From contig JAVLUZ010000273.1 in assembly GCA_036768485.1 (NCBI GenBank), positions 5,375,391-5,439,390 on the forward strand: a DNA stretch of 64,000 nucleotides, given 5' to 3'. The stretch is from Mermis nigrescens (Eukaryota > Nematoda > Enoplea > Mermithida > Mermithidae). Every line of letters begins with the position of its first letter. Within the stretch, counting starts at the first letter, position 1. Made by a program: the position numbers and the translations under genes. The notes under the pieces were generated by a model that was given only the letters and a program-made list of their open reading frames with translations, was not told where the DNA came from and did no database searches. Positions 1-64,000 of the stretch are shown piece after piece.

Positions 1-95
1 AGTTGTGGGAGGCGAGTTGTGGGTGTGGGGGGGGGCGGTGGGGGCGAGTTGTGTGAGGGGCGAGTTGTGTGGGGGCGAGTTGTGTGGGGGTGTAA
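1..95. repeat. G-rich minisatellite, unit about 16 bp
   Basis: Imperfect tandem copies of a unit close to GGGGGCGAGTTGTGTG fill the left edge, so the array probably continues outside the window. The last copies are the most regular. No coding potential is visible. Confidence 0.8.
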
Positions 96-814
96 TGCAA
101 TGAAAGCATTATGTAAATATCTCATATAATTTTTGCATACATTTTACTAAATTCGTAAGATAGCATGTTTTTTGCATCTGCATGTGTTTCGGAGACACTT
201 AAAATATGCATTCATAATTAATCGCCGTTTTCATAGACAAATACCTCTAGCAGTAGACACAAAGAAAATCGTAGTTGCGCAACGGTTAGACATGAAATGT
301 ACCGAAGTAATTAGGAGAGTGGATGTACAGTAAGCACGGATTGCACAATAGGTCGTTTTCCACCCCACCAAAAAAGAAAAACACAATAGAACTTTTGAGT
401 ACGTCAGTACAGGAGCTGGAGAAAGAGGATGGAGAGGACAGACCAGCAAGGATTTGGAGTGGACACTGGCTGCGTGGAACAGAGAGCAACATTGTTTTTT
501 TGGATTCATTTTTACTGCTCGTTTGTTATACTGTAACTAATCTACGGCCTAATAAAATTTGCCCGGGAGCTAATATCTACGTACAGCTCAAACCTGGCAT
601 AGTTTTGGGAATAAAATAGCGGATTGGATTTGAAATAGGCCCATTCCATTGCAACTTGGCAAGCACGCTAAATTCATTGTTAGCTGAATTTTACAACTTA
701 TTCTCGCATATCTTTTTTCTACAGTAAGCGCGACACGATTGTAAAACATTACACACATTGCATACATGCATTTACATTGTATGAAAACATATTGCATAAT
801 ATAGACAGTATCAT
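96..814. other. Unassigned stretch upstream of the first retroelement
   Basis: This is AT-rich sequence directly upstream of the gag-like start. A 5' LTR and primer-binding site would be expected here, but I could not recognise an LTR boundary, and the matching 3' LTR would lie in or beyond the N gap, so no comparison is possible. Short open frames exist without recognisable motifs. Confidence 0.4.
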
Positions 815-1439
815 ATGAAAAAAATGGATCGTAGAAGCACGTCTGAAAAGACCAAATCTAAAAATTTAAGTCTTTCAGACGAGTTTTCAAATATTGAAAC
901 AAAAGCATGTAATAGTATTTGACAAAAAATGCCAGCTGCAGATGATTTAGAACGCATAATAAATGATGCCATAGGTACATTGATCCAGAATTATTTTAGA
1001 AACATGCAAGATGTAAACACTCTAGCTATCCATGATTTACGTTTAGCTTTAGTACATAATAATCTAGGATTAGGTGTAGTTCGTCCACCTATAAAGTTTT
1101 CGTTTTCGGTAGTATAGGCGAAGATTTCGAAGAATGGATTGAAAAATTTGAAACTTACGTCACATTACAAGGCATTAAAGTTACAGACGATGAAATGAAA
1201 CGAGCAAGTTTAGAATCGTTTTTAGCCGGTCAAGCGCTAGCAGCTCTTGAAAACGTTATGCATACTGTAAATGTTCCTCGCACTTTTCAGACATATAAAG
1301 CAGCATTACAGTTGGCATTCCCAGCTAATAGAGACAGCAATATTCAGCAGCAGATACTAATAGATCGTAAACAAAAACGCATTGAAACAGCTAGCCAGTA
1401 TTTAATCGAATTAACCCTCCTGTTACCAAGGGGTCACGC

Positions 1440-1903
1440 ACCTAGTGTTACCAAGGTCTAGATCGAAAATCTAGTCATTGGGGAAATAACTAAAATGAAT
1501 AAAAATACATGTTTCTGGTAGCCAAGATCATGAGAAATTCAAAAATGTCATTGAGTTCGCACAAAACTGAAAACCAATTAAAAAAAACGTATTTGAACAT
1601 TCAAAAATGTGTAAGAAATACAATCTGCAACACGTGTAACACATGTTATAAAATCATGAAATCAAGCTTCTCTAATAAAATATAGGTCAATACGTTTTCT
1701 TTTGCTCAATAAAACATGTGTTGCAGTAAAAAAAGAGGGTACTAAGAAGCTTGCCACATAAGAATTTATGGCCTTACAGTAAACTGCAAAAAACAGGCAA
1801 CTAGATCACGGATCTAGAGCTTGAGTAAAAGTAGGGTTAAATTGCATAGCAAAGCAAGCATATCCGAATTTTAACTTAGACGTACGAGATGGTATTGTAA
1901 AGC
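1440..1903. other. Foreign DNA interrupting gag, left part
   Basis: The gag frame stops after a duplicated GTTACCAAGG (near 1430 and 1448). The sequence to 1903 shows no similarity to gag and includes two short inverted CTAGATC motifs. It adjoins the foldback element at 1904 and may be a separate insertion or part of a larger one. Confidence 0.4.
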
Positions 1904-3153
1904 CCTATTCAGAAGTAACAATTGGCGACATCGCAGAAATCCTATTAATCGTAGCTGATTCACAAGTGGCAATCGGGAGGATCGCCGATTTTGCCAATTT
2001 ACCCAACCGATCGGCAAAATTGGGAAAATCGCCGACTACAATCGGCAAAATCGGCAATATCGCCGATTTTTGGCTGCGATTTTCCCGATTTTATTCGGCG
2101 ATTCTCCCGATTTTGCCGAAAAATCGGGAGAATCGGCAAAATCGCTAATGAAAAATCGGCAATGTTGCCGATTTTCCCGATTTGAATCGGCAGAATCGCC
2201 GACCAAAATCAGGGAGATAGAACTCGTTTCTATTTCTCCCGATAATCGCAAGAATCCTACATGATGAAGGAGCATACAGGGGCTTATTTATGCATGTGTC
2301 ACTAAAAATTATGTAATTGTGTACAGGTACTCATGTTGCGTGCAGTTAACGCAGCACTGGTGTGCTAAACTGTGTATGTATATGTTGCAGATCACTCTCT
2401 AGCTAGTACATACATACGTCATCATAAACGGCATATAAATTTCTTTTTATTCTACGGAAGTGGGTACATAATTGTTAAAAGCTAGTCCCAAAGGCGGCGT
2501 CGTTTGATGAACGGCTTATTGAATTTGTTAAATCTTATCCTCATTTATGGAATATCCGCTTGACCGACTTCAAGGATGCGGGAGAAAAACTCTTGGAGAG
2601 AAATTGCGACGGAGCTAAATAGTGATGATACAATTCGAAAATTGTATAATGCATGTGAGTTTCCTTCGAAAACATTTAATTTTTAGTAAAAACTTGCAAA
2701 AAACGATGGGATTCTTTCAGTAATTTGTAGCTTAGACATACAGCTGCAGAATTTCGGACAAACATTCACTGTCCATTGTGACTGCTAATAATATATAATG
2801 TACCTAGTCGGAACTGCAGAGCATTTCTTTTTGCCTAGTTTTGTCCATGATACATATCTGGAATATGCATAATCGGGGACAAAATCGGCCGGAATAGCCC
2901 ACTAAAACGGGCATAATCGGCTAGTTAACAAAGAAAATTGGGAGAATCGCTGACAATGGCGATTCTGCCGATTTCAGTCGGCGATATTGCCGACTTTGCC
3001 AATGTTAATGGGGGAAATCGAAGAAATCGCCGATTAAAATTGGCAAAATCGGCGATGTCGCGGATTTTGCCACCAAAATCGGCAAAATCGCCGATTTTGC
3101 CGATTAAAATCGGGAAAATCGGCGACATCGCTAATTTTTACTTCTGAATAGGA
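1904..3153. mobile_element. Foldback element with TCGGCGAT/ATCGCCGA palindrome arms
   Basis: Terminal inverted repeats CCTATTCAGAAGTAA (1905) and TTACTTCTGAATAGG (ends 3153) enclose two arms, about 1925-2260 and 2885-3150. The arms are short palindromic units such as CGGCGATATCGCCG joined by ATTTTCCC-type spacers and run in opposite orientation. The centre (about 2270-2880) is unrelated AT-rich DNA without coding potential. The architecture resembles foldback elements, whose inverted repeats contain subrepeats. It sits inside the gag frame of the first retroelement. I did not find a clean target-site duplication. A related array is at 12717-13070. Confidence 0.7.
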
Positions 3154-4129
3154 CTTAAAACCCATTTTTCTGCATGGAATTTTGAGTGATATTTGGGATG
3201 CAATAAAATTCAGAGAATTTGCGACAGTGAATGAGGCATTAAAAGCAGCGACGTACACTGAATACTCAGCACTTGATACCATGATGAATTATCAACAAGT
3301 TTACAGAAAAAAGCCAGAATCGTTTTTGAGCGTACAATCCAGCAGCAATGCTTTTTGCATAATTTCGAAAATGTAATGGAAAAAAGTCAAAACAGCTTGA
3401 TCTTTTGACTAACATAACACTGAATAATCAGTCAAAAAGTGACTCATGTAGTCCAATGGCTCGTGTTGCATCGCAGCAGCCAAAATCTCAAAATTTCCAG
3501 AACACGACATATACGAGACAGAGACCTTATTTTATTGATAGGCAGCAAAAATTCTGTAAGGTGTGCAATCGCACAAATCATAACACAGCAGAATGCAGAA
3601 TAAAAATGCAGGTATTGTTTAGCATACAGGCATAAGACTGAAAATTGTAGATATAAGCCAACAAATTCAGCTAATACCTGCATTCAATGTTTCCAATGTA
3701 ATCAAACAGGACATTCAAGTAGATTTTGTCATCATAATCAAAATCAGCATAATAATCAATATCACACACAACAAGCAAAGTACTGTCGACATAAATGCAG
3801 ATGATGGCGAACTTTTTAATTTGCCCATTAACGTTCTTAGAGAAATGGCCAAAACAAATACAGATAGCATTCCCAAAATTTTGTGCGGCGGCGAGGATAG
3901 CATAATCATCCAACTTGACCCAATTAACAAAAAATCGCTATGTAACGAAATTTTTGGCTTACAGGCCAAGAAGCCAACAGGAGATCTAACCGACGAATCC
4001 GCGGATTTATCGATGGCGACCGCCAAGATAAGCGTAACTGATGAAATGACGAATTTATCGACAGCAGCCCCCCAGATAGGCGCACCCAACGATATCGAAA
4101 TTTATCGTCGATGGAAGATTGTCAAATAA

Positions 4130-5315
4130 CGGAAAAGAATCTAAAATCGACGGATTTACTGAGGTCGCCTCCGCCGAAAATTCGTCGACCGGTTCTCCTG
4201 CCTACTCCTAAAAATTCAGGGAATGTGAGCAATTTATTATGAGGAATACCAGAAAAAATTTGTCGACCAACCATTCTGCCAACCAGCCAAATCATGCGGA
4301 AAAACACATAAAAAGAATATCAAACTTCCCTTGCATTTTAAATTAGAAAAATGTGAAGCGGAAAAAAACTAATTCACACGTTTCCGAAAATTTATATACG
4401 AAAATCGTAAAAGCGAAATTAATTTTTGAAACTAATATCATTTTACATATACGATACATCGTCAGTTTTCACACAATTTGAGAATCTGCAGTACATTTAC
4501 GAGTATAACTTTTGATCCGCTGGTATTTGTTATAAGAATAAATACAATAAATGATCACAATTCATTCAGCTTGCTCAAAAAGTAGTCTATGTTTCATGTT
4601 ATAAAATGCCTACAGTGTGACAGTCGGTTAAAGCTGATGAACCTGCTCACCATTGAATAACTCATTTCAGTGAAGTGAGGTTTTTGAGATGAACTCAAGA
4701 ACCACTGAACAGATTTTCATGAAATAAAGTGTTTTAGATAGACAATTTTAAAATAAAACTATTTTGCTAAGAAAAGTATAGCTATTTTATGTCTACAGTA
4801 TGCTAGGCTCGAAAAAGTGGTTAAACTTTGCTTGGTCACTACAGTATACAGGTTAAGTTTCATATTTTTGAAAAATAGCAAAATAGCTAGATGTTTTTGT
4901 GCTCTAAATTTCACTCCTTTTTGTTTTTCGTTTTTCTGAACAGTTTGTCCTGCAATTTCGATTCAATTTTTTCCAATATGGCTGCCCCCATAAGGTATGC
5001 ATTTACTCGGCTATTTTTCATATTCTTCATTGTTTAAGCACATTTAGAAAGCCCAGAACTTGTTCAAATGATATTCGATTTGTCTGATTTACTAGATAAT
5101 TCCAGTTTCTCAATATGGCCGCTAGGAAAGCTGTCATACTGTAGCTTTTGATGTTTTCAGCTATTATTCTGTGAGTTTCTGACATATTTCATAATTTTTT
5201 CAGTAAATAGCTAGAAATTTAATGTTCTTTCTAATGAGCTATGTCTCATGTTCTGAATCTTTCTAGTTCTTTCAAGGAAGTTCAAAAACCTCAAAAATTA
5301 TTCATTGTATAGTGA
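4130..5315. other. Non-coding interval between Gag and the glycoprotein
   Basis: AT-rich, with stops in all frames and no domain seen. In a compact retroelement a 1.2-kb gap here is unexpected, so it could be an intron, an insertion or decayed coding sequence. A TATAG at its end (5308-5312), just before the open frame that holds the glycoprotein, could be a splice acceptor, which is speculative. Confidence 0.4.
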
Positions 5316-5348
5316 AAGCGACGTGAGATATGCATTATATTGTGCATT

Positions 5349-7079
5349 ATGTACATGTTTTGTAAAAATGTGCATGCATATCAAATTTGTTCTCGCCATA
5401 AGTACGGTCATCCACTCGACGTACCAAAATCTGTTACGTGTAAAATACCGGAAATTGACGAAAAACCGACTGCTATAAAAGGAGGGGTTTACGTTCCGTT
5501 AAGCAAACCCGTAACATCAGTCGCATATAAGTGTACTATTCAGACGCGTATGACATGCACATTTATGAGCTTTTTCGGATCACATGGCATTACATTAGAC
5601 GAAACAAATTTCGAAAATATCTCAGTTTCGCAATGTAAACAAATAGTAAATGATATGCAGTATTTGAACATGAATTTGACAAAAATTTATCGTGGATTTT
5701 GGAGCACACAGGAAAAAGTACCTGTAAATTTCGAATGGTGCTGCACTAATCGTTGTAATAGGGTAACTAATGCTTTCGTCGAAGAAGGCAAGATCGCAAC
5801 GTATAATGGTCACATATTATTAAGCGATTTAGGCGACGTTAGCTCTTGTAATCCTAGCGCTGGAGAATGTTTACTAAATAATTATGTAATTATTTGGTCA
5901 AACACAAATTTACGTCGTACCTGTCCGTATGAATTAAAAGGCATGTATGATATAAAATTAGCGAATTCACATATATTAATCGAAGAACTACAGTCTGCAT
6001 TTACTGTTAAGAAACCTAAGTTCTTTAATACGAATTGTAGAGAGTTAATAGGATCACTTGAAACGCATCAAGGTGTCATTATACGTTTAGAAAAGCAAAA
6101 TACGCTAAAACGATCAGCATATGACATTGACGATTCATTTAATTTTTCGATTCCTAATTCGCAAGACCCTATAAACGCGAAATTAAATTTTCTCGAAACG
6201 AAAATTTTTCAGTTCGAAATCGAAAATTTTCGAAACATTTGGCACGAATTATGTCGTCAAGCGCAGCATCATTTAGATCTAATTTGGCAGCTACTAAAAT
6301 TAGATGCAACCTCAGGCGCTCGTGCATTATTACAGCGTACTGACATCACCGCAAGTTTTCGCGGAGATGCACTAGTTTTCTGGCCGTGTCAAAAAATTGA
6401 TAATTACACTACGCATAATGACTTCAGTGTAAACAGTACTTGTTATGCATATTTACCTATAACGTTTGATAACGTACTTATGTTCGTTATACCTGGCAGT
6501 TCTGATATTACTCCGTATAGTCCTACAGTACCATGTACAAGTAGACAACAAGCATTTTGGAAACGAGCAGATAATACATGGCATACATTATTAGGAGAAG
6601 CACACGTTAGCACAGTACCCGTACAAGTCTTATGGAGCGGTAATTATACATTGTACGATTTTGACACGCCCGAACTTTTTCATGGGCAATTAGAAAATCT
6701 TGTTTTGTTTAATTCGCATTCTCTTGAGCAGTATATGACACATTCGCGACAAGTGCAAAGTACCGTGAATCGACTCGTGAACTATGCAGCAAGTATGGCA
6801 CTTAATTCAGACAGCGTATACAACATGTTAGCTGGAGGCGGAAAAGCAATAAGTAACAGCTTTACCGGGGCAGGACAAGCCTTAGAAAGCACTTTTGAAG
6901 GCATACAGAAAAGCACAACAAACGGTATTAATAATTTGCTAAAAGGTCCATTGCAAATTACGATAAATATTGTTGTAGTTATTGTTACCATAGGTGCCTT
7001 AATCTTTGCATTCGTATATGCGCGACAGTATCTTGGCGTTTTTTGTCCTAAATCTGCCACACACCAAGCAGGCAATTAA
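5349..7079 (+). CDS. Envelope-like viral glycoprotein carried by the retroelement
   Basis: A 576-codon frame counted from the ATG at 5349. In-frame hydrophobic codons upstream, open back to 5316, extend the N-terminal hydrophobic stretch that ends in NVHA, as expected for a signal peptide, so the true start may lie in an upstream spliced exon. The ectodomain is cysteine-rich with several N-x-S/T sites and contains a short dibasic LKRS site near residue 255. A Gly/Ser-rich juxtamembrane region (about 490-535) precedes one hydrophobic transmembrane segment (about 537-558) and a short tail. This is the layout of a type I viral fusion glycoprotein. The Gly-rich juxtamembrane part and FFG-plus-Cys pattern suggest a class III-like glycoprotein such as those of chuvirus-like negative-strand viruses, but the family is not proven. 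The last about 60 nt overlap the start of pol. The frame is intact, unlike gag. Confidence 0.7.
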   Translation: MYMFCKNVHAYQICSRHKYGHPLDVPKSVTCKIPEIDEKPTAIKGGVYVPLSKPVTSVAYKCTIQTRMTCTFMSFFGSHGITLDETNFENISVSQCKQIVNDMQYLNMNLTKIYRGFWSTQEKVPVNFEWCCTNRCNRVTNAFVEEGKIATYNGHILLSDLGDVSSCNPSAGECLLNNYVIIWSNTNLRRTCPYELKGMYDIKLANSHILIEELQSAFTVKKPKFFNTNCRELIGSLETHQGVIIRLEKQNTLKRSAYDIDDSFNFSIPNSQDPINAKLNFLETKIFQFEIENFRNIWHELCRQAQHHLDLIWQLLKLDATSGARALLQRTDITASFRGDALVFWPCQKIDNYTTHNDFSVNSTCYAYLPITFDNVLMFVIPGSSDITPYSPTVPCTSRQQAFWKRADNTWHTLLGEAHVSTVPVQVLWSGNYTLYDFDTPELFHGQLENLVLFNSHSLEQYMTHSRQVQSTVNRLVNYAASMALNSDSVYNMLAGGGKAISNSFTGAGQALESTFEGIQKSTTNGINNLLKGPLQITINIVVVIVTIGALIFAFVYARQYLGVFCPKSATHQAGN

Positions 7080-10000
7080 TCCGTCGCTAGGAGAAGCATT
7101 ACTACAGTTAGCTAGCATTCAAAATAAGAATGAGCATATTCTACGTAGACACACGCATAGTAATACTATAGAAGCTGCAGTAGTCACTTCTGTTAAGCAT
7201 AGCCCTCATATAATGGTTAATATTAATGATCAGTTATCAGTTGAAGCTATGTTGGATTCAGGTGCATCATATACGCTTATAGATAAGAGCATCGTAGACA
7301 ACTTGTGCAATATTCAGATTTTGCCTACATCAGTTAAAGCAGTAGCCGCCAATCAGCTTCCTATTGAACTTTTAGGATGCATTTTTATCACTATAAAAGT
7401 AGCAGACATTGAAGAAACGATTGTCGCTCAAATACAAGAACGATGCGCCGCATCATTACTTTTGGGTTCAAATTTTCTGAATCGTTTCAAAGCATACACC
7501 GTAAATAATGAACACACGTATGTTATGTTTAAGAATCAGAAAATACCGTGTATTGGTTTAACTTTTGTTTCACCAAAAGACCGCGGAAGCATTTATTTAG
7601 ATGAGGCTTTATTTTTGCCATCACACACTATTACCGAATTTTCCGTACCTGTTTCAAAGCAGTATTCAAACGTAAAAAGTGTGCAATTCACACCGAATTC
7701 GGACATTTTTGATAAAACAAGAATTTGTTTTGCCTCATGCATTTCTCTGCCTACTGAAAATCGTATTTTAGTGTCTGCCTTGAACACACAAGAGCAAGCA
7801 GTTCTTTTGCATAAGCACATGCATGTCGGCAACATAAAAGCATTTAACGAAAACGCGGTAAACTCTACCTGTTCGGTAAATTCTGTACAGCAAAATCTCG
7901 CCGAAAATTTAAATAAAAACTCGAAATTTCTTTCATGGCTCTCGGAAAGAGTCAAGTTTGAAAATACGGATCTTTCAGAAACTGAGCAATTTTTGTTAAT
8001 TGAAATATTAGCAAAATATCCGTCTTTATATGCTCAGCATTCCGCTGATACTGGAAAAACTAGCCTTGTGGAGCATTCCATTAATACAGGCGATAGTTTA
8101 CCTATTAAACGTGCACAATTCCGTATTTCGCCGAAAGAACGCGAAATAAAACGAGCAGAAACAGACAAGCTTCAAAAACAAGACATAATTCAACGCAGTA
8201 ATTCTCCGTGGTGTACAAATACCGTTCTCGTTCGTAAAAAAGATGGAAATCACCGTCTTTGTATAGATTTTCGCGCATTAAATCAAGTGACCAAGAAAGA
8301 CAGTTATCCAATTCCGCGTATCGATCACATTTTAGACACGTTGAACGGCGCTAAATATTTCACAGTTCTAGATCAGGCAAACGCCTATCACACGATCCCA
8401 ATCACACAAACAGACCGCGAAAAAACAGCCTTTCATGCACCGCAAGGCTTGTACGAATTTAAATATCTACCGTTCGGCCTATGTAACGCGCCGGCGAGTT
8501 TCCAGCGTTTAATGGACTTGTTATTATCGGGCCTCCAATGGCAGACGTGTCTCGTTTATCTTGACGACATACTCATTTTCGCAAGGAATCACGCAGAAAT
8601 GTTATCACGCTTAGATGAAATCCTAGCACGTTTAACGCAAGCTGGAGTTAAGCTAAGACTCGAGAAATGTATATTTTCAAAAACAAGCGTAAAATATCTA
8701 GGACACGTTATTTCGATGCATGGCATTTCGCCAGATGCGGATAAAATTGATGCAATCGTGAAAATGCAAGCCCCAAAATCATTACGCGAGCTAAAATCTT
8801 TTCTCGGATTGCCATCGTATTATAGACGTTTCATAAGAGATTTTGCGAAAATTGCGCATCCTCTTACAAAATTACTTCGAAAATCCGATCCCTTTGTGTG
8901 GGGAACAGAACAAAATAATGCATTTGAAGATTTAAAGGCAGCAGTTTGTAATGCACCTGTCTTAAAACACCCGAATTTCGAAAAACCGTTTATTTTACAA
9001 ACAGACGCTTCGTACATAGGAATAGGCGCTGTGTTGACTCAGCTAGACGAGGGAGGAAAGGAACACCCTATCGCATTTGCGAGTAGGAATATTCGACCAG
9101 CGGAACGTAATTATGCGGTTACTGAACTTGAGACGCTCGCGGTTTACACGTTCGTGGATTATTTCAGACCGTACCTTTTTCAGCAAGCAGTAACAGTTTA
9201 TACTGATCATAGCGCTGTAAAATCGGTGCTGAACCGCGAAAATCCTTCTGGACGTATTGCACGTTGGGGTATCGCTTTATCAGTGTATAACTTAGACATA
9301 CAGCCACGCAAAGGAACCCAAAACAAAAACGCAGACGTCTTATCTAGATTTCCAGCAGAGCATAACACTACATGCAAAGCAGACATTGAAAATCTAGCAA
9401 CTCACCCCATAATCGCACACATATTCAGCCTCGAAGATGAAATATCTGATGAGCAAGAGCTCTTAAAGAATTTTGTCGAATTTCAAGCATCAGACGCATA
9501 CACGAAAAATATCCTTAATTCTTATGCAAATAAAAATGCGACTACCCTGACAGATTACGAAATAATTAAGGGCCTTTTATACAAAAAGGTGGGTCATCGG
9601 AAAAAGTTTGTTGTCCCAATGGCGATGAAAAACTTAATTTTGCAATCGTGTCATGATAGTAAATTTTCGGGCCATTTTGGCATTCGAAAAACGCTTAAAT
9701 TGGTGCAGCGTAAATATTTTTGGCCAAACTTAAAAGCAGATGTCATAACACACTGTCAGGCATGCCACACATGTCAGCTAAACAAACACAGCTTACATAA
9801 TATAAAAGCACGTTTAATACCGATTCCCGTGACGGGGTCATTCGATCGTGTAGGGATTGATTGTGTAGGGCCCCTACCCGAATCTAACGACGGAAATCGT
9901 TACATAATTGTTTTTGTCGATTACTTTACGAAGTATGTTGAGGCATTCGCCTCACCAAACATTACTGCGAAAACTGTCGCGAACAAATTTTTAACTGGCA

Positions 10001-10565
10001 TTGTTTGCAGACACGGGTCACCGCATACTGTACACTGTGACCGTGGCAGCGATTTTACGTCAGCGTTATTTTCCGAAGTAACGGCATTATGTAACACGCA
10101 TAAAATACATACGACTCCGTACCATCCAATGAGTAATGGTGAAGTCGAGCGTACCAATCAAACTTTGATAATTCGCTTGCGTATGTTACTCGATCATCTA
10201 CAGACAGATTGGGATCTCTTTTTACAATACGCCGTTTTTTCTGTAAATATACATGTCAATGAAAGCACAGGTTACGCGCCTTTTCAGTTATTGTACGGTA
10301 GGGAACCATCTCTGCCATCGGACGTATTGTTTTCCGCCATGAATGCAGAACGACCTGTCATTTCAGACTACGTAAAAGACCTAACTACGTACCTGCAACA
10401 TGCATATGTAAATGCTCATGATAATATTCAGAAAGCTCAAAAGCATTATGCACATACGTATAATCGCAATGCAAATGACCATTTATATAATGTCGGAGAC
10501 TACGTACTGAAAAAACAGTTTTATACTAAAATTGGGCAAACAGCCAAATTGGCACAACATTACTG
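7018..10565 (+). CDS. Ty3/Gypsy Pol: protease, RT, RNase H, integrase (cut by gap)
   Basis: The frame is open from about 7006; the first ATG is 7018, inside the tail codons of the glycoprotein gene in another frame. Domains in order: retropepsin with LDSGA (about 7255); reverse transcriptase with the catalytic YLDD box (about 8550-8565) and KYLGH downstream; RNase H with TDASYIGIG (about 9003); integrase with an HHCC zinc motif (about 9650-9780), then the DDE core (GIDCVG near 9856, HCDRGSDF near 10033, EVER near 10142). Domain order and motifs place it in Ty3/Gypsy (Metaviridae). The integrase C-terminus is lost in the N run, so anything the conceptual frame shows past the gap is an artefact. 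No internal stop is seen in about 3.5 kb, so this copy is young or under selection. It may normally be made by frameshift from an upstream frame. Confidence 0.9.
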
Positions 10566-10665
10566 NNNNNNNNNNNNNNNNNNNNNNNNNNNNNNNNNNN
10601 NNNNNNNNNNNNNNNNNNNNNNNNNNNNNNNNNNNNNNNNNNNNNNNNNNNNNNNNNNNNNNNNN
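10566..10665. other. Assembly gap (100 N)
   Basis: Exactly 100 N bases, a usual placeholder for a gap of unknown length. The 3' end of pol and the 3' LTR of the first retroelement are probably lost here. Confidence 1.
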
Positions 10666-11497
10666 CAGGGTTGGAAAAAACCAAAGTTTGAAAATTTCTG
10701 ATATTTTGGGTTTTTGGTTTTTTATGGTTTTTTATGGTTTTTTATGGTTTTTTAATGGTTTTTTAATGGTTTTTTATGGTTTTTAATGGTTAAATTTTGG
10801 TTTTTATATCTTAGTCGTGAGTATAAGTGTTTTTAAATGCTTGATTATGATTAAAAACCACTAAATTAAAGAACAGGAATGAGTTGCCTAACCAATTATT
10901 CAGGGAAAATAACAAAACTGAACAATTTCAAATTTATTCAGTAGAATAAACGGCAGCATAAAGAATCATTTTCTTCTTGTTCATTTTCATCGCTAGAAAT
11001 ATCTAAGGTCGTTCCTTCGAGTTGGTTGATAGGTATTGCTTTTCACAAATACTCATCAGGCACGTTGCTGTGGGGGGGGCGGGATTGGGGGGAAATTTTG
11101 AAAAACTGGAAAAATTTCAATTTTTTAATGCTATTTTTGGCCGTTTTTGGCCTTTTTGGCATTTGGTCCCCCCCAAAAATAAGTTGGTCCCCTCAAAATT
11201 GGTGGGTCAGCTACGTGCCTGGATCATTATTACATTACGATTATAATTACGTCTCTCTTACAAAAAAAGTTCAACCATGCCGTTTATTCCCTAAATAATT
11301 AGTCTACTCTATGCTAGAGTAAAGAGTACTATTTGCACATGTTTACAAATGATGAAATATGAATCTTGCGACATCGACTTAAAAAAACCAAAAAAACCAA
11401 CAAAAAAAACCAAAAACCAGGCCGATTTTCAAACCATAAAAAACCATAAAAAACCAAAAAAACCAAAAACCAAAAAACCATGTCCGGCCAACCCTGG
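10666..11497. mobile_element. hAT-like inverted-repeat element with ATGG-T arrays
   Basis: The ends CAGGGTTGG (10666) and CCAACCCTG (near 11488-11496) are inverted. The left end runs into TTTTTTATGG-type tandem repeats and the right end into their complement (CCATAAAAAA), so the termini can fold back. CAGGG-type termini are typical of hAT elements. The target duplication cannot be tested because the left flank is N. The centre (about 10800-11370) has no recognised coding sequence. Confidence 0.55.
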
Positions 11498-12204
11498 GGA
11501 GTGATAACGACCTAAGCAGGAGCGATACCGACCTAAACGGGAGTACTACCACCCACATAAATTTAAGCCTTAGCATAAAAAATCAAGAAGATTGAATAAA
11601 AATCAATAACTGTTGCGACTATATTTGCAGTGCACAACAGCAGTTACTATTCTGTATTAATGCCGATTTTTAATGGACATTTATGGTAAAACTTGAAGAA
11701 GAAAAAACAATAAAGGCAATAGAAAGGCCTGCGACATCAAATTTTATACAAAATATCTAAAGAAAAATGTCTGAGTGAATGAATTGAACAGCATATTGCT
11801 CAAAAACTAAGTAGTACTTGAAATCGCTTTTCCATGGACCGAAGCAAGTGGTTTTGGTCCAAAATGGCGTGAGAGGGTTGTATGCCTTCCGGAAGCTGTG
11901 GATAAAGGGATAGCCCTCTTATACTCCCCCAGTGCGCATGTGTGGAAATGGGCTCTAAATATAATTGAAAAATTCGTCGCTTGAGCCAAAAGTTTTTAGC
12001 GATTGAATTGAAAAAAGTTATCCCACTACAGTATTTGTGGCGTGAAGTTATTTAAATTTCAATTTCAACATGTTATCTGCTAAAGTTTCAGGGTACAGCA
12101 TTAATATTCCAACAACATTATTAAAGAAATTCGTTTTCCCTGGCCAAGTGCAGCACGCGCAAATATGGAAAAATTGTCAGCAAATTGGAACTTGAGCAGC
12201 CATA
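11498..12204. other. No gene seen
   Basis: AT-rich sequence. The first 70 bases carry a GACCTAAGCAGGAG-type motif also seen near 47050-47200 and 50580-50640, so part of it is dispersed repeat. Confidence 0.5.
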
Positions 12205-12429
12205 GTCTATTACATTTAACTTTGTGCTTTTCTTTTGAATTTAATCTGCATTAATCAGGCTACAAAGTAGTTTAAACATTTGATGCAGTGGATGCGGTTT
12301 TGGCATAAGCGAGCGTCCCACCATAGCTCGATTCATCACCTGTAGAATATTACAAAGTTTACTATTAGTTTTAACCACTTTTTAGGAAATTTAAGCCTTT
12401 CAAAAACCTCAAAATTAAATGAAACGGAC
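12205..12429. mobile_element. MITE, GTCTRTTWCATTTAA terminus family
   Basis: Inverted termini GTCTATTACATTTAA and TTAAATGAAACGGAC bound about 225 bp. The left copy is preceded by TA; the right flank reads TG, so the TA duplication is imperfect. Family members recur at 49286-49641 and 50357-50577. No coding sequence. Confidence 0.6.
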
Positions 12430-12716
12430 TGTCCTTGATCGCAGAAAATTTTTTTAAATGGCTTGTTTGTGACCACATTATTTTTTAAGGTCTGTCGTAT
12501 ATACATGCGGCCTACACTAGCGACAATGTTCAGCCGTCGCAATGAACGAGTATTTCAAATATGCACATGGTATAGAAGGTAAGGCTAGTTTGGTAAATGG
12601 ACATTATAGCTCGTTTATTCTCAGGAGGGGGTCTTCTCCACAGCCACACGTGATAACAGTGGTTTACTGCCTGCCGTCGAAATATCATATTCGTAAAACT
12701 TAAAGTGCCTATAAAG

Positions 12717-13070
12717 CCCGGTTCGTGAAGTAAAAATCGGCGATATCGCCGACATCGCCGACACTTTTTCCCGGTTCAGAAGTGCCCCGATTTTCCCGAT
12801 TTTTAGTCGGCGATATCGCCGACTTTCCCGATTTTTGTCGGCGATATCGCCGATTCTTACGACTTTCCCGATTTTGTCGGCGAATCGCCGACTTTCGTCC
12901 CGATTTTTAGTCGGCGATATCGCCGACTTTCCCGATTTTTATCGGCGATATCGCCGACTTTCCCGATTTTTGTCGGCGATGTCGCCGACTTTCCCGATTT
13001 TTGTCGGCGATGTCGCCGACTAAAATCGTAAGAATAGGAACCCATCCTATTTTTCTACGATATCGCCGAT
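12717..13070. repeat. Array of TCGGCGATATCGCCGA palindromes
   Basis: About ten copies of a 16-bp palindrome (TCGGCGATATCGCCGA or its ATGTC variant) are joined by CTTTCCCGATTTT spacers, giving a period near 36 bp in the second half. The left edge (AAGCCCGGTTCGTGAAGTAA) matches in layout the terminus of the foldback element at 1904, so this is a second copy or a half copy of that family. Confidence 0.8.
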
Positions 13071-13440
13071 TTTTGGTGCATTGAAGTATGCGCTAGGTAT
13101 GCTGTTGTCTACTTAAGCACGTAGCTGTTCATGTAGATCATCATAAAGTACATATAATATAGGTACCACCAATCTAGGTGCCTGACTACATAACAAATCC
13201 TATTGATTAACACATATTACGTACTTTTAGCTGCGAGTACGGAAAAACTATACTGCTTACTATCTTACGTCATGAATTTTAATTAGCTGAGATACTCAAC
13301 TGACTTTTCTGCACACATCTTGACACTTTGTGCTATTACATATTTGTATGTACGTACGTACCTACAAGTCCAATAGGGCCAAAATGCCAAAAATCGCATT
13401 AAACATTGAATTCCGAGGTCAATTGATTTTTAGGGGACTT
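13071..13440. other. No gene seen
   Basis: AT-rich intergenic sequence without recognised motifs, ending at a dispersed R1 repeat. Confidence 0.4.
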
Positions 13441-13444
13441 TCAG

Positions 13445-13735
13445 ATTCTGGGGGCCCAGAGCATACGTGGGCAGCACGAAAATTCTAGGGGAGTGTAAAA
13501 ATTTTTAAAAGGTCAAAAAATGGTCTTAAGAATGGTGGTAGGGCGAAAAAGCACCATTTTTCGATATTTCTCATCGAGCGCTATCCATTGGCATCAAAAA
13601 ATCGCGAAAAATGCTTAAAAGATTCGAAAATCGATTTCTAGGAGGTATTCTGGTTTTCATGTTGTATATTTTGCCTTCTGGGGGTGCATACATCCAAACC
13701 CCCACGCCCACGTGTGGCTCAGAGCCTCCAGACCA
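13445..13735 (+). repeat. Dispersed repeat R1, copy 1
   Basis: R1 is a family found repeatedly in this window. It starts near GTGGGCAGCACCGAAATTCT, passes a block like TCAAAAAATGGTCTTAAAAA, a block CACCATTTTTCGAC, a block GAGCACTATCCATTGGCATC, a block GAATTCTGGGGGTATT, and ends near CCCCCACGCCCACGTGTGG. This copy is full length in plus orientation. No protein is encoded; orientation is my choice. Confidence 0.8.
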
Positions 13736-13865
13736 TAGATGCACAGCATGGTCAATCTGGGGGGTCAGCCGGTACCTATAAGGTCGAAATTTTTCGGTTT
13801 TTAAGGCCAAAAACGACTGAAAAAGTGCTAGAAAAGTCAAGCGCCAATTCTACCACAATTCATGA

Positions 13866-14700
13866 TGTAGCAGGAGTGCTACTACACGGCTAAAAATGCC
13901 TACTTTGAAGTTTAACCCGTGACGTTGATGTTTCATTGTTTATCAATATTATTCATTACTTTGCGCGGTTGTGAGCAATAGCCCGAGTAGTCGATTAGTG
14001 CTGCGCACGCGAACCAGAGCGGAAGATCCGGGAAGCCGGTGCGGGTAAAATTTTGCTCACGTAACGGTCGGAGGCGGCGCCCCCGTTACAAATGGTGGTA
14101 TGAGTCGCCAGAGACACCGTTCTCTCGACGTTGCCTCAGCTTACAGCTCTCTCCTAGAGGGGCGGAGTGCAGCAGGAGTGCTACTACAGCGGCAAAAAAT
14201 GCCTACTGGGGGGTATTTTGACCTCTGGGGCGGGGTATGTTCATTGCTTCTCGGTGGGGTCCAATACTCCGCGCAGTAGCGCCCAGAGCCCATGTTTGGT
14301 CGATTAGTCCTACACACGCAGAGAATCAGAGCGGAAGATCCGGGAAACCGGTGCGGGTAAAATTTTGCTCACGCATGCTTGGTGGGAGGCCGGCGCCCCC
14401 GTTTACATGTTGGGGGTCCCAGAGTACGTTCTCTGGAGTTGTCTGCGCTTACGCTTTCTCCTAGAATGGGAGGAGTGTAGCAGGAGTGCTACTACATGGC
14501 TAAAAATGCCTACTTTGAAGTTTAACCCGTGACGTTGATGTTTCATTGTTTATCAATATTTATTCAATACTTTGCGCGGTTGTGAGCAAGAGCCCGAGTA
14601 GTCGATTAGTACTACACACGCGAATCAGAGCGGAAGATCCGGGAAACCGGTGCGGGTAAAATTTTGCTCACGTAACGGTGGGAGGCGGCGCCCCGTTACA
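13866..14700 (+). mobile_element. Tandem TRIM-like array: LTR-int-LTR-int-LTR
   Basis: Three direct repeats of about 225-240 bp begin TGTAGCAGGAGTGCTACTACA or a close variant and end in CCGTTACA: 13866-14090, 14168-14407 and 14476-14700. Between them are 77- and 68-bp internal segments that begin with a TGG-containing, primer-binding-like sequence and end in a purine-rich tract (AGAGGGGCGGAG; AATGGGAGGAG). This is the layout of terminal-repeat retrotransposons in miniature, with LTRs shared through recombination. There is no coding capacity. LTR2 is the most divergent, with a different middle part. Flanking 5-mers CATGA and GTTGT do not match, so the right junction with pol is not a simple insertion. 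Confidence 0.75.
14168..14407 (+). repeat. Middle LTR of the TRIM-like array
   Basis: It begins TGCAGCAGGAGTGCTACTACA and ends GTTTACA. The shared 3' half carries CGGAAGATCCGGGAAACCGG and GGGTAAAATTTTGCTCACG. Its 5' half differs from the outer LTRs, with a GGGGTATTTTG segment, so it is an older or recombinant LTR. Confidence 0.7.
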
Positions 14701-17631
14701 GTTGTCGATTATCGACGGTTAAATGACATTACTAAAACGCAAGTTTATCCTCTTCCACAATTAGACGATTATTTTGACACCTTAGGCAATGCCGCATATT
14801 TTAGCACACTCGATTTAAAATCTGGATACTGGCAAATTCCACTCGATAATAAATCTCGCGAAAAAACAGCATTTATATGTCCTGTTGGTCATTACGAATT
14901 TGAAGTTTTACCTTTTGGTTTAAAAAATGCGCCTGCAGATTTCCAAAGGCTAATGGAGCTCGTGCTCGCAGGTCTAAATTGGAAATCTTGTCTCGTTTAC
15001 ATCGATGACATAATTATTTTTTCACGTACTTTCGAAGAACATTTAAAAGATCTTGAAAATGTCTTCATTGCTCTTAAAAAGGCAAACTTACGTGTAAAGC
15101 CTGATAAATGCCATCTTGCGCATGCAGAGGTAAAATTTCTTGGCCACAGCATAAGTGCAATGGGCATCGCTCCTGATATGTCCAAAGTCGCAGATTTAAT
15201 CTCGTTTCCCGTGCCAAAAACCGTTAAATCCTTGCAGAAATTCCTTGGCTTAGTCCAATGGTTTAAGAAATTCGTTAAAGATCTTGCTAAAATCGCTAAA
15301 CCGTTATTCCATCTTCTTCGTAAAGATGTCGAATTTTGCTGGAAGGCTGAACACCAAACCGCTTTTGAGCTTCTGAAGAAAGCATTTACGTCCCCACCTA
15401 TTTTGCAATTACCAAAATTCGATGATGAGCACCAATTTATTTTAACAACTGACGCAAGTAACTATGCGTTAGGTGCTATTTTGACGCAAAAACATTTACC
15501 ATCCAAAAATCGTTTTATTCTTAGCTACGCTAGTCGCGTGCTAAATTCTGCTGAATGTAACTATGCTACTTCAGAAAAAGAAGCGTTAGCGGTAGTGTGG
15601 GCCATCAAGCATTATCGACATTATCTTTACGGTAAAAAATTTATTGTCGAAACTGATCATCAAGCATTAACCTGGTTAGTAAACGTGAAAGACCCATCGA
15701 GTCGTTTACGCCGTTGGGGTCTCAAATTACAGGAATACGAATATGATATCGTCTATGTTCCTGGTGCATATAACTGCGCAGCTGATCTTCTTTCACGACA
15801 TCCTAAATATGATCATGCAGAACGCAAATATAAAGTAGAGCGCAAAAATATCGTTAACATCGCAAATTTAGAATCGGAAGATTCTGAGTCAGATGATGAA
15901 TCGGTTCCACCTGACCGATCGCGCGATAATGCGCCTACTGCACCAATTAATCATCCAAATGCGCAAAATAATAATTCTACTGCGCAAACCGATCCTACAA
16001 ATTCGAAACCACCTACATTTCGCGAACGCTTGTTACTTACCGATGCCGAAAAAGCTGAAATGCTAACACCTGCGCGTTTACTCGCTGAGCAACGTGCAGA
16101 TGATGAATTGCATAAAATTCGCATCGCATTGAATGACTTAACAACGAAAAAATATCGTGACGAATTTTTTCTCGTAAACGATGTACTTTTTTGTCGTTTC
16201 CAACCTAAGCGTTCACCAACTGTCGTTCATCAAATAGTCATACCCAAATCTTTGCGTCGTTTTATATTAACGGAATTTCATGACTCTATTTTCGGAGCTC
16301 ATTTTTCATCGCGCAAAATCTTGCCCGCCATACAAATGCGTTATTGGTGGCCGCGCATGGAAAATGATGTGATCGCGTGGTGTCGGAATTGTGATGTGTG
16401 CTTACAACGTAAGGTCGCATTAAATTCCACATCCGTTCCGTTGCAACCAATCGAAGTATCCGCGCCCTTTGAACTCATTGCGTGCGATTGCTTGCATATG
16501 CCGCGATCCCCCTCCGGAAATGACCAAATTGTAGTTTTTATGGATTATTTTACAAAATACGTGGAAGCTTTTGCTGTTTCTGACATAAAAGCAACAACAA
16601 TTGCAAATTTATTACTAAGAGAAATTATACCACGTTATGGAGTTCCCAAGAAATTTTTGACAGATCAGGGGTCAAATTTTACATCTACCCTCATTTCGGA
16701 AGTTTGCAAACTATTAAACGTTCAGAAAATTTTTACAACCCCATATCACCCCCAGTGTGATGGGTTGGTGGAACGTTATAATCGCACCTTGATTGATTGT
16801 TTGTCTAAGCTGAGTGCGCGTTCCCAGTATGATTGGGAGCAATTTCTACCTTTCGCATTATTTGCATACCGCGCGACTCCACAATCATCGACTAATATAT
16901 CTCCTTTTGAAATGCTTTATGGTCGTGAACCAGCATTTCCTCTTGACACTTTACTTATAAATGACTTCGTAATAAATCCGAATTTACCATCTGTTGCGGA
17001 AAAATATGTCATTGATTTAAAGCTGACTTTACAAGATCTGCATGAAATCGCGTCTCAAAATTTAACTCAAGCGCGTAAGCAGCAAAAATCGCAATATGAC
17101 AAGTCCGTAACGCACACAAATTTTAATCTCTCGGATATAGTCTATCTTAATAATACCTCAGTCATTCAACCAGAAATCGGTAAACTATCACCCAAGCGTG
17201 TTGGTCCATACCGAATTATTGACTTACCTACGCCTGAAACTGCGAAAATCGCATATGTCTATAATCCTCTGATCACTCATCTCGTCCACAGGAATAGACT
17301 TTTGCCTGAACCTAAACTACCTTATTCTGATTTAATTGTGGAAAAACACGCGTATGTCCCTGGCGATTTTGTGTTGGTAAAATTACCACATCGCCCTCTT
17401 GCCCCGGCAGTTGTCATAAGTTTTGAGGATTTACCGGGCAGGGAACAAAAAGCTAAGGACTGCGCGCCTGTACGTTTATTAAATGGTTCTAAAACAGCAC
17501 ATGCCGTACCATTATCTAATGTTTTTCCTTTTGCAGACCCATGGCTGCACAAGGTACCCCAAGCAAGGAGGCATTGCTGGAGGCAGCTGGTCGCCGATGC
17601 AAATTTGAGGGGCGTGATCCCGCGTCCCTAG
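14701..17631 (+). pseudogene. 5'-truncated Ty3/Gypsy Pol: RT, RNase H, integrase
   Basis: About 975 codons, open to a stop at 17629-17631. The frame nominally begins inside the preceding LTR, but homology starts abruptly at VVDYRRLND, so protease and the first RT motifs are missing. Seen in order: YIDD catalytic box (about 14998-15009), FLGH (about 15140), RNase H TDASNYALGA (about 15450), integrase HHCC (about 16280-16410), DDE core (CDCLHMP near 16485, TDQGSNF near 16660, DGLVER near 16757), and a GPYRI box (about 17200) typical of Gypsy integrase C-termini. It is a different lineage from the pol at 7.0 kb. Its 3' end overlaps the exonuclease ORF by 91 nt. The frame is intact, so truncation is probably recent or an assembly join. 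Confidence 0.88.
17520..17536 (+). promoter_or_regulatory. Putative splice acceptor before the exonuclease ORF
   Basis: A pyrimidine run followed by CAG (TTTTTCCTTTTGCAG) ends 4 nt before the ATG at 17541. It matches the consensus 3' splice site. In Gypsy-type elements the ORF after pol is often expressed from a spliced RNA, so this site would give the exonuclease mRNA. The donor would be upstream in the missing 5' part. Not proven. Confidence 0.55.
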
Positions 17632-19301
17632 ATGAGTTTCGTTCGGCATTGACCAGTATGGCTTTGGAGCGGGGCTTGGTTGTACCAGACCCGCTGCCCC
17701 AAAATGATAATAGTCGTGTTGGCGGTCTAGAATCACTTACCGCAAAATGGATAAAGCATAAAGCAGCACATAAAATCACAAATCATAAAAAGCGTATTAA
17801 CGACCAACAACTCTGGTGGGAGAATAGGCTTGGTAGATGTCCTTTGGTAACCCCTCGCGTACCAAAGAACAGACTTCTACCCACCGTCATAATCTCCAAT
17901 GACCAGAAGTCGTTTGGCGCCATTTTGGCGTTAATTCAGCCATCAAATATGACAAATGGCACTTTATTCTTAGGCTATGACTCTGAATTTGTGAATGACA
18001 GAAAAGGCAGGCATTATAAGACCTGGGACTTGCGTTTTCAGCAACTATGTCCCACTTACCAGGACCTCCATGGCCCATTCGTACGCTACGTCCAAGTTGC
18101 GAGCGCGAACGGCCATGTGTTCTGTTGGGATCTAGCGAAGTTCCCGCAACCTCCGTTCGGGCTTCACCAGTTGCTCGAAACGCGCTTACCTAACGTGTAT
18201 ATGGTTTGTTATGACCCGACGCAAGATCGACTTGCGTATTTCCATGTTTACGGGCCAACTTTCGAGGAAATTTTGGCAATTCCGGATGCAGAAATTCGCA
18301 ATAAACTGCACTGGAAAGATCCATTCATTGCAAATTTCATTGATATTCAGCCATTGGCGAGAGCGTTTACGCGTCGTTTACGCATTAAAGCGCAGTCGCA
18401 CTCATTAAAGCGCTTGGCCGAATTCTTTTTTGACATGTATATTGATCCGAACGCGCCTGATAACTTCGGACAGGCGTGGAGCTTACCCTTGACTCGGGAC
18501 ATGCAGCATTATTTAGCGATGGACGCCCTCATAACTATCGATGTTTTTATACTGATAGAAGGGTGCACGCAAGATAATCGCATTACTGACGATAGAAAAC
18601 CCATGTCGGTTTCGTTTACAGGCGATGAACTGTATATTAAGGCTAGCGGCCCTAAAGCTAGAGTGCGCATACCGTTGTCGACTAGTAAGCCACCACAGGG
18701 ACAGTCGACCAGCGCAGCTGCTGACGCTGAAGTTGATTCGAATGGCGAAGAGTTAATCATAGCTGAGGACTTTTATTGCCCAGCTCCGCAACCGCCAGCG
18801 GCCATAGCTGCGGCCACTACCGTCGCTTCTGTAACGGATGCGATGGCTCACGTTAACGTTTTCGAAAATCCAATGTTCTATGCTCAGGAATCGCAGACCG
18901 TTGCCGACCCAGTTTCGGGCCCGGTCAATGCGCCTGACACGGAACCTAAGTCAAAACCAACTAGCTCGAGTACTCCAGCTTCTGTGTTTTTGTCGCAAAC
19001 CGATATTCCCTACGATTCGCCTATGGTTGATGTAGAACCATCGATCTCCACTGAAGATGACGATTTATCTCCCAAACGTTTAGTGATGGCGTTATCTGAC
19101 GCCGAGGCGGAAAGACAAGCTAACTTGTCGCCACCGCGTGTAACACGCGCGGCAATGGCTCGAAAAGGGGCTGTTACCGTTTCGCAACCGATTGTCTCAC
19201 AATCGCTTGCGGCGGACCAACAAGCGCCCTTGGGCATCAGTTCGCTCGCACCTTTACCGACTTCGCAGCCGGGTTGGGTAGAGCGTGATTCTGAGCCCTG
19301 A
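17541..19301 (+). CDS. DEDDy-type 3'-5' exonuclease-like ORF of an LTR retroelement
   Basis: 586 codons from the ATG at 17541. Residues about 140-345 show the RNase D/WRN-type fold signature: ExoI with D147-x-E149 (GYDSEF), ExoII D268 (FIDIQ), then SLKRLAEFF and ExoIII with Y324-x3-D328 (HYLAMDAL). All catalytic positions of a DEDDy exonuclease appear present, so the predicted activity is metal-dependent 3'-5' trimming of RNA or single-stranded DNA. The N-terminal 100 residues are basic; the C-terminal 230 are Ser/Pro/Ala-rich and probably disordered. It starts within the integrase frame, just after a splice-acceptor-like site, and ends 7 nt before the next ORF's ATG. Such ORFs in LTR elements are known from bdelloid rotifers. 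Its role in the element is unknown. Confidence 0.82.
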   Translation: MAAQGTPSKEALLEAAGRRCKFEGRDPASLDEFRSALTSMALERGLVVPDPLPQNDNSRVGGLESLTAKWIKHKAAHKITNHKKRINDQQLWWENRLGRCPLVTPRVPKNRLLPTVIISNDQKSFGAILALIQPSNMTNGTLFLGYDSEFVNDRKGRHYKTWDLRFQQLCPTYQDLHGPFVRYVQVASANGHVFCWDLAKFPQPPFGLHQLLETRLPNVYMVCYDPTQDRLAYFHVYGPTFEEILAIPDAEIRNKLHWKDPFIANFIDIQPLARAFTRRLRIKAQSHSLKRLAEFFFDMYIDPNAPDNFGQAWSLPLTRDMQHYLAMDALITIDVFILIEGCTQDNRITDDRKPMSVSFTGDELYIKASGPKARVRIPLSTSKPPQGQSTSAAADAEVDSNGEELIIAEDFYCPAPQPPAAIAAATTVASVTDAMAHVNVFENPMFYAQESQTVADPVSGPVNAPDTEPKSKPTSSSTPASVFLSQTDIPYDSPMVDVEPSISTEDDDLSPKRLVMALSDAEAERQANLSPPRVTRAAMARKGAVTVSQPIVSQSLAADQQAPLGISSLAPLPTSQPGWVERDSEP

Positions 19302-19308
19302 CGTGATC

Positions 19309-21693
19309 ATGACTGAAATTATTGGTTTTCCGCCGCAACCACAACGTACACTAGCTGCACACGAAGTACCACAAGTAGCATTATACACGCAAGTCACGTC
19401 TCAGTCCGTGCCACAAGGTACGTCGGCACCGGATACTCGTTTTACGGCTTCTATGGCCATGACGGGTGTGTCTAGTACCGTGGCAAATATTCAACCACAG
19501 GTTACGCAAAGCCAATCATCAAATATGGAAGTCGCAATACCTGCGCACATTCAAGCTATTCGCGAACGTATTTCCGCGAACGAAAGCGCTAGAGTCCAAA
19601 ATCGCTCGCGCTACGTACAGCATTTTTTCACCATGATGGAAAATCTGACGCGCGAACCACCGTGCACTATCGCGCCAGTCGTCTTGCACGAGTTACGTTC
19701 TTATTTGGGTGAGGTCGCAGGATCGCGTTTGTACGATCAGTTGGTCGAAGCTGCTCAAGTGTACTTCGATCGAGTGTACGCAATCCATTTGCAGTACGCG
19801 ACTTCGACTGACTCGCCCTCGCGTCCTTTAGTGTGGCCTACAATCGCACAGCCTGTGGCTGGTGTCGATTGTGAGCCCGCACCTTGGTTTATTAGCAAAT
19901 TGAGCGTGTTTAACCGATTATTTTATCCAGACCAATACTTCGTGCGCATACGGTTCTTTATCACAACCGGAATGATGTTGTACGAGGTTCCGCTCGAGTA
20001 TTTGGTCGTACACCCACACCTTGACGCACCGAGCGAGGTGATTGACGGCGTTGCACATCAGATTTGCCCGGACTTATATCCGCACAGGATGTCTCCAGCG
20101 CCAGATCACCTAGCGCCCATTTTAATATCGGCGCGTCAGATGGTTGACATTTTTGATACTTTCCGAGAATTTCAGTCATTATATGATTCGGAGTATCGAC
20201 ACATGACGATCTTTTCTTCAATAGACGTCATGCGCGCTACAGCGCTTTTGGAATTCTTGGATAGGAAATTCCACTTCTTTGCGTACGCCTACGGTAATCC
20301 CGGAATAGGTTGGCGCATGGTGGAGCAATTACGTCGCATGCTGCGCGTAGCATTCCTTGGTGAATCTTACACACCTTCGCCAAGTGAGGCTTTCCCGGAA
20401 TTCCCGGACTTAACGGCACGAATTGAAAGTCCTCATGTTTTACACAACATGATTTGGCAAATTCGGTTAGCAACCGACCCGCCGCTTGAAGTTCCGGCTC
20501 AATTCGATCGTTTTCGAGGTCGTCAAAAATCTGTGTTTTACCTCAAACATCGAATTCAAGGCGAATTAGAGAAAATTCGTAGAGAAAGGCGACAGGCATC
20601 CTCGCAGGACCCAAGCGGATCCGCAGCAAGCCTTGATATGCCAGAAGTCGATCTTTCCTTGGAGGCACAAATTGAAATGCGTAGAACACGCATGACGATC
20701 GAGCGACGCGATTGTGAGAATTTGGCGACGGAAATGCCACGGCGTGCGACGAAGTTACGCGCCGCCGGTTCTCTTGCTGAGTCTTCAGAAGTTTGTCATA
20801 TGTCAGAAGACGAACACAAGGCCAAATTGAATCGTTTTTACGATACTAAATCCGAGCACACTTTGCGTCGGTTAAAGAATTTGGAAAAACAACGAGTCAG
20901 AAGACTCGTTCAAGCTGAAGTTGCAGCTAAATTGAAAGCGCGTTTAGGCCAAAGAGGATCGAGGCGGCAAGACCCGCAGTCATCCCGGCAACGCTATGCA
21001 CAAACGCATCACCGTTCACAATCGCAAGCACAACCGCAAACACAAGTAAAACCACATGTACAGCAATACACAAGACCGCAGACCCAACCGCGGCAACAGC
21101 AGCAATTTACGGAATCGCGTGAGCGTTCCGAGGCGTATTCTCAGGCCGATGCTGGTCATCTGTCGCGCTCGCGACAGCAGCAGCCTTATGAATACCGCCG
21201 TCCGCCACAGTCGAACCGCGGAACTCATCGGGGCCGGTCACAATCCCGTCAACGTCAACAATGGGACCAGTCGTATCGCTCACCGTTGGAACAAAGTCAA
21301 CCAGCCACCGGGGGTTATCAGCCACAACCTCGACCCGGTCCACTTTTGCCAAAACCGTGGCCTGTTACGCAACAACAACAGCGTCCACGCGAACCTTCAC
21401 GTGAACAAACTTACGGTTTTACGCCGGAGCAATTATTCACTCCGCCGCCACCTATACCGCGTCGTTACGCGGACGACTACGAGGACGACGACGATTTTGA
21501 GGACGATGATCGACCAGTCGATCCACATCGACGCTTACGCCAACATATGTACGGGCGTAGGCAATCGCCATATCAGTATCGTGACCGTTCGAATACGCGT
21601 CGCGAACCGGAATCGGATCAAGAATATTTTCAACGTCAAAGACGTCGCGGAAAACCGCATGGCTCGAAGGCCAATTATCAGGATCGTTATTAA
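19309..21693 (+). CDS. Third ORF of the retroelement, unknown family (794 aa)
   Basis: I chose the ATG at 19309, 7 nt after the exonuclease stop; an upstream GTG at 19285 is in frame but less likely. Residues about 80-390 look globular, with many aromatic and aliphatic residues and few charges. About 395-560 is charged and helical with Arg/Glu-rich stretches suggesting a coiled coil. The last 230 residues are very rich in Gln, Arg, Pro and Ser with an Asp/Glu patch (DDYEDDDDFEDDD), as expected for a disordered nucleic-acid-binding tail. There are no zinc knuckles, no transmembrane segment and no motif I know. It could be a relocated Gag-like protein or a new accessory protein. The long open frame with high CpG and GC, unlike neighbouring DNA, argues that it is a real gene. 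Confidence 0.7.
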   Translation: MTEIIGFPPQPQRTLAAHEVPQVALYTQVTSQSVPQGTSAPDTRFTASMAMTGVSSTVANIQPQVTQSQSSNMEVAIPAHIQAIRERISANESARVQNRSRYVQHFFTMMENLTREPPCTIAPVVLHELRSYLGEVAGSRLYDQLVEAAQVYFDRVYAIHLQYATSTDSPSRPLVWPTIAQPVAGVDCEPAPWFISKLSVFNRLFYPDQYFVRIRFFITTGMMLYEVPLEYLVVHPHLDAPSEVIDGVAHQICPDLYPHRMSPAPDHLAPILISARQMVDIFDTFREFQSLYDSEYRHMTIFSSIDVMRATALLEFLDRKFHFFAYAYGNPGIGWRMVEQLRRMLRVAFLGESYTPSPSEAFPEFPDLTARIESPHVLHNMIWQIRLATDPPLEVPAQFDRFRGRQKSVFYLKHRIQGELEKIRRERRQASSQDPSGSAASLDMPEVDLSLEAQIEMRRTRMTIERRDCENLATEMPRRATKLRAAGSLAESSEVCHMSEDEHKAKLNRFYDTKSEHTLRRLKNLEKQRVRRLVQAEVAAKLKARLGQRGSRRQDPQSSRQRYAQTHHRSQSQAQPQTQVKPHVQQYTRPQTQPRQQQQFTESRERSEAYSQADAGHLSRSRQQQPYEYRRPPQSNRGTHRGRSQSRQRQQWDQSYRSPLEQSQPATGGYQPQPRPGPLLPKPWPVTQQQQRPREPSREQTYGFTPEQLFTPPPPIPRRYADDYEDDDDFEDDDRPVDPHRRLRQHMYGRRQSPYQYRDRSNTRREPESDQEYFQRQRRRGKPHGSKANYQDRY

Positions 21694-22481
21694 TTCATCA
21701 AGTTCGACGTACTGAACTTTTTGGAACTCTGCGACGGCGTCGAATTCGACCAGCAGCTTTTCGTCAATTTTTTCGTTTTTCGTCCTGATGTGGATTCCAG
21801 GACTTCACGTATCGTTTATTTCCTGTGTATTTTTTCTCTTGTCATTTTTTCTTGCTGTAAAAATTTTTCTTTGACGGTGCTCGTATTTTTCCTCGTTATC
21901 TCGCATAATTTGCCATTTTTCTCGTTTTTATCGTTACCTCGTGTTTTAACTCGTCAGTGACTTTAATTTTGCTCAGCATAATTTTGCCTTATCATTCCGT
22001 ATTTTAATTTGTCTTTTGCTCAATTAGCGGTGTTACTATTATGGTACCTTAACTCTTTAACGGACAAGGGGTTAATTTACACCCAATCTACAAATTTTTT
22101 CAATTCAAAATTTTTCTCATTACCCGGGGACTGAAGGAGGCTGATGGGACAGCGGATGAACTGTCCAAGACCGGAGTTCATCATTACTCGGGCAACAATA
22201 TAGTTATCCCTAGCGCCATTGAGAGTGTTGCTCGAGAGTTTTCCTGAGTGCGAACGAGGTCATGCGTTGACCGTTACCGGTTATCGATATTTGTTATTTT
22301 TTTGTTCTTTTTATTTTCGTTTTTCACGTTTGCTCAGGATGAGGCGTTGCGGACGCCGGAGTTGAGGCGTTGCGAACGCCAGAGAGCCGAGTTGTAGAGC
22401 GTCGCCGACGCTAGTGTTGATGGTGTACCCCCGAAAAAATTCTCCACTACGTTTCAAATTTTTTTTCTATACGTGGGGGAG
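21694..22481 (+). other. 3' untranslated region and polypurine tract of the element
   Basis: T-rich non-coding sequence follows the last ORF. Near 22330-22410 are repeats of GAGGCGTTGCGGACGCC. The segment ends in the purine tract GTGGGGGAG (22473-22481), immediately followed by TGTAACTGCG, as expected for the plus-strand primer next to a 3' LTR. Confidence 0.65.
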
Positions 22482-23045
22482 TGTAACTGCGAGAGTTACA
22501 CGGTAGGCGAACTCTGCCTTAGCAGTTCGCGATAGCCATAACATAGCCAATACTAGTAGCTATCTATGATAGTGCACTGTGGGCTATGCCTTCGGTCTTC
22601 CCATTATTTCCCCAAATTTTCAATAATAAAAAACATTTAGATACTTGTCCGGTAGCATAGAGTTAAGTGTATGATAATAGTAATTGTTTCATGCATACCG
22701 CTTGTGTAATCGAGAACTTTCGATCTGAGATAAAAGCTTATCAGTATTACGTTAATTTGATCTTTGTTTAATTTACTGTAATGGTCCTTGAGGCCAGTGT
22801 ACGTAACGTTGTAGTTTAGTCTGGCTTTTGGTTTTTTCGTTGGCCGGTTGTTCGACTGTATAATCTGTACATTATCGTTTTTCTTTTGCGTATTTTGTTG
22901 TCCGGCTATAGGCCGTGAATTCTACGTCGAATTAAAATAGAGAAAACCTACCCAGTGGTTTTTGGTTATACCGAGGGTTAGGTCGGCCACCATCCCTACG
23001 TCGAGGATTTCCACCCATCTAGTGGACTGATAGGTAAATTTCGTA
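22482..23045 (+). repeat. 3' LTR of the exonuclease-bearing element (end uncertain)
   Basis: It begins with the imperfect palindrome TGTAACTGCGAGAGTTACA directly after the polypurine tract. Its first about 180 bp are repeated in inverted orientation at 24421-24594. The right end is not defined because the 5' LTR is absent; I placed it before the foldback element. An AATAAAA near 22625 could act in RNA 3'-end formation. Confidence 0.6.
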
Positions 23046-23086
23046 TGATAGTTTATTTTATTCGGAAATCATAATTTATTTCTCAA

Positions 23087-24005
23087 GCCAAAAATTGATC
23101 AAAAATATTATTTAATTTTTAAGGATGATTGATCAGCGTAGAGCTCGTTGTTGTTGTTTTCATTGTTCAGCGTGCTACACAAATTAGGAACCAAAACATT
23201 TCTGATCAGGCACTGATTGGAAATAAGTTAAATAAACAACTTGAGCTTGAGAGAGGTCAACTGACCTCCGCGGCAAATACCGAGACTAGGTAGGCCTTAG
23301 GTCTTAGGGCGTAGCTGCTGAGATCACCCGGACAAGAAGCAGCCAGCAATATTAGGGCTGAGGGGATCGCGGTAGCTTGTGGGTCTGTAAGGGTCCAAAG
23401 ATCGAAAGCCATTCAGAGCCGTTGATCGGGGCCATCACTAAGTACAGACTTCAAGTACCTACGTACCTAGGCAACTTAGCGTAATGCATCCGCGTCCCAT
23501 GTCGATCTTTGTAGACATAAGGCGGCTTCACATTTACAAGTATAAATACCATGGGGATCCGCTCTATGTCTACAAAAATCAACATAGAAACGGATGTATG
23601 CATTCACCTTCGGATTTACTTAGGTACATAACTAGTTCTTAGCGTCGGTCCCAATCGCGTAGTCAAATAACAACTTCGATTCTCTGACCCTTGTAGACCT
23701 ACGCTTCGACTCCCCAGTCCCAATATTGCTGACCGCTTTTCGTCGGGAGTCTCAGCAGCTACGCCCCAAATTCTAACACTCGTACTACCTAAATCCCGGG
23801 ATGCTGCCAGGTCAGTTGACCTATCTCACCCCAGCTCAAGTTGATAAATTAACTTATTTTCTTAGTTTACACTTGTCTTGAAATGTTTTTGGTTCCTAAT
23901 GTAGGTAGCACAATGAACTTTAAATACAGCAACAACGAGCTCTCATCTGTTCAATCATCATAAATAATTAAATAAAGTTTTTGGCTAATTTTAGAGTTGA
24001 GAAAA
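23087..24005. mobile_element. Large inverted-repeat (foldback) element
   Basis: The left arm (about 23087-23540) is the diverged inverse of the right arm (about 23560-24005). Matching landmarks are GAGCTCGTTGTTGTTG with its complement, GGAACCAAAACATTTC with GAAATGTTTTTGGTTCC, and GTCTACAAAAATC with GATCTTTGTAGAC. A related half copy is at 42530-42930. No ORF of note. It lies between the two oppositely oriented LTR pieces. Confidence 0.7.
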
Positions 24006-24420
24006 GATTATTGAATTTTGAGCAAAATAAATATATAAAAGGTATTCACCATTCCATTCCATTATAAATAGAAGTCTTCGACGAAGTAAAGCCGACTAAT
24101 ATATTTACGAAAAATTCATGCACTGCCATATAATACAATAAACTCACTAACATTGACCAATTCATAAATGTCAAATTTACATGCCTCAATTGGCGTCCAT
24201 GGACGCTCACAAAAAATAGAACTGAACGATATTATAGGTTATGTAAAAACTAATATGGAACACGAACGTTGGCGTCCATCGACGCTCACAAAAATAGAAC
24301 TGAACGTAAAATGATACAATATACGCGTTTTACTAAAATGATCATAATAATGCAATGAAATCGTACATTCAATAACTCTTACAAAGCAAATTACTGATGT
24401 TAGCATATACGTAACTCTGG

Positions 24421-24594
24421 TTTACCGGACAAGTATCTAATAGAATTTTGTAATAAAAATTAGGGATAAAGTGGGAAGACTGAAGGCATAGCCCACAGTG
24501 CACTATCATAGATAGCTACTAGTATTGGCTATGTGAGTGGCTACCGCGAACTGCTAAGGCAAGTTCGCCAAACCGTGTAACTCTCGTAGTTACA
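24421..24594 (-). repeat. Inverted, diverged LTR fragment related to 22482
   Basis: Read on the minus strand it starts TGTAACTACGAGAGTTACA and follows the 22482 LTR for about 175 bp with scattered changes, then diverges. It is best read as part of a related solo LTR in opposite orientation. The neighbouring 24185-24310 holds two copies of GGCGTCCATSGACGCTCACA about 85 bp apart. Confidence 0.65.
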
Positions 24595-24596
24595 CT

Positions 24597-24700
24597 TATA
24601 GCATGGAGCATGTTATATCACGTCCTATTGTATAGCATGGGGTATGTCACATCACGTCCTATTGTATAGCATTGAGTATGTTGTATCACGTCCTATCTTA
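24597..24700. repeat. 34-bp tandem repeat, three copies
   Basis: Three copies of a 34-bp unit with TATAGCATGG at the start and ATCACGTCCTATTG at the end, each with a few substitutions. Confidence 0.8.
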
Positions 24701-25538
24701 TAGCGTCGGGTTCAACTTTGTACAATGTTCAACTTTGCCCTCATTGTAAACAAATACATTTGGATTTGTGTTTTCGAAAGCCGCATGTTTTGCTGCTTTC
24801 TTAGGAAAGCCGCATGTTCGCTGCTTTCGATTGCTTCGCATTAAATTTCCCGCGCGCTGGTTTACAAGGTCAAAAATTTTGACTTGGTGCAAGCTCTTTT
24901 CCAGTGATTAATCATGTTTATAAGTACCCGTACGTGATTTCCTTTCAGCCCGTCTCTACATGTTTTATGATGCCAGATCGTATATTTAAAGTAGCGAATA
25001 TGGAATCAGCGGTCCCAGAAACCCCAGGAGCCAAATTTTGGAAGCAACAGTCAATCTGTGCTTCTACAAAAAGACAAAAACCTAAATTTTACGCTATGCA
25101 TAGGGTACCTTTGGGCTCCCGTATCTCAGAAACCAATCCGTGAATTTTCATCAAATTCTACAGTAAGGTCAGTCATAAGATATCCAATAATTGGTGGAAA
25201 CTTCAAAGAAATTTATCCGCTGCGATTTGAGATATTTGATAAAATACACTTGTAAATCACGTTTTTCTTACGGCATCACATCAATTTACACTGTAGTGTA
25301 ATGTGGTTTACACCAGTCGATAGCGCATAAAAAGTTGATCTAGGGTGGCTTTAAAATTTTACCCTGCGGCAATTGCATAAGCGGCTAGAGCTACCAAAAC
25401 CTTTTACATAAATCCGTAGTTTCCGGGTTTCAGGAGTCCGATCGAGCCATTTCAATCAAAAAATTGTAATAAGCGCCCGAGAATACCCATTGAGTGAAAA
25501 TATAAGTATCAAAAAATTATTCAGTAAAAACTTTTTTG

Positions 25539-25592
<54 letters not shown>

Positions 25593-26849
25593 TTACACAC
25601 AACTCGAAATTAATATTATAGATAGCCGTCGTTAAGGTACGAAATGACATCTTTTCTCGAGAGTTGCCGTTAACGAAAACAATATTAATGTTGGGATATG
25701 ATATCGTGAAAATAACGTTAGTTTTTCTGTTTAATCCTATTTGACTACGTACTGCACGAGTTTGCTGATGAGGCTGCTGGCTGAGTGGGAGAGGGTATAA
25801 CAGACAGCATAGCCGATCCTCGGGTGTTCTCTTCTGCTCTCTAAATGTGATACCTACTAAATTGACTTCGATTCAGTATTGTAAGGTTTAATTGTGATCC
25901 TTACATTCTGGGTTAATTCGTCTAGTGGTATAAAGTTCGCTTATCAATCATTATCCTTGGAATATTACTATCAGAATTAACAATCATAAGACTAATAATA
26001 ATTATCGTACATGGGCGATGCACGTTTCAGCCCATGGCCCTTAATGCATAGTTTAACGCGAGCTAAATAATATTCTACTGTAATCACACGTATGCCACAT
26101 CGTAAGCTTATACTATGTAGCGGACCAGCATCGATCCTAAGCTACATATTAGTGGAAATCTCTTAGACTGAGCTATTTACTAGAGTGCGGGCAGTATTTA
26201 AGCAACAAATAGTAGGCGGAATTACGAGTATAGAAAATGTGCGGTATAACCTAGTAAGTAACCTAGCTTAGACAAATATATGAACGTAAAATAAGGCTCT
26301 TAATTGTGGAATGTATCGGCTTTGTTACAGTATCAACTGTGTTTAGCTTAATCCGATAGTGCGATTGTTCGGATACCGATCCTTCAGGGAATTTGATTTG
26401 CTGGACGAAATTCCATTTTTAAAATTTACATTTCGAATTAAAATTAAATAAAGTACATAGGATGTACATTTATGTATTTAGGTACAAAAATAGGTAAAGC
26501 AGGCCCAAAAATTAGCCCTTCATGTGCGAAATAGCGTTTTTTCGACATTTAATGTTGTCTAATTTTATTTAACATCGCTTTTGCCAGAACATTTTTTCGT
26601 TGGAAAATTCATTTCGTCTGCTAGACTGCTAGCTTCCTAGTTCTTAATGAGCTTTTCAAATAAAGTACATACGAGGTGCAAGCAAAGTAAAGACTTGGCC
26701 AAACTTGTAGCAGGATTAACAAAGTTGGTTTACTTTATATTAAGCACAAGTGAATGAACCCGTCTCAGTTTTTTTGCGCACTTCTTGAGAAACAAAGTTT
26801 CATTCGAATCTGTTAAGCCGTTCTCAATATATTCACAAGCAAAGCTAAA
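24701..26849. other. No gene seen; contains a (CA)n microsatellite
   Basis: AT-rich sequence with no recognisable coding domain. The only clear structure besides the microsatellite at 25542-25588 is a duplicated GAAAGCCGCATGTT motif near 24776 and 24806. Confidence 0.5.
25542..25588. repeat. (CA)n microsatellite
   Basis: An uninterrupted CA dinucleotide run of about 47 bp. Confidence 0.95.
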
Positions 26850-27423
26850 GGCCCAACCCGTAAATCCTACTAATGAAAAAGATAGGGAGAAAGAAAAAGC
26901 ATGATGAGCATAGGTAACCACACACGGAGCCTGGACCATGACAATCATTAGTAACAACACCCGGAGCCTGGGAGAAACGGGAGAAACGGCGGAATCGTGA
27001 TACGCATAGGTAACCACACCCGGAGTCCGGGAGAAACGGCGAAACCATGATAAGCATAGGTAACCAACCACACCCAGAGCCTGGGAGAAACGGGAGAAAC
27101 GGCGATACCATGATAAGCATAGGTAACCACACCGGGAGCCTGGGAGAATCGGGAGAAACGGCGAAACCATGATAAGTATAGGTAACCACACCCGGAGACT
27201 AGGAGAAACGGCGAAACCATGATAAGCATAAGTAACCAAACCCGGAGAAACGTTTCTCCCGGGAGAAACGTTTCTCCCACCGGGGAAAATTTTGATGGGA
27301 GAAACGTTTCTCCCGGGAGAAACGTTTCTCCCGGGAGAAACGTTTCTCCCTCCGGGGTAAATTTTGATGGGAGAAACGTTTCTCCCACCGGGGGAAACAC
27401 TAGTAGGATTTACGGGTTGGCTC
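26850..27423. mobile_element. TIR element with 8-bp duplication and GGGAGAAACGTTTCTCCC array
   Basis: The 8-bp flank AAGCTAAA occurs at 26842-26849 and again at 27424-27431, directly outside inverted termini GGCCCAACCCGTAAATCC and its near complement ending in GGGTTGGCTC. An 8-bp duplication fits hAT, P or Merlin superfamilies; the GG start resembles Merlin. Inside, the left two thirds hold about 60-70-bp tandem repeats (ATGATAAGCATAGGTAACC with CGGAGCCTGGGAGAAACG), and the right third holds several copies of the perfect 18-bp palindrome GGGAGAAACGTTTCTCCC. Open frames across it are by-products of the repeats. Confidence 0.75.
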
Positions 27424-27431
27424 AAGCTAAA

Positions 27432-29319
27432 TCACCTTCATCACGTTATTGAACTAGAATTGTCTTTACGATTCACCATTATGCTCAAATATCCTTAACA
27501 AATATACCAAAATTTAGCATTTTGTAATGATCTAAAAATTACAACTTATCGATTAATGGCCAAAATTTTTGCAGCACAACTTTCAAAGTCATTTAAGCTT
27601 CATATACCATAGAGTCAATTCTAGCTCGTAAGGTAGGCAAACGTGAAAGCAAAACAACCCGTAGATGCTTAAATTACTGCCCAAAGATCCCCTGGATTTA
27701 TAGCATTTGGCGCAGAATGTCGAAAATTTTGAAAAATTTATGCTTTGAATTAGATGAAAACTAGACTGAAAAGGCTGTTTCTGCTCTTGAAATCGTCAAT
27801 ACATATTCTCTGAACAAAAATACGGCTTCTGGACCGACAAAAAAGGAATCAAACGTTAGTGGCACAATATATGTAGAAGATTTTTAGCCTTTTTAAGCAC
27901 ACTTCCTCAATCCTTTAAAATTTTCGGCGCTTTGCGCCGTATTTTCCTAAAATTTCTTATATAGCTTTAGGCGCGCACTCTAAACTCTACGAAGGTGTCT
28001 TTGCATAAGTGCAAGAGCTTTTTATGCATAATTCATCAGACTGCTTTAAAAATCTCGGTGCTTGGCGCCGAATTTTTCTTAAAAGTGTCTAAACGTTTCA
28101 AAGCACTAGGCTTTTTAAAATTGCTGTTGCATTAGTGCAATATTTAGACGCATATTTCATCAAACATTCTTCTAAAATTTCGGCGCTAATCAATTAAACC
28201 TGACGATCTGATTATAGCCGCACACTCTAAGCACTACGAAATTATTGTTACATCATGCTGACTTGAATCAACGTTTGCCCCATCTAGTAGCAAGAAAATT
28301 CTGGCGGGTGCAAGATTTTTTTGAAGGTCGAAAAATGGCCTTAAAAATGGTGGTATGGCGATAAAAACACCATTTTTCGACGTTTCTCATCAAGCACTAT
28401 CCATTGGCATCAAAAAATTGCGGGAAAAACGAAACAAATTTTCAAAAATTCAATTCTGGGGGTATTTTGGTTTCTGGGAGGGGGGTGCGCATACCCCCAA
28501 ATCCCCCCCACGCCCAGGTGTGGGCTACAGTAAGCAAAACCAGACAATGTACTGTAATTGGGCAAATCAGCTCAGTGATGGCGAGTGGTTGGAATTCTTC
28601 CATTTTTAATGCACTAATACGTCCATATAAATTTAATTTAGACATTTTATCAGTGCTGGGACATACTACAGTAAGTGCGCTAAATTCCGAGGTTTTAAGG
28701 CATATTTCCGCCAAAATTTTCAAACATTTTCGGCGCTTCGGCTGCATTTTATTAAAAGTGTTTATTTCTGCTACAGGCCTGCGTTATAAACGCTGCGGAA
28801 TTGTCTTTGCCTTAGTGCATGCATAGGATGCTGAATTTTTAACTTTATGAAATTATTGTTGAAGTGACATAATATGCCGGATTAAAAGCTTTCTATGTAC
28901 ATTTCATTAAATGTTCCTTAAAATTTTCGGTGCTTCACGCTGTATTTTATTATTAAAATTGTCTATATGCTTTAGGTGCGCATTCTAAATGCTAAAAAGT
29001 ACGTAGTGTTTGCATTAGTGCAGTAGTATTATGAGCTTTTTAAACACAGCTCTATGAAATTGCTGCCGCAATGACGCAGTATGCAGGATTCTAAACTTTT
29101 AAAGCATTTCCCATCATATATTCTTTTAATTTTTGGCGCTACGTATTTGATTAAAATTGTCTATGTTGCTTAAGGCGCGGACTCTAAATACTACAAAGTT
29201 GTCTTTGCATGAGTGCAACAGGATTCTGAGCTTTTAAAGCGTACTTTATCATAGCTTCTTTAGTAAATCACGGTGTTTCGCACCGGATTTTCATTAGAAA
29301 TGTCTTCATTGTACGTACT
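27432..29319. repeat. Degenerate tandem array with GGCGCTTTGCGCC motif
   Basis: From about 27880 a loose unit of roughly 130-200 bp recurs: a CATTTCATCA-like start, TTTCGGCGCTTTGCGCCG, TAAAATTGTCTATATGC, GGCGCGCACTCTAAA and TTTGCATTAGTGCA. I count about seven degraded copies up to 29310, interrupted by R1 at about 28290. The palindromic GGCGC motif also appears alone near 36685 and 63855. 27432-27880 holds nothing I recognise. Confidence 0.55.
28290..28530 (+). repeat. Dispersed repeat R1, copy 2
   Basis: Contains AAAATGGCCTTAAAAATGGT, CACCATTTTTCGACG, the CACTATCCATTGGCATC block and the CCCCCCACGCCCAGGTGTGG end. It interrupts the degenerate array around it. Confidence 0.75.
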
Positions 29320-30234
29320 AATAGCAACATAGCCGTGCCTAGGGGGTGCGAACTGTGCGGCCGCACAGGGCCGCTAAAATTATGGGTCGCTAAAAAAGTT
29401 GTGGTGCATGCCGTATCGAATTCATTTTTTGGCGGCCCTCTTTTACATACGTTCAAAAGGATCGATTTTTCGACGTTCTAATGCAAACACAGTCAGTTAA
29501 AAATCTTTACTTGCATTTTTAAGAGAACGCTGACTGAGCTATACTTGTTCTCATTTTTCAGACATATTGTTGATTTTTCTGTTGCAATAATGTGTGTCCA
29601 GAAAATTGAGTTTGAAAAGGCTAAAATGTCAAAATATTCCGGCGCTTTGCACCGAGCCATAGATCAAATGGATTTAAAAGCTTGAATCAGCTGAAATAAT
29701 CTAGCACTTCACATCACTAGGAATTTAATGCACTATTTGTTCATTGAATGAAAGTGCGCATGCTTGTTGAGCATAAAACTAAAAGTGCGAAAAATATTGT
29801 GTAGCAGTTTGTCTATTCTTTGCTTTGTTTGTCTTTCTTTACAAGGACACAATCCTATTTTAAATGGAAGAAATGGCCAAATTTTCTTATGTTTTTGTGC
29901 ATTTTCTGTTTTCTGAACTGCATCTTCTTAATAAGAAGGCCACGAATGGGCCTGAAAAGGGTAAGAACAAAAATTTCGATTTATACATTTTTCTATATCT
30001 TATTGGCAGCGACCCGTTGCTACGCTATGTAATTAGAAGAGGTCAAAAAACGCATTTCAGCTCAGAAGTTTTGTGCATGTAAGAGTTCATCAATTTTAAG
30101 TGTTTTTGGGCTCCATTCAGGACCGAAATTCGGCCGTTTTTGCGAAAATTTTAACATTATTATTTGACATTAAAATGCTTTTTTACAAAATTTTTAGGGA
30201 CTCTGTCCCGGACCCCGCAGGGAACGCTTGACCG

Positions 30235-30385
30235 CGCTACCTAAGACCCCCGCAGCACATGTGGGCAGCAACAATATACCGGGAGGTGGGTAGGTGCAAG
30301 GTTTTTAGAGGTCAAAAAATGGTCTTAAAAATGATAGTATGGCTAAGAAATACCGTTTTCAAGGTTTCTCATTGAGCACTACCCA
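30235..30385 (+). repeat. Dispersed repeat R1, partial copy inside the hAT element
   Basis: Contains GTGGGCAGCAACAATATACC, GGTCAAAAAATGGTC and a diverged GAGCACTACCCA block, then passes directly into the transposase remnant. The last third of R1 is absent. Confidence 0.65.
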
Positions 30386-30817
30386 CGAATACCAGCTTTA
30401 AAAATATGGGAAGATGATGAATTGCTCAAGTCATGCACACAGTTAGCTGCGTTTCTGGATGATCTTGATGGACCAGACATGTACACAGAGCTAAAAGTTC
30501 TTGCTCGATCAAATCCAAATGAATTAACTTCGCCACTAGCTACTCTTAAATATCTATCAAATGGCTTCCAGGATGTTTTACCAAACCTTATAATTTATTT
30601 CAGAATTCTACTTACAATACCTATTGCTGTGGCCTCAGCAGAACGTTCCTTCTCGGAACTGAAAATAATAAAAACATATTTGCGGTCAACTATGACTGAT
30701 TCTCGTCTAAGTGCACTAGCGATTATTTCAATTGAAAATGATTTATCATCTTCGTTAGATTTTTTGCAATTGATTGACCAGTTTGCCGCTCAGAGAGCTA
30801 GGCAAGTTATTTTGTAA
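30386..30817 (+). pseudogene. hAT transposase remnant, C-terminal dimerisation domain
   Basis: The frame is open from about 30390 to the stop at 30815-30817 with no convincing ATG; about 130 residues remain. It carries the conserved hAT C-terminal pattern: IPIAVASAERSFSELKIIKT followed by LRSTM and SRLSALAI. The DDE catalytic residues and any BED zinc finger are absent, so it is inactive. It lies in plus orientation inside the element at 29328-31071. Confidence 0.88.
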
Positions 30818-31079
30818 TAAAGCACGTCATCATTTATGAAATAGGTAAATTATTTGAGAAAAAACATACGATACCTAACCTACTAAAAATAATGTAGCAC
30901 AATATTTTGTTAGTAAATTTACAGTAAGATGCTAACTGCGATTATATAGGTACATATGTAGAGGAAATACATAAGTGATAATTATGATGCATACAATACC
31001 AGTTTTAAAAATTATGGGGGCCGCCAAAATAAGTTTCGCCCAGGGCCGCTTAACCTCTAAGCACGGCCCTGAATAGCAA

Positions 31080-31863
31080 ACTTCACCTCGTCGCAGTTCA
31101 ACAACCACCGGCTGTAGAAAAGTTTGAAAATCAAATTCGTTATTCTGACGTACGGAGAACATGAAAAAAAGTTTTCATCCGCAACGCTCTGGGCGGAAAA
31201 AGCTTGACAGAATAAGGTTTTTTCGCTCTATATTCTTTACATTAAACAGTTTCTTGCTTTACAATCAATATTTTTTGGAAAAAATAAAAATGTCCCTCTA
31301 GGTTTTAATTGTATATATTTTAAAACCAACCAGACTGAACAGAATGCAAATGTAAGTTAGGTAACCCTCTCTACAGGGTACAGCAAAACATCGTATACTT
31401 TACATACTTTTGCAACAACCATTGATGTAAAGAAATTTTAAAGCCAGATTCGTAATCCACAAACCAAGGGCAACATTTAAAAAGAATTGGTCCTCCGCAA
31501 ATCATGTGAATTTTCATTTTACACACTCATTAATAACTCGGTATTGAGTGTAAACAATTAAAAAAGGGCAAGTTTTATTTTTTTATTGTATATCTTTTAA
31601 AAAAACCGCACCTCCCAGCTATGTGCCGTTGTTGCTATGGGGGAGGACATAAAATTCGCACTCGCTGTGATAAACATACATATAAGAAAAAGGATAGCCA
31701 ATTAGGAAGGAAAATACTTTATGGCATTATTGTGAAACGCACAGTTACAGTTATGTAGATAGTTTATGCAAGATAAGCATATGATGAGTGCTAATAAATG
31801 TACAAATCGCAAATACATAGCTATCTAAAAAATATTGCGATTTGTCATTTCGAACATCACTCA
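31080..31863. other. No gene seen; 3' flank of the BPI-like gene
   Basis: AT-rich. On the minus strand this follows the stop codon of the BPI-like gene, so its 3' UTR should be here. AATAAA-like signals occur on the minus strand near 31575-31585, but I cannot choose one. Confidence 0.4.
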
Positions 31864-32218
31864 TTATAGTCGAAGACCCCTGTACTTATTATAGATCGTA
31901 GAAGATAAAATTTCTCGTATGATCTTCTTAAAATAATCAGGATGCAGGGCAAAATCGGTTTCAAGACGAAACTTGCGGTCAAGAATACGTAATGTGGTGT
32001 AATCTAATCTAAGCCAAGCAAGAGACGGAAGTGGCAGGCCCTTCTTTAGAATATCATCGAGTAACTTTTCGGCAACAGGTGGAACAATAACTCCTAATTG
32101 ATCTAATTTTTCCTGATCAATCGAACCAACTGCACTTTCAAGCAAGCGGCCGTCAAATTTAACGATTTTAACAGTCCCGTTAAGCTTGGTATTGTTTCCA
32201 TTTTCAACGAGCCATGGT
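31864..32218 (-). CDS. BPI/LBP family protein, last coding exon
   Basis: The minus-strand exon begins after an acceptor (AAAATTTTGCAG, next base 32218) and ends at TAA (31864-31866), giving about 117 residues. The C-terminal barrel signature is clear: a basic strand (NGTVKIVKFDGRLLES), an IVPPVAEKLL helix, KKGLPLPSLAWLRLDY and a terminal strand DRKFRLETDFAL. The GLPLP pattern is characteristic of BPI/LBP/PLTP/CETP C-termini. The first base completes an Arg codon begun by the exon ending at 35623, so both phase and homology agree. Family members bind lipids such as lipopolysaccharide or phospholipids in a hydrophobic pocket and are usually secreted. Confidence 0.88.
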
Positions 32219-35200
32219 CTGCAAAATTTTCATACTAAAATTCATTTTAAATTAGGTGTACTATAGTCTGTTTAATATAAGTTTGGACATAAATTTAAAA
32301 AATGTTATCGATATTAAACCAAAACATTACGATAATTTGTAGGTGAGCGACTGCCGTAAGGGTTCGCATTTTCGGTCCCGATAGTATGTCACAGTATTTA
32401 ATGAAATTTGGCCCGTGGGTACGCCCTAGCACAACATTAAAAAGTGTAGAGCTAAAGTACCCAGAGATGTTTCATAGCTTTTAGAATAAGCATCAAATTA
32501 ACGAGTTTTTAATATCTAAAAAATGGGTCCTTTCCGCATTTTTTAAATTAGTCAATTTTCATTCGTTTTGCACGAAATTTCTTCACTATGTAGAAAAATG
32601 AACGCTCTACAGAATGATATTAATTACTTTATCGTAGCATCCTTTTTGCGGATAAGATTGGAAAAAATTGAATAAAAAATTTGTTTCAAACTTCAATTGC
32701 AATCTTCAATCTGTTGGCGTCAAGCTATAAACAAGAAGAAAATTTGTTACCAATTCTAGCACATTTTCAGATTTCAAGCCCAAATCACGGTTCTCGCGCT
32801 ATATTGTTTGTTCTAAGTGTAGCGAAGTCTATGTATGTACATATTGCGTTATTCAGTAAAACATCTCACTTTTAGTTTGATCTGGGTCGCAAACTTTGTC
32901 CTCAATCTATAAAAAGAGCATGTAGGCACTATGGGGATAATTACTTGACCAACCCCGAAAAACTGAACTGATTTCAACTTAGTAAGTACTCCCTTTAATC
33001 TTTCAACATCTTTAATCGAAACCCGGACCTCCTCACTGCTGGTTTAAAGTAGTCCACTATGGTAAAAATTGGATTTTTCTAACCTAATTTATAGGCTTCT
33101 GAATATAAAAATACGTAAATCATCATTTCCGGGTAAAATTTGAGTTTTTCTAGAAATGTGTAAATAAAGTCGCGGAGCGCCAAAAAATTACTCACACCGC
33201 CTTGAACAAAATGTTGAAGCGTTTTGAAGACTAACAGAACAGAATATTGTAAAACTTGTGCAGAACACTTTTGACGTATTTGAAATAATTTTAAGTCAAG
33301 TAACAGGCAAACAGTGCAGATTACTAGGCTGTGTGAAATACTAACCCATTTCGATTCAATCACCCAGTTTCTACTCCATATGTGCAATTCGCATCATGTA
33401 CCCAATGTGAAGAACCGATAAGTAAGGCGAAATTAAAGTTGCGCGAGAACTGTGAGTTGGGCCTAAAATCCGAAACGAGCGTTAGAATTAGCAAAAAATT
33501 TTCTATTAGCTCATCTGACTTCTTTTTATAGCATGACGCCAACAGGTCGAAAATTACGATGAAAGTTTGACAAAAATTTTTCTCAATTTTTCGAAAATAC
33601 TACACGCGAAAACGATGCTAAGACAAAATGCTTAACAGCATTGTGTAGGTTTATTTTTATGCAAAGAAAAAAATTTTCGCACGAAATGGATGAATATCGA
33701 TTGAGACATAAAAAAATTCCGAAACCTTCGATTTTCTTAAACATTCCCAAGCCGCAATTTTGATCATTGCTAAAAAAGTTCAGGAACGTTTTTGTGCATT
33801 TTTACTTGGGTACCAAGTTCTACCATTGCGCAAAGTTCTCTGGATTTCTGAGAAATTCGATCGGGACCACCCTGTACTGAGCGTGCGAAAATTAAAGGCA
33901 GTCGCTCGTATGTATATCAGATCCATTAAGTAACCGCGAACTATAATCTTATTGTAGGTGATAGTATCTAAAGCTTTTGCCAAAAGTTGTGTGAAACGTA
34001 AGTCTACATGTTATTGGAAATGTGAATAATCGGAACTTTGTTCCTATTATTCACATGCATGTGATTTCCGACAATTCTGGCATTATAGAAATATTTGTTT
34101 AATATACTTATTCTTATTTTTAGTTTTTTTTTATTTGTCTTTCACATTAAATTTTTTATAATCAATTTTACCTCAGGCAATATTCATTTTTCCAAAATAC
34201 GCAAGAATTAAGCAAAATGTTCATGACGAACTTTATGAGGAATTTACGTTTTATAGTCACGCAAATTTGGGCATAAATTCTAAAAGTATGTACCTGACAA
34301 TAATTGCTGACAGGTTGCGATTATAAAATTGATCTGATGTATAATTATCGTAATCTGTCGGCTTACTGTCGAAAAATGTCCTAATTTATGCCCAAAATTA
34401 TGTGAAATAGTCTATAGTTTTGGCGCTCTACCACGTACTTATATCGAGAAAAACACTTTATAGAACAAATAAACGAATAAAACTAAAAGAATATATCAGT
34501 AGTGTGGTGGTACGTAGAAAGAGGTTGCACGCAAACAACTGGACATGCAAAAATCACATTAAATTGGTTTTATATCAGCGAAAAAAATGTGCAAGAGGAC
34601 AGTGTAGTGGACACCTACTTTCAACAAAATATCAGATTGGAGTGTCCCCCTGCAGAAGCTGTAGATTAAAATTTGAAAAATTCCAGATTATTGAAATGTA
34701 AAAAAATTCTTACTACAGACCTGCTTCAGCATGAGTTGCATAATAACAAATCCGTATATTGTTTGATATTATTGATGACTTTTTCACGCTGGATGGGTAG
34801 TGATATTGAGAGGGAAACGAATTGAGAATGATGGAAACTGGGAAATTTTTTTGAGGAAAATAGGGCAAAATCAACAAATTTGTGCAAAAGTGCTTGAATT
34901 CGACCAGAAATTGTGAATTTGTTTTTGAGCTGATTTAGCATTTATATCCTTGTTTTCGAGGGACTATTTTCTCTCAAATAAAGTTCTCTGGCAAACCACC
35001 ACAGACCGTCTTCCCTTCCCCTAGACCGAACATGCTGTGTATCTTGGCCGTCATCCATATACCGACCATTCAAAACAGTCACAGACCGCGCAAGGGAGTA
35101 TATGAGGGGGAGGGAGGGCCGCCCTTCACCGACCCAACATATGTGCATGCATAAGTAAGTGACAGAACCAGGCAAAATGAATTTTCATATGATTTTGGTC

Positions 35201-35622
35201 ATCGTTCAACTTGTTTTTTTTAATTTTGGCGCTTATCGATGTATTAATTGTTACTCTTATTTAATTTGACTTCAAATATAGTTTCTGGAATGCGACAGAA
35301 ATTGATGCCTCGCACGAAGAAACATTGAAAACGTTGCTATTTCAGTACTGCGTTTCATGTTTTTTAGCGTGTATTCTAGAAATTTATCAGGGCTTCGCGC
35401 CAATTCGTAATACGTTTATATACCTACTGATAAATCTATAAGTTAAAGAATGGAGCAGCAATCTTAATTTTAGTTATCATTTTCAAGATTTACCGACGTT
35501 TTGCGCGAATTTTTGCGGATTAAGTAGGTATGTTTTAAGAATTTAAGGCAGACATATGCACAGTCGTTCGCCGGTCGTGTAAATAACCAGCAAATAAAAT
35601 TTGATATAAAGTGATCAGAAAC
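32219..35622 (-). other. Intron of the BPI-like gene
   Basis: The 3.4-kb intron is bounded by GTTTCT at 35622 and TTTTGCAG before 32218 on the minus strand. It holds one TA-target MITE (34256-34412) and otherwise unrecognised AT-rich DNA. A Cys/His-containing plus-strand frame at 34420-34701 has no recognised fold and I do not count it as a gene. Confidence 0.7.
34256..34412. mobile_element. TA-target MITE (GTC..AAATTTGGGCATAAATT family)
   Basis: Diverged inverted termini with GCAAATTTGGGCATAAATTC and GAATTATGCCC-type complements, flanked by TA. The middle contains GACAGGTTGCGATTATAA and TAATTATCGTAATCTGTCGG, shared by the copies at 37127, 37541 and 52209. About 157 bp; non-coding. Confidence 0.7.
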
Positions 35623-36005
35623 CTGAGTTCCGCTTCACTAGTCATCTTGACTTTTAAAACAACTTTTGGCTTTGATCGCCATATTGCATTTAACGTAACG
35701 ACGCATTCCCATTGCAAGGCGAAAATGCCAGGTTTAATAATAAGTTTCGGTGCATTTTCAGTTCTTGAAAATACAATTTCAGATGAATGATCGTAATATA
35801 AATCGGCTAATTCAGGAAATAAAAAACTGATGCAAATTTCGCTATCCTTGCAACTGAACCTCAAAAGTGGTGCCAACTTCGGGCTTTCTTTGCGATTCAC
35901 TTTGACGTCGAAATCGAACTGAATAAAAGCAATTGATGAACCAATAAACAATTTCGTTAAGCACGCATTTGGATTATCGCTTGTTGCTCTATAAAGCCTG
36001 AAATT
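35623..36005 (-). CDS. BPI/LBP family protein, middle exon of the C-terminal domain
   Basis: 383 nt on the minus strand. I place the acceptor at TTTATCAG just above 36005 because it gives phase 0, matching the upstream exon's end; a second AG 9 nt downstream would not. The donor is after GAACTCAG at 35623, leaving two bases that pair with the next exon. The product includes a stretch like BPI around FLFPELADLYYDHSSEIVF, then ENAPKLIIKPGIFALQW and VVTLNAIWRSKPKVVLKV. These match the strand-turn-strand order of the C-terminal barrel, including the Ala-Pro before the strand. No stop within the exon. Confidence 0.85.
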
Positions 36006-37126
36006 CTGATAAACTCAGAGCAACGACTTGAAAAAACAAAGTATTGGAATGTACGCACATACAACGCGTACACCCTTGCCCCTGACATGTTTATAATGAA
36101 AAATCCTCAATTTTTTCAATCAGCTCTGCTGAGCGTCTGTTGCAAATATGAAACAAATTTTCTGATAGTAGCTCTTTCATCGTTTATCGTTATTTTAATT
36201 GCACAATGAGCAAAAAGATGTCTCCTAGTGGCCGGCCGCAACGAAGAGATCATGATCATTCTAATTTTTCTCAAGGTCGATCAAATGATAATTTGCTCTA
36301 CCTTTAGAATGAAATCTTCACCCAAGTCTTCAGTCATTGCTTTCCGTTTTCGTATGTACGTTTCAGCAATCACTAAAGATCATTATAGGTGCATACACTT
36401 GACCCGTATTCGGGGGAGCGGGGAAGTTACCCAACTTCCCCCCCCGAAATAAAAAAATGTTTTTTCCTCACAAAGGTCCATTGAAGGAAAAATAGAAAAT
36501 TGCCTAAGTGCGTCTCAAAACAGGTTTTCAACGTACTATTGAGCTATAGTTTTATTGTTTATGTGTAATTCTAAGCCACTCAAAATCGCTCAAATTTGAC
36601 TTAGGAAACAAGTAAAGTTTGTACCTTCTAGCTACGCAAATTACTCAATTTTAAGTTATGAAATGGAGAAAATGAAATTATTTATGGCGCTTCGCGCCGG
36701 ATTTATTGTTTGTCTACATTTTCCGTCTTTTAACTCGCTCAAAATTGCTCAAATTTGAGCTAGATATAGAACATCCTAAATTTTTTCCGACGCTTCGCAT
36801 TGAATTCTTTATTTTCTTTTTTGTTTTTCTTTGCAAAGCACAAAAGCTAAACACAAAGACAAAAGCTAAGAAATTATTCGTCGATCGAATGACGACAAAC
36901 CAGTTGTGCAGATAGTTTAAACGAGAAATTTATTGTATATCAATATGGAATAAAGTAAAAATTTTCTGAAATTACAAAAAATTTATTCAACATCGTATAC
37001 AGCACGCTGAGATACCCTTGAAAACCTCCTTATTTTCGCCTGTCTCCTGAGGGTTCTCGAGACATTTGACCTTGAAATTTTCGACCTCATGAAATAAAAT
37101 CCAGTACACGGGCATGCATACCTACA

Positions 37127-37287
37127 GTCTGTTTCACATAATTTCGTGCATAAATTTTAGGAGTTTTCATCGACAATATGCCGAGGGTTACGATAATCAT
37201 ATAACAGATCGATGCCATAATCGCAATCTGTCAGCTAATCATCGAAGGCAGTTTTAAAATTTATGACCGAAGTTGTGTTAAACAGAC
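37127..37287. mobile_element. TA-target MITE, single copy
   Basis: Inverted termini GTCTGTTTCACATAATTTCG and a diverged complement ending AAACAGAC, followed by TA on the right (CA on the left). About 161 bp with the family's central GATTACGATAAT-like segment. Non-coding; TA target choice points to Tc1/mariner transposase. Confidence 0.75.
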
Positions 37288-37540
37288 TATTATTGATAGT
37301 CAATAGCTTCGATATTTCTGAAGACGCAAACGATGAATCGGATGAGATATCGTAATTAACCTAATTTCGCAGTTTGACCGGCAGGTCAGCTTATTTGAGA
37401 CAGGTAAAATTCTTGCTTTGATGCATAATTTGTGATTATTTCATAATATTTAAAATATGATTTGCGACGCAAGGATAAGGATTTTATGGAAATCTTTCAA
37501 GCTCTATTTGAAAGTACCTACCTGGACAGCTAGCACTATA

Positions 37541-37870
37541 GTCTGCTTCACACAAGTTTGGGCATAAATTTTAAAAACTAGTCTGTTTCACATAAGTTTG
37601 GGCATAAATTTTAGGAATTTTTTCGAAAGTAAGCCGACGGATTACGATAATTATATATATCGAATCAATGCTATAATCGCAATCTGTCAGCTTACTGTCG
37701 GACATAGTTTTAAAAATTTATGCCCAAACTTATGTGAAACAGACTATACGTCCGACAATAAGCTAACAGATTGCGATTATAGCATTGATTTGATATATAA
37801 TTGTCGTAATCCGTCGGCTTACTTTCGAAACAATCCTTTAAATTTATGCCCAAACTTATGTGAAACAGAC
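37541..37870. mobile_element. Nested pair of mariner-type MITEs
   Basis: An outer MITE (GTCTGCTTCACACAAGTTTG ... GAAACAGAC) is interrupted at 37581-37744 by a second copy of the same family with perfect-looking termini GTCTGTTTCACATAAGTTTG and its complement. The inner copy is flanked by TA at 37579-37580 and 37745-37746. Removing it restores a continuous outer element. TA duplication indicates Tc1/mariner mobilisation. Confidence 0.85.
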
Positions 37871-38151
37871 TATAGATATGCACGTAGAGCTTCAATAGGA
37901 TCTAGACCAGGCATGCCCGTCAAGTGGGTTTGAGGTCTATATGTCAGAAAGACAAAAGCAAAATGTTTCTAGACGAAAACAAGGCGAAATTGAGGTGAAT
38001 AACAAAAAAATCACAACTTTCTTATAAAAACGTTTGACATTGACAAACAGTCAACAAATAAGGCAAAATTGAAGCTTAAACGAAAGAAGATGAAAACTTT
38101 TTTACCAAAGTGCTTTAAATCGACTAAAAACTTTCGATTAGAGATAGTTTT

Positions 38152-39353
38152 GGCTGAATCCGATCCTGGGGGAAGCCGCCAGTTCTGACCGGAGCGACTC
38201 GAGCAAACAAATTAGCGACCCGAGCGCTCACTTAAGTAAACAGAAGTGCGCAATTAATTATGCTGGACTGACCTCGTCGGTCAACCAATTATGCGCCTGG
38301 TACTAACAGTTATGCGCCCGACTAGGGGAGCATTTTTTAAACACATTTTTTCATAGAGCGAAAATTAAATTTTATAGTTCAGTTTTTCGAGCTTATCGTG
38401 AAAAATGGAGCAAGAAAATATATAATATTACAACATTTCATTCACTTTGGAAAAAGTTGACGTATTTTAAATTTTGAGAGCACTTGACATTTATTTTGTC
38501 CATAAAAGTTGAATGTTTCAAAATAATACTAAGCCAACAGCGTCAACATGAAATACTATCACGATTTGTCAACGAACATTATATATACATAGAAGCACAC
38601 GCATCGCAAAAATCGTTGAACAATCGCTCCATCGAATCAAACTTGCTGCGCTAGAATTATTCGACCAGAAACCCTTCATAAGTCGCCGTATTCATTCGTC
38701 CAACCCATCGTCTTAGGTCCCGTTTAGCCTTAGACCATTGAGATTCGATGTTCTGCGTACTGGTCGAATTGTCCGCCGGATTGATGAAACTGATCGAATG
38801 GTTCACAGTATCGTGAGCATAGTTCAGCCCGTCCAGATTATATCCTCTCCAACAGTCTGTCTTGATCCGCATAGGAGCGATTGTTCAAGGATTTTTGCGA
38901 TGCGTGTGCTTCTATATATAATGTTCGTTGACAAATCGTGGTAGTTTTTCATGTTGGCGCTATTGGCTTAGTATTATTTTGAAATATTCAACTTTTATGG
39001 ACAAAATTAATGTCAAAAGCCCTAAAAATTTAAAATAAGTCAACTTTTTCCAGAGTGAATGAAATGTTGTAATATTATATATTTTCTTGCTCCATTTTTC
39101 ACGATGAGCTCGAAAAATTAAATTAAAAAATTTGATTTTCGCTCTGTAAGAAAATTGTGTTAAAGAAATGCTCCCCTAGTCGGCTGCATTACTGTAAGTA
39201 CGAGACGCATAATTGGTCGACCGACGAGGTCAGCCCAGCGTAATTGATCGCGCACTTTTGTTTACTCAAGTGAGCTCTCGGGTTACTAATTTGTTTACTC
39301 GAGTCGCTCCGGTCAGAACTGGCGGTGTGCCCCCTCCAGGATCGTATTCAGCC
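38152..39353 (-). mobile_element. Merlin-derived element with 477-bp inverted repeats
   Basis: ATAGTTTT at 38144-38151 and 39354-39361 flanks inverted termini GGCTGAATCCGATCCTGG and its near-complement. The arms (38152-38628 and 38876-39353) match over about 477 bp, leaving only a 247-bp unique centre, which encodes a Merlin/ISXO2-type transposase fragment. An 8-bp duplication and GG-start termini fit the Merlin (IS1016-related) superfamily. It is non-autonomous. Confidence 0.88.
38657..38872 (-). pseudogene. Merlin/ISXO2-type transposase fragment
   Basis: 71 residues from an ATG, ending in TAA. It contains the second catalytic region (KTDCWRGYN), the VNHSISFINP-type motif and the third region TQNIESQWSKAK, which are hallmark motifs of DDE_Tnp_IS1595/ISXO2-like transposases. 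The first catalytic Asp and the N-terminus are missing, so it is inactive. It fills the centre of the long-TIR element. Confidence 0.85.
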
Positions 39354-39767
39354 ATAGTTTTTATGCTATTTTAACACTTTTATTAATTTCAAGGTCATTT
39401 TAGATCAACGGAGTTATTCCGTTGACCCCCAGGATCGGTCATGCTGAGCACCAAGGATTACAAAAAAAGATCAAATATCATAAATAATACTTGAGGCTGG
39501 CCAATGTCATAGAATCTGTCAGGTCTTAGGAGTCCAAACCAGATATGAATGCAGGGTCGAAGGGTTGAATGAAACTTGTTGAAGAAGAAAAGGAAAAATC
39601 TCATAGGGACATAAAAACAGAATTAGGGCCAAAAGTGAATGGAATTATTATTCGAGTGCCACTCTGTACTTCGATAACTTCCTAATCTAAACACATTTTT
39701 CCAAGTCTATAACGTCCGGAGTGCGAAAAAATAATAGGTCTTAATAGTTACTAATGTAAGCCCTTAC

Positions 39768-39991
39768 CTGTTCATGCATGCGATAGAAGAACGAATTTAT
39801 CACAAAGTCGGATATTGTTAGATAAGCCATCTTATCATACATGCGAGCCAAACTCTTATCCGTCAGATCGTTTCGCGTAAAGGGCAAAGGCCCAGATCCA
39901 TTAGAGTGCGAAATTTCACCACTCAGCCACAGATTAAATGTATCCAGCTCGTTTTTCGGGTTCCTAACCATTGAAGCATCGAAATGTAAGC
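39768..39991 (-). CDS. BPI/LBP family protein, exon at the start of the C-terminal domain
   Basis: 224 nt on the minus strand, acceptor CATCAAG with an upstream pyrimidine tract, donor CAG|GTAAGG. It enters with two bases of a split codon and leaves in phase 0, compatible with the exon at 36005. The product contains MAYLTISDFVINSFFYRMHE, closely matching the MVYLGLSDYFFN-type signature of BPI at the beginning of the C-terminal barrel. Exons for the N-terminal barrel must lie at higher coordinates, joining in phase 1; I did not find them. Confidence 0.88.
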
Positions 39992-40311
39992 CTTGATGAT
40001 TTTAAAGAAAAAGTCGCGAAATATATATCATCGCATCTATAAAGACTGTATATCTAAACCGAAAAGGAATCGTAAATCTTGCTGTTTTTCATGCTACAAG
40101 CGATTACAATCAAATAATTGCATACTGAATAATATCATTAGAATATCTCATTGTTTAGTCCATTAGCAAATTATTCTTCATGCTAATCTCTGAGTATTGA
40201 CCGATGCATAAGAGTAATATTTTTCGAAAGATGATTAGCTTTATTAATAAGAATAGCACTATAACAAGAATGATAAGTAACTTTAAAATAAATACTTTAA
40301 TTACGATTACA
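39992..40311. other. Intronic sequence, no feature seen
   Basis: AT-rich intron DNA upstream (minus strand) of the BPI exon, without a recognisable coding segment or repeat. Confidence 0.4.
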
Positions 40312-40494
40312 ACTAGCAAAGAAAATGCTCCAATGGAAGAAAAAGACGAATATATTTGGGATTAAGGATTACCAAGGATGTAAAAGGAGGGGGCTAGAAA
40401 AAAGCTACCTGTATATATGCCTTAAGTCGCGAAATCCGTTAAAATTCAGACTTTCTCTGAGCAACGCAAAAAAGGGAAGTATATTTTGCGGCCT
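40312..40494 (+). repeat. Single arm related to the 41089-41875 TIR element
   Basis: ACTAGCAAAGAAAATGCTCC at the left and TATATTTTGCGGCCTGC at the right match one arm of the element 600 bp away, with small insertions. It may be a solo TIR or half of a deleted copy. Confidence 0.75.
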
Positions 40495-41088
40495 GCAGAT
40501 TGAAATAAATTATTGAAAGAAATGAGGTGTAAAATGGGCGGAAAAACATGTTTTTTTTCGTATTTTGATTGGTAAATCATATCAAATGTTTTGCGGAACA
40601 TAAGTTTGGCACATACAAATGTACTACAATCAAAGGGCAACAAACTGGCCCGAACCGAATTTATTTACATTCAATGGGGCGTTAGTTTCAGATTTTTAAA
40701 CTTTACAATGTGGTGGACAGTGGAAAATACGTGTTTGTCCATTTTTTTCGCCACTTCCTTTGTTCAGAAGTCGAGCGAAGTCGAATAGGATAAAAATAAA
40801 GTACTTTCTAAGGGGTACGCGTCACAGCGAATTTCATTTGTTTGCATCAATATTTAGCTTTTTCGGGAGGTGTAAAGTCGAAAAAATGGGGAAGTTAAAC
40901 GTGTGTCTGTCTTGTTTTTTCTGTCAAGTTCTGGGTTATGAGTCTGGACATAATCTCAAGTCTAAAAATGGACCAGAAACCAAATGTGATACGCCAGTTT
41001 GTTTGCACACAACAGTGGTGTAAAGTGGTTGACATGTGATATTTATTTTTTTTTGATGTACTGAAATCACGCTAATTAAAAGTAGTGT

Positions 41089-41875
41089 ACTAGCAAAGAA
41101 AAATGCTCCGATGGAACAAAAAAGATGAATATACTTGGAATTGTGGATTATTAAGGATGTAAAAGGAGGGGACTAGGAAAAAACTACCTAAAGTCGCAAA
41201 ATCTGCTGAAAATCACACTTTCTCTAAGCAACGCAAAAAATCGAAGTATATTCTGCGGCCTCTAAAAAGTGTCTTTTTTAAATAATTTCCAAAGAGTGTA
41301 TAAACGAAATCTATAATGTTTACTTTTTTTAATTGCTGGCAAGTAGCAACGCTGTCTAGCTCCGTGTCCTGATCGATAGAAAAGTAAGTGGTATTGTATT
41401 CAAAATTATTTTATTTTGTTATGAGCATTAAAGCAAGCAAAGCAGGGGCCGATTGATTAGTGCACACAATCGTTACGGGCATGCTAGTGTACCTACATTT
41501 AGTCTGTTTCAAGTCAACTCACGCGTTTCCTACTATTTTAAAACGATTTCTTCAATTGTTTTGGATGCATCGATTTTTGCTATTTCATTTAATTGGCTAA
41601 GAAAGACTGTTAATTTACTCAATATCATTTCCCATAAGTACTGCATACCTAACGTGCTGCTTTTTCAATCATTTTTATGGTTAAATATTTATTTTAATGT
41701 GTAGGCCGCAGAATATACTTCGATTTTTTGCGTTGCTTAGAGAAAATGTGATTTTTAGCAGATTTTGCGACTTTAGGTAGTTTTTTCCTAGTCCCCTCCT
41801 TTTACATCCTTAATAATCCACAATTCCAAGTATATTCATCTTTTTTGTTCCATCGGAGCATTTTTCTTTGCTAGT
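41089..41875. mobile_element. Long-TIR non-autonomous DNA element
   Basis: The left arm 41089-41262 and right arm 41704-41875 are inverted copies of about 172 bp starting ACTAGCAAAGAAAAATGCTCC and ending in GCGGCCT. The centre (41263-41703) is AT-rich and has an 83-codon frame with no known domain. I saw no clear target duplication, so the superfamily is undecided. Confidence 0.8.
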
Positions 41876-42529
41876 TAAAGTATATTTAATATATTTAAAA
41901 TATATTAAAGTACGTAAGAGCCTTGTGCCTTACGCTCCTAGTACCATTGCGTTATCAGTTGCTTTATGTACATACTTTTATGTTCACATTGACAATGTAT
42001 TTTACCTACTTTTTATGTCGTTTTTTTTAATACTTTTACCGAATAAAATTTTCTTTCTTTCTTTCTTTCTTATGTACTATATACTTATACCGATTATTAA
42101 AATTATAATGTCTCATTTTTCATCTCGAATGCATTTCTACATATGCCTATTTATTTCTCCCGGAAATGATTGGCGTCCTCTTTTTTGTTTCGCCTCTATG
42201 CTAATTTATCCTTGCGTTTTTCTCCTAATATCGGTGTTCTTTTCCATATTAATCAGTTGAGTAGTAAATTTATTTCCCGTATAGCCGTTAGAAACTCTCG
42301 ACCAGGCACGCGCTAAATTATTAAGTGTTCTGCGCTGTTTTTGACTTTAATTTAGCTCCATCTGCTGATAGTTTGCAATATAAACTAGCAACATTCAGAT
42401 TGTTATTCATCATCGCGGAGTATCTCCTCAGATTGAGAAACAATTTTGAAAGGTGGATTACCCCTTTTATATTACCTTTTCGAAAGGATTCATTTATCCA
42501 TTTTTCTTACCTGAAAATATTTAAAATTA
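41876..42529. other. Intronic or intergenic sequence with a (TTTC)n tract
   Basis: AT-rich with a short TTTC microsatellite at about 42049-42071. A 130-codon plus-strand frame is highly hydrophobic only because of T-rich composition; no family is recognised. Confidence 0.4.
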
Positions 42530-42930
42530 TATTCAATTAATTTTTAACGATGACTGGTTGGTCTAGAGCTCTTTGTTGTGGGATTCAAAATTCAGTTCAC
42601 TTGTGCTGTTATGTATCAGAAACATTTCGAATCCATCTAGATAAATCGAAGACAAAATAATTTATCAACTTGAGATTTTCCGGGGTTTTGGGAAAAGATC
42701 AACTGATCTTGCGTGTATTTGCCAGGGTTTACGTAAGTAATTAAGTGTTAGGAAACTAGGGCATAGCTGCTTAGATCTCCAACCAGGAGCGGTCAGCAAT
42801 TTAGGACCAAGGAGGCTGTAGGATTTGAGGGTCATCCAGGTTGGTGCATGACTTTTCTGTCTCTAGCAACTTGACCAGCGCTAAGATTAGCCTAGGTACT
42901 TAGGTAAGCCCCGGAGGTAACAATCACAAT
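42530..42930 (+). repeat. Half copy of the 23087-24005 foldback family
   Basis: GGTCTAGAGCTCTTTGTTG, AGAAACATTTCGAATCC, TTATCAACTTGAG, GGGCATAGCTGCTTAGATC and GCGGTCAGCAATTTAGG follow the left arm of the 23-kb element in the same order with substitutions. No second arm is present. Confidence 0.65.
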
Positions 42931-42995
42931 TATTTACAGATCGTCCATCCTTCTATTTTATTTTTTAATCTCTCATTTCTAAAATACTACTTTAC

Positions 42996-43112
42996 CTTGG
43001 AATGTGCCTTTTTCCCTTTTGGAGAAGTCGTATTACTGCTCAACGGCGACGAAGGTGTTTTTATCGACGAAGGACTTTTTGCAGCGGTGCCAACCTGCTT
43101 CGTAACTTTACT
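42996..43112 (-). CDS. Ser/Lys-rich linker exon (gene C-B-A chain)
   Basis: 117 nt bounded on the minus strand by TTTCAG (acceptor) and GTAAAG (donor), phase 0 at both ends. It codes for a 39-residue low-complexity segment rich in Ser, Lys, Thr and Pro, as in a flexible linker. It follows the exon at 45101 in phase. It may be part of the BPI-like gene, but its phase-0 end does not join the phase-1 entry of the exon at 39991, so at least one exon would be missing between them. Confidence 0.55.
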
Positions 43113-43262
43113 CTGAAAGCAAAGCTCGCAATGCAAGTTGGATTCAAAATTGTTTTAGGATACATAGTGTAAGGTAGCCATTTTCCACTAGTTCCACCCA
43201 GTCCCACTGTGCAAAGAGTGCCTTACCTTGCTTAACTAATTAGCATTTTAAGCGTTGGGTCC

Positions 43263-43490
43263 CCCCCAATCGTTGTTTTGTAGTTTCAATTGTACTCCCC
43301 CAGAAACCAATATACACCGCAGAATTCAATTTTTGAAAATTTTTTCGCAATTTTTTGATGCCAAGGATAGTGCTCGATGTAAACGTTGAAAAATTGTGTT
43401 TTTTCGCTATACAACCATTTTAAGACAATTTTTGACCTTTGAAAAATCTTACAGTTCTCAGAATTTTGGTGCTGCCCACCTATGATCGCA
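43263..43490 (-). repeat. Dispersed repeat R1, copy 3
   Basis: Inverted copy: CAGAAACCAATATACACCGC, GAATTCAATTTTTGAAAATT, ATGCCAAGGATAGTGCTCGAT and TTTTGGTGCTGCCCACCTAT in order. Confidence 0.8.
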
Positions 43491-43644
43491 GTCCCTGTTA
43501 AAGCCGCAGTTGATAATATTGCCCTGATATACATGTTTGAAATATGGGATCTAGTATACAATTTACCCCCTACCGTTTTTTAGCCGATTCATATAAGCTA
43601 CAGTGACCAAACTTTACACAAAAATTATCAAACACGTTCTGACC

Positions 43645-44605
43645 ATAGGTGGGCAGCACCGAAATTCTGGGGGAAGGGGTGAAAAAATTTCTAGGGGGGT
43701 GAAAAAAATTTTAAAGGTCAAAAAATGGTCTTAAAAGTGGTCGTATAGCGAAAAAACACCATTTTTTCGACGTTTCTCATCGAGCACTATCCAATAGCAT
43801 CAAAAATTGCTAAAAAAGCAAAAAAAATTTTCTGGGGGGATATTTCAACTTCTGGTAGGTGCATGCCCCCAAACCCCCCACGCCCACGTGTGGTTCTGAC
43901 TCACATCAATAAAAATAGTGATTGTAAAGTTTGGACACTGTAGCTTATATGGATCGGCTAAAAAACGCTGAGGGGGGGGGGGGGTAAATTGTATACTAGA
44001 TCCGAAATATGTACTTACCAGTAAACTCTATTAATGCATTACTACAGGTTAAGTGATTATCTAAGTTGGCAAAGACTATATTCAATTTTACAGATTATTA
44101 TATCTCCCAGAGAGCTTTAACAAGTTGGATACAATGGTTTGCAACAGCGTGTAGAGGGATTTCTACATAGGTAATAACTTACACCCCTCCCTAAAGCCAC
44201 AGAAAATTTTTACACCTCTTCGCCGATTTTCGGAAAAAATCAAATTTTTTGGCCGTTTTTAGGTGTTTTTGGCCGTTCTTGGCCAGAAATTTGATGTCAT
44301 TAAGCCTCCCCCCGCAATTACTAGTGACCAGACGTGGGTGTCGAGGAGGGAAGGGGATATTGGGGGTATGCACCCTTCAGAAGTTGGAATACCCCTCCAG
44401 GAATCAAAATACCCCCCAAAATTAAATTTTTGAAAATTGTTTTTGCTTTTTTTTAGCGATTTTTTTTATGCCATCGGATAGTGCTCTATGAGAAACGTCG
44501 AAAAATGGTGTTTTTCACCATACGACCACTTTTAAGACCAGTTTTTTATCATTAAAAAATTTTTTCACCCTCCCCCAGAATTGCGGTGCTGCTCACCTAT
44601 GGTGG
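43645..44605. mobile_element. Two R1 copies in inverted orientation
   Basis: A plus copy (43645-43890, starting ATAGGTGGGCAGCACCGAAAT) and a minus copy (44331-44605, ending GCGGTGCTGCTCACCTATGG) face each other across about 440 bp. Both outer ends are the R1 CCTATGG/CCATAGG terminus, so the pair forms one potential inverted-repeat unit. The centre contains a C/G-homopolymer tract near 43971-43982 and no gene. Confidence 0.75.
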
Positions 44606-45100
44606 GCACGCCCAGCGGTGAGCCACCCCAAGCCAGGGCGCGAATCCCCGGACGTGCGCATAAGCTTAAGATTCGGGTTAAGTAAGAGGTGAACATAGGC
44701 TCGCCCTACGTTTACACCTGTTATGCCCAGTATCATGATCGCTGCTTCAGTTTAAACCGCTTTCGTAATTGATTTACATTGACTCCAGAATTGTGATCCA
44801 TGCACAAGATTCGTGAAACTTTATGCATGGATGACAATTTTTCAGTCAAGGTAAATCAGATACAGGGGAAATTTAAACTTAAGCAAAAATCACAATATTG
44901 TTCATAAAAATTATAAGGATAGGAAGCTCCACTTTGCAAAGTTGTGCTACTGTACACTGCCTTGAAAGCACTTTTTCAGCTGGTTGATTGAACGCTTCAA
45001 ATTGATTTTCATGCACAAGGTTTTGCGAAATAGACTAACATGTATGTACATATATTACTACCTACCTATTCATTTCAACTTGCCAAACTAATAAACTTAC
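44606..45100. other. No gene seen
   Basis: Intronic for the minus-strand exon chain. No recognised repeats. Confidence 0.4.
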
Positions 45101-45160
45101 CTTGGCTTGGCCTTTAATGTTCTTTGAATACTTCGGGATGGTGTATGGAGGAAGTGTTAG
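45101..45160 (-). CDS. 20-codon linker exon
   Basis: 60 nt between TATATAG (acceptor) and GTAAG (donor) on the minus strand, phase 0 at both ends. It encodes a short basic, Pro-containing segment ending KNIKGQAK. Phase agrees with the exons on either side. Small size lowers certainty. Confidence 0.5.
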
Positions 45161-45362
45161 CTATATAAATAAACATCAAAATATTTACGAAGCAAAGAAA
45201 TTTTCTTATAAAATTTGGCAAAAGAGGACATTTTTTGCAAAATGCATATTTAATATTGTAACCCGTGAACTTAATGTTATTTTCTTTAATTATATTGAAA
45301 ATTAGCACAGAAAATTAAAAAGCCCAATTGGACGCTTGTCCCACACATCCAATTAAGAATCA

Positions 45363-45660
45363 TAGGTGGGCGGCAATAAAGTTCTGAGTGGGTGCAAGAT
45401 TTTTCCAAAGGTCAAGAAGTGGCCCTAAAAATGGTGGTATGCCGAAAAACACCATTTTTCAACGTTCCTGATAGAGCACTATCCATTGGCAAAAATTGCG
45501 AAAAAACAAAAAAAAAATTCAAAAATTGAATTCTGGGGGTATTCTGGTTTCTAGGAGGGTGTATTTTGGTTTCTGGAGGGGGTGCATACTCCCTCGAACC
45601 CCCTCCCCCACGCCCAGGCGTGGTGCATACCCTCCAAAGCCCCCACGCTCACGTGTGCTT
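45363..45660 (+). repeat. Dispersed repeat R1, copy with duplicated end
   Basis: ATAGGTGGGCGGCAATAAAG, the CACCATTTTTCAACGTT and CACTATCCATTGGC blocks, then two versions of the CCCACGCCCAGGCGTGG / CCCACGCTCACGTGTG end in a row, so the last third is duplicated. Confidence 0.8.
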
Positions 45661-45801
45661 GCCATCCTGAGTGTCCCTATGGTCTACAACAGTGTGCCGT
45701 ACAGGACGTCAAGACATTAATACGATCAGAAGATGAGCTAAGCTACCGGGATTGCGCATATATAACATATCTATTAATATTGTATCTAATGATGAACCTA
45801 C

Positions 45802-45979
45802 AGGCAGCGAGTCTTTGTACTTCTGGCGCGCCGATCTTTTGTCTACCGTCGATGACGAGGATTTGGTTGTTAGCCAAACGTGACGGTATAGTGCATAGAC
45901 CCCCAAAACCAAGAGTGTTATTAAAACAAGAGAGACGGCAAGAACCTTAAACAGAATGATTGGAACTAATGGGGGGTTG
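45802..45979 (-). CDS. Transmembrane-segment exon of the minus-strand chain
   Basis: 178 nt between TTGTTTCCCAG (acceptor, strong pyrimidine tract) and GTAGGT (donor). It encodes about 59 residues: a hydrophobic segment (VPIILFKVLAVSLVLITLLV then LGVYAL), followed by a basic, Ser/Thr-rich stretch ending in KYKDSLP. This looks like a signal-anchor or single-pass membrane helix with a cytoplasmic or stalk region. It joins the 45101-45160 exon in phase 0. The first exon with a start codon was not found. If it belongs to the BPI-like gene, the product would be membrane-anchored, which is unusual for the family. Confidence 0.55.
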
Positions 45980-47070
45980 CTGGGAAACAATATAGGCTTT
46001 TGTAGAGAGTAACAAACTTTATAGGCACTTATAGGTATATCACACAAAATTTAGGAGTCGAATATCTCAAACAAGACTCTTAGATATGCAAAAAAATGGC
46101 GTTTCAGAACTATTCAAACCGAGAACTACGCAATCAAAAATTTTTAAACAACTTAACTTTATTTGAATTATATTTAAAAACATACTGGATGTAAATAAAT
46201 AGGCGCGAAGCGCCCGATAGGCTTATTAGTTCAAAAGTGTGCTAAAATCCATTCAAGAGGTCTTTCAGATGAGCTTTAAGAATTTTCATTTTTTCCTTCA
46301 AAGGACCCTTGTAAACAATACTGAATTGGATCAAATTTAAAATTTGAACCCCGGAGGATCTACAGTAATCTGAGGGGTTTAAGTTCTGGGGTTACACATG
46401 TACAACCCCTACGCCCATGTGTTTTTCTAATTTTTTCTAATACATTTCCTAATCCCACTATGGGTTCGATCGGAATGCGGCCGCCCCCCCGTATCATTAT
46501 GTCCGCTCTTAAGTTAACTTGAACAGTTTAACTAATCCACGAGTATCTGTGCCTGCTACCCTATCTCTGCTACTGTTACATAGCTTACATACATATAAAT
46601 ATCAATAACTCTGATCGTGTATATCCGCCTTGATAAACCAGACACAAAATTGCGTTTTTGACTGATTCAAGCAGAATTCACCTTTCAAAATGCTTTGAGT
46701 TTTATCCCAATTTTTGAAAAAATGACATCTGTAATCGAACGGAAAACAGTCTTTCTTTGACCGATTCCGATTCTCGATAAATCAAGAATGCCTATTTCGA
46801 CGCTGATTCCCTAAATTTCGTGGAGTAACTTAAGAAATGGTACTTTCAGAATACTAAAAAATAAACATCAGAAGAGCGGATTTTTCGCTCAGTACTTAGA
46901 ACATGTTGAAAGAAAGCGCGGAAAAAATATTCATCCGTTTAGGATCAATATTACAAAAGCTATGTGTTTCCTTAATTAACCTCTTTTCGACCTAGCAAGC
47001 ATCTTCTCGACCTAAGTAATTGAAGATTCAAAGAGCTGAATGCAGAATCGCATGTAGATACCCAACTTAC
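45980..47070. other. No gene seen
   Basis: AT-rich with a GGCGCGAAGCGCC motif near 46202 and an R1-like GTACAACCCCTACGCCCATG fragment near 46400. The 5' part of the minus-strand gene may begin in this region. Confidence 0.4.
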
Positions 47071-47160
47071 TTCGACCTAAGCATCTACACATCGACCTAA
47101 GCATCTATACATCGACCTAAGCATCTATACATCGACCTAAGCATCTATACATTGACCTGA
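47071..47160. repeat. 20-bp tandem repeat ATCGACCTAAGCATCTATAC
   Basis: About 4.5 near-perfect copies of a 20-bp unit, followed by the related GACCTGAGCGGGAGCGACC. Confidence 0.9.
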
Positions 47161-47887
47161 GCGGGAGCGACCTCGACCTGAGCAGCTTAAAACACCTTTT
47201 CAGATATACTAAGCCTAAGCCTAAGTATAATAGAAGCAAAAACTTAGATTTTCCTATATCTTATTAAGTAAAACCGAAAAAACATGCAAAAAATATGAAA
47301 ATTTTTTTAAGGTTTTAAAATTTCAAACAGCTTTCCGCGCCTTTTTTCTTTTTTCTCCTTAATTTCAGCCCATGTTATTTATTTCTGACAAATGTGTAAG
47401 TCCTTGGATCGAGCCGTTTAATCGTCCCACCCAACACTCAAATCGAGAGTTGCCTGCAACTTTGCAAGTATGGCTCAGATTTTCACTAAATTTATTTCCG
47501 CGCTTCAATTTATCAAGTTCTACCAGTTTGGCAAAAAATTTTTGGCATTCCGTATTCGTTTTACTCCTTTTCTAAAAGTACCATGTTCTTAAGTTTAGCC
47601 AAATTTCGTAATCACCGATTTCGATTCGATTCCATGAAAAATGACTGATTCTGTCCGAATTCTATTAATCGGAAGTAGCTAGCTACTCATTTACATAAGA
47701 AGGCTAAGATTTATTTAGGTAGATGTTGTTTATATGTAGGTATACATACTATAATATCGTACGACGATTGTTTGTTGAATATTCCAGTGCTATTAGCCAA
47801 ACTGACATTGACGTTTTTGAAATCAGCAAGAATTGTAACATCAACCGAGTCAGACATATTTAATTCGACATAAACCGACCGATCGGT
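47161..47887. other. No gene seen
   Basis: AT-rich sequence up to the Penelope-like element. Confidence 0.4.
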
Positions 47888-49165
47888 CCTAAGACTTCTT
47901 GGAAAATGAGTTTGCTAAGCGAGAGTTGTAAACCAAGAGAAACTTACCAACTATTAAATTATGAAGAGAATTATAAAAGATTTTAAACTTTAAGAAAATG
48001 AAAAAGGTGGGATGTTGGTAAATTAAAACAAATTTGAGGATATGATGAAACATTATTGTTGAGAATAGGACGATCATTTGCTACGTATAATGACTCCTTG
48101 ATTAAAAGATCAAAAGAGTTGGATGATGTTTATGTTGATGACACATTTGTCGTGTTTTCTGACAGAAGTCAGCCTAGAAAGTTCTGTGACTACATGAATC
48201 AGCAACATCACATTTGAAACTGAATGTGATAAGAAATTAAATTTCCTTGATGTGCTTGTTGAAAGGAAGTCCGATGATATTGTCACATCATCATATCAGA
48301 AACCCACATTTTCTGGCCTTTATGCCAAATTGTCTAGCTTCATTCCTTTTGCCTATAAAGTTGGTTTAATACGGACACTTGTGAGTCGTATTTACATGAT
48401 TTGTAACTCATATCAGACTTTTGTCTCTGATATTGACAAAGCTTGATTGATAAGGTCATATCTGACTTTATGACGAAGATTTATAATAAGAGTGATGACA
48501 TAAAAGTTGGATGTGATAAACTATGCTATTATTCTCTTGTTTTGCCTTAGACTGGTGTGCATGGCTACAATGTACGCAGCAGAATTCAAGAGCTTATATC
48601 TGCATTTTACCCTCAGATTGGAGTAAGGTTTGTTTACAAACCTGTCATGTGTATCAGCCGGTTTTTCAAGAACAAGGATGCTGTACCTGCTTAGCTACTC
48701 TCAAATTTAGTATATAAGTATACGTGTTCTAGTTGTATGGCTAGTTACATTGGCGAAACTCGCCGACATTTTACGAGTAGAATTGCAGAGCATACTGGCA
48801 TCTCATTTGCTACAGGAAAGCTAATTCAGAGTGATAGCTTATCTTCTATTCACAAACATATCTCAAATAGCAATCATTCAATTACATCAGATTGCTTCAA
48901 GTTTATTAGTCGAGCATCCAACTCTCTTGATCTTTTAATCAAGAAGTTATTATACATAGCACGTGATCGTCCTATTCTCAACAATAATGTTTCATCATAT
49001 CCTATAAATTTGTTTTAATTTACCAACATCCCACCTTTTTCATTTTTTTAAAGTTTAAAATCTTTTATAATTCTCTTCATAACTTAATGGTAGGTTTAAA
49101 CTTTAAGTTTCTCTTGGTTTACAACTCACGCTTAGCAAGCTCATTTTTCAAAACTTTCTAACAAA
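47888..49165 (+). mobile_element. Decayed Penelope-like element with inverted 5' fragment
   Basis: The body (about 48080-49165) holds the end of a reverse transcriptase and a GIY-YIG endonuclease in plus orientation. The left part 47888-48077 is an inverted copy of the element's own 3' end: the last ORF codons and 3' UTR at 48968-49150 reappear there reverse-complemented (for example TGATCGTCCTATTCTCAACA). Inverted or tandem partial copies joined at the 5' end are typical of Penelope-like insertions. Confidence 0.82.
48119..49018 (+). pseudogene. Penelope-like RT remnant and GIY-YIG endonuclease
   Basis: The YVDD catalytic box of the reverse transcriptase is at 48131-48142, followed after a frameshift (about 48200) by the PLE signature KLNFLDVLVERK and YQKPTFSGLYAK. 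After a stop near 48445 the linker region continues to about 48700 with an in-frame TAG (about 48690). The GIY-YIG domain follows: CSSC zinc-binding cysteines, SYIGETRRHF with the catalytic Arg region, EHTG, then a C-terminal helix with ARDRPILNNN. Order RT then GIY-YIG is diagnostic of Penelope-like elements. It is inactive as it stands. Confidence 0.85.
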
Positions 49166-49285
49166 TACTATTTGCAATTCTTGTAAAGTGTCCGCGATTA
49201 AAGTGATAAAATATGCAGGCGCTGCGTTTACACCATTTTGTTTAATTCTAACGGTCTTTTTCCCACATCGCAACAGATAGCTATA

Positions 49286-49641
49286 GTCTGTTGCATTTAA
49301 GTTTGCGGTTTTTTCATGAATTTAATCCACATGAATCGAGCTACAAAAGTGGTTCAAAATTTTGGAACAGTAATGCGGCTTAGCAATGAAAGAAAGAAAG
49401 AAATAGTTTATTGCGTCAGAGACGGAATTAAAACAATACAAATTAAAAAAGTAAGAATCAGAGTAAATACACTAAAAAGTCGTCAAAGCAATGAAAAATA
49501 ATATCAATAACCTGTGCAAGGACTATAACATCTCTCCATAACTCGATATACTGTAGAATATCACAACTACGGTGCCAGTTTAAAACGCTTTTGTAGGTAC
49601 TTTAAATTTTTTCAAAAATCTCAAAGTTAAGTGAAACGAAC
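49286..49641. mobile_element. MITE, GTCTGTTKCATTTAA family
   Basis: Termini GTCTGTTGCATTTAAGTTTG and TCAAAGTTAAGTGAAACGAAC flanked by TATA on both sides. About 356 bp; shares the CTACAAAAGTGGTT segment with 50357-50577. No gene. Confidence 0.7.
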
Positions 49642-49831
49642 TATACATATGTAGTATGCAGGAACTTTTAAGAATCATTTTTTATATCGCATATTACTAA
49701 ATATTGTTTTTATCCACTGTATGTACATATGTACATATAGGTACTTTCCTTAACTCAAGAACACATGTCTAATGGCCCACCCCAACAACGTAAGACGCAA
49801 TTTCTGAGAAAATTATGGCTGCAGTAACTAC

Positions 49832-51860
49832 TAGTGTTGTACAAGATATCTTTATCTTTATCTGTTTAGCAAGATAAAGATATTGTGACGACTACATGTC
49901 TACAATACCCCATTTTACTGTATGAATCCTGTTTATATATACATACCTAGTTACGTATACAACAGAGGGCCGGTTGTTTGCCAGCCAACTGGTACCTATT
50001 ACAGTAAGGCGGATATCATATTGTATTATCACTGACTGGACGGTTGCTTATTGATTATCCGGGCTGTGTTTGTTACAATATCTTTATCTTTATCTTGACG
50101 TTTTCTTTATCTTTATCTTTATCTTTTGGAAAAATCAGAGGCCATCTTTATCTTTATCTTTATCTTTTTGATAGAAATTTATCTTGCTAAAAAGATAAAG
50201 TATGTACACAAGTTAGCATGTAATCCAAAATGCAGGTTTGACGTGAAATACATTTAGACGCATTCAAGTTTTACTTTAATACAAGAAAAGAAAAGAAAAC
50301 GATTGTTTAAACCCTACGGCGTGCGGCCCAAACTAATGCCTGTACATCGACCTATAATCTGTTTCATTTAGCTTTGAGGTTTTTGAACAAATTTAAAGTG
50401 ACTACAAAAGTGTTTTAAACTTATACAATTAATATGATATTCTACAGTATGTCGAGTCACTTGGGGATGCATGCCAGTGTTAAGCCGCATTACTGCATCA
50501 CAAATCTAAACCGCTTTTGTAGCCTAAGTCTTAAAGGAAAACTTTCAAAGAAAACCGCAAAGTTAAATGAAACAGACTATAAGTAAGCGGGAGTGATACC
50601 GATGTAAGCGGGAGTAGTACTATTAGCACCCACGTTAATCTATAGTCTGTTTCATTTATCCGAGAGCTTTTTCAGTAAATGTTTCTGGAGGCTACAGTAA
50701 TCCCTTCTTTATTATGTACTGTAGGTCACTAGATCTCAATGTAGCAATGAAGCTAGGAAGGGTTTTTCAACAGCATTTTTGCGGAATAATTTAGGGTGTG
50801 GGTAAAACCCGAAAACAGAAACGGAAATGATGGGTAAAATCCGAAAACAATTGGACAAAAGTGAAAACGGAAACGGAAACGATGGGAAAAAGCGGTAATG
50901 GAAATGATCCAAATCGCCAGAACCAGGGTTGTCCATGTAGAGCCCATCAGGGTTAACACCCCAACCCCGTTTCTGGCACAATTTTACACATAGAAGGGGT
51001 TAAGGGCTCGGAAATGGAATACCCATTATTCATAAATGTAGCTGACCCACCCCGTTTCCGGCAAAATTTCGCTCAGTGAACGAGGCTTAGGGGCTCAGAA
51101 ACGGGGTACCCCTTTATTCATATATGTAGTTAACCCCGGTTCCATCGGGGCTTTCTCCGCGCTGAAGGCAGTCCGTAGTATCGGAACCGAAGTTTCCCGA
51201 CTAGGGCCTATCAGGGTCAACACGCCTAACCATGTTTCCGGCAAAGGTTTGCTCACTGAAAAGGGGTTTAAGGGCTCGGAAAGGGGGTGCGCCATTAATA
51301 ATGAATGTAGCTAACCCTGGTTCCATCGAGGGTTTCTCTGCTCTGGGGGTAGTCCAAAGTACCGGAAATAGTGTTGGGGTTGTTGACCCTGATTCACCTT
51401 ACTTGGGGATTCCCGGTTCCGGCACTTTCGAGCACACAGCTATACATTTGAATAATGGGGTACCCCGTTTCCGAGCCCATAAACCCCCTTCAGTAAGGTA
51501 CATAGAAACAGTGTTAAAGGTGTTGACCCTAATAGGCCCTATTTGGGGAACCCTGGTTCTGGCACTTTGGACTACCCCAGGGCGGAGAAACCCCCGACAG
51601 AACCGGGGTCAGCTATACATATGAATAATGGGGAAAAAAATAGGGTTTTTTTAGGTCTAGTCCAGGCGAGGCGACCATATTTACACTTTATCTTTATCTT
51701 TATCTTAATCTTTTTGGTTCCTTTTACCTTGTAAAATATCTTTATCTTTATCTTTCTTAATTTTTTATCTTTATCTTTATCTTTATCTTCTAGATTTTAA
51801 AATTTCAACTTTATTTCTATCTTTTTATCTTGCAAAAAATCCTTATCTTTTACAACACTA
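49832..51860. mobile_element. hAT-like element with TATCTT arrays at both ends
   Basis: The inverted termini TAGTGTTGTACAAGATA and ATCTTTTACAACACTA are flanked by GTAACTAC (49824-49831) and GTAACGAC (51861-51868), an 8-bp duplication with one mismatch. TATCTT hexamer arrays lie near both ends (about 49847-50190 and 51690-51850). Inside are a MITE (50357-50577) and a G/C-richer block (50730-51660) of repeated pieces such as GGTTCCATCGGGG and AAGGGCTCGGAAACGGGG in both orientations. No transposase seen. Confidence 0.7.
50357..50577. mobile_element. MITE nested in the 49832-51860 element
   Basis: Termini ATCTGTTTCATTTAGCTTTG and AAAGTTAAATGAAACAGAC, TA-flanked. About 221 bp, same family as 12205-12429 and 49286-49641. 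Confidence 0.75.
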
Positions 51861-51868
51861 GTAACGAC

Positions 51869-52208
51869 ACAATATAAGCTATTTGGATTCATTTCATTTT
51901 TATCCGATCAAAATCGGACAGAAATTCGTTGAGTTATATTTATATACTGTCCAGTTTTGGTATCAAATTATCGATCGACTGATGGCCGACTCGCCGATTC
52001 ATGCCTGCTTACGTCAAGCAGTATACTTCGCCTTCATAACTCGAGCAAGCTTTTATTCCAAAACTATGTTTTGCTTATTTAATGCCGGGAGATAAGATAC
52101 TAGTGGGAAGCATCTCAAAAATTGTCAAAAACTAATGTTTTTGATAGAGTTTCTGATGTTTTTCATATTGAACAAATACTTAAACCTATAGATCTTGCTA
52201 CAGTTATA
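51869..52208. other. No gene seen
   Basis: AT-rich spacer between the hAT-like element and a MITE. Confidence 0.4.
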
Positions 52209-52372
52209 GTTTGTTTCACACAACTTCGGTTATAAATATTAAAAGTGTGTATCTCCGACAATAAGCTGACAGATTGCGATTATAGCATTGATCTGATATA
52301 TAATTATCGTAACCCTCGGCTTACTGTCGATGAAAATTTAAAATTTGTGCACGAATTTATTTGAAACAGATG
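52209..52372. mobile_element. TA-target MITE, diverged copy
   Basis: Begins GTTTGTTTCACACAACTTCG and ends with a GAAACAGA-type complement. The centre carries CTGACAGATTGCGATTATAG and TATATAATTATCGTAA as in the copies at 34256, 37127 and 37541. Confidence 0.7.
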
Positions 52373-52764
52373 ATAAGTTTGGATTTTTAACATTTTTCAT
52401 GCTTTTTTATTAACTGATTTTTCTATTTATAAAGTTTATTAATAAAAATGTACACGATAAAAGATTGTTTGATTTTCTACAAAAAGCCGTTGAGATTACT
52501 GACACGATGACAATATTTCGGTTTACACAAAGAGTAAACGATGTTTTTAGCCCAGAAAAATTTTAAAATTTCGCATGAAATCGCTCAAGTCAGTATGAGC
52601 GGGACCACGTGTGGGCGTGGGTGGTAGGAAAGGGAATGTCTAGACCCCTAGAATCCCGAGGCCCTCTTAATTGATAGATCCCTAGAATCAAATTTTGGCA
52701 TATTTTCTGGTAATTTTACCGATTTCACACAATCTAGACTTTCAGAATTTGGTCGTTGCTATAC
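52373..52764. other. No gene seen; contains an R1 end fragment
   Basis: A reversed R1 tip (CACGTGTGGGCGTGGGTGG) is at 52610-52630. The rest is AT-rich and unassigned. Confidence 0.4.
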
Positions 52765-53295
52765 GTGGGCGGCACCAAAATTTTGGGGGAGGGGGTGCAA
52801 GATTTTCGGGAAGGTATCAAATGGCCTAAAATGGTGATACTGTGGCAGCCGTCCGTCAATCGATTGTGTCTCAAGAGCCCCACCAGTCCCAACAGCCCCA
52901 CCGTCCCAACTGCCCCACCGTCCCAACAGCCCCACCGTCCCAACAGCCCCACCGTCCCAACAGCCCCACCGTCCCAACAGCCCCACCGTCCCAACAGCCC
53001 CACCGTCCCAACAGCCCTACCAATAATCCCAACAGCCCCACCAATCCTAACAGCCCGCCGTCCCATAGCCCCATCCTCCCAACGACCCCACCGTCCCAAC
53101 AGCCCCACCAATAATCCCAAGAGCCCCATTAGTCCCAACAGCCCCACCAATCCCAACCACCCCACCGTTCCAACAGCCCCACTGTCCCAACAGCCCCACC
53201 AACAATCCCAACAGCCCCAATAGTCTCAAGAGCCCCACCAATCTCAGCAGTTCCACCGTTCCAGCAGTCCTACCGTTCCAACAGTCACTGTCCCA
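52765..53295. repeat. R1 start followed by 17-bp CCCCACCGTCCCAACAG minisatellite
   Basis: The first 75 bp are the start of R1 (GTGGGCGGCACCAAAATTTT). From about 52875 a 17-bp unit CCCCACCGTCCCAACAG is repeated more than 20 times with variants (AATCC, AATAATCC). Proline/Ser-rich frames here are by-products of the repeat. Confidence 0.9.
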
Positions 53296-53654
53296 AGCAC
53301 AAATAAACTTGGGGATGGGATGTTTACGGTTTAAACCCCCTTAAACCCCTAAATTATGGTAGACCCCAGAATTCTATATTTAGCACTTTACCCCACCAGA
53401 ACTTTTCGCTGCCAATTTTGGTTCCAACTACCCCACTGTTATAATCATAGCTTCATAGCTGCACGACACGGCACGATCGGTCTGGAGAAGGAGTTTTGAG
53501 CCAAAAATGACCTCAAACTGGCGTGAATGTTAAGATAGCGTAAAAACTACGCATTTTATGGCTATTTTGAAGCAGATTAGCATTAAAGTTTTGATTTTTA
53601 TTGAATTTTAACACTTATCTTTGCTTTTTTTACTAGAAAATTTTTCATTTTTTC
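53296..53654. other. Unique spacer between the two minisatellite blocks
   Basis: No gene; AT-rich with short C-runs. Confidence 0.4.
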
Positions 53655-54378
53655 CTGGCAGTCTGGACCACACATGGACGTGGGGTGTTTGGGGGTATGC
53701 ACCACCCAGAAGTTGGAACCACCCCCCCCAGAAATCAAAATACCCTCCAGAATTCAATTTTTGAAATTTTTTGCTTTTTCAGCGATTTTTTGATGCCATT
53801 GGATGGTGCTCGATGAGAAACGTCGAAAAATGGAGTTTTTCCGCCATTTTTTTCGTTTTTTTTTCGCCATTTCGCCTTTGAAAATTTTTTCACCTCCCCC
53901 AGAAATTTGTTCCACCCCCCTCCAGAATTTCGGTGCTGCCCACCTATGGTGGGGCTGTTGGTACGGTGGGGCAGTTGGGACGGTGGGGTTGTTGGGACGG
54001 TGGGGCTGTTGGGACTGATGGGGCTGTTGGGACGGGTGGGGCTGTTGGGATTTTTGGTGGGGCTGTTGGGACGGTGGGGCTGGGGACGGTGGGGCTGTTG
54101 GGGCGGTGGGGTTGTTGGGACGGTGGGACTGATGGGATTGTGGGGCTGTCAGGATTATTGGTGGGGCTGTTGGGACGGTGGGGCTCTTGGAACGGGTGGG
54201 GCTGTTGGGATTTTTGGTGGGGCTGTTGGGACGGTGGGGTTGTTGGGACGGTGGGGCTGTTGGGATTGTGAGGCTGTTGGGATTGTGGGGCTGTTGGGAT
54301 TGTGGGGCTGTTGGGATTGTGGGGCTGTTGGGATTATTGGTGGGGCTGTTGGGACGGTGGGGCTGTTGGGACTGGTCT
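53655..54378. repeat. Inverted R1 followed by the complementary 17-bp minisatellite
   Basis: 53655-53950 is a full minus-strand R1 copy. From 53944 the G-rich complement GGGGCTGTTGGGACGGT repeats to 54376. The outer edges of both minisatellite blocks share GTCTCAAGAG.CCAGTCCC in opposite orientation, so the two blocks are inverted copies of one another. The G-rich strand could form G-quadruplexes. Confidence 0.9.
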
Positions 54379-54648
54379 CTTGAGACATCACCCGTCAATC
54401 TCCTGCCATTACCTGATATGCTAATTATGCATATACTAATTTTTTTGATAAATTTCCTAAAATTGAACCTAATTCATATTGAAATATCGTTGATGCATTT
54501 AGTTCTTACAGAATATCTTGCCTTATTTCTTAAACGTGTATTATTCCAATGTTCATTCTATAATTATAGCGTATTATACATGGTTAAGCTCTAACGCTAT
54601 TCGCAGAGTAATAATAGGGTCCCGTCTCGCTAGACCCACCGTCCCACT
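54379..54648. other. Spacer before the 545-bp array
   Basis: AT-rich, no feature. Confidence 0.4.
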
Positions 54649-57600
54649 GACTTGTCTTAATAGTAACAATATAATTATTATAATAATAATTAACAATAAT
54701 AAGAAAATTATTTTTAATAATTTTAGTAATAATAATACTGGAAAGAGTAATAATTGTATTAATAATTAACGTTCTAGAAATTATAATTGCGAATAATATA
54801 ATTGAATTATAATAAATCATAATAAAACCCGTACAAAAAAAATCATTCAACAGAACCATGGGTAGAAAAGCAGGCTTTGGCAAACAAGTTGAAATTTTGG
54901 TAAGGTGTTAATTTCAATTTTCTCTCTGTATGTCTTCCTAATTTTGTTTTTTCAATGAGTCGGAATGTATAACTATTGCATAAAAAGGCTGATATGTAGA
55001 CTGAAGGCATGAGAATGGCGTTTCTTGAAAAATCGGGGGCGCGGTCAATAATTTTCTAGCTTGGGGGATGGGAAAATTTAAATGAGGTAAATAATAAAAG
55101 AAACTGCAATGAGTTAGTTCCTCACCAAAATCAAAGTAATCTGCCAGTTGATTGCCTCGCAATTATTTCACCCATGCTTTAACTTCACTCCAGATGACTT
55201 GTCTTAATAGTAATAATATAATTATTATAAAAATAATTAATAATAATAAGAAAATTATTTTTAATAATTTTAGTAATAATAATACTGGAAAGAGTAATAA
55301 TTGTATTAATAATTACGTTCTAAAAATTATAATTGCGAATAATATAATTGAATTATAATAAATCATAATAAAACACGTACAAAAAAATCATTCAACAGAA
55401 CCATGGGTAGAAAAGCAGCCTTTGGCAAACAAGTTGAAATTTTGGTAAGGTGTTAATTTCAATTTCTCTCTGTATGTCTTCCTAATTTTGTTTTTTTCAA
55501 TGAGTCGGAATGTATGACTATTGCATAAAAAGGCTGATATATAGACTGAAGGCATGAGAATGGCGTTTCTTGAAAAATCGGGGGCGCGGTCAATAATTTT
55601 CTAGCTTGGGGGATGGGAAAATTTAAATGAGGTAAATAATAAAAGAAACTGCAATGAGTTAGTTCCTCACCAAAATCAAAGTAATCTGCCAGTTGATTGC
55701 CTCGCAATTATTTCACCCATGCTTTAACTTCACTCCAGATGACTTGTCTTAATAGTAATAATATAATTATTATAAAAATAATTAACAATAATAAGAAAAT
55801 TATTTTTAATAATTTTAGTAATAATAATACTGGAAAGAGTAATAATTGTATTAATAATTACGTTCTAAAAATTATAATTGCGAATAATATAATTGAATTA
55901 TAATAAATCATAATAAAACACGTACAAAAAAAATCATTCAACAGAACCATGGGTAGAAAAGCAGTCTTTGGCAAACAAGTTGAAATTTTGGTAAGGTGTT
56001 AATTTCAATTTCTCTCTCTGTATGTCTTCCTAATTTTGTTTTTTCAATGAGTCGGAATGTATAACTATTGCATAAAAAGGCTGATATGTAGACTGAAGGC
56101 ATGAGAATGGCGTTTCTTGAAAAATCGGGGGCGCGGTCAATAATTTTCTAGCTTGGGGGATGGGAAAATTTAAATGAGGTAAATAATAAAAGAAACTGCA
56201 ATGAGTTAGTTCCTCACCAAAATCAAAGTAATCTGCCAGTTGATTGCCTCGCAATTATTTCACCCATGCTTTAACTTCACTCCAGATGACTTGTCTTAAT
56301 AGTAATAATATAATTATTATAAAAATAATTAACAATAATAAGAAAATTATTTTTAATAATTTTAGTAATAATAATACTGGAAAGAGTAATAATTGTATTA
56401 ATAATTACGTTCTAAAAATTATAATTGCGAATAATATAATTGAATTATAATAAATCATAATAAAACACGTACAAAAAAAATCATTCAACAGAACCATGGG
56501 TAGAAAAGCAGGCTTTGGCAAACAAGTTGAAATTTTGGTAAGGTGTTAATTTCAATTTCTCTCTCTGTATGTCTTCCTAATTTTGTTTTTTTCAATGAGT
56601 CGGAATGTATAACTATTGCATAAAAAGGCTGATATGTAGACTGAAGGCATGAGAATGGCGTTTCTTGAAAAATCGGGGCGCGGTCAATAATTTTCTAGCT
56701 TGGGGGATGGGAAAATTTAAATGAGGTAAATAATAAAAGAAACTGCAATGAGTTAGTTCCTCACCAAAATCAAAGTAATCTGCCAGTTGATTGCCTCGCA
56801 ATTATTTCACCCATGCTTTAACTTCACTCCAGATGACTTGTCTTAATAGTAACAATATAATTATTATAAAAATAATTAACAATAATAAGAAAATTATTTT
56901 TAATAATTTTAGTAATAATAATACTGGAAAGAGTAATAATTGTATTAATAATAAACGTTTTAGAAATTATAATTACGAATAATATAATTGAATTATAATA
57001 AATCATAATAAAACACGTACAAAAAAAATCATTCAACAGAACCATGGGTAGAAAAGCAGCCTTTGGCAAACAAGTTGAAATTTTGGTAAGGTGTTAATTT
57101 CAATTTCTCTCTGTATGTCTTCCTAATTTTGTTTTTTCAATGAGTCGGAATGTATAACTATTGCATAAAAAGGCTGATATGTAGACTGAAGGCATGAGAA
57201 TGGCGTTTCTTGAAAAATCGGGGGCGCGGTCAATAATTTTCTAGCTTGGGGGATGGGAAAATTTAAATGAGGTAAATAATAAAAGAAACTGCAATGAGTT
57301 AGTTCCTCACCAAAATCAAAGTAATCTGCCAGTTGATTGCCTCGCAATTATTTCACCCATGCTTTAACTTCACTCCAGATGACTTGTCTTAATAGTAATA
57401 ATATAATTATTATAAAAATAATTAACAATAATAAGAAAATTATTTTTAATAATTTTAGTAATAATAATACTGGAAAGAGTAATAATTGTATTAATAATTA
57501 CGTTCTAAAAATTATAATTGCGAATAATATAATTGAATTATAATAAATCATAATAAAACACGTACAAAAAAATCATTCAACAGAACCATGGGTAGAAAAG

Positions 57601-59038
57601 CAGCCTTTGGCAAACAAGTTGAAATTTTGGTAAGGTGTTAATTTCAATTTCTCTCTGTATGTCTTCCTAATTTTGTTTTTTCAATGAGTCGGAATGTATA
57701 ACTATTGCATAAAAAGGCTGATATGTAGACTGAAGGCATGAGAATGGCGTTTCTTGAAAAATCGGGGGCGCGGTCAATAATTTTCTAGCTTGGGGGATGG
57801 GAAAATTTAAATGAGGTAAATAATAAAAGAAACTGCAATGAGTTAGTTCCTCACCAAAATCAAAGTAATCTCCCAGTTGATTGCCTCGCAATTATTTCAC
57901 CCATGCTTTAACTTCACTCCAGATGACTTGTCTTAATAGTAACAATATAATTATTATAATAATAATTAATAATAATAAGAAAATTATTTTTAATAATTTT
58001 AGTAATAATAATACTGGAAAGAGTAATAATTGTATTAATAATTACGTTCTAAAAATTATAATTGCGAATAATATAATTGAATTATAATAAATCATAATAA
58101 AACACGTACAAAAAAAATCATTCAACAGAACCATGGGTAGAAAAGCAGCCTTTGGCAAACAAGTTGAAATTTTGGTAAGGTGTTAATTTCAATTTCTCTC
58201 TGTATGTCTTCCTAATTTTGTTTTTTAAATGAGTCGGAATGTATAACCATTGCATAAAAAGGCTGATATATAGACTGAAGGCATGAGAATGGCGTTTCTT
58301 GAAAAATCGGGGGCGCGGTCAATAATTTTCTAGCTTGGGGGATGGGAAAATTTAAATGAGGTAAATAATAAAAGAAACTACAATAAGTTAGTTCCTTACC
58401 AAAATCAAAGTAATCTCCCAGTTGATTGCCTCGCAATTATTTCGCCCATGCTTTAACTTCACTCCAGATGACTTGTCTTAATAGTAACAATATAAATTTT
58501 ATAATAATAATTAATAATAATAATATTATTTTAAATAAGTTTAGTAATTATAATACTGAAAAGAGTAATAATTGTATTAATAATAAACGTTTTAGAAATT
58601 ATAATTACGAATAATATAATTTAATTATAATAAATTATAATAAAACACGTACAAAAAAATAATTCAACAGATCCATGGGTAGAAAAGCAGCCCGTGGTAA
58701 ACAAGTTGAAATCTTGGTAAGGAGTTAATTTCAATTTCTCTCTGTATGTCTGCCTAATTTTATTTTTCAATGAGTCGGAATGTATAACTATTGCATAAAA
58801 AGGCTGAGATGTAGACTGAAGGCATGAGAATGGCGTTTCTTGAAAAATCGGGCGCGGGGTCAATAATTTTCTAGCTTGGGGGATGGGAAAATTTAAATGA
58901 GGTAAATAATAAAAGAAACTGCAATAAGTTAGTTCCTTACCAAAATCAAGTAATCTCCCAGTTGATTGCCTCATAATTATTTCGCCCATGCTTCAAGTTC
59001 ACTCCAGATGACTTGTCTTAATGGTAACAATATAATTA
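54649..59038 (+). repeat. Satellite of eight approximately 545-bp units
   Basis: GACTTGTCTTAATAGTAA starts units at 54649, 55196, 55741, 56288, 56835, 57381, 57925 and 58470; a ninth start at 59010 is cut off after about 30 bp. Unit lengths are 540-547 bp. Each unit has a TAA/ATT-rich first third, then ACCATGGGTAGAAAAGCAG with a following GGTAAGG, then a more complex block (GGGGGCGCGGTCAATAATTT). The outer units (first, and the last two) differ most, the middle ones are nearly identical, as expected from unequal exchange. Frames on both strands recur with each unit and are not counted as genes. Confidence 0.95.
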
Positions 59039-59458
59039 TCAGTAGTAAGGACACCTCCCCCGCAAAGGTATTTTGGGGTTCCGCTTTATGCTTAAGCATT
59101 ACAGGTCGGCCTACAAGCCATCTTCTCGGGGTTCCGCTTTTTTCCATGGGGGGAAAATTTCCCAGAGAGAAAATTCAATAGTGGAAAATTTCTCCGGATG
59201 AATTTTTGATGTCTTTCTATTAGTAGTTAAGCGTGCGTCCCTGGCATAGTGTGCTGTAACATAGCCTGTGCTTAAGCATAGGAGGGCGAACAAGCCCAAT
59301 CATGTTTGGAATTTTGTGGGACTAGTCACCCTGGCTGGAGGAGGGGGCGCCCGCCCAGGGCCAGGGGCCAAGGGCCAGGGAGAGGAAAGTGTGGGTGACC
59401 GCCTTCGGTGACTTCGGTGACCTTCGGTGACCACCCTTGACCTTAAATTTATAGAATT
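59039..59458 (-). other. Probable body of a SINE-like unit
   Basis: Downstream (minus strand) of the tRNA-like head. It contains GGTGACCTTCGGTGACTTCG repeats (59398-59435) and GGCCAGGGGCCAAGGGCCAG. Duplicated GGGGTTCCGCTTT and TGCTTAAGCAT motifs lie at 59070-59280. No protein gene. Confidence 0.4.
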
Positions 59459-59545
59459 GGAAAAAGTCGCCCGAGCTGGGGTTCGAACCACCGACCTGCG
59501 CGTTGAAACTTTAAAGATTGCCCGCATAACCACTTGCGCGATTCC
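59459..59545 (-). ncRNA. tRNA-derived SINE head (or tRNA pseudogene)
   Basis: On the minus strand an A-box-like GCGCAAGTGGTTATGCGGG is followed about 40 nt later by a perfect B box GGTTCGAACCCC, the spacing of RNA polymerase III internal promoters in tRNA genes. The outer acceptor stem does not pair well, so a functional tRNA is unlikely. A T-run follows at the end of the head. Confidence 0.55.
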
Positions 59546-60130
59546 ATGGACGTAACCAGAGGGGGGTCGGTGGGGTGTTTTCACCCCCCCAAATGGAATC
59601 GTCACAAAAAATTCAAAGGGGGAAGTAAAGGAAAATAAGCCATCTTCAAGTTGAACGTCGTTTTTTTACCATTTGAGACCCCCTCCCAATACTGTTCAGA
59701 CACCCCTAAATAACATCCTGGTTACGTCCCTGAATTCTGCTTGTTTGAGCAAATGTGAAAGTATTATTTATAGGACGATCTGGCAATGTTGGCAAACGTG
59801 TCTGAACATGTCTAGGCGTGCTCGGGCCTGCCCGGACCCCTGAAGTCTATAAATATGAAAAATTTTCCTTAAATTCGTCACCCGACTGGAAAGAAATCAA
59901 AGTCATCCGACTAGAAATCAAAGTCTATAAATAATAAGAATTTTCTGTTAAAAATTGTCATCCGACTAGAAATCGAAATCTATAAATATTAAAGAATTTC
60001 AACGCTCTTTCCAAAAATTAAAATTATTTCAAATTAAAAAATATAAGTTTAGGAATAACTCTTTCTGGAAATTATGACTATATGTTTTTCCTTTTTTTGA
60101 CTTTATTCGCTCAAAGTTCCATAAACGAAA
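59546..60130. other. No gene; short CATCCGACTAGAAATCAAAG repeats
   Basis: Three copies of a CGACTRGAAATCAAAGTCTATAAAT-like motif at about 59880-60000. Otherwise unassigned. Confidence 0.5.
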
Positions 60131-62195
60131 TTCTTATCTAATTCAGATGACCTATCGAGGTCTCGAACAACTAATTTCGTCAAGAACCAGTTTAAAGAAT
60201 TACGTTTCTCCTTTGTAAACTTTAAAATTCCAAAAACGACTTATTTATCTATTTCATAACCCCCAAGAAGATCATAAATAACTGATTTGTTAAGAAACCG
60301 AATCTAAACATATGTCGTTTTTCCTTTTTTGACTCTGCCCACTCAAAATTACAAAAACGACTCGTTTATTTATTTCCTAAACCCCAAGAAGATCATAAAT
60401 AACTGATTTGTTAAGAAAGCGATGTAAAGATATGTCTTTTTTCCTTTTTTGACTCTGTCCACTCAAAATTCCGAAAACAACTCATTTATATATTTCATGA
60501 CCCCTAAGAAGATCATAAATGACTGATTTGTTAAGAAAGCGATCTAAAGATATGTTTTTCCTTTTTTGACTCTGTCCACTCAAAGTTCCATAAACGACTT
60601 ATTTAATTCAGATGACCCAACGAGGTCTCGAACAACTAATTTCGTCAAGAACCAGTTTAAAGAATTACGTTTCTCCTTTGTAAACTTTAAAATTCCAAAA
60701 AAGGCTCATTTATTTAATTCATAACCCCCAATAAGATCATAAATAACTGATTTGTTAAGAAAGCGATCTAAACATGTCTTTTTCCTTTTTTTGACTCTGT
60801 CCACTCAAAATTCCCAAAACGACTCATTTATTTATTTCCTAACCTCCAAGAAGATCATAAATAACTGATTTGTTAAGAAAGCGATGTAAAGATATGTCTT
60901 TTTCCTTTTTTTACTCTGTCCACTCAAAATTCCGAAAACAACTCATTTATTCATTTCATAACCCCCAAGAAGATCATAAATGACTGATTTGTTAAGAAAG
61001 CGATCTGAAGATATGTCTTTTTCCTTTTTTTGACTCTGTCCACTCAAAGTTCCATAAACAAAATTCTTATTTAATTCAGATGACCCAACGTGGTCTCGAA
61101 CAACTAATTTCGTCAAGAATCAGTTTAAAGAATTACGTTTCTCCTTTGTAAACTTTAAAATTCCAAAAAAGGCTCATTTATTTAATTCATAGCCCCCAAG
61201 AAGATCATAAATAACTGATTTGTTAAGAAAGCGATCTAAACATATGTCTTTTTCCTTCTTTTGACTCTGTCCACTCAAAATTCCAAAAACGACTCATTTA
61301 TTTATTTCATAACCCCCAAGAAGATCATAAATAACTGATTTGTTAAGAAAGCGATCTAAAGATATATGTTTTTCCTTTTTGTCTTTATTCACTCAAAGTT
61401 CCATAAATGAAATTCTTATTTAATTCAGATGACCCAACGTGGTCTCGAACAACTAATTTCGTCAAGAATCAGTTTAAAGAATTACGTTTCTCCTTTGTAA
61501 ACTTTAAAATTCCAAAAAAGGCTCATTTATTTAATTCATGACCCCCAAGAAGATCATAAATAACTGATTTGTTAAGAAAGCGAAGTAAAGATATGTCTTT
61601 TTCCTTTTTTCGACTCTGTCCACTCAAAATTCCAAAAACGACTCATCTATTTATTTCCTAACCCCCAAAAAGATCATAAATAACTGATTTGTTAAGAAAG
61701 CGATGTAAACATATGTCTTTTCCTTTTTTTGACTCTGTCCACTCAAAATTCCCAAAACGACTCATTTATTTATTTCCTAACCTCCAACAAGAAGATCATA
61801 AATAACTGATTTGTTAAGAAAGCGATGTAAAGATATGTCTTTTTCCTTTTTTTGACTCTGTCCACTCAAAATTCCAAAAACGACTCATTTATTCATTTCA
61901 TAACCCTGAAGAAGATCACAAAATAACTGATTTGTTAAGAAAGCGATCTAAAGATATGTCTTTTTCCCTTTTTTGACTCTGTCCACTCAAAATTCCAAAA
62001 ACGACTCATTTATTTATTCCATAACCCCCAAGAAGATTATAAATAACTGATTTGTTAAGAAAGCGATCTAAAGATATGTCTTTTTCGTTTTTTTGCCTCT
62101 GTCCACTCAAAATTCTAAAAACGACTCATTTATTTATTTCACAACCCCAATAAGATCATAAATAACCGATTTGTTAAGAAAGCGATATAAAGATT
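60131..62195 (+). repeat. Satellite with 120-bp A units and interspersed ~110-bp B units
   Basis: A units share AGATCATAAATAACTGATTT and GACTCTGTCCACTCAAAATT and repeat every 118-121 bp; GATCATAAAT lies near 60270, 60391, 60511, 60735, 60853, 60972, 61203, 61323, 61552, 61672, 61793, 61913, 62034 and 62153. The longer steps (224, 231 and 229 bp) contain a B unit (GGTCTCGAACAACTAATTTC ... GAATTACGTTTCTCC). The order is B AAA B AAA B AA B AAAAAA. A and B share the TTCCAAAAA..GCTCATTTA joint. Confidence 0.92.
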
Positions 62196-63561
62196 GTGCG
62201 TGCCCTCAACTGCCAAAGCTCCCCGCGACCCGAACGAAAAACGAGAGCATCATTTTTTCACGTTAAAATCTCGTTTTCTGGAAGTACTTTCGGTAAAACG
62301 AGATTCGAGTAAACTCGTTTTTTGAAAATGATTGCGCGCTTCCAAAAACGAGAATTATATGTAGTAGGTTTCGATTTTTAAAACGGTGGCGCGCCTCCAA
62401 AATCGAAAATGGCAAGTTCGTTTTTGGAAAATGGTCGCGCGCCTTAAAAAACGAGAATTCGCTTGTATTTTTTGTCATGCAGCAGGCTTAAATAGATAAA
62501 ATGGACAGGATGTAAATGCTTTATTAGATATGCGAGCTGAACTGTGGGAATGTTTAAAAATTTTATTCTGGATGTATAGGTCTAGCTACAGTGAACAGTG
62601 TAGGTAAGTGTTTTATTGATTTATTTTACTCCTCGGACGTATATACTGAAACGTGTGCCAGTTTAAATCTCGTCGAGATCAATCGCAAAGACTTATTTCT
62701 GCTCAGGTCGGTAGTTTAAGGATCCCGCAACATTTTTCTTAGTTTTCAGATGTTGTCATAATTTGTATGTATTGGTACGTATTATGATTTATGCGTAATC
62801 CCATTTCGTTAATTTCAGCGCATTACGTTTTATTAATTAAAACAATTAATTTTTAATATTAATTTCACTTTTACGCGAAAGATCCATTAATTGGCAATTT
62901 GATAGGATATTAGTAAAAGTATAAGCTGTTGAATTGAAAATGGGGCAATATTGCATACGTCATCCCACGGTCAAGCCCCTTCTTTTAGCGTTTATTTTAG
63001 TTTGATGCTTATTTTTGTTACTCATGACTTTTTTTGGCAAATCACAGAGGAAGAATATTTTCATTCTTATCAATCGTGCAATTTTTAGATGCCTTAGTAG
63101 AAATTTACACGATGTTTTCTAGCAGATGCTTGCACAAATTAAAATAAGATTTAAATTTATAGCGAGTAGGCACTTGGAAAATTAAAGAAAGTATATTTCA
63201 GAACAGTTGCACATTTAATGAAAGCGAGATATATCGATATTATTTTTTCGTGGAAAAGCGCGCAGATTTCCTTTGTGGTCTTCCTAATAAAACGCTAGAA
63301 ATAGGTCGCGCCACCGAACTCTTCCTTAAACTGCAGCATCTAACTTTTGATTGAAACCATGCGCATTCAGCTAATCCTGAGGATCAGTGATATAAGCTTG
63401 AGCCACGGCAAAGATTTTTCCCAATGTACAAAGACTTTTTGGGATCGTCTTTGTACATGCACAAAGATTTTTGGGAAGTTAAAAATCGTAAAAAAGGTGC
63501 AAAATTCCCAAAAATTTTCAGCGCTTTGCACCGAAATATGTTCATAATTATCTGTTCTATA
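62196..63561. other. No gene seen; CTCGTTTTT/AAAAACGAG inverted motifs
   Basis: 62260-62465 contains several AAAAACGAGAATT and TCGTTTTTGGAAA motifs in both orientations with CGCGCGCC-type cores, probably a degraded inverted-repeat element. 62480-63561 is AT-rich with no recognised coding segment; near 63425-63480 a TACAAAGA.TTTTTGGGA motif is duplicated. Confidence 0.45.
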
Positions 63562-63788
63562 TGTAGCAGCGGTGCTACTACACAATTTGAAATGGATATT
63601 TTGAAGTTAAACACGTGAGGTTAATGTTACATTGGTTCTCAATTATATTGAATATTAGCGCAGGAAGTGAGCAAGAGCCCGAGTAGTCGGTTAGTACTAC
63701 ACATGCGATACAGAGCGAAAGATCCGGGAAACCGGTGCGGGTAAAATTTTGCTCACGTAACGGAAGGTATGCGGCGCCAACCGTTACA
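63562..63788 (+). repeat. Solo LTR of the TRIM-like family
   Basis: It begins TGTAGCAGCGGTGCTACTACA and ends CCGTTACA, 227 bp, and contains GAGCAAGAGCCCGAGTAGTC and GGGTAAAATTTTGCTCACG as in the LTRs at 13866 and 14476. The flanking 5-mers CTATA and TAAAT do not match, so age or rearrangement has removed a target duplication. Confidence 0.85.
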
Positions 63789-64000
63789 TAAATATCTTTA
63801 TAAGTGCAGAATTTGCTTTCAGGAAGGAAAAATGTCCAATTTTTCGGCGCTTCGCGCCATTTTGAGACTATTATTAATAAATTTTGTCCCAGAAATTAGC
63901 GAAAATGCACTATTAAAGGTCGAAAAACCATGTTTTACCACACTGGAAACGCTATTGTACCATATTATAATACCCAGAAATTCGCAAGTACAAGAGTTTT
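63789..64000. other. No gene; contains a GGCGCTTCGCGCC motif
   Basis: AT-rich to the window edge with one copy of the palindromic GGCGC motif at about 63854-63868. Confidence 0.4.

What the first reader, a model, noticed from the sequence alone, without database searches (positions are those of the whole stretch)
14701..21693. Gypsy-type element carrying a DEDDy exonuclease and a further unknown ORF
Seen directly: RT-RNase H-integrase, then an ORF with complete D-x-E / D / Y-x3-D exonuclease motifs, then a 794-aa ORF, then a polypurine tract and LTR start. Established: DEDDy exonuclease ORFs have been reported in LTR and Penelope-like elements of bdelloid rotifers. Inference: the exonuclease could trim cDNA or RNA ends during replication or counter host small-RNA defence, and the third ORF may be its partner.
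Basis: partly seen in the sequence, partly recalled or inferred. Interest (0 to 1): 0.82.

Follow-up and report, generated by a model that had tools for sequence, protein, structure and literature searches.

The report
Retroelement-borne exonuclease under strong selection
A large, many-copy LTR retroelement in this genome carries, after its replication genes, a protein with a DEDDy-type exonuclease head that has been kept about as intact as the replication enzymes, which suggests that the element needs it.

Summary
The finding is real but its anatomy needs correcting. The window holds a 5'-truncated copy of a Ty3/Gypsy-type LTR element about 14.4 kb long: LTRs of about 1,050 bp, 4-bp target duplications, one gag-pol frame. 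The exonuclease ORF and the '794-aa third ORF' are one frame (up to 1,390 codons) in other copies; they are split only in the window copy and three identical duplicates (4 of 74 scored copies). The exonuclease domain (residues 127-345) has pN/pS 0.043 among nine copies; RT-integrase has 0.060 among 18 sequences. D147, E149 and D229 are intact in 20 of 20 copies read, Y324 and D328 in 10 of 10. The domain alone scores below Pfam's cut-off, but a second DEDDy ORF in the same genome, well above the cut-off, is its homologue (BLASTP 3e-8; 0 of 3,000 shuffles as good) and has 125 matches here. A splice-acceptor-like site lies 4 nt before the ORF2 start, in the position of a retroviral env. Most likely it is an element-encoded 3'-5' exonuclease with an RNA-binding-like arm, used on the element's own replication intermediates. 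DEDDy ORFs in LTR elements are known from bdelloid rotifers; the measured constraint and the fused arm are the new points.

The parts
14701..17631 (+). pol remnant: RT (5' truncated), RNase H, integrase, GPY/F-like and PWWP-like C-terminus (both below their cut-offs); stop at 17629-17631
   Evidence: pN/pS 0.060 among 18 distinct sequences for 14701-17530
17516..17536 (+). 3' splice-acceptor-like site: CTAAT, pyrimidine tract, CAG, ending 4 nt before the ORF2 ATG
   Evidence: sequence; 1 of 4 such sites on the element's + strand; the 44 nt around it identical in 18 of 20 copies, one base different in 2; 1 of 34 columns variable in 19 indel-free copies against 25 of 302 just upstream, i.e. not clearly more than pol coding explains. 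Splicing itself not observed
17541..19301 (+). ORF2 (586 aa from ATG): N-terminal region, DEDDy exonuclease domain, low-complexity linker; overlaps the pol end by 91 nt
   Evidence: 74 scored copies, all 74 matched over the full 588-residue query without an internal stop, in a capped list that favours intact copies
17919..18575 (+). DEDDy 3'-5' exonuclease domain, residues 127-345 (D147, E149, D229, Y324, D328)
   Evidence: Pfam PF01612 E 0.0024-0.0074 for domain pieces, 0.026 for the whole ORF, all below the 23.6-bit cut-off; homologous to L125, which is above it; pN/pS 0.043, bootstrap 95% 0.013-0.077
19309..21693 (+). ORF3 (794 aa from ATG): in other copies the in-frame C-terminal part of the ORF2 protein; a Q/R/S-rich, partly basic tail; no Pfam, NCBIfam or meaningful PHROG or PDB match
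   Evidence: pN/pS 0.186 among 11 distinct sequences
21694..22481 (+). 3' untranslated region ending in a polypurine tract (GTGGGGGAG, 22473-22481)
   Evidence: the same tract precedes the 3' LTR in 10 of 10 copies read there
22482..23050 (+). start of the 3' LTR (TGTAACTGCGAGAG...); LTRs are about 1,050 bp in full copies; the end was not fixed in this copy

Best explanation
SHOWN: a multicopy Ty3/Gypsy-type LTR retroelement of about 14.4 kb with gag-pol in one frame and, where retroviruses have env, one further frame of up to 1,390 codons whose head is a DEDDy (RNase D/WRN/NrnC-like) exonuclease domain; head and arm are under purifying selection. INFERRED, more likely than not: the protein is made from a spliced subgenomic RNA that joins the 5' leader to the acceptor at 17535-17536. 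INFERRED, less certain: the enzyme digests 3' ends of RNA or single-stranded DNA, is held to the element's own RNA/Gag complex by its long, partly basic arm, and trims or corrects 3' ends during reverse transcription (mispaired or overhanging cDNA ends, or RNA/primer ends). Reason for preferring a role on the element's own intermediates: constraint among copies within one genome is as strong as on RT-integrase, whereas a freely diffusing service that all copies share would be expected to relax. The window copy itself is truncated and split and is not a working copy. My odds: element-encoded DEDDy protein in env position about 0.9; spliced expression about 0.6 (lowered from 0.7 in my draft, because the acceptor's conservation is no stronger than coding explains); a role on the element's own nucleic acids, given the rest, about 0.5.
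For: Ten copies with both LTRs read: LTR-LTR identity 92.7-99.8%; by my reading of the printed flanks a perfect 4-bp duplication in 7 of 10. Protease (Asp_protease_2 1e-11), a Retrotrans_gag match (0.0013, below cut-off) and a CX2CX4HX4C knuckle before RT. Longer joint frame of ORF2+ORF3 in 70 of 74 matches; seen directly in 10 of 10 downstream pieces, which I had picked for long frames, and in L006-L009. pN/pS: exonuclease 0.043, RT-IN 0.060, N-terminus 0.189, linker 0.277, ORF3 part 0.186; the exonuclease DNA in shifted frames 1.99 and 4.86. Catalytic residues 20 of 20 and 10 of 10. Homology to a canonical DEDDy ORF. Acceptor-like site in place and a donor-like CAC|GTAAGG 144-145 nt before the gag ATG in 7 of the 8 copies in which that ATG was found, of 10 examined. 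No hydrophobic stretch like that of an envelope (best 19-residue mean 1.69 and 1.31, against 2.71 in the window's env-like ORF).
Against: ORF2's exonuclease scores below Pfam's curated cut-off (12.3-18.1 bits against 23.6), and none of the 41 PF01612 matches in the genome is an ORF2 copy (compared by eye). The two single-sequence models were poor (pLDDT 37 and 38) and Foldseek with the second found nothing; hhalign against E. coli RNase D found nothing. No RNA data, so splicing and expression are unobserved; the leader holds 1-4 ATGs before the donor-like site in 8 of 8 copies. The copies used for selection tests were picked for long open frames. 4 of 20 pol pieces have an in-frame stop. 19 of 48 pol matches had no ORF2 partner in the capped ORF2 list; whether they lack ORF2 was not resolved. 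The step from constraint to a role on the element's own molecules is an argument, not a test.
Confidence: 0.55

Rival explanations
1. Counter-defence: the exonuclease destroys or shortens host small RNAs (piRNA/siRNA) or their precursors, which protects the element; the arm binds RNA or a host factor.
For: Animal small-RNA pathways use DEDD proteins (Maelstrom, EXD1, mut-7, as PMC5408684 notes). Many DEDDy ORFs of differing identity coexist in this genome (125 matches), as could be expected of an arms race.
Against: A diffusible protein would serve all copies, yet constraint among copies is as strong as on pol. The catalytic part is slow-evolving, while an arms-race protein would be expected to evolve fast. 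No small-RNA data.
Confidence: 0.25
2. A dispensable captured ORF without function (passenger).
For: In bdelloids the extra ORFs that were tested inside one genome (env-like and GDSL-like, not the DEDDy ones) varied nearly neutrally (PMC5408684); the window copy is itself split and truncated; many of the 70 longer frames end short of 1,390 codons.
Against: pN/pS 0.043 (0.013-0.077) on the exonuclease and 0.186 on the ORF3 part; none of the 74 scored copies has an internal stop in ORF2, though the list favours intact copies.
Confidence: 0.05
3. An env-equivalent: the protein replaces an envelope and helps entry or exit.
For: Position after pol, overlap with the pol end, acceptor-like site just before the ATG.
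Against: No membrane-spanning stretch by hydropathy; few Cys (7 and 5); conserved nuclease residues.
Confidence: 0.05
4. A host exonuclease gene or pseudogene lies next to the element by chance.
For: The genome has at least one multi-exon DEDDy gene-like locus (C728:217089-221285).
Against: 29 of 48 pol matches are followed by ORF2 at the identical offset; ORF2 lies between pol and the 3' LTR in 10 of 10 copies with both LTRs; no intron.
Confidence: 0.01

Closest known systems
DEDDy-ORF LTR retrotransposons of bdelloid rotifers (Juno1/2, Vesta2/5; Rodriguez, Kenefick and Arkhipova 2017, PMC5408684; text parts 1-3 of 5 read)
   Same: LTR element with an extra DEDDy ORF after integrase; ORF3s there typically expressed from spliced messages; several element families in one genome share DEDDy-type ORFs
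   Different: No dUTPase domain found between protease and RT here; gag and pol in one frame; the exonuclease is the head of a protein of up to 1,390 codons; [quoted passage not shown] the classical D-E-D-D-Y set is kept, whereas it reports DEDD changed to DEED
Terminons / Athena Penelope-like elements (PMC6431247, passages read)
   Same: Retroelements with accessory DEDDy exonucleases
   Different: Not LTR elements; different RT class and telomeric habit
WRN exonuclease, NanoRNase C, RNase D (DEDDy exonucleases)
   Same: The relative L125 matches WRN (2fbt, E 0.0012) and NrnC (7mpr, 0.0087); ORF2 is homologous to L125
   Different: ORF2 itself has no meaningful match to a solved structure and, in other copies, carries an arm of about 800 residues
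Insect errantiviruses (Gypsy with env; recalled)
   Same: An extra ORF after pol expressed by splicing, 4-bp target duplications
   Different: The extra ORF here is a nuclease without membrane segments, not an envelope

Membership tests
Ty3/Gypsy-type LTR retroelement | LTRs with TG...CA ends and short target duplication | tested here: met
   About 1,050-bp LTRs; 4-bp duplications in 7 of 10 copies by my reading
Ty3/Gypsy-type LTR retroelement | Gag and PR-RT-RNase H-IN in this order | tested here: met
   Retrotrans_gag 0.0013 is below its cut-off, PR, RT, RNase H and IN domains are above theirs
Ty3/Gypsy-type LTR retroelement | Placement in an RT tree | not tested
   No reference set of named elements was at hand
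Ty3/Gypsy-type LTR retroelement | tRNA primer binding site after the 5' LTR | tested here: inconclusive
   TTGGAYGTTCCC follows the LTR in several copies; the matching tRNA was not looked up
DEDDy exonuclease superfamily | D-x-E, D, Y-x3-D in order | tested here: met
   D and Y-x3-D pair with those of L125
DEDDy exonuclease superfamily | Pfam PF01612 above its curated cut-off for ORF2 itself | tested here: not met
   12.3-18.1 bits against 23.6. Membership of the superfamily is therefore argued through the homologue L125 (42 bits), not through Pfam directly
DEDDy exonuclease superfamily | Significant similarity to an accepted member | tested here: met
   L125: BLASTP 3e-8 over 180 aa; Smith-Waterman 97 against at most 61 in 3,000 shuffles. 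Not met for E. coli RNase D alone
DEDDy exonuclease superfamily | RNase H-like fold | tested here: inconclusive
   Models at pLDDT 37 and 38
DEDDy exonuclease superfamily | 3'-5' exonuclease activity | not testable with these tools
   Needs biochemistry
Bdelloid Juno/Vesta elements | dUTPase between PR and RT | tested here: not met
   No dUTPase match in 1,310 aa from gag to RT start of one copy
Bdelloid Juno/Vesta elements | DEDDy ORF downstream of pol | tested here: met
Errantivirus-like (env-bearing) | Membrane-anchored envelope after pol | tested here: not met
   Hydropathy

The most novel reading that the evidence does not exclude
The exonuclease is a proofreading or end-repair subunit for the element's reverse transcription, a retroelement counterpart of the exonucleases that large RNA viruses keep to hold long genomes (recalled), which would fit an element of 14.4 kb; and the many related DEDDy ORFs in this genome form a shared pool from which retroelements are equipped.
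Probability: 0.12. Interest if true: 0.9.

Novelty: new variant of a known kind. Interest (0 to 1): 0.6.

Why it matters
Accessory DEDDy ORFs in LTR elements have been in print since 2017, but their usefulness to the element stayed unclear: the bdelloid study found near-neutral variation in the two other ORF types that it tested and did not test the DEDDy ones. Here the domain is as constrained as RT-integrase among many copies in one genome. That makes the question of what a retroelement needs an exonuclease for directly testable, with a clear domain, clear catalytic residues and a predicted spliced message. The fused arm of about 800 residues and the large set of related DEDDy ORFs suggest a wider, little-described class of accessory proteins.

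Tried and rejected
Host locus beside an element: rejected. Separate third ORF: rejected. ORF3 as a displaced Gag: rejected, since full copies have an ordinary Gag-like region with a zinc knuckle before protease. Ribosomal frameshift from pol into ORF2: I saw no slippery heptamer near 17520-17541 by eye, no formal scan. ORF2 or ORF3 in the large protein collection: three searches, none found anything. Viral contig scans with pol, ORF2 and ORF3 and a prokaryote contig scan with ORF2: no relative. PHROGs and NCBIfam: nothing useful. Structure route: two poor models; Foldseek with the second uninformative. hhalign with RNase D and two control proteins: no signal in any. A local RNase D HMM test failed for technical reasons and was dropped. 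A composition table of sub-regions was cut out of register for two pieces and is not used. In one search the count of variable columns upstream of the acceptor was spoiled by one copy with an indel; one search repeats it with the 19 indel-free copies. The four-sequence alignment misplaces RNase D and motif I of L125 and is not used.

Changed on checking the draft: the polypurine tract's place and its count; the bias in the 10-of-10 count; the weak evidence of acceptor conservation; the bdelloid neutrality result, which did not cover DEDDy ORFs; the range of Pfam scores. Odds of splicing were lowered from 0.7 to 0.6 and interest from 0.62 to 0.6 for that.
Full report
WHAT IS IN THE WINDOW. From 14701 an open frame encodes RT (missing its first part), RNase H and integrase and ends at 17631. 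ORF2 starts at ATG 17541, overlaps the pol end by 91 nt in another frame, and stops at 19301. ORF3 starts at ATG 19309 and stops at 21693. A 3' untranslated region and the polypurine tract GTGGGGGAG (22473-22481) lead to the LTR start at 22482. An LTR piece in inverse orientation (24594 down to 24389, 85% identity) starts within 2 nt of the same base. Left of 14701 lies a unit (14476-14700) also found at 13866-14090 (95%) and, at 81-84%, at 63555-63788: the copy is 5'-truncated. In 1,000 simulations of the ORF2-ORF3 stretch the longest open frame was 322 codons.

THE GENOME. The window lies in an unnamed assembly of 524 Mb in 860 contigs, which could be searched only now and then. ORF2 found 74 scored matches (2,682 first-look candidates), all over the full query, 90-100% identical, none with an internal stop.

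THE WHOLE ELEMENT. For 20 copies I read the 9 kb upstream of ORF2, and for 10 of them a further 5.4 kb that reaches the 3' LTR, as separate pieces. These copies were picked for long open frames, except L029, which is a duplicate of the window copy. Full copies have LTRs of about 1,050 bp, 92.7-99.8% identical within a copy. By my reading of the printed flanks 7 of 10 have a perfect 4-bp target duplication. From LTR to LTR a copy spans about 14.4 kb (my arithmetic). Gag and pol form one frame: 6 of 48 pol matches show the same open frame of 2,275 codons. Gag has a Retrotrans_gag match (0.0013, below cut-off) and a CX2CX4HX4C knuckle; protease is clear (1e-11); no dUTPase was found.

ONE PROTEIN, NOT TWO. 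Among the 74 matches, 70 have an open frame longer than 593 codons (646 to 1,421) and 17 have exactly 1,390; in 20 of 20 upstream pieces the frame begins at the same place, so the extra length is downstream in those. In 10 of 10 downstream pieces (picked for long frames) and in L006-L009 the ORF2 frame runs straight into ORF3. The four with 593 are the window copy and three others identical to it over 4,764 bp. For one of them the contig stretch L029 stays identical to the window over 7,769 bp and across the truncation point, starting at the window's N gap. So this is one inserted copy, duplicated in the genome or in the assembly, not a variant that spreads. Intact copies exist.

SELECTION. 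Pooled pN/pS: RT to integrase 0.060 (18 distinct sequences); first 900 nt of ORF2 0.112 (19); ORF2 tail 0.257 (11); ORF3 part 0.186 (11). In nine complete ORF2 copies: residues 1-126 0.189, exonuclease 127-345 0.043 (bootstrap over codons 0.013-0.077), 346-586 0.277; the same exonuclease DNA read in the two shifted frames gives 1.99 and 4.86. D147, E149 and D229 are intact in 20 of 20 upstream pieces and the Y324/D328 motif in 10 of 10 downstream pieces; not all of these pieces are distinct sequences. In-frame stops in the window's register: 4 of 20 in the pol piece, none in ORF2 or ORF3. The choice of copies biases stop counts, but would not by itself produce such low ratios between lineages.

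IS IT A DEDDy EXONUCLEASE? Pfam DNA_pol_A_exo1 is the only family that answers, at 0.0024-0.0074 for domain pieces, 0.026 for the whole ORF and 0.15 for a downstream piece, always below its cut-off and over the part around Y-x3-D. Structure prediction without relatives failed, and hhalign to E. coli RNase D gave nothing. The decisive step was to search the genome with the Pfam model: 41 matches from 90 scored candidates, among them a gene-like locus in three pieces (C728), one partial match (C147) and 37 others, 33 of them without an internal stop, all above the cut-off; by eye none is an ORF2 copy. One of the 37, L125, was read: Pfam 1.1e-10, WRN exonuclease 0.0012 and NanoRNase C 0.0087 in the PDB. 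It aligns to ORF2 at 26% over 180 aa, BLASTP 3e-8; the alignment score of 97 compares with at most 61 in 3,000 shuffles, and pieces of pol and ORF3 score 27-38. The alignment pairs D229 and Y-x3-D; motif I (YDSEF and IDCEF) lies outside it, somewhat upstream in both. I therefore take ORF2 to be a divergent DEDDy exonuclease, by homology rather than by Pfam score.

A LARGER SET. L125 found 125 matches (725 first-look candidates, 123 scored) at 26-100% identity, with clusters near 51-57% and 26-36%. Many are stop-free single frames of about 280-550 codons, several in many near-identical copies; many others are decayed. Three copies on C51 stand 7.2 kb apart in tandem. None of the contig neighbourhoods that I compared by eye coincides with the gag-pol matches. 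L125 has a pyrimidine-rich tract and TAG directly before its ATG. That these ORFs sit in retroelements is likely, but I could not read their flanks.

LINKAGE. A search by pol alone gave 48 matches; 29 have an ORF2 match at exactly the same 6-nt offset, and 19 have none in the capped ORF2 list. This rules out a chance neighbour. It does not show that every copy carries ORF2.

EXPRESSION. An acceptor-like site (CTAAT, pyrimidine tract, CAG) ends 4 nt before the ORF2 ATG. Four such sites exist on the element's + strand in 7.8 kb, about the density of the whole window; one falling so close to this ATG by chance has odds of roughly one in a hundred (my estimate). The 44 nt around it are identical in 18 of 20 copies and one base differs in two; 1 of 34 columns varies in 19 indel-free copies, against 25 of 302 just upstream, so conservation is not clearly beyond what pol coding explains. 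A donor-like CAC|GTAAGG lies 144-145 nt before the gag ATG in 7 of the 8 copies in which that ATG was found, of 10 examined. The leader holds 1-4 ATGs before it in those 8, a point against efficient use. No RNA was available.

MECHANISM. Best supported: an accessory 3'-5' exonuclease made from a spliced message, with a Q/R/S-rich, partly basic arm that probably binds RNA or Gag, acting on 3' ends during the element's own replication. The argument for this over counter-defence is the strength of constraint among copies in one genome. The bdelloid authors list RNA 3'-end processing, a part in post-transcriptional silencing and an env-like role as options; [quoted passage not shown]

LITERATURE. 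Seven full-text searches for DEDDy, RNase D-like or other exonuclease ORFs, or PWWP integrases, in LTR elements brought up the bdelloid work as the only direct precedent that I could see; the library lacks most subscription journals. PMC6338049 (passages) names a DnaQ-like exonuclease domain as a known accessory of LTR elements, citing the bdelloid paper together with two others: one (PMC5348765, listing only) shows no word beginning 'exonuclease' in the listing, the other (Novikova 2008) was not seen. Passages only were read of PMC6431247, PMC6338049, PMC7998251 and PMC3391268; the outline and abstract of PMC12440569; all others as listings.

VERDICT. A real, constrained accessory exonuclease of an LTR retroelement; a new variant of a known kind.

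Noticed in passing
window 5316-10701 (+): An env-like ORF matching the Monjiviricetes fusion glycoprotein (PF24664, 4.3e-13, with a C-terminal hydrophobic stretch) lies directly upstream of, and overlaps by 77 nt, a second Gypsy-type PR-RT-RNase H-IN frame: the order env then pol is unusual.
   Followed up: no
window 17239-17628 (+): The pol C-terminus after the GPY/F-like part has a PWWP-like stretch (0.0017, below the cut-off), a possible chromatin-reading tail of the integrase; one paper search showed no precedent in its listing.
   Followed up: partly
G000:C728:217089-221285: The best PF01612 match in the genome is split over three pieces like exons (profile 29-101, 93-145, 140-172): probably a host DEDDy gene.
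   Followed up: no
G000:C51:1310064-1325006; C59:6784026-6792043; C137:1100270-1108284: DEDDy ORF matches repeat at 7.2-7.5 kb spacing on one strand, as if in tandem or LTR-sharing units.
   Followed up: no
L013; G000:C474:166779-184757: A gag-RT segment only 59% identical to that of L027 sits between LTR pieces of the family, upstream of its ordinary pol and ORF2: mosaic or tandem elements. A search with this segment gave 59 matches at 66-100% identity.
   Followed up: partly
window 10666-18434: The sequence after the window's N gap is identical over 7.8 kb to a stretch of another contig (L029), and 4.8 kb of it also to two further places (L003, L004): recent segmental duplication or assembly duplicates.
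   Followed up: partly
window 54648-59033 and 60094-62213: Two satellite arrays with periods of about 546 and 120 bp.
   Followed up: no
window 12787-13032: Short tandem array built on TCGGCGATATCGCCGA, a palindromic unit.
   Followed up: no
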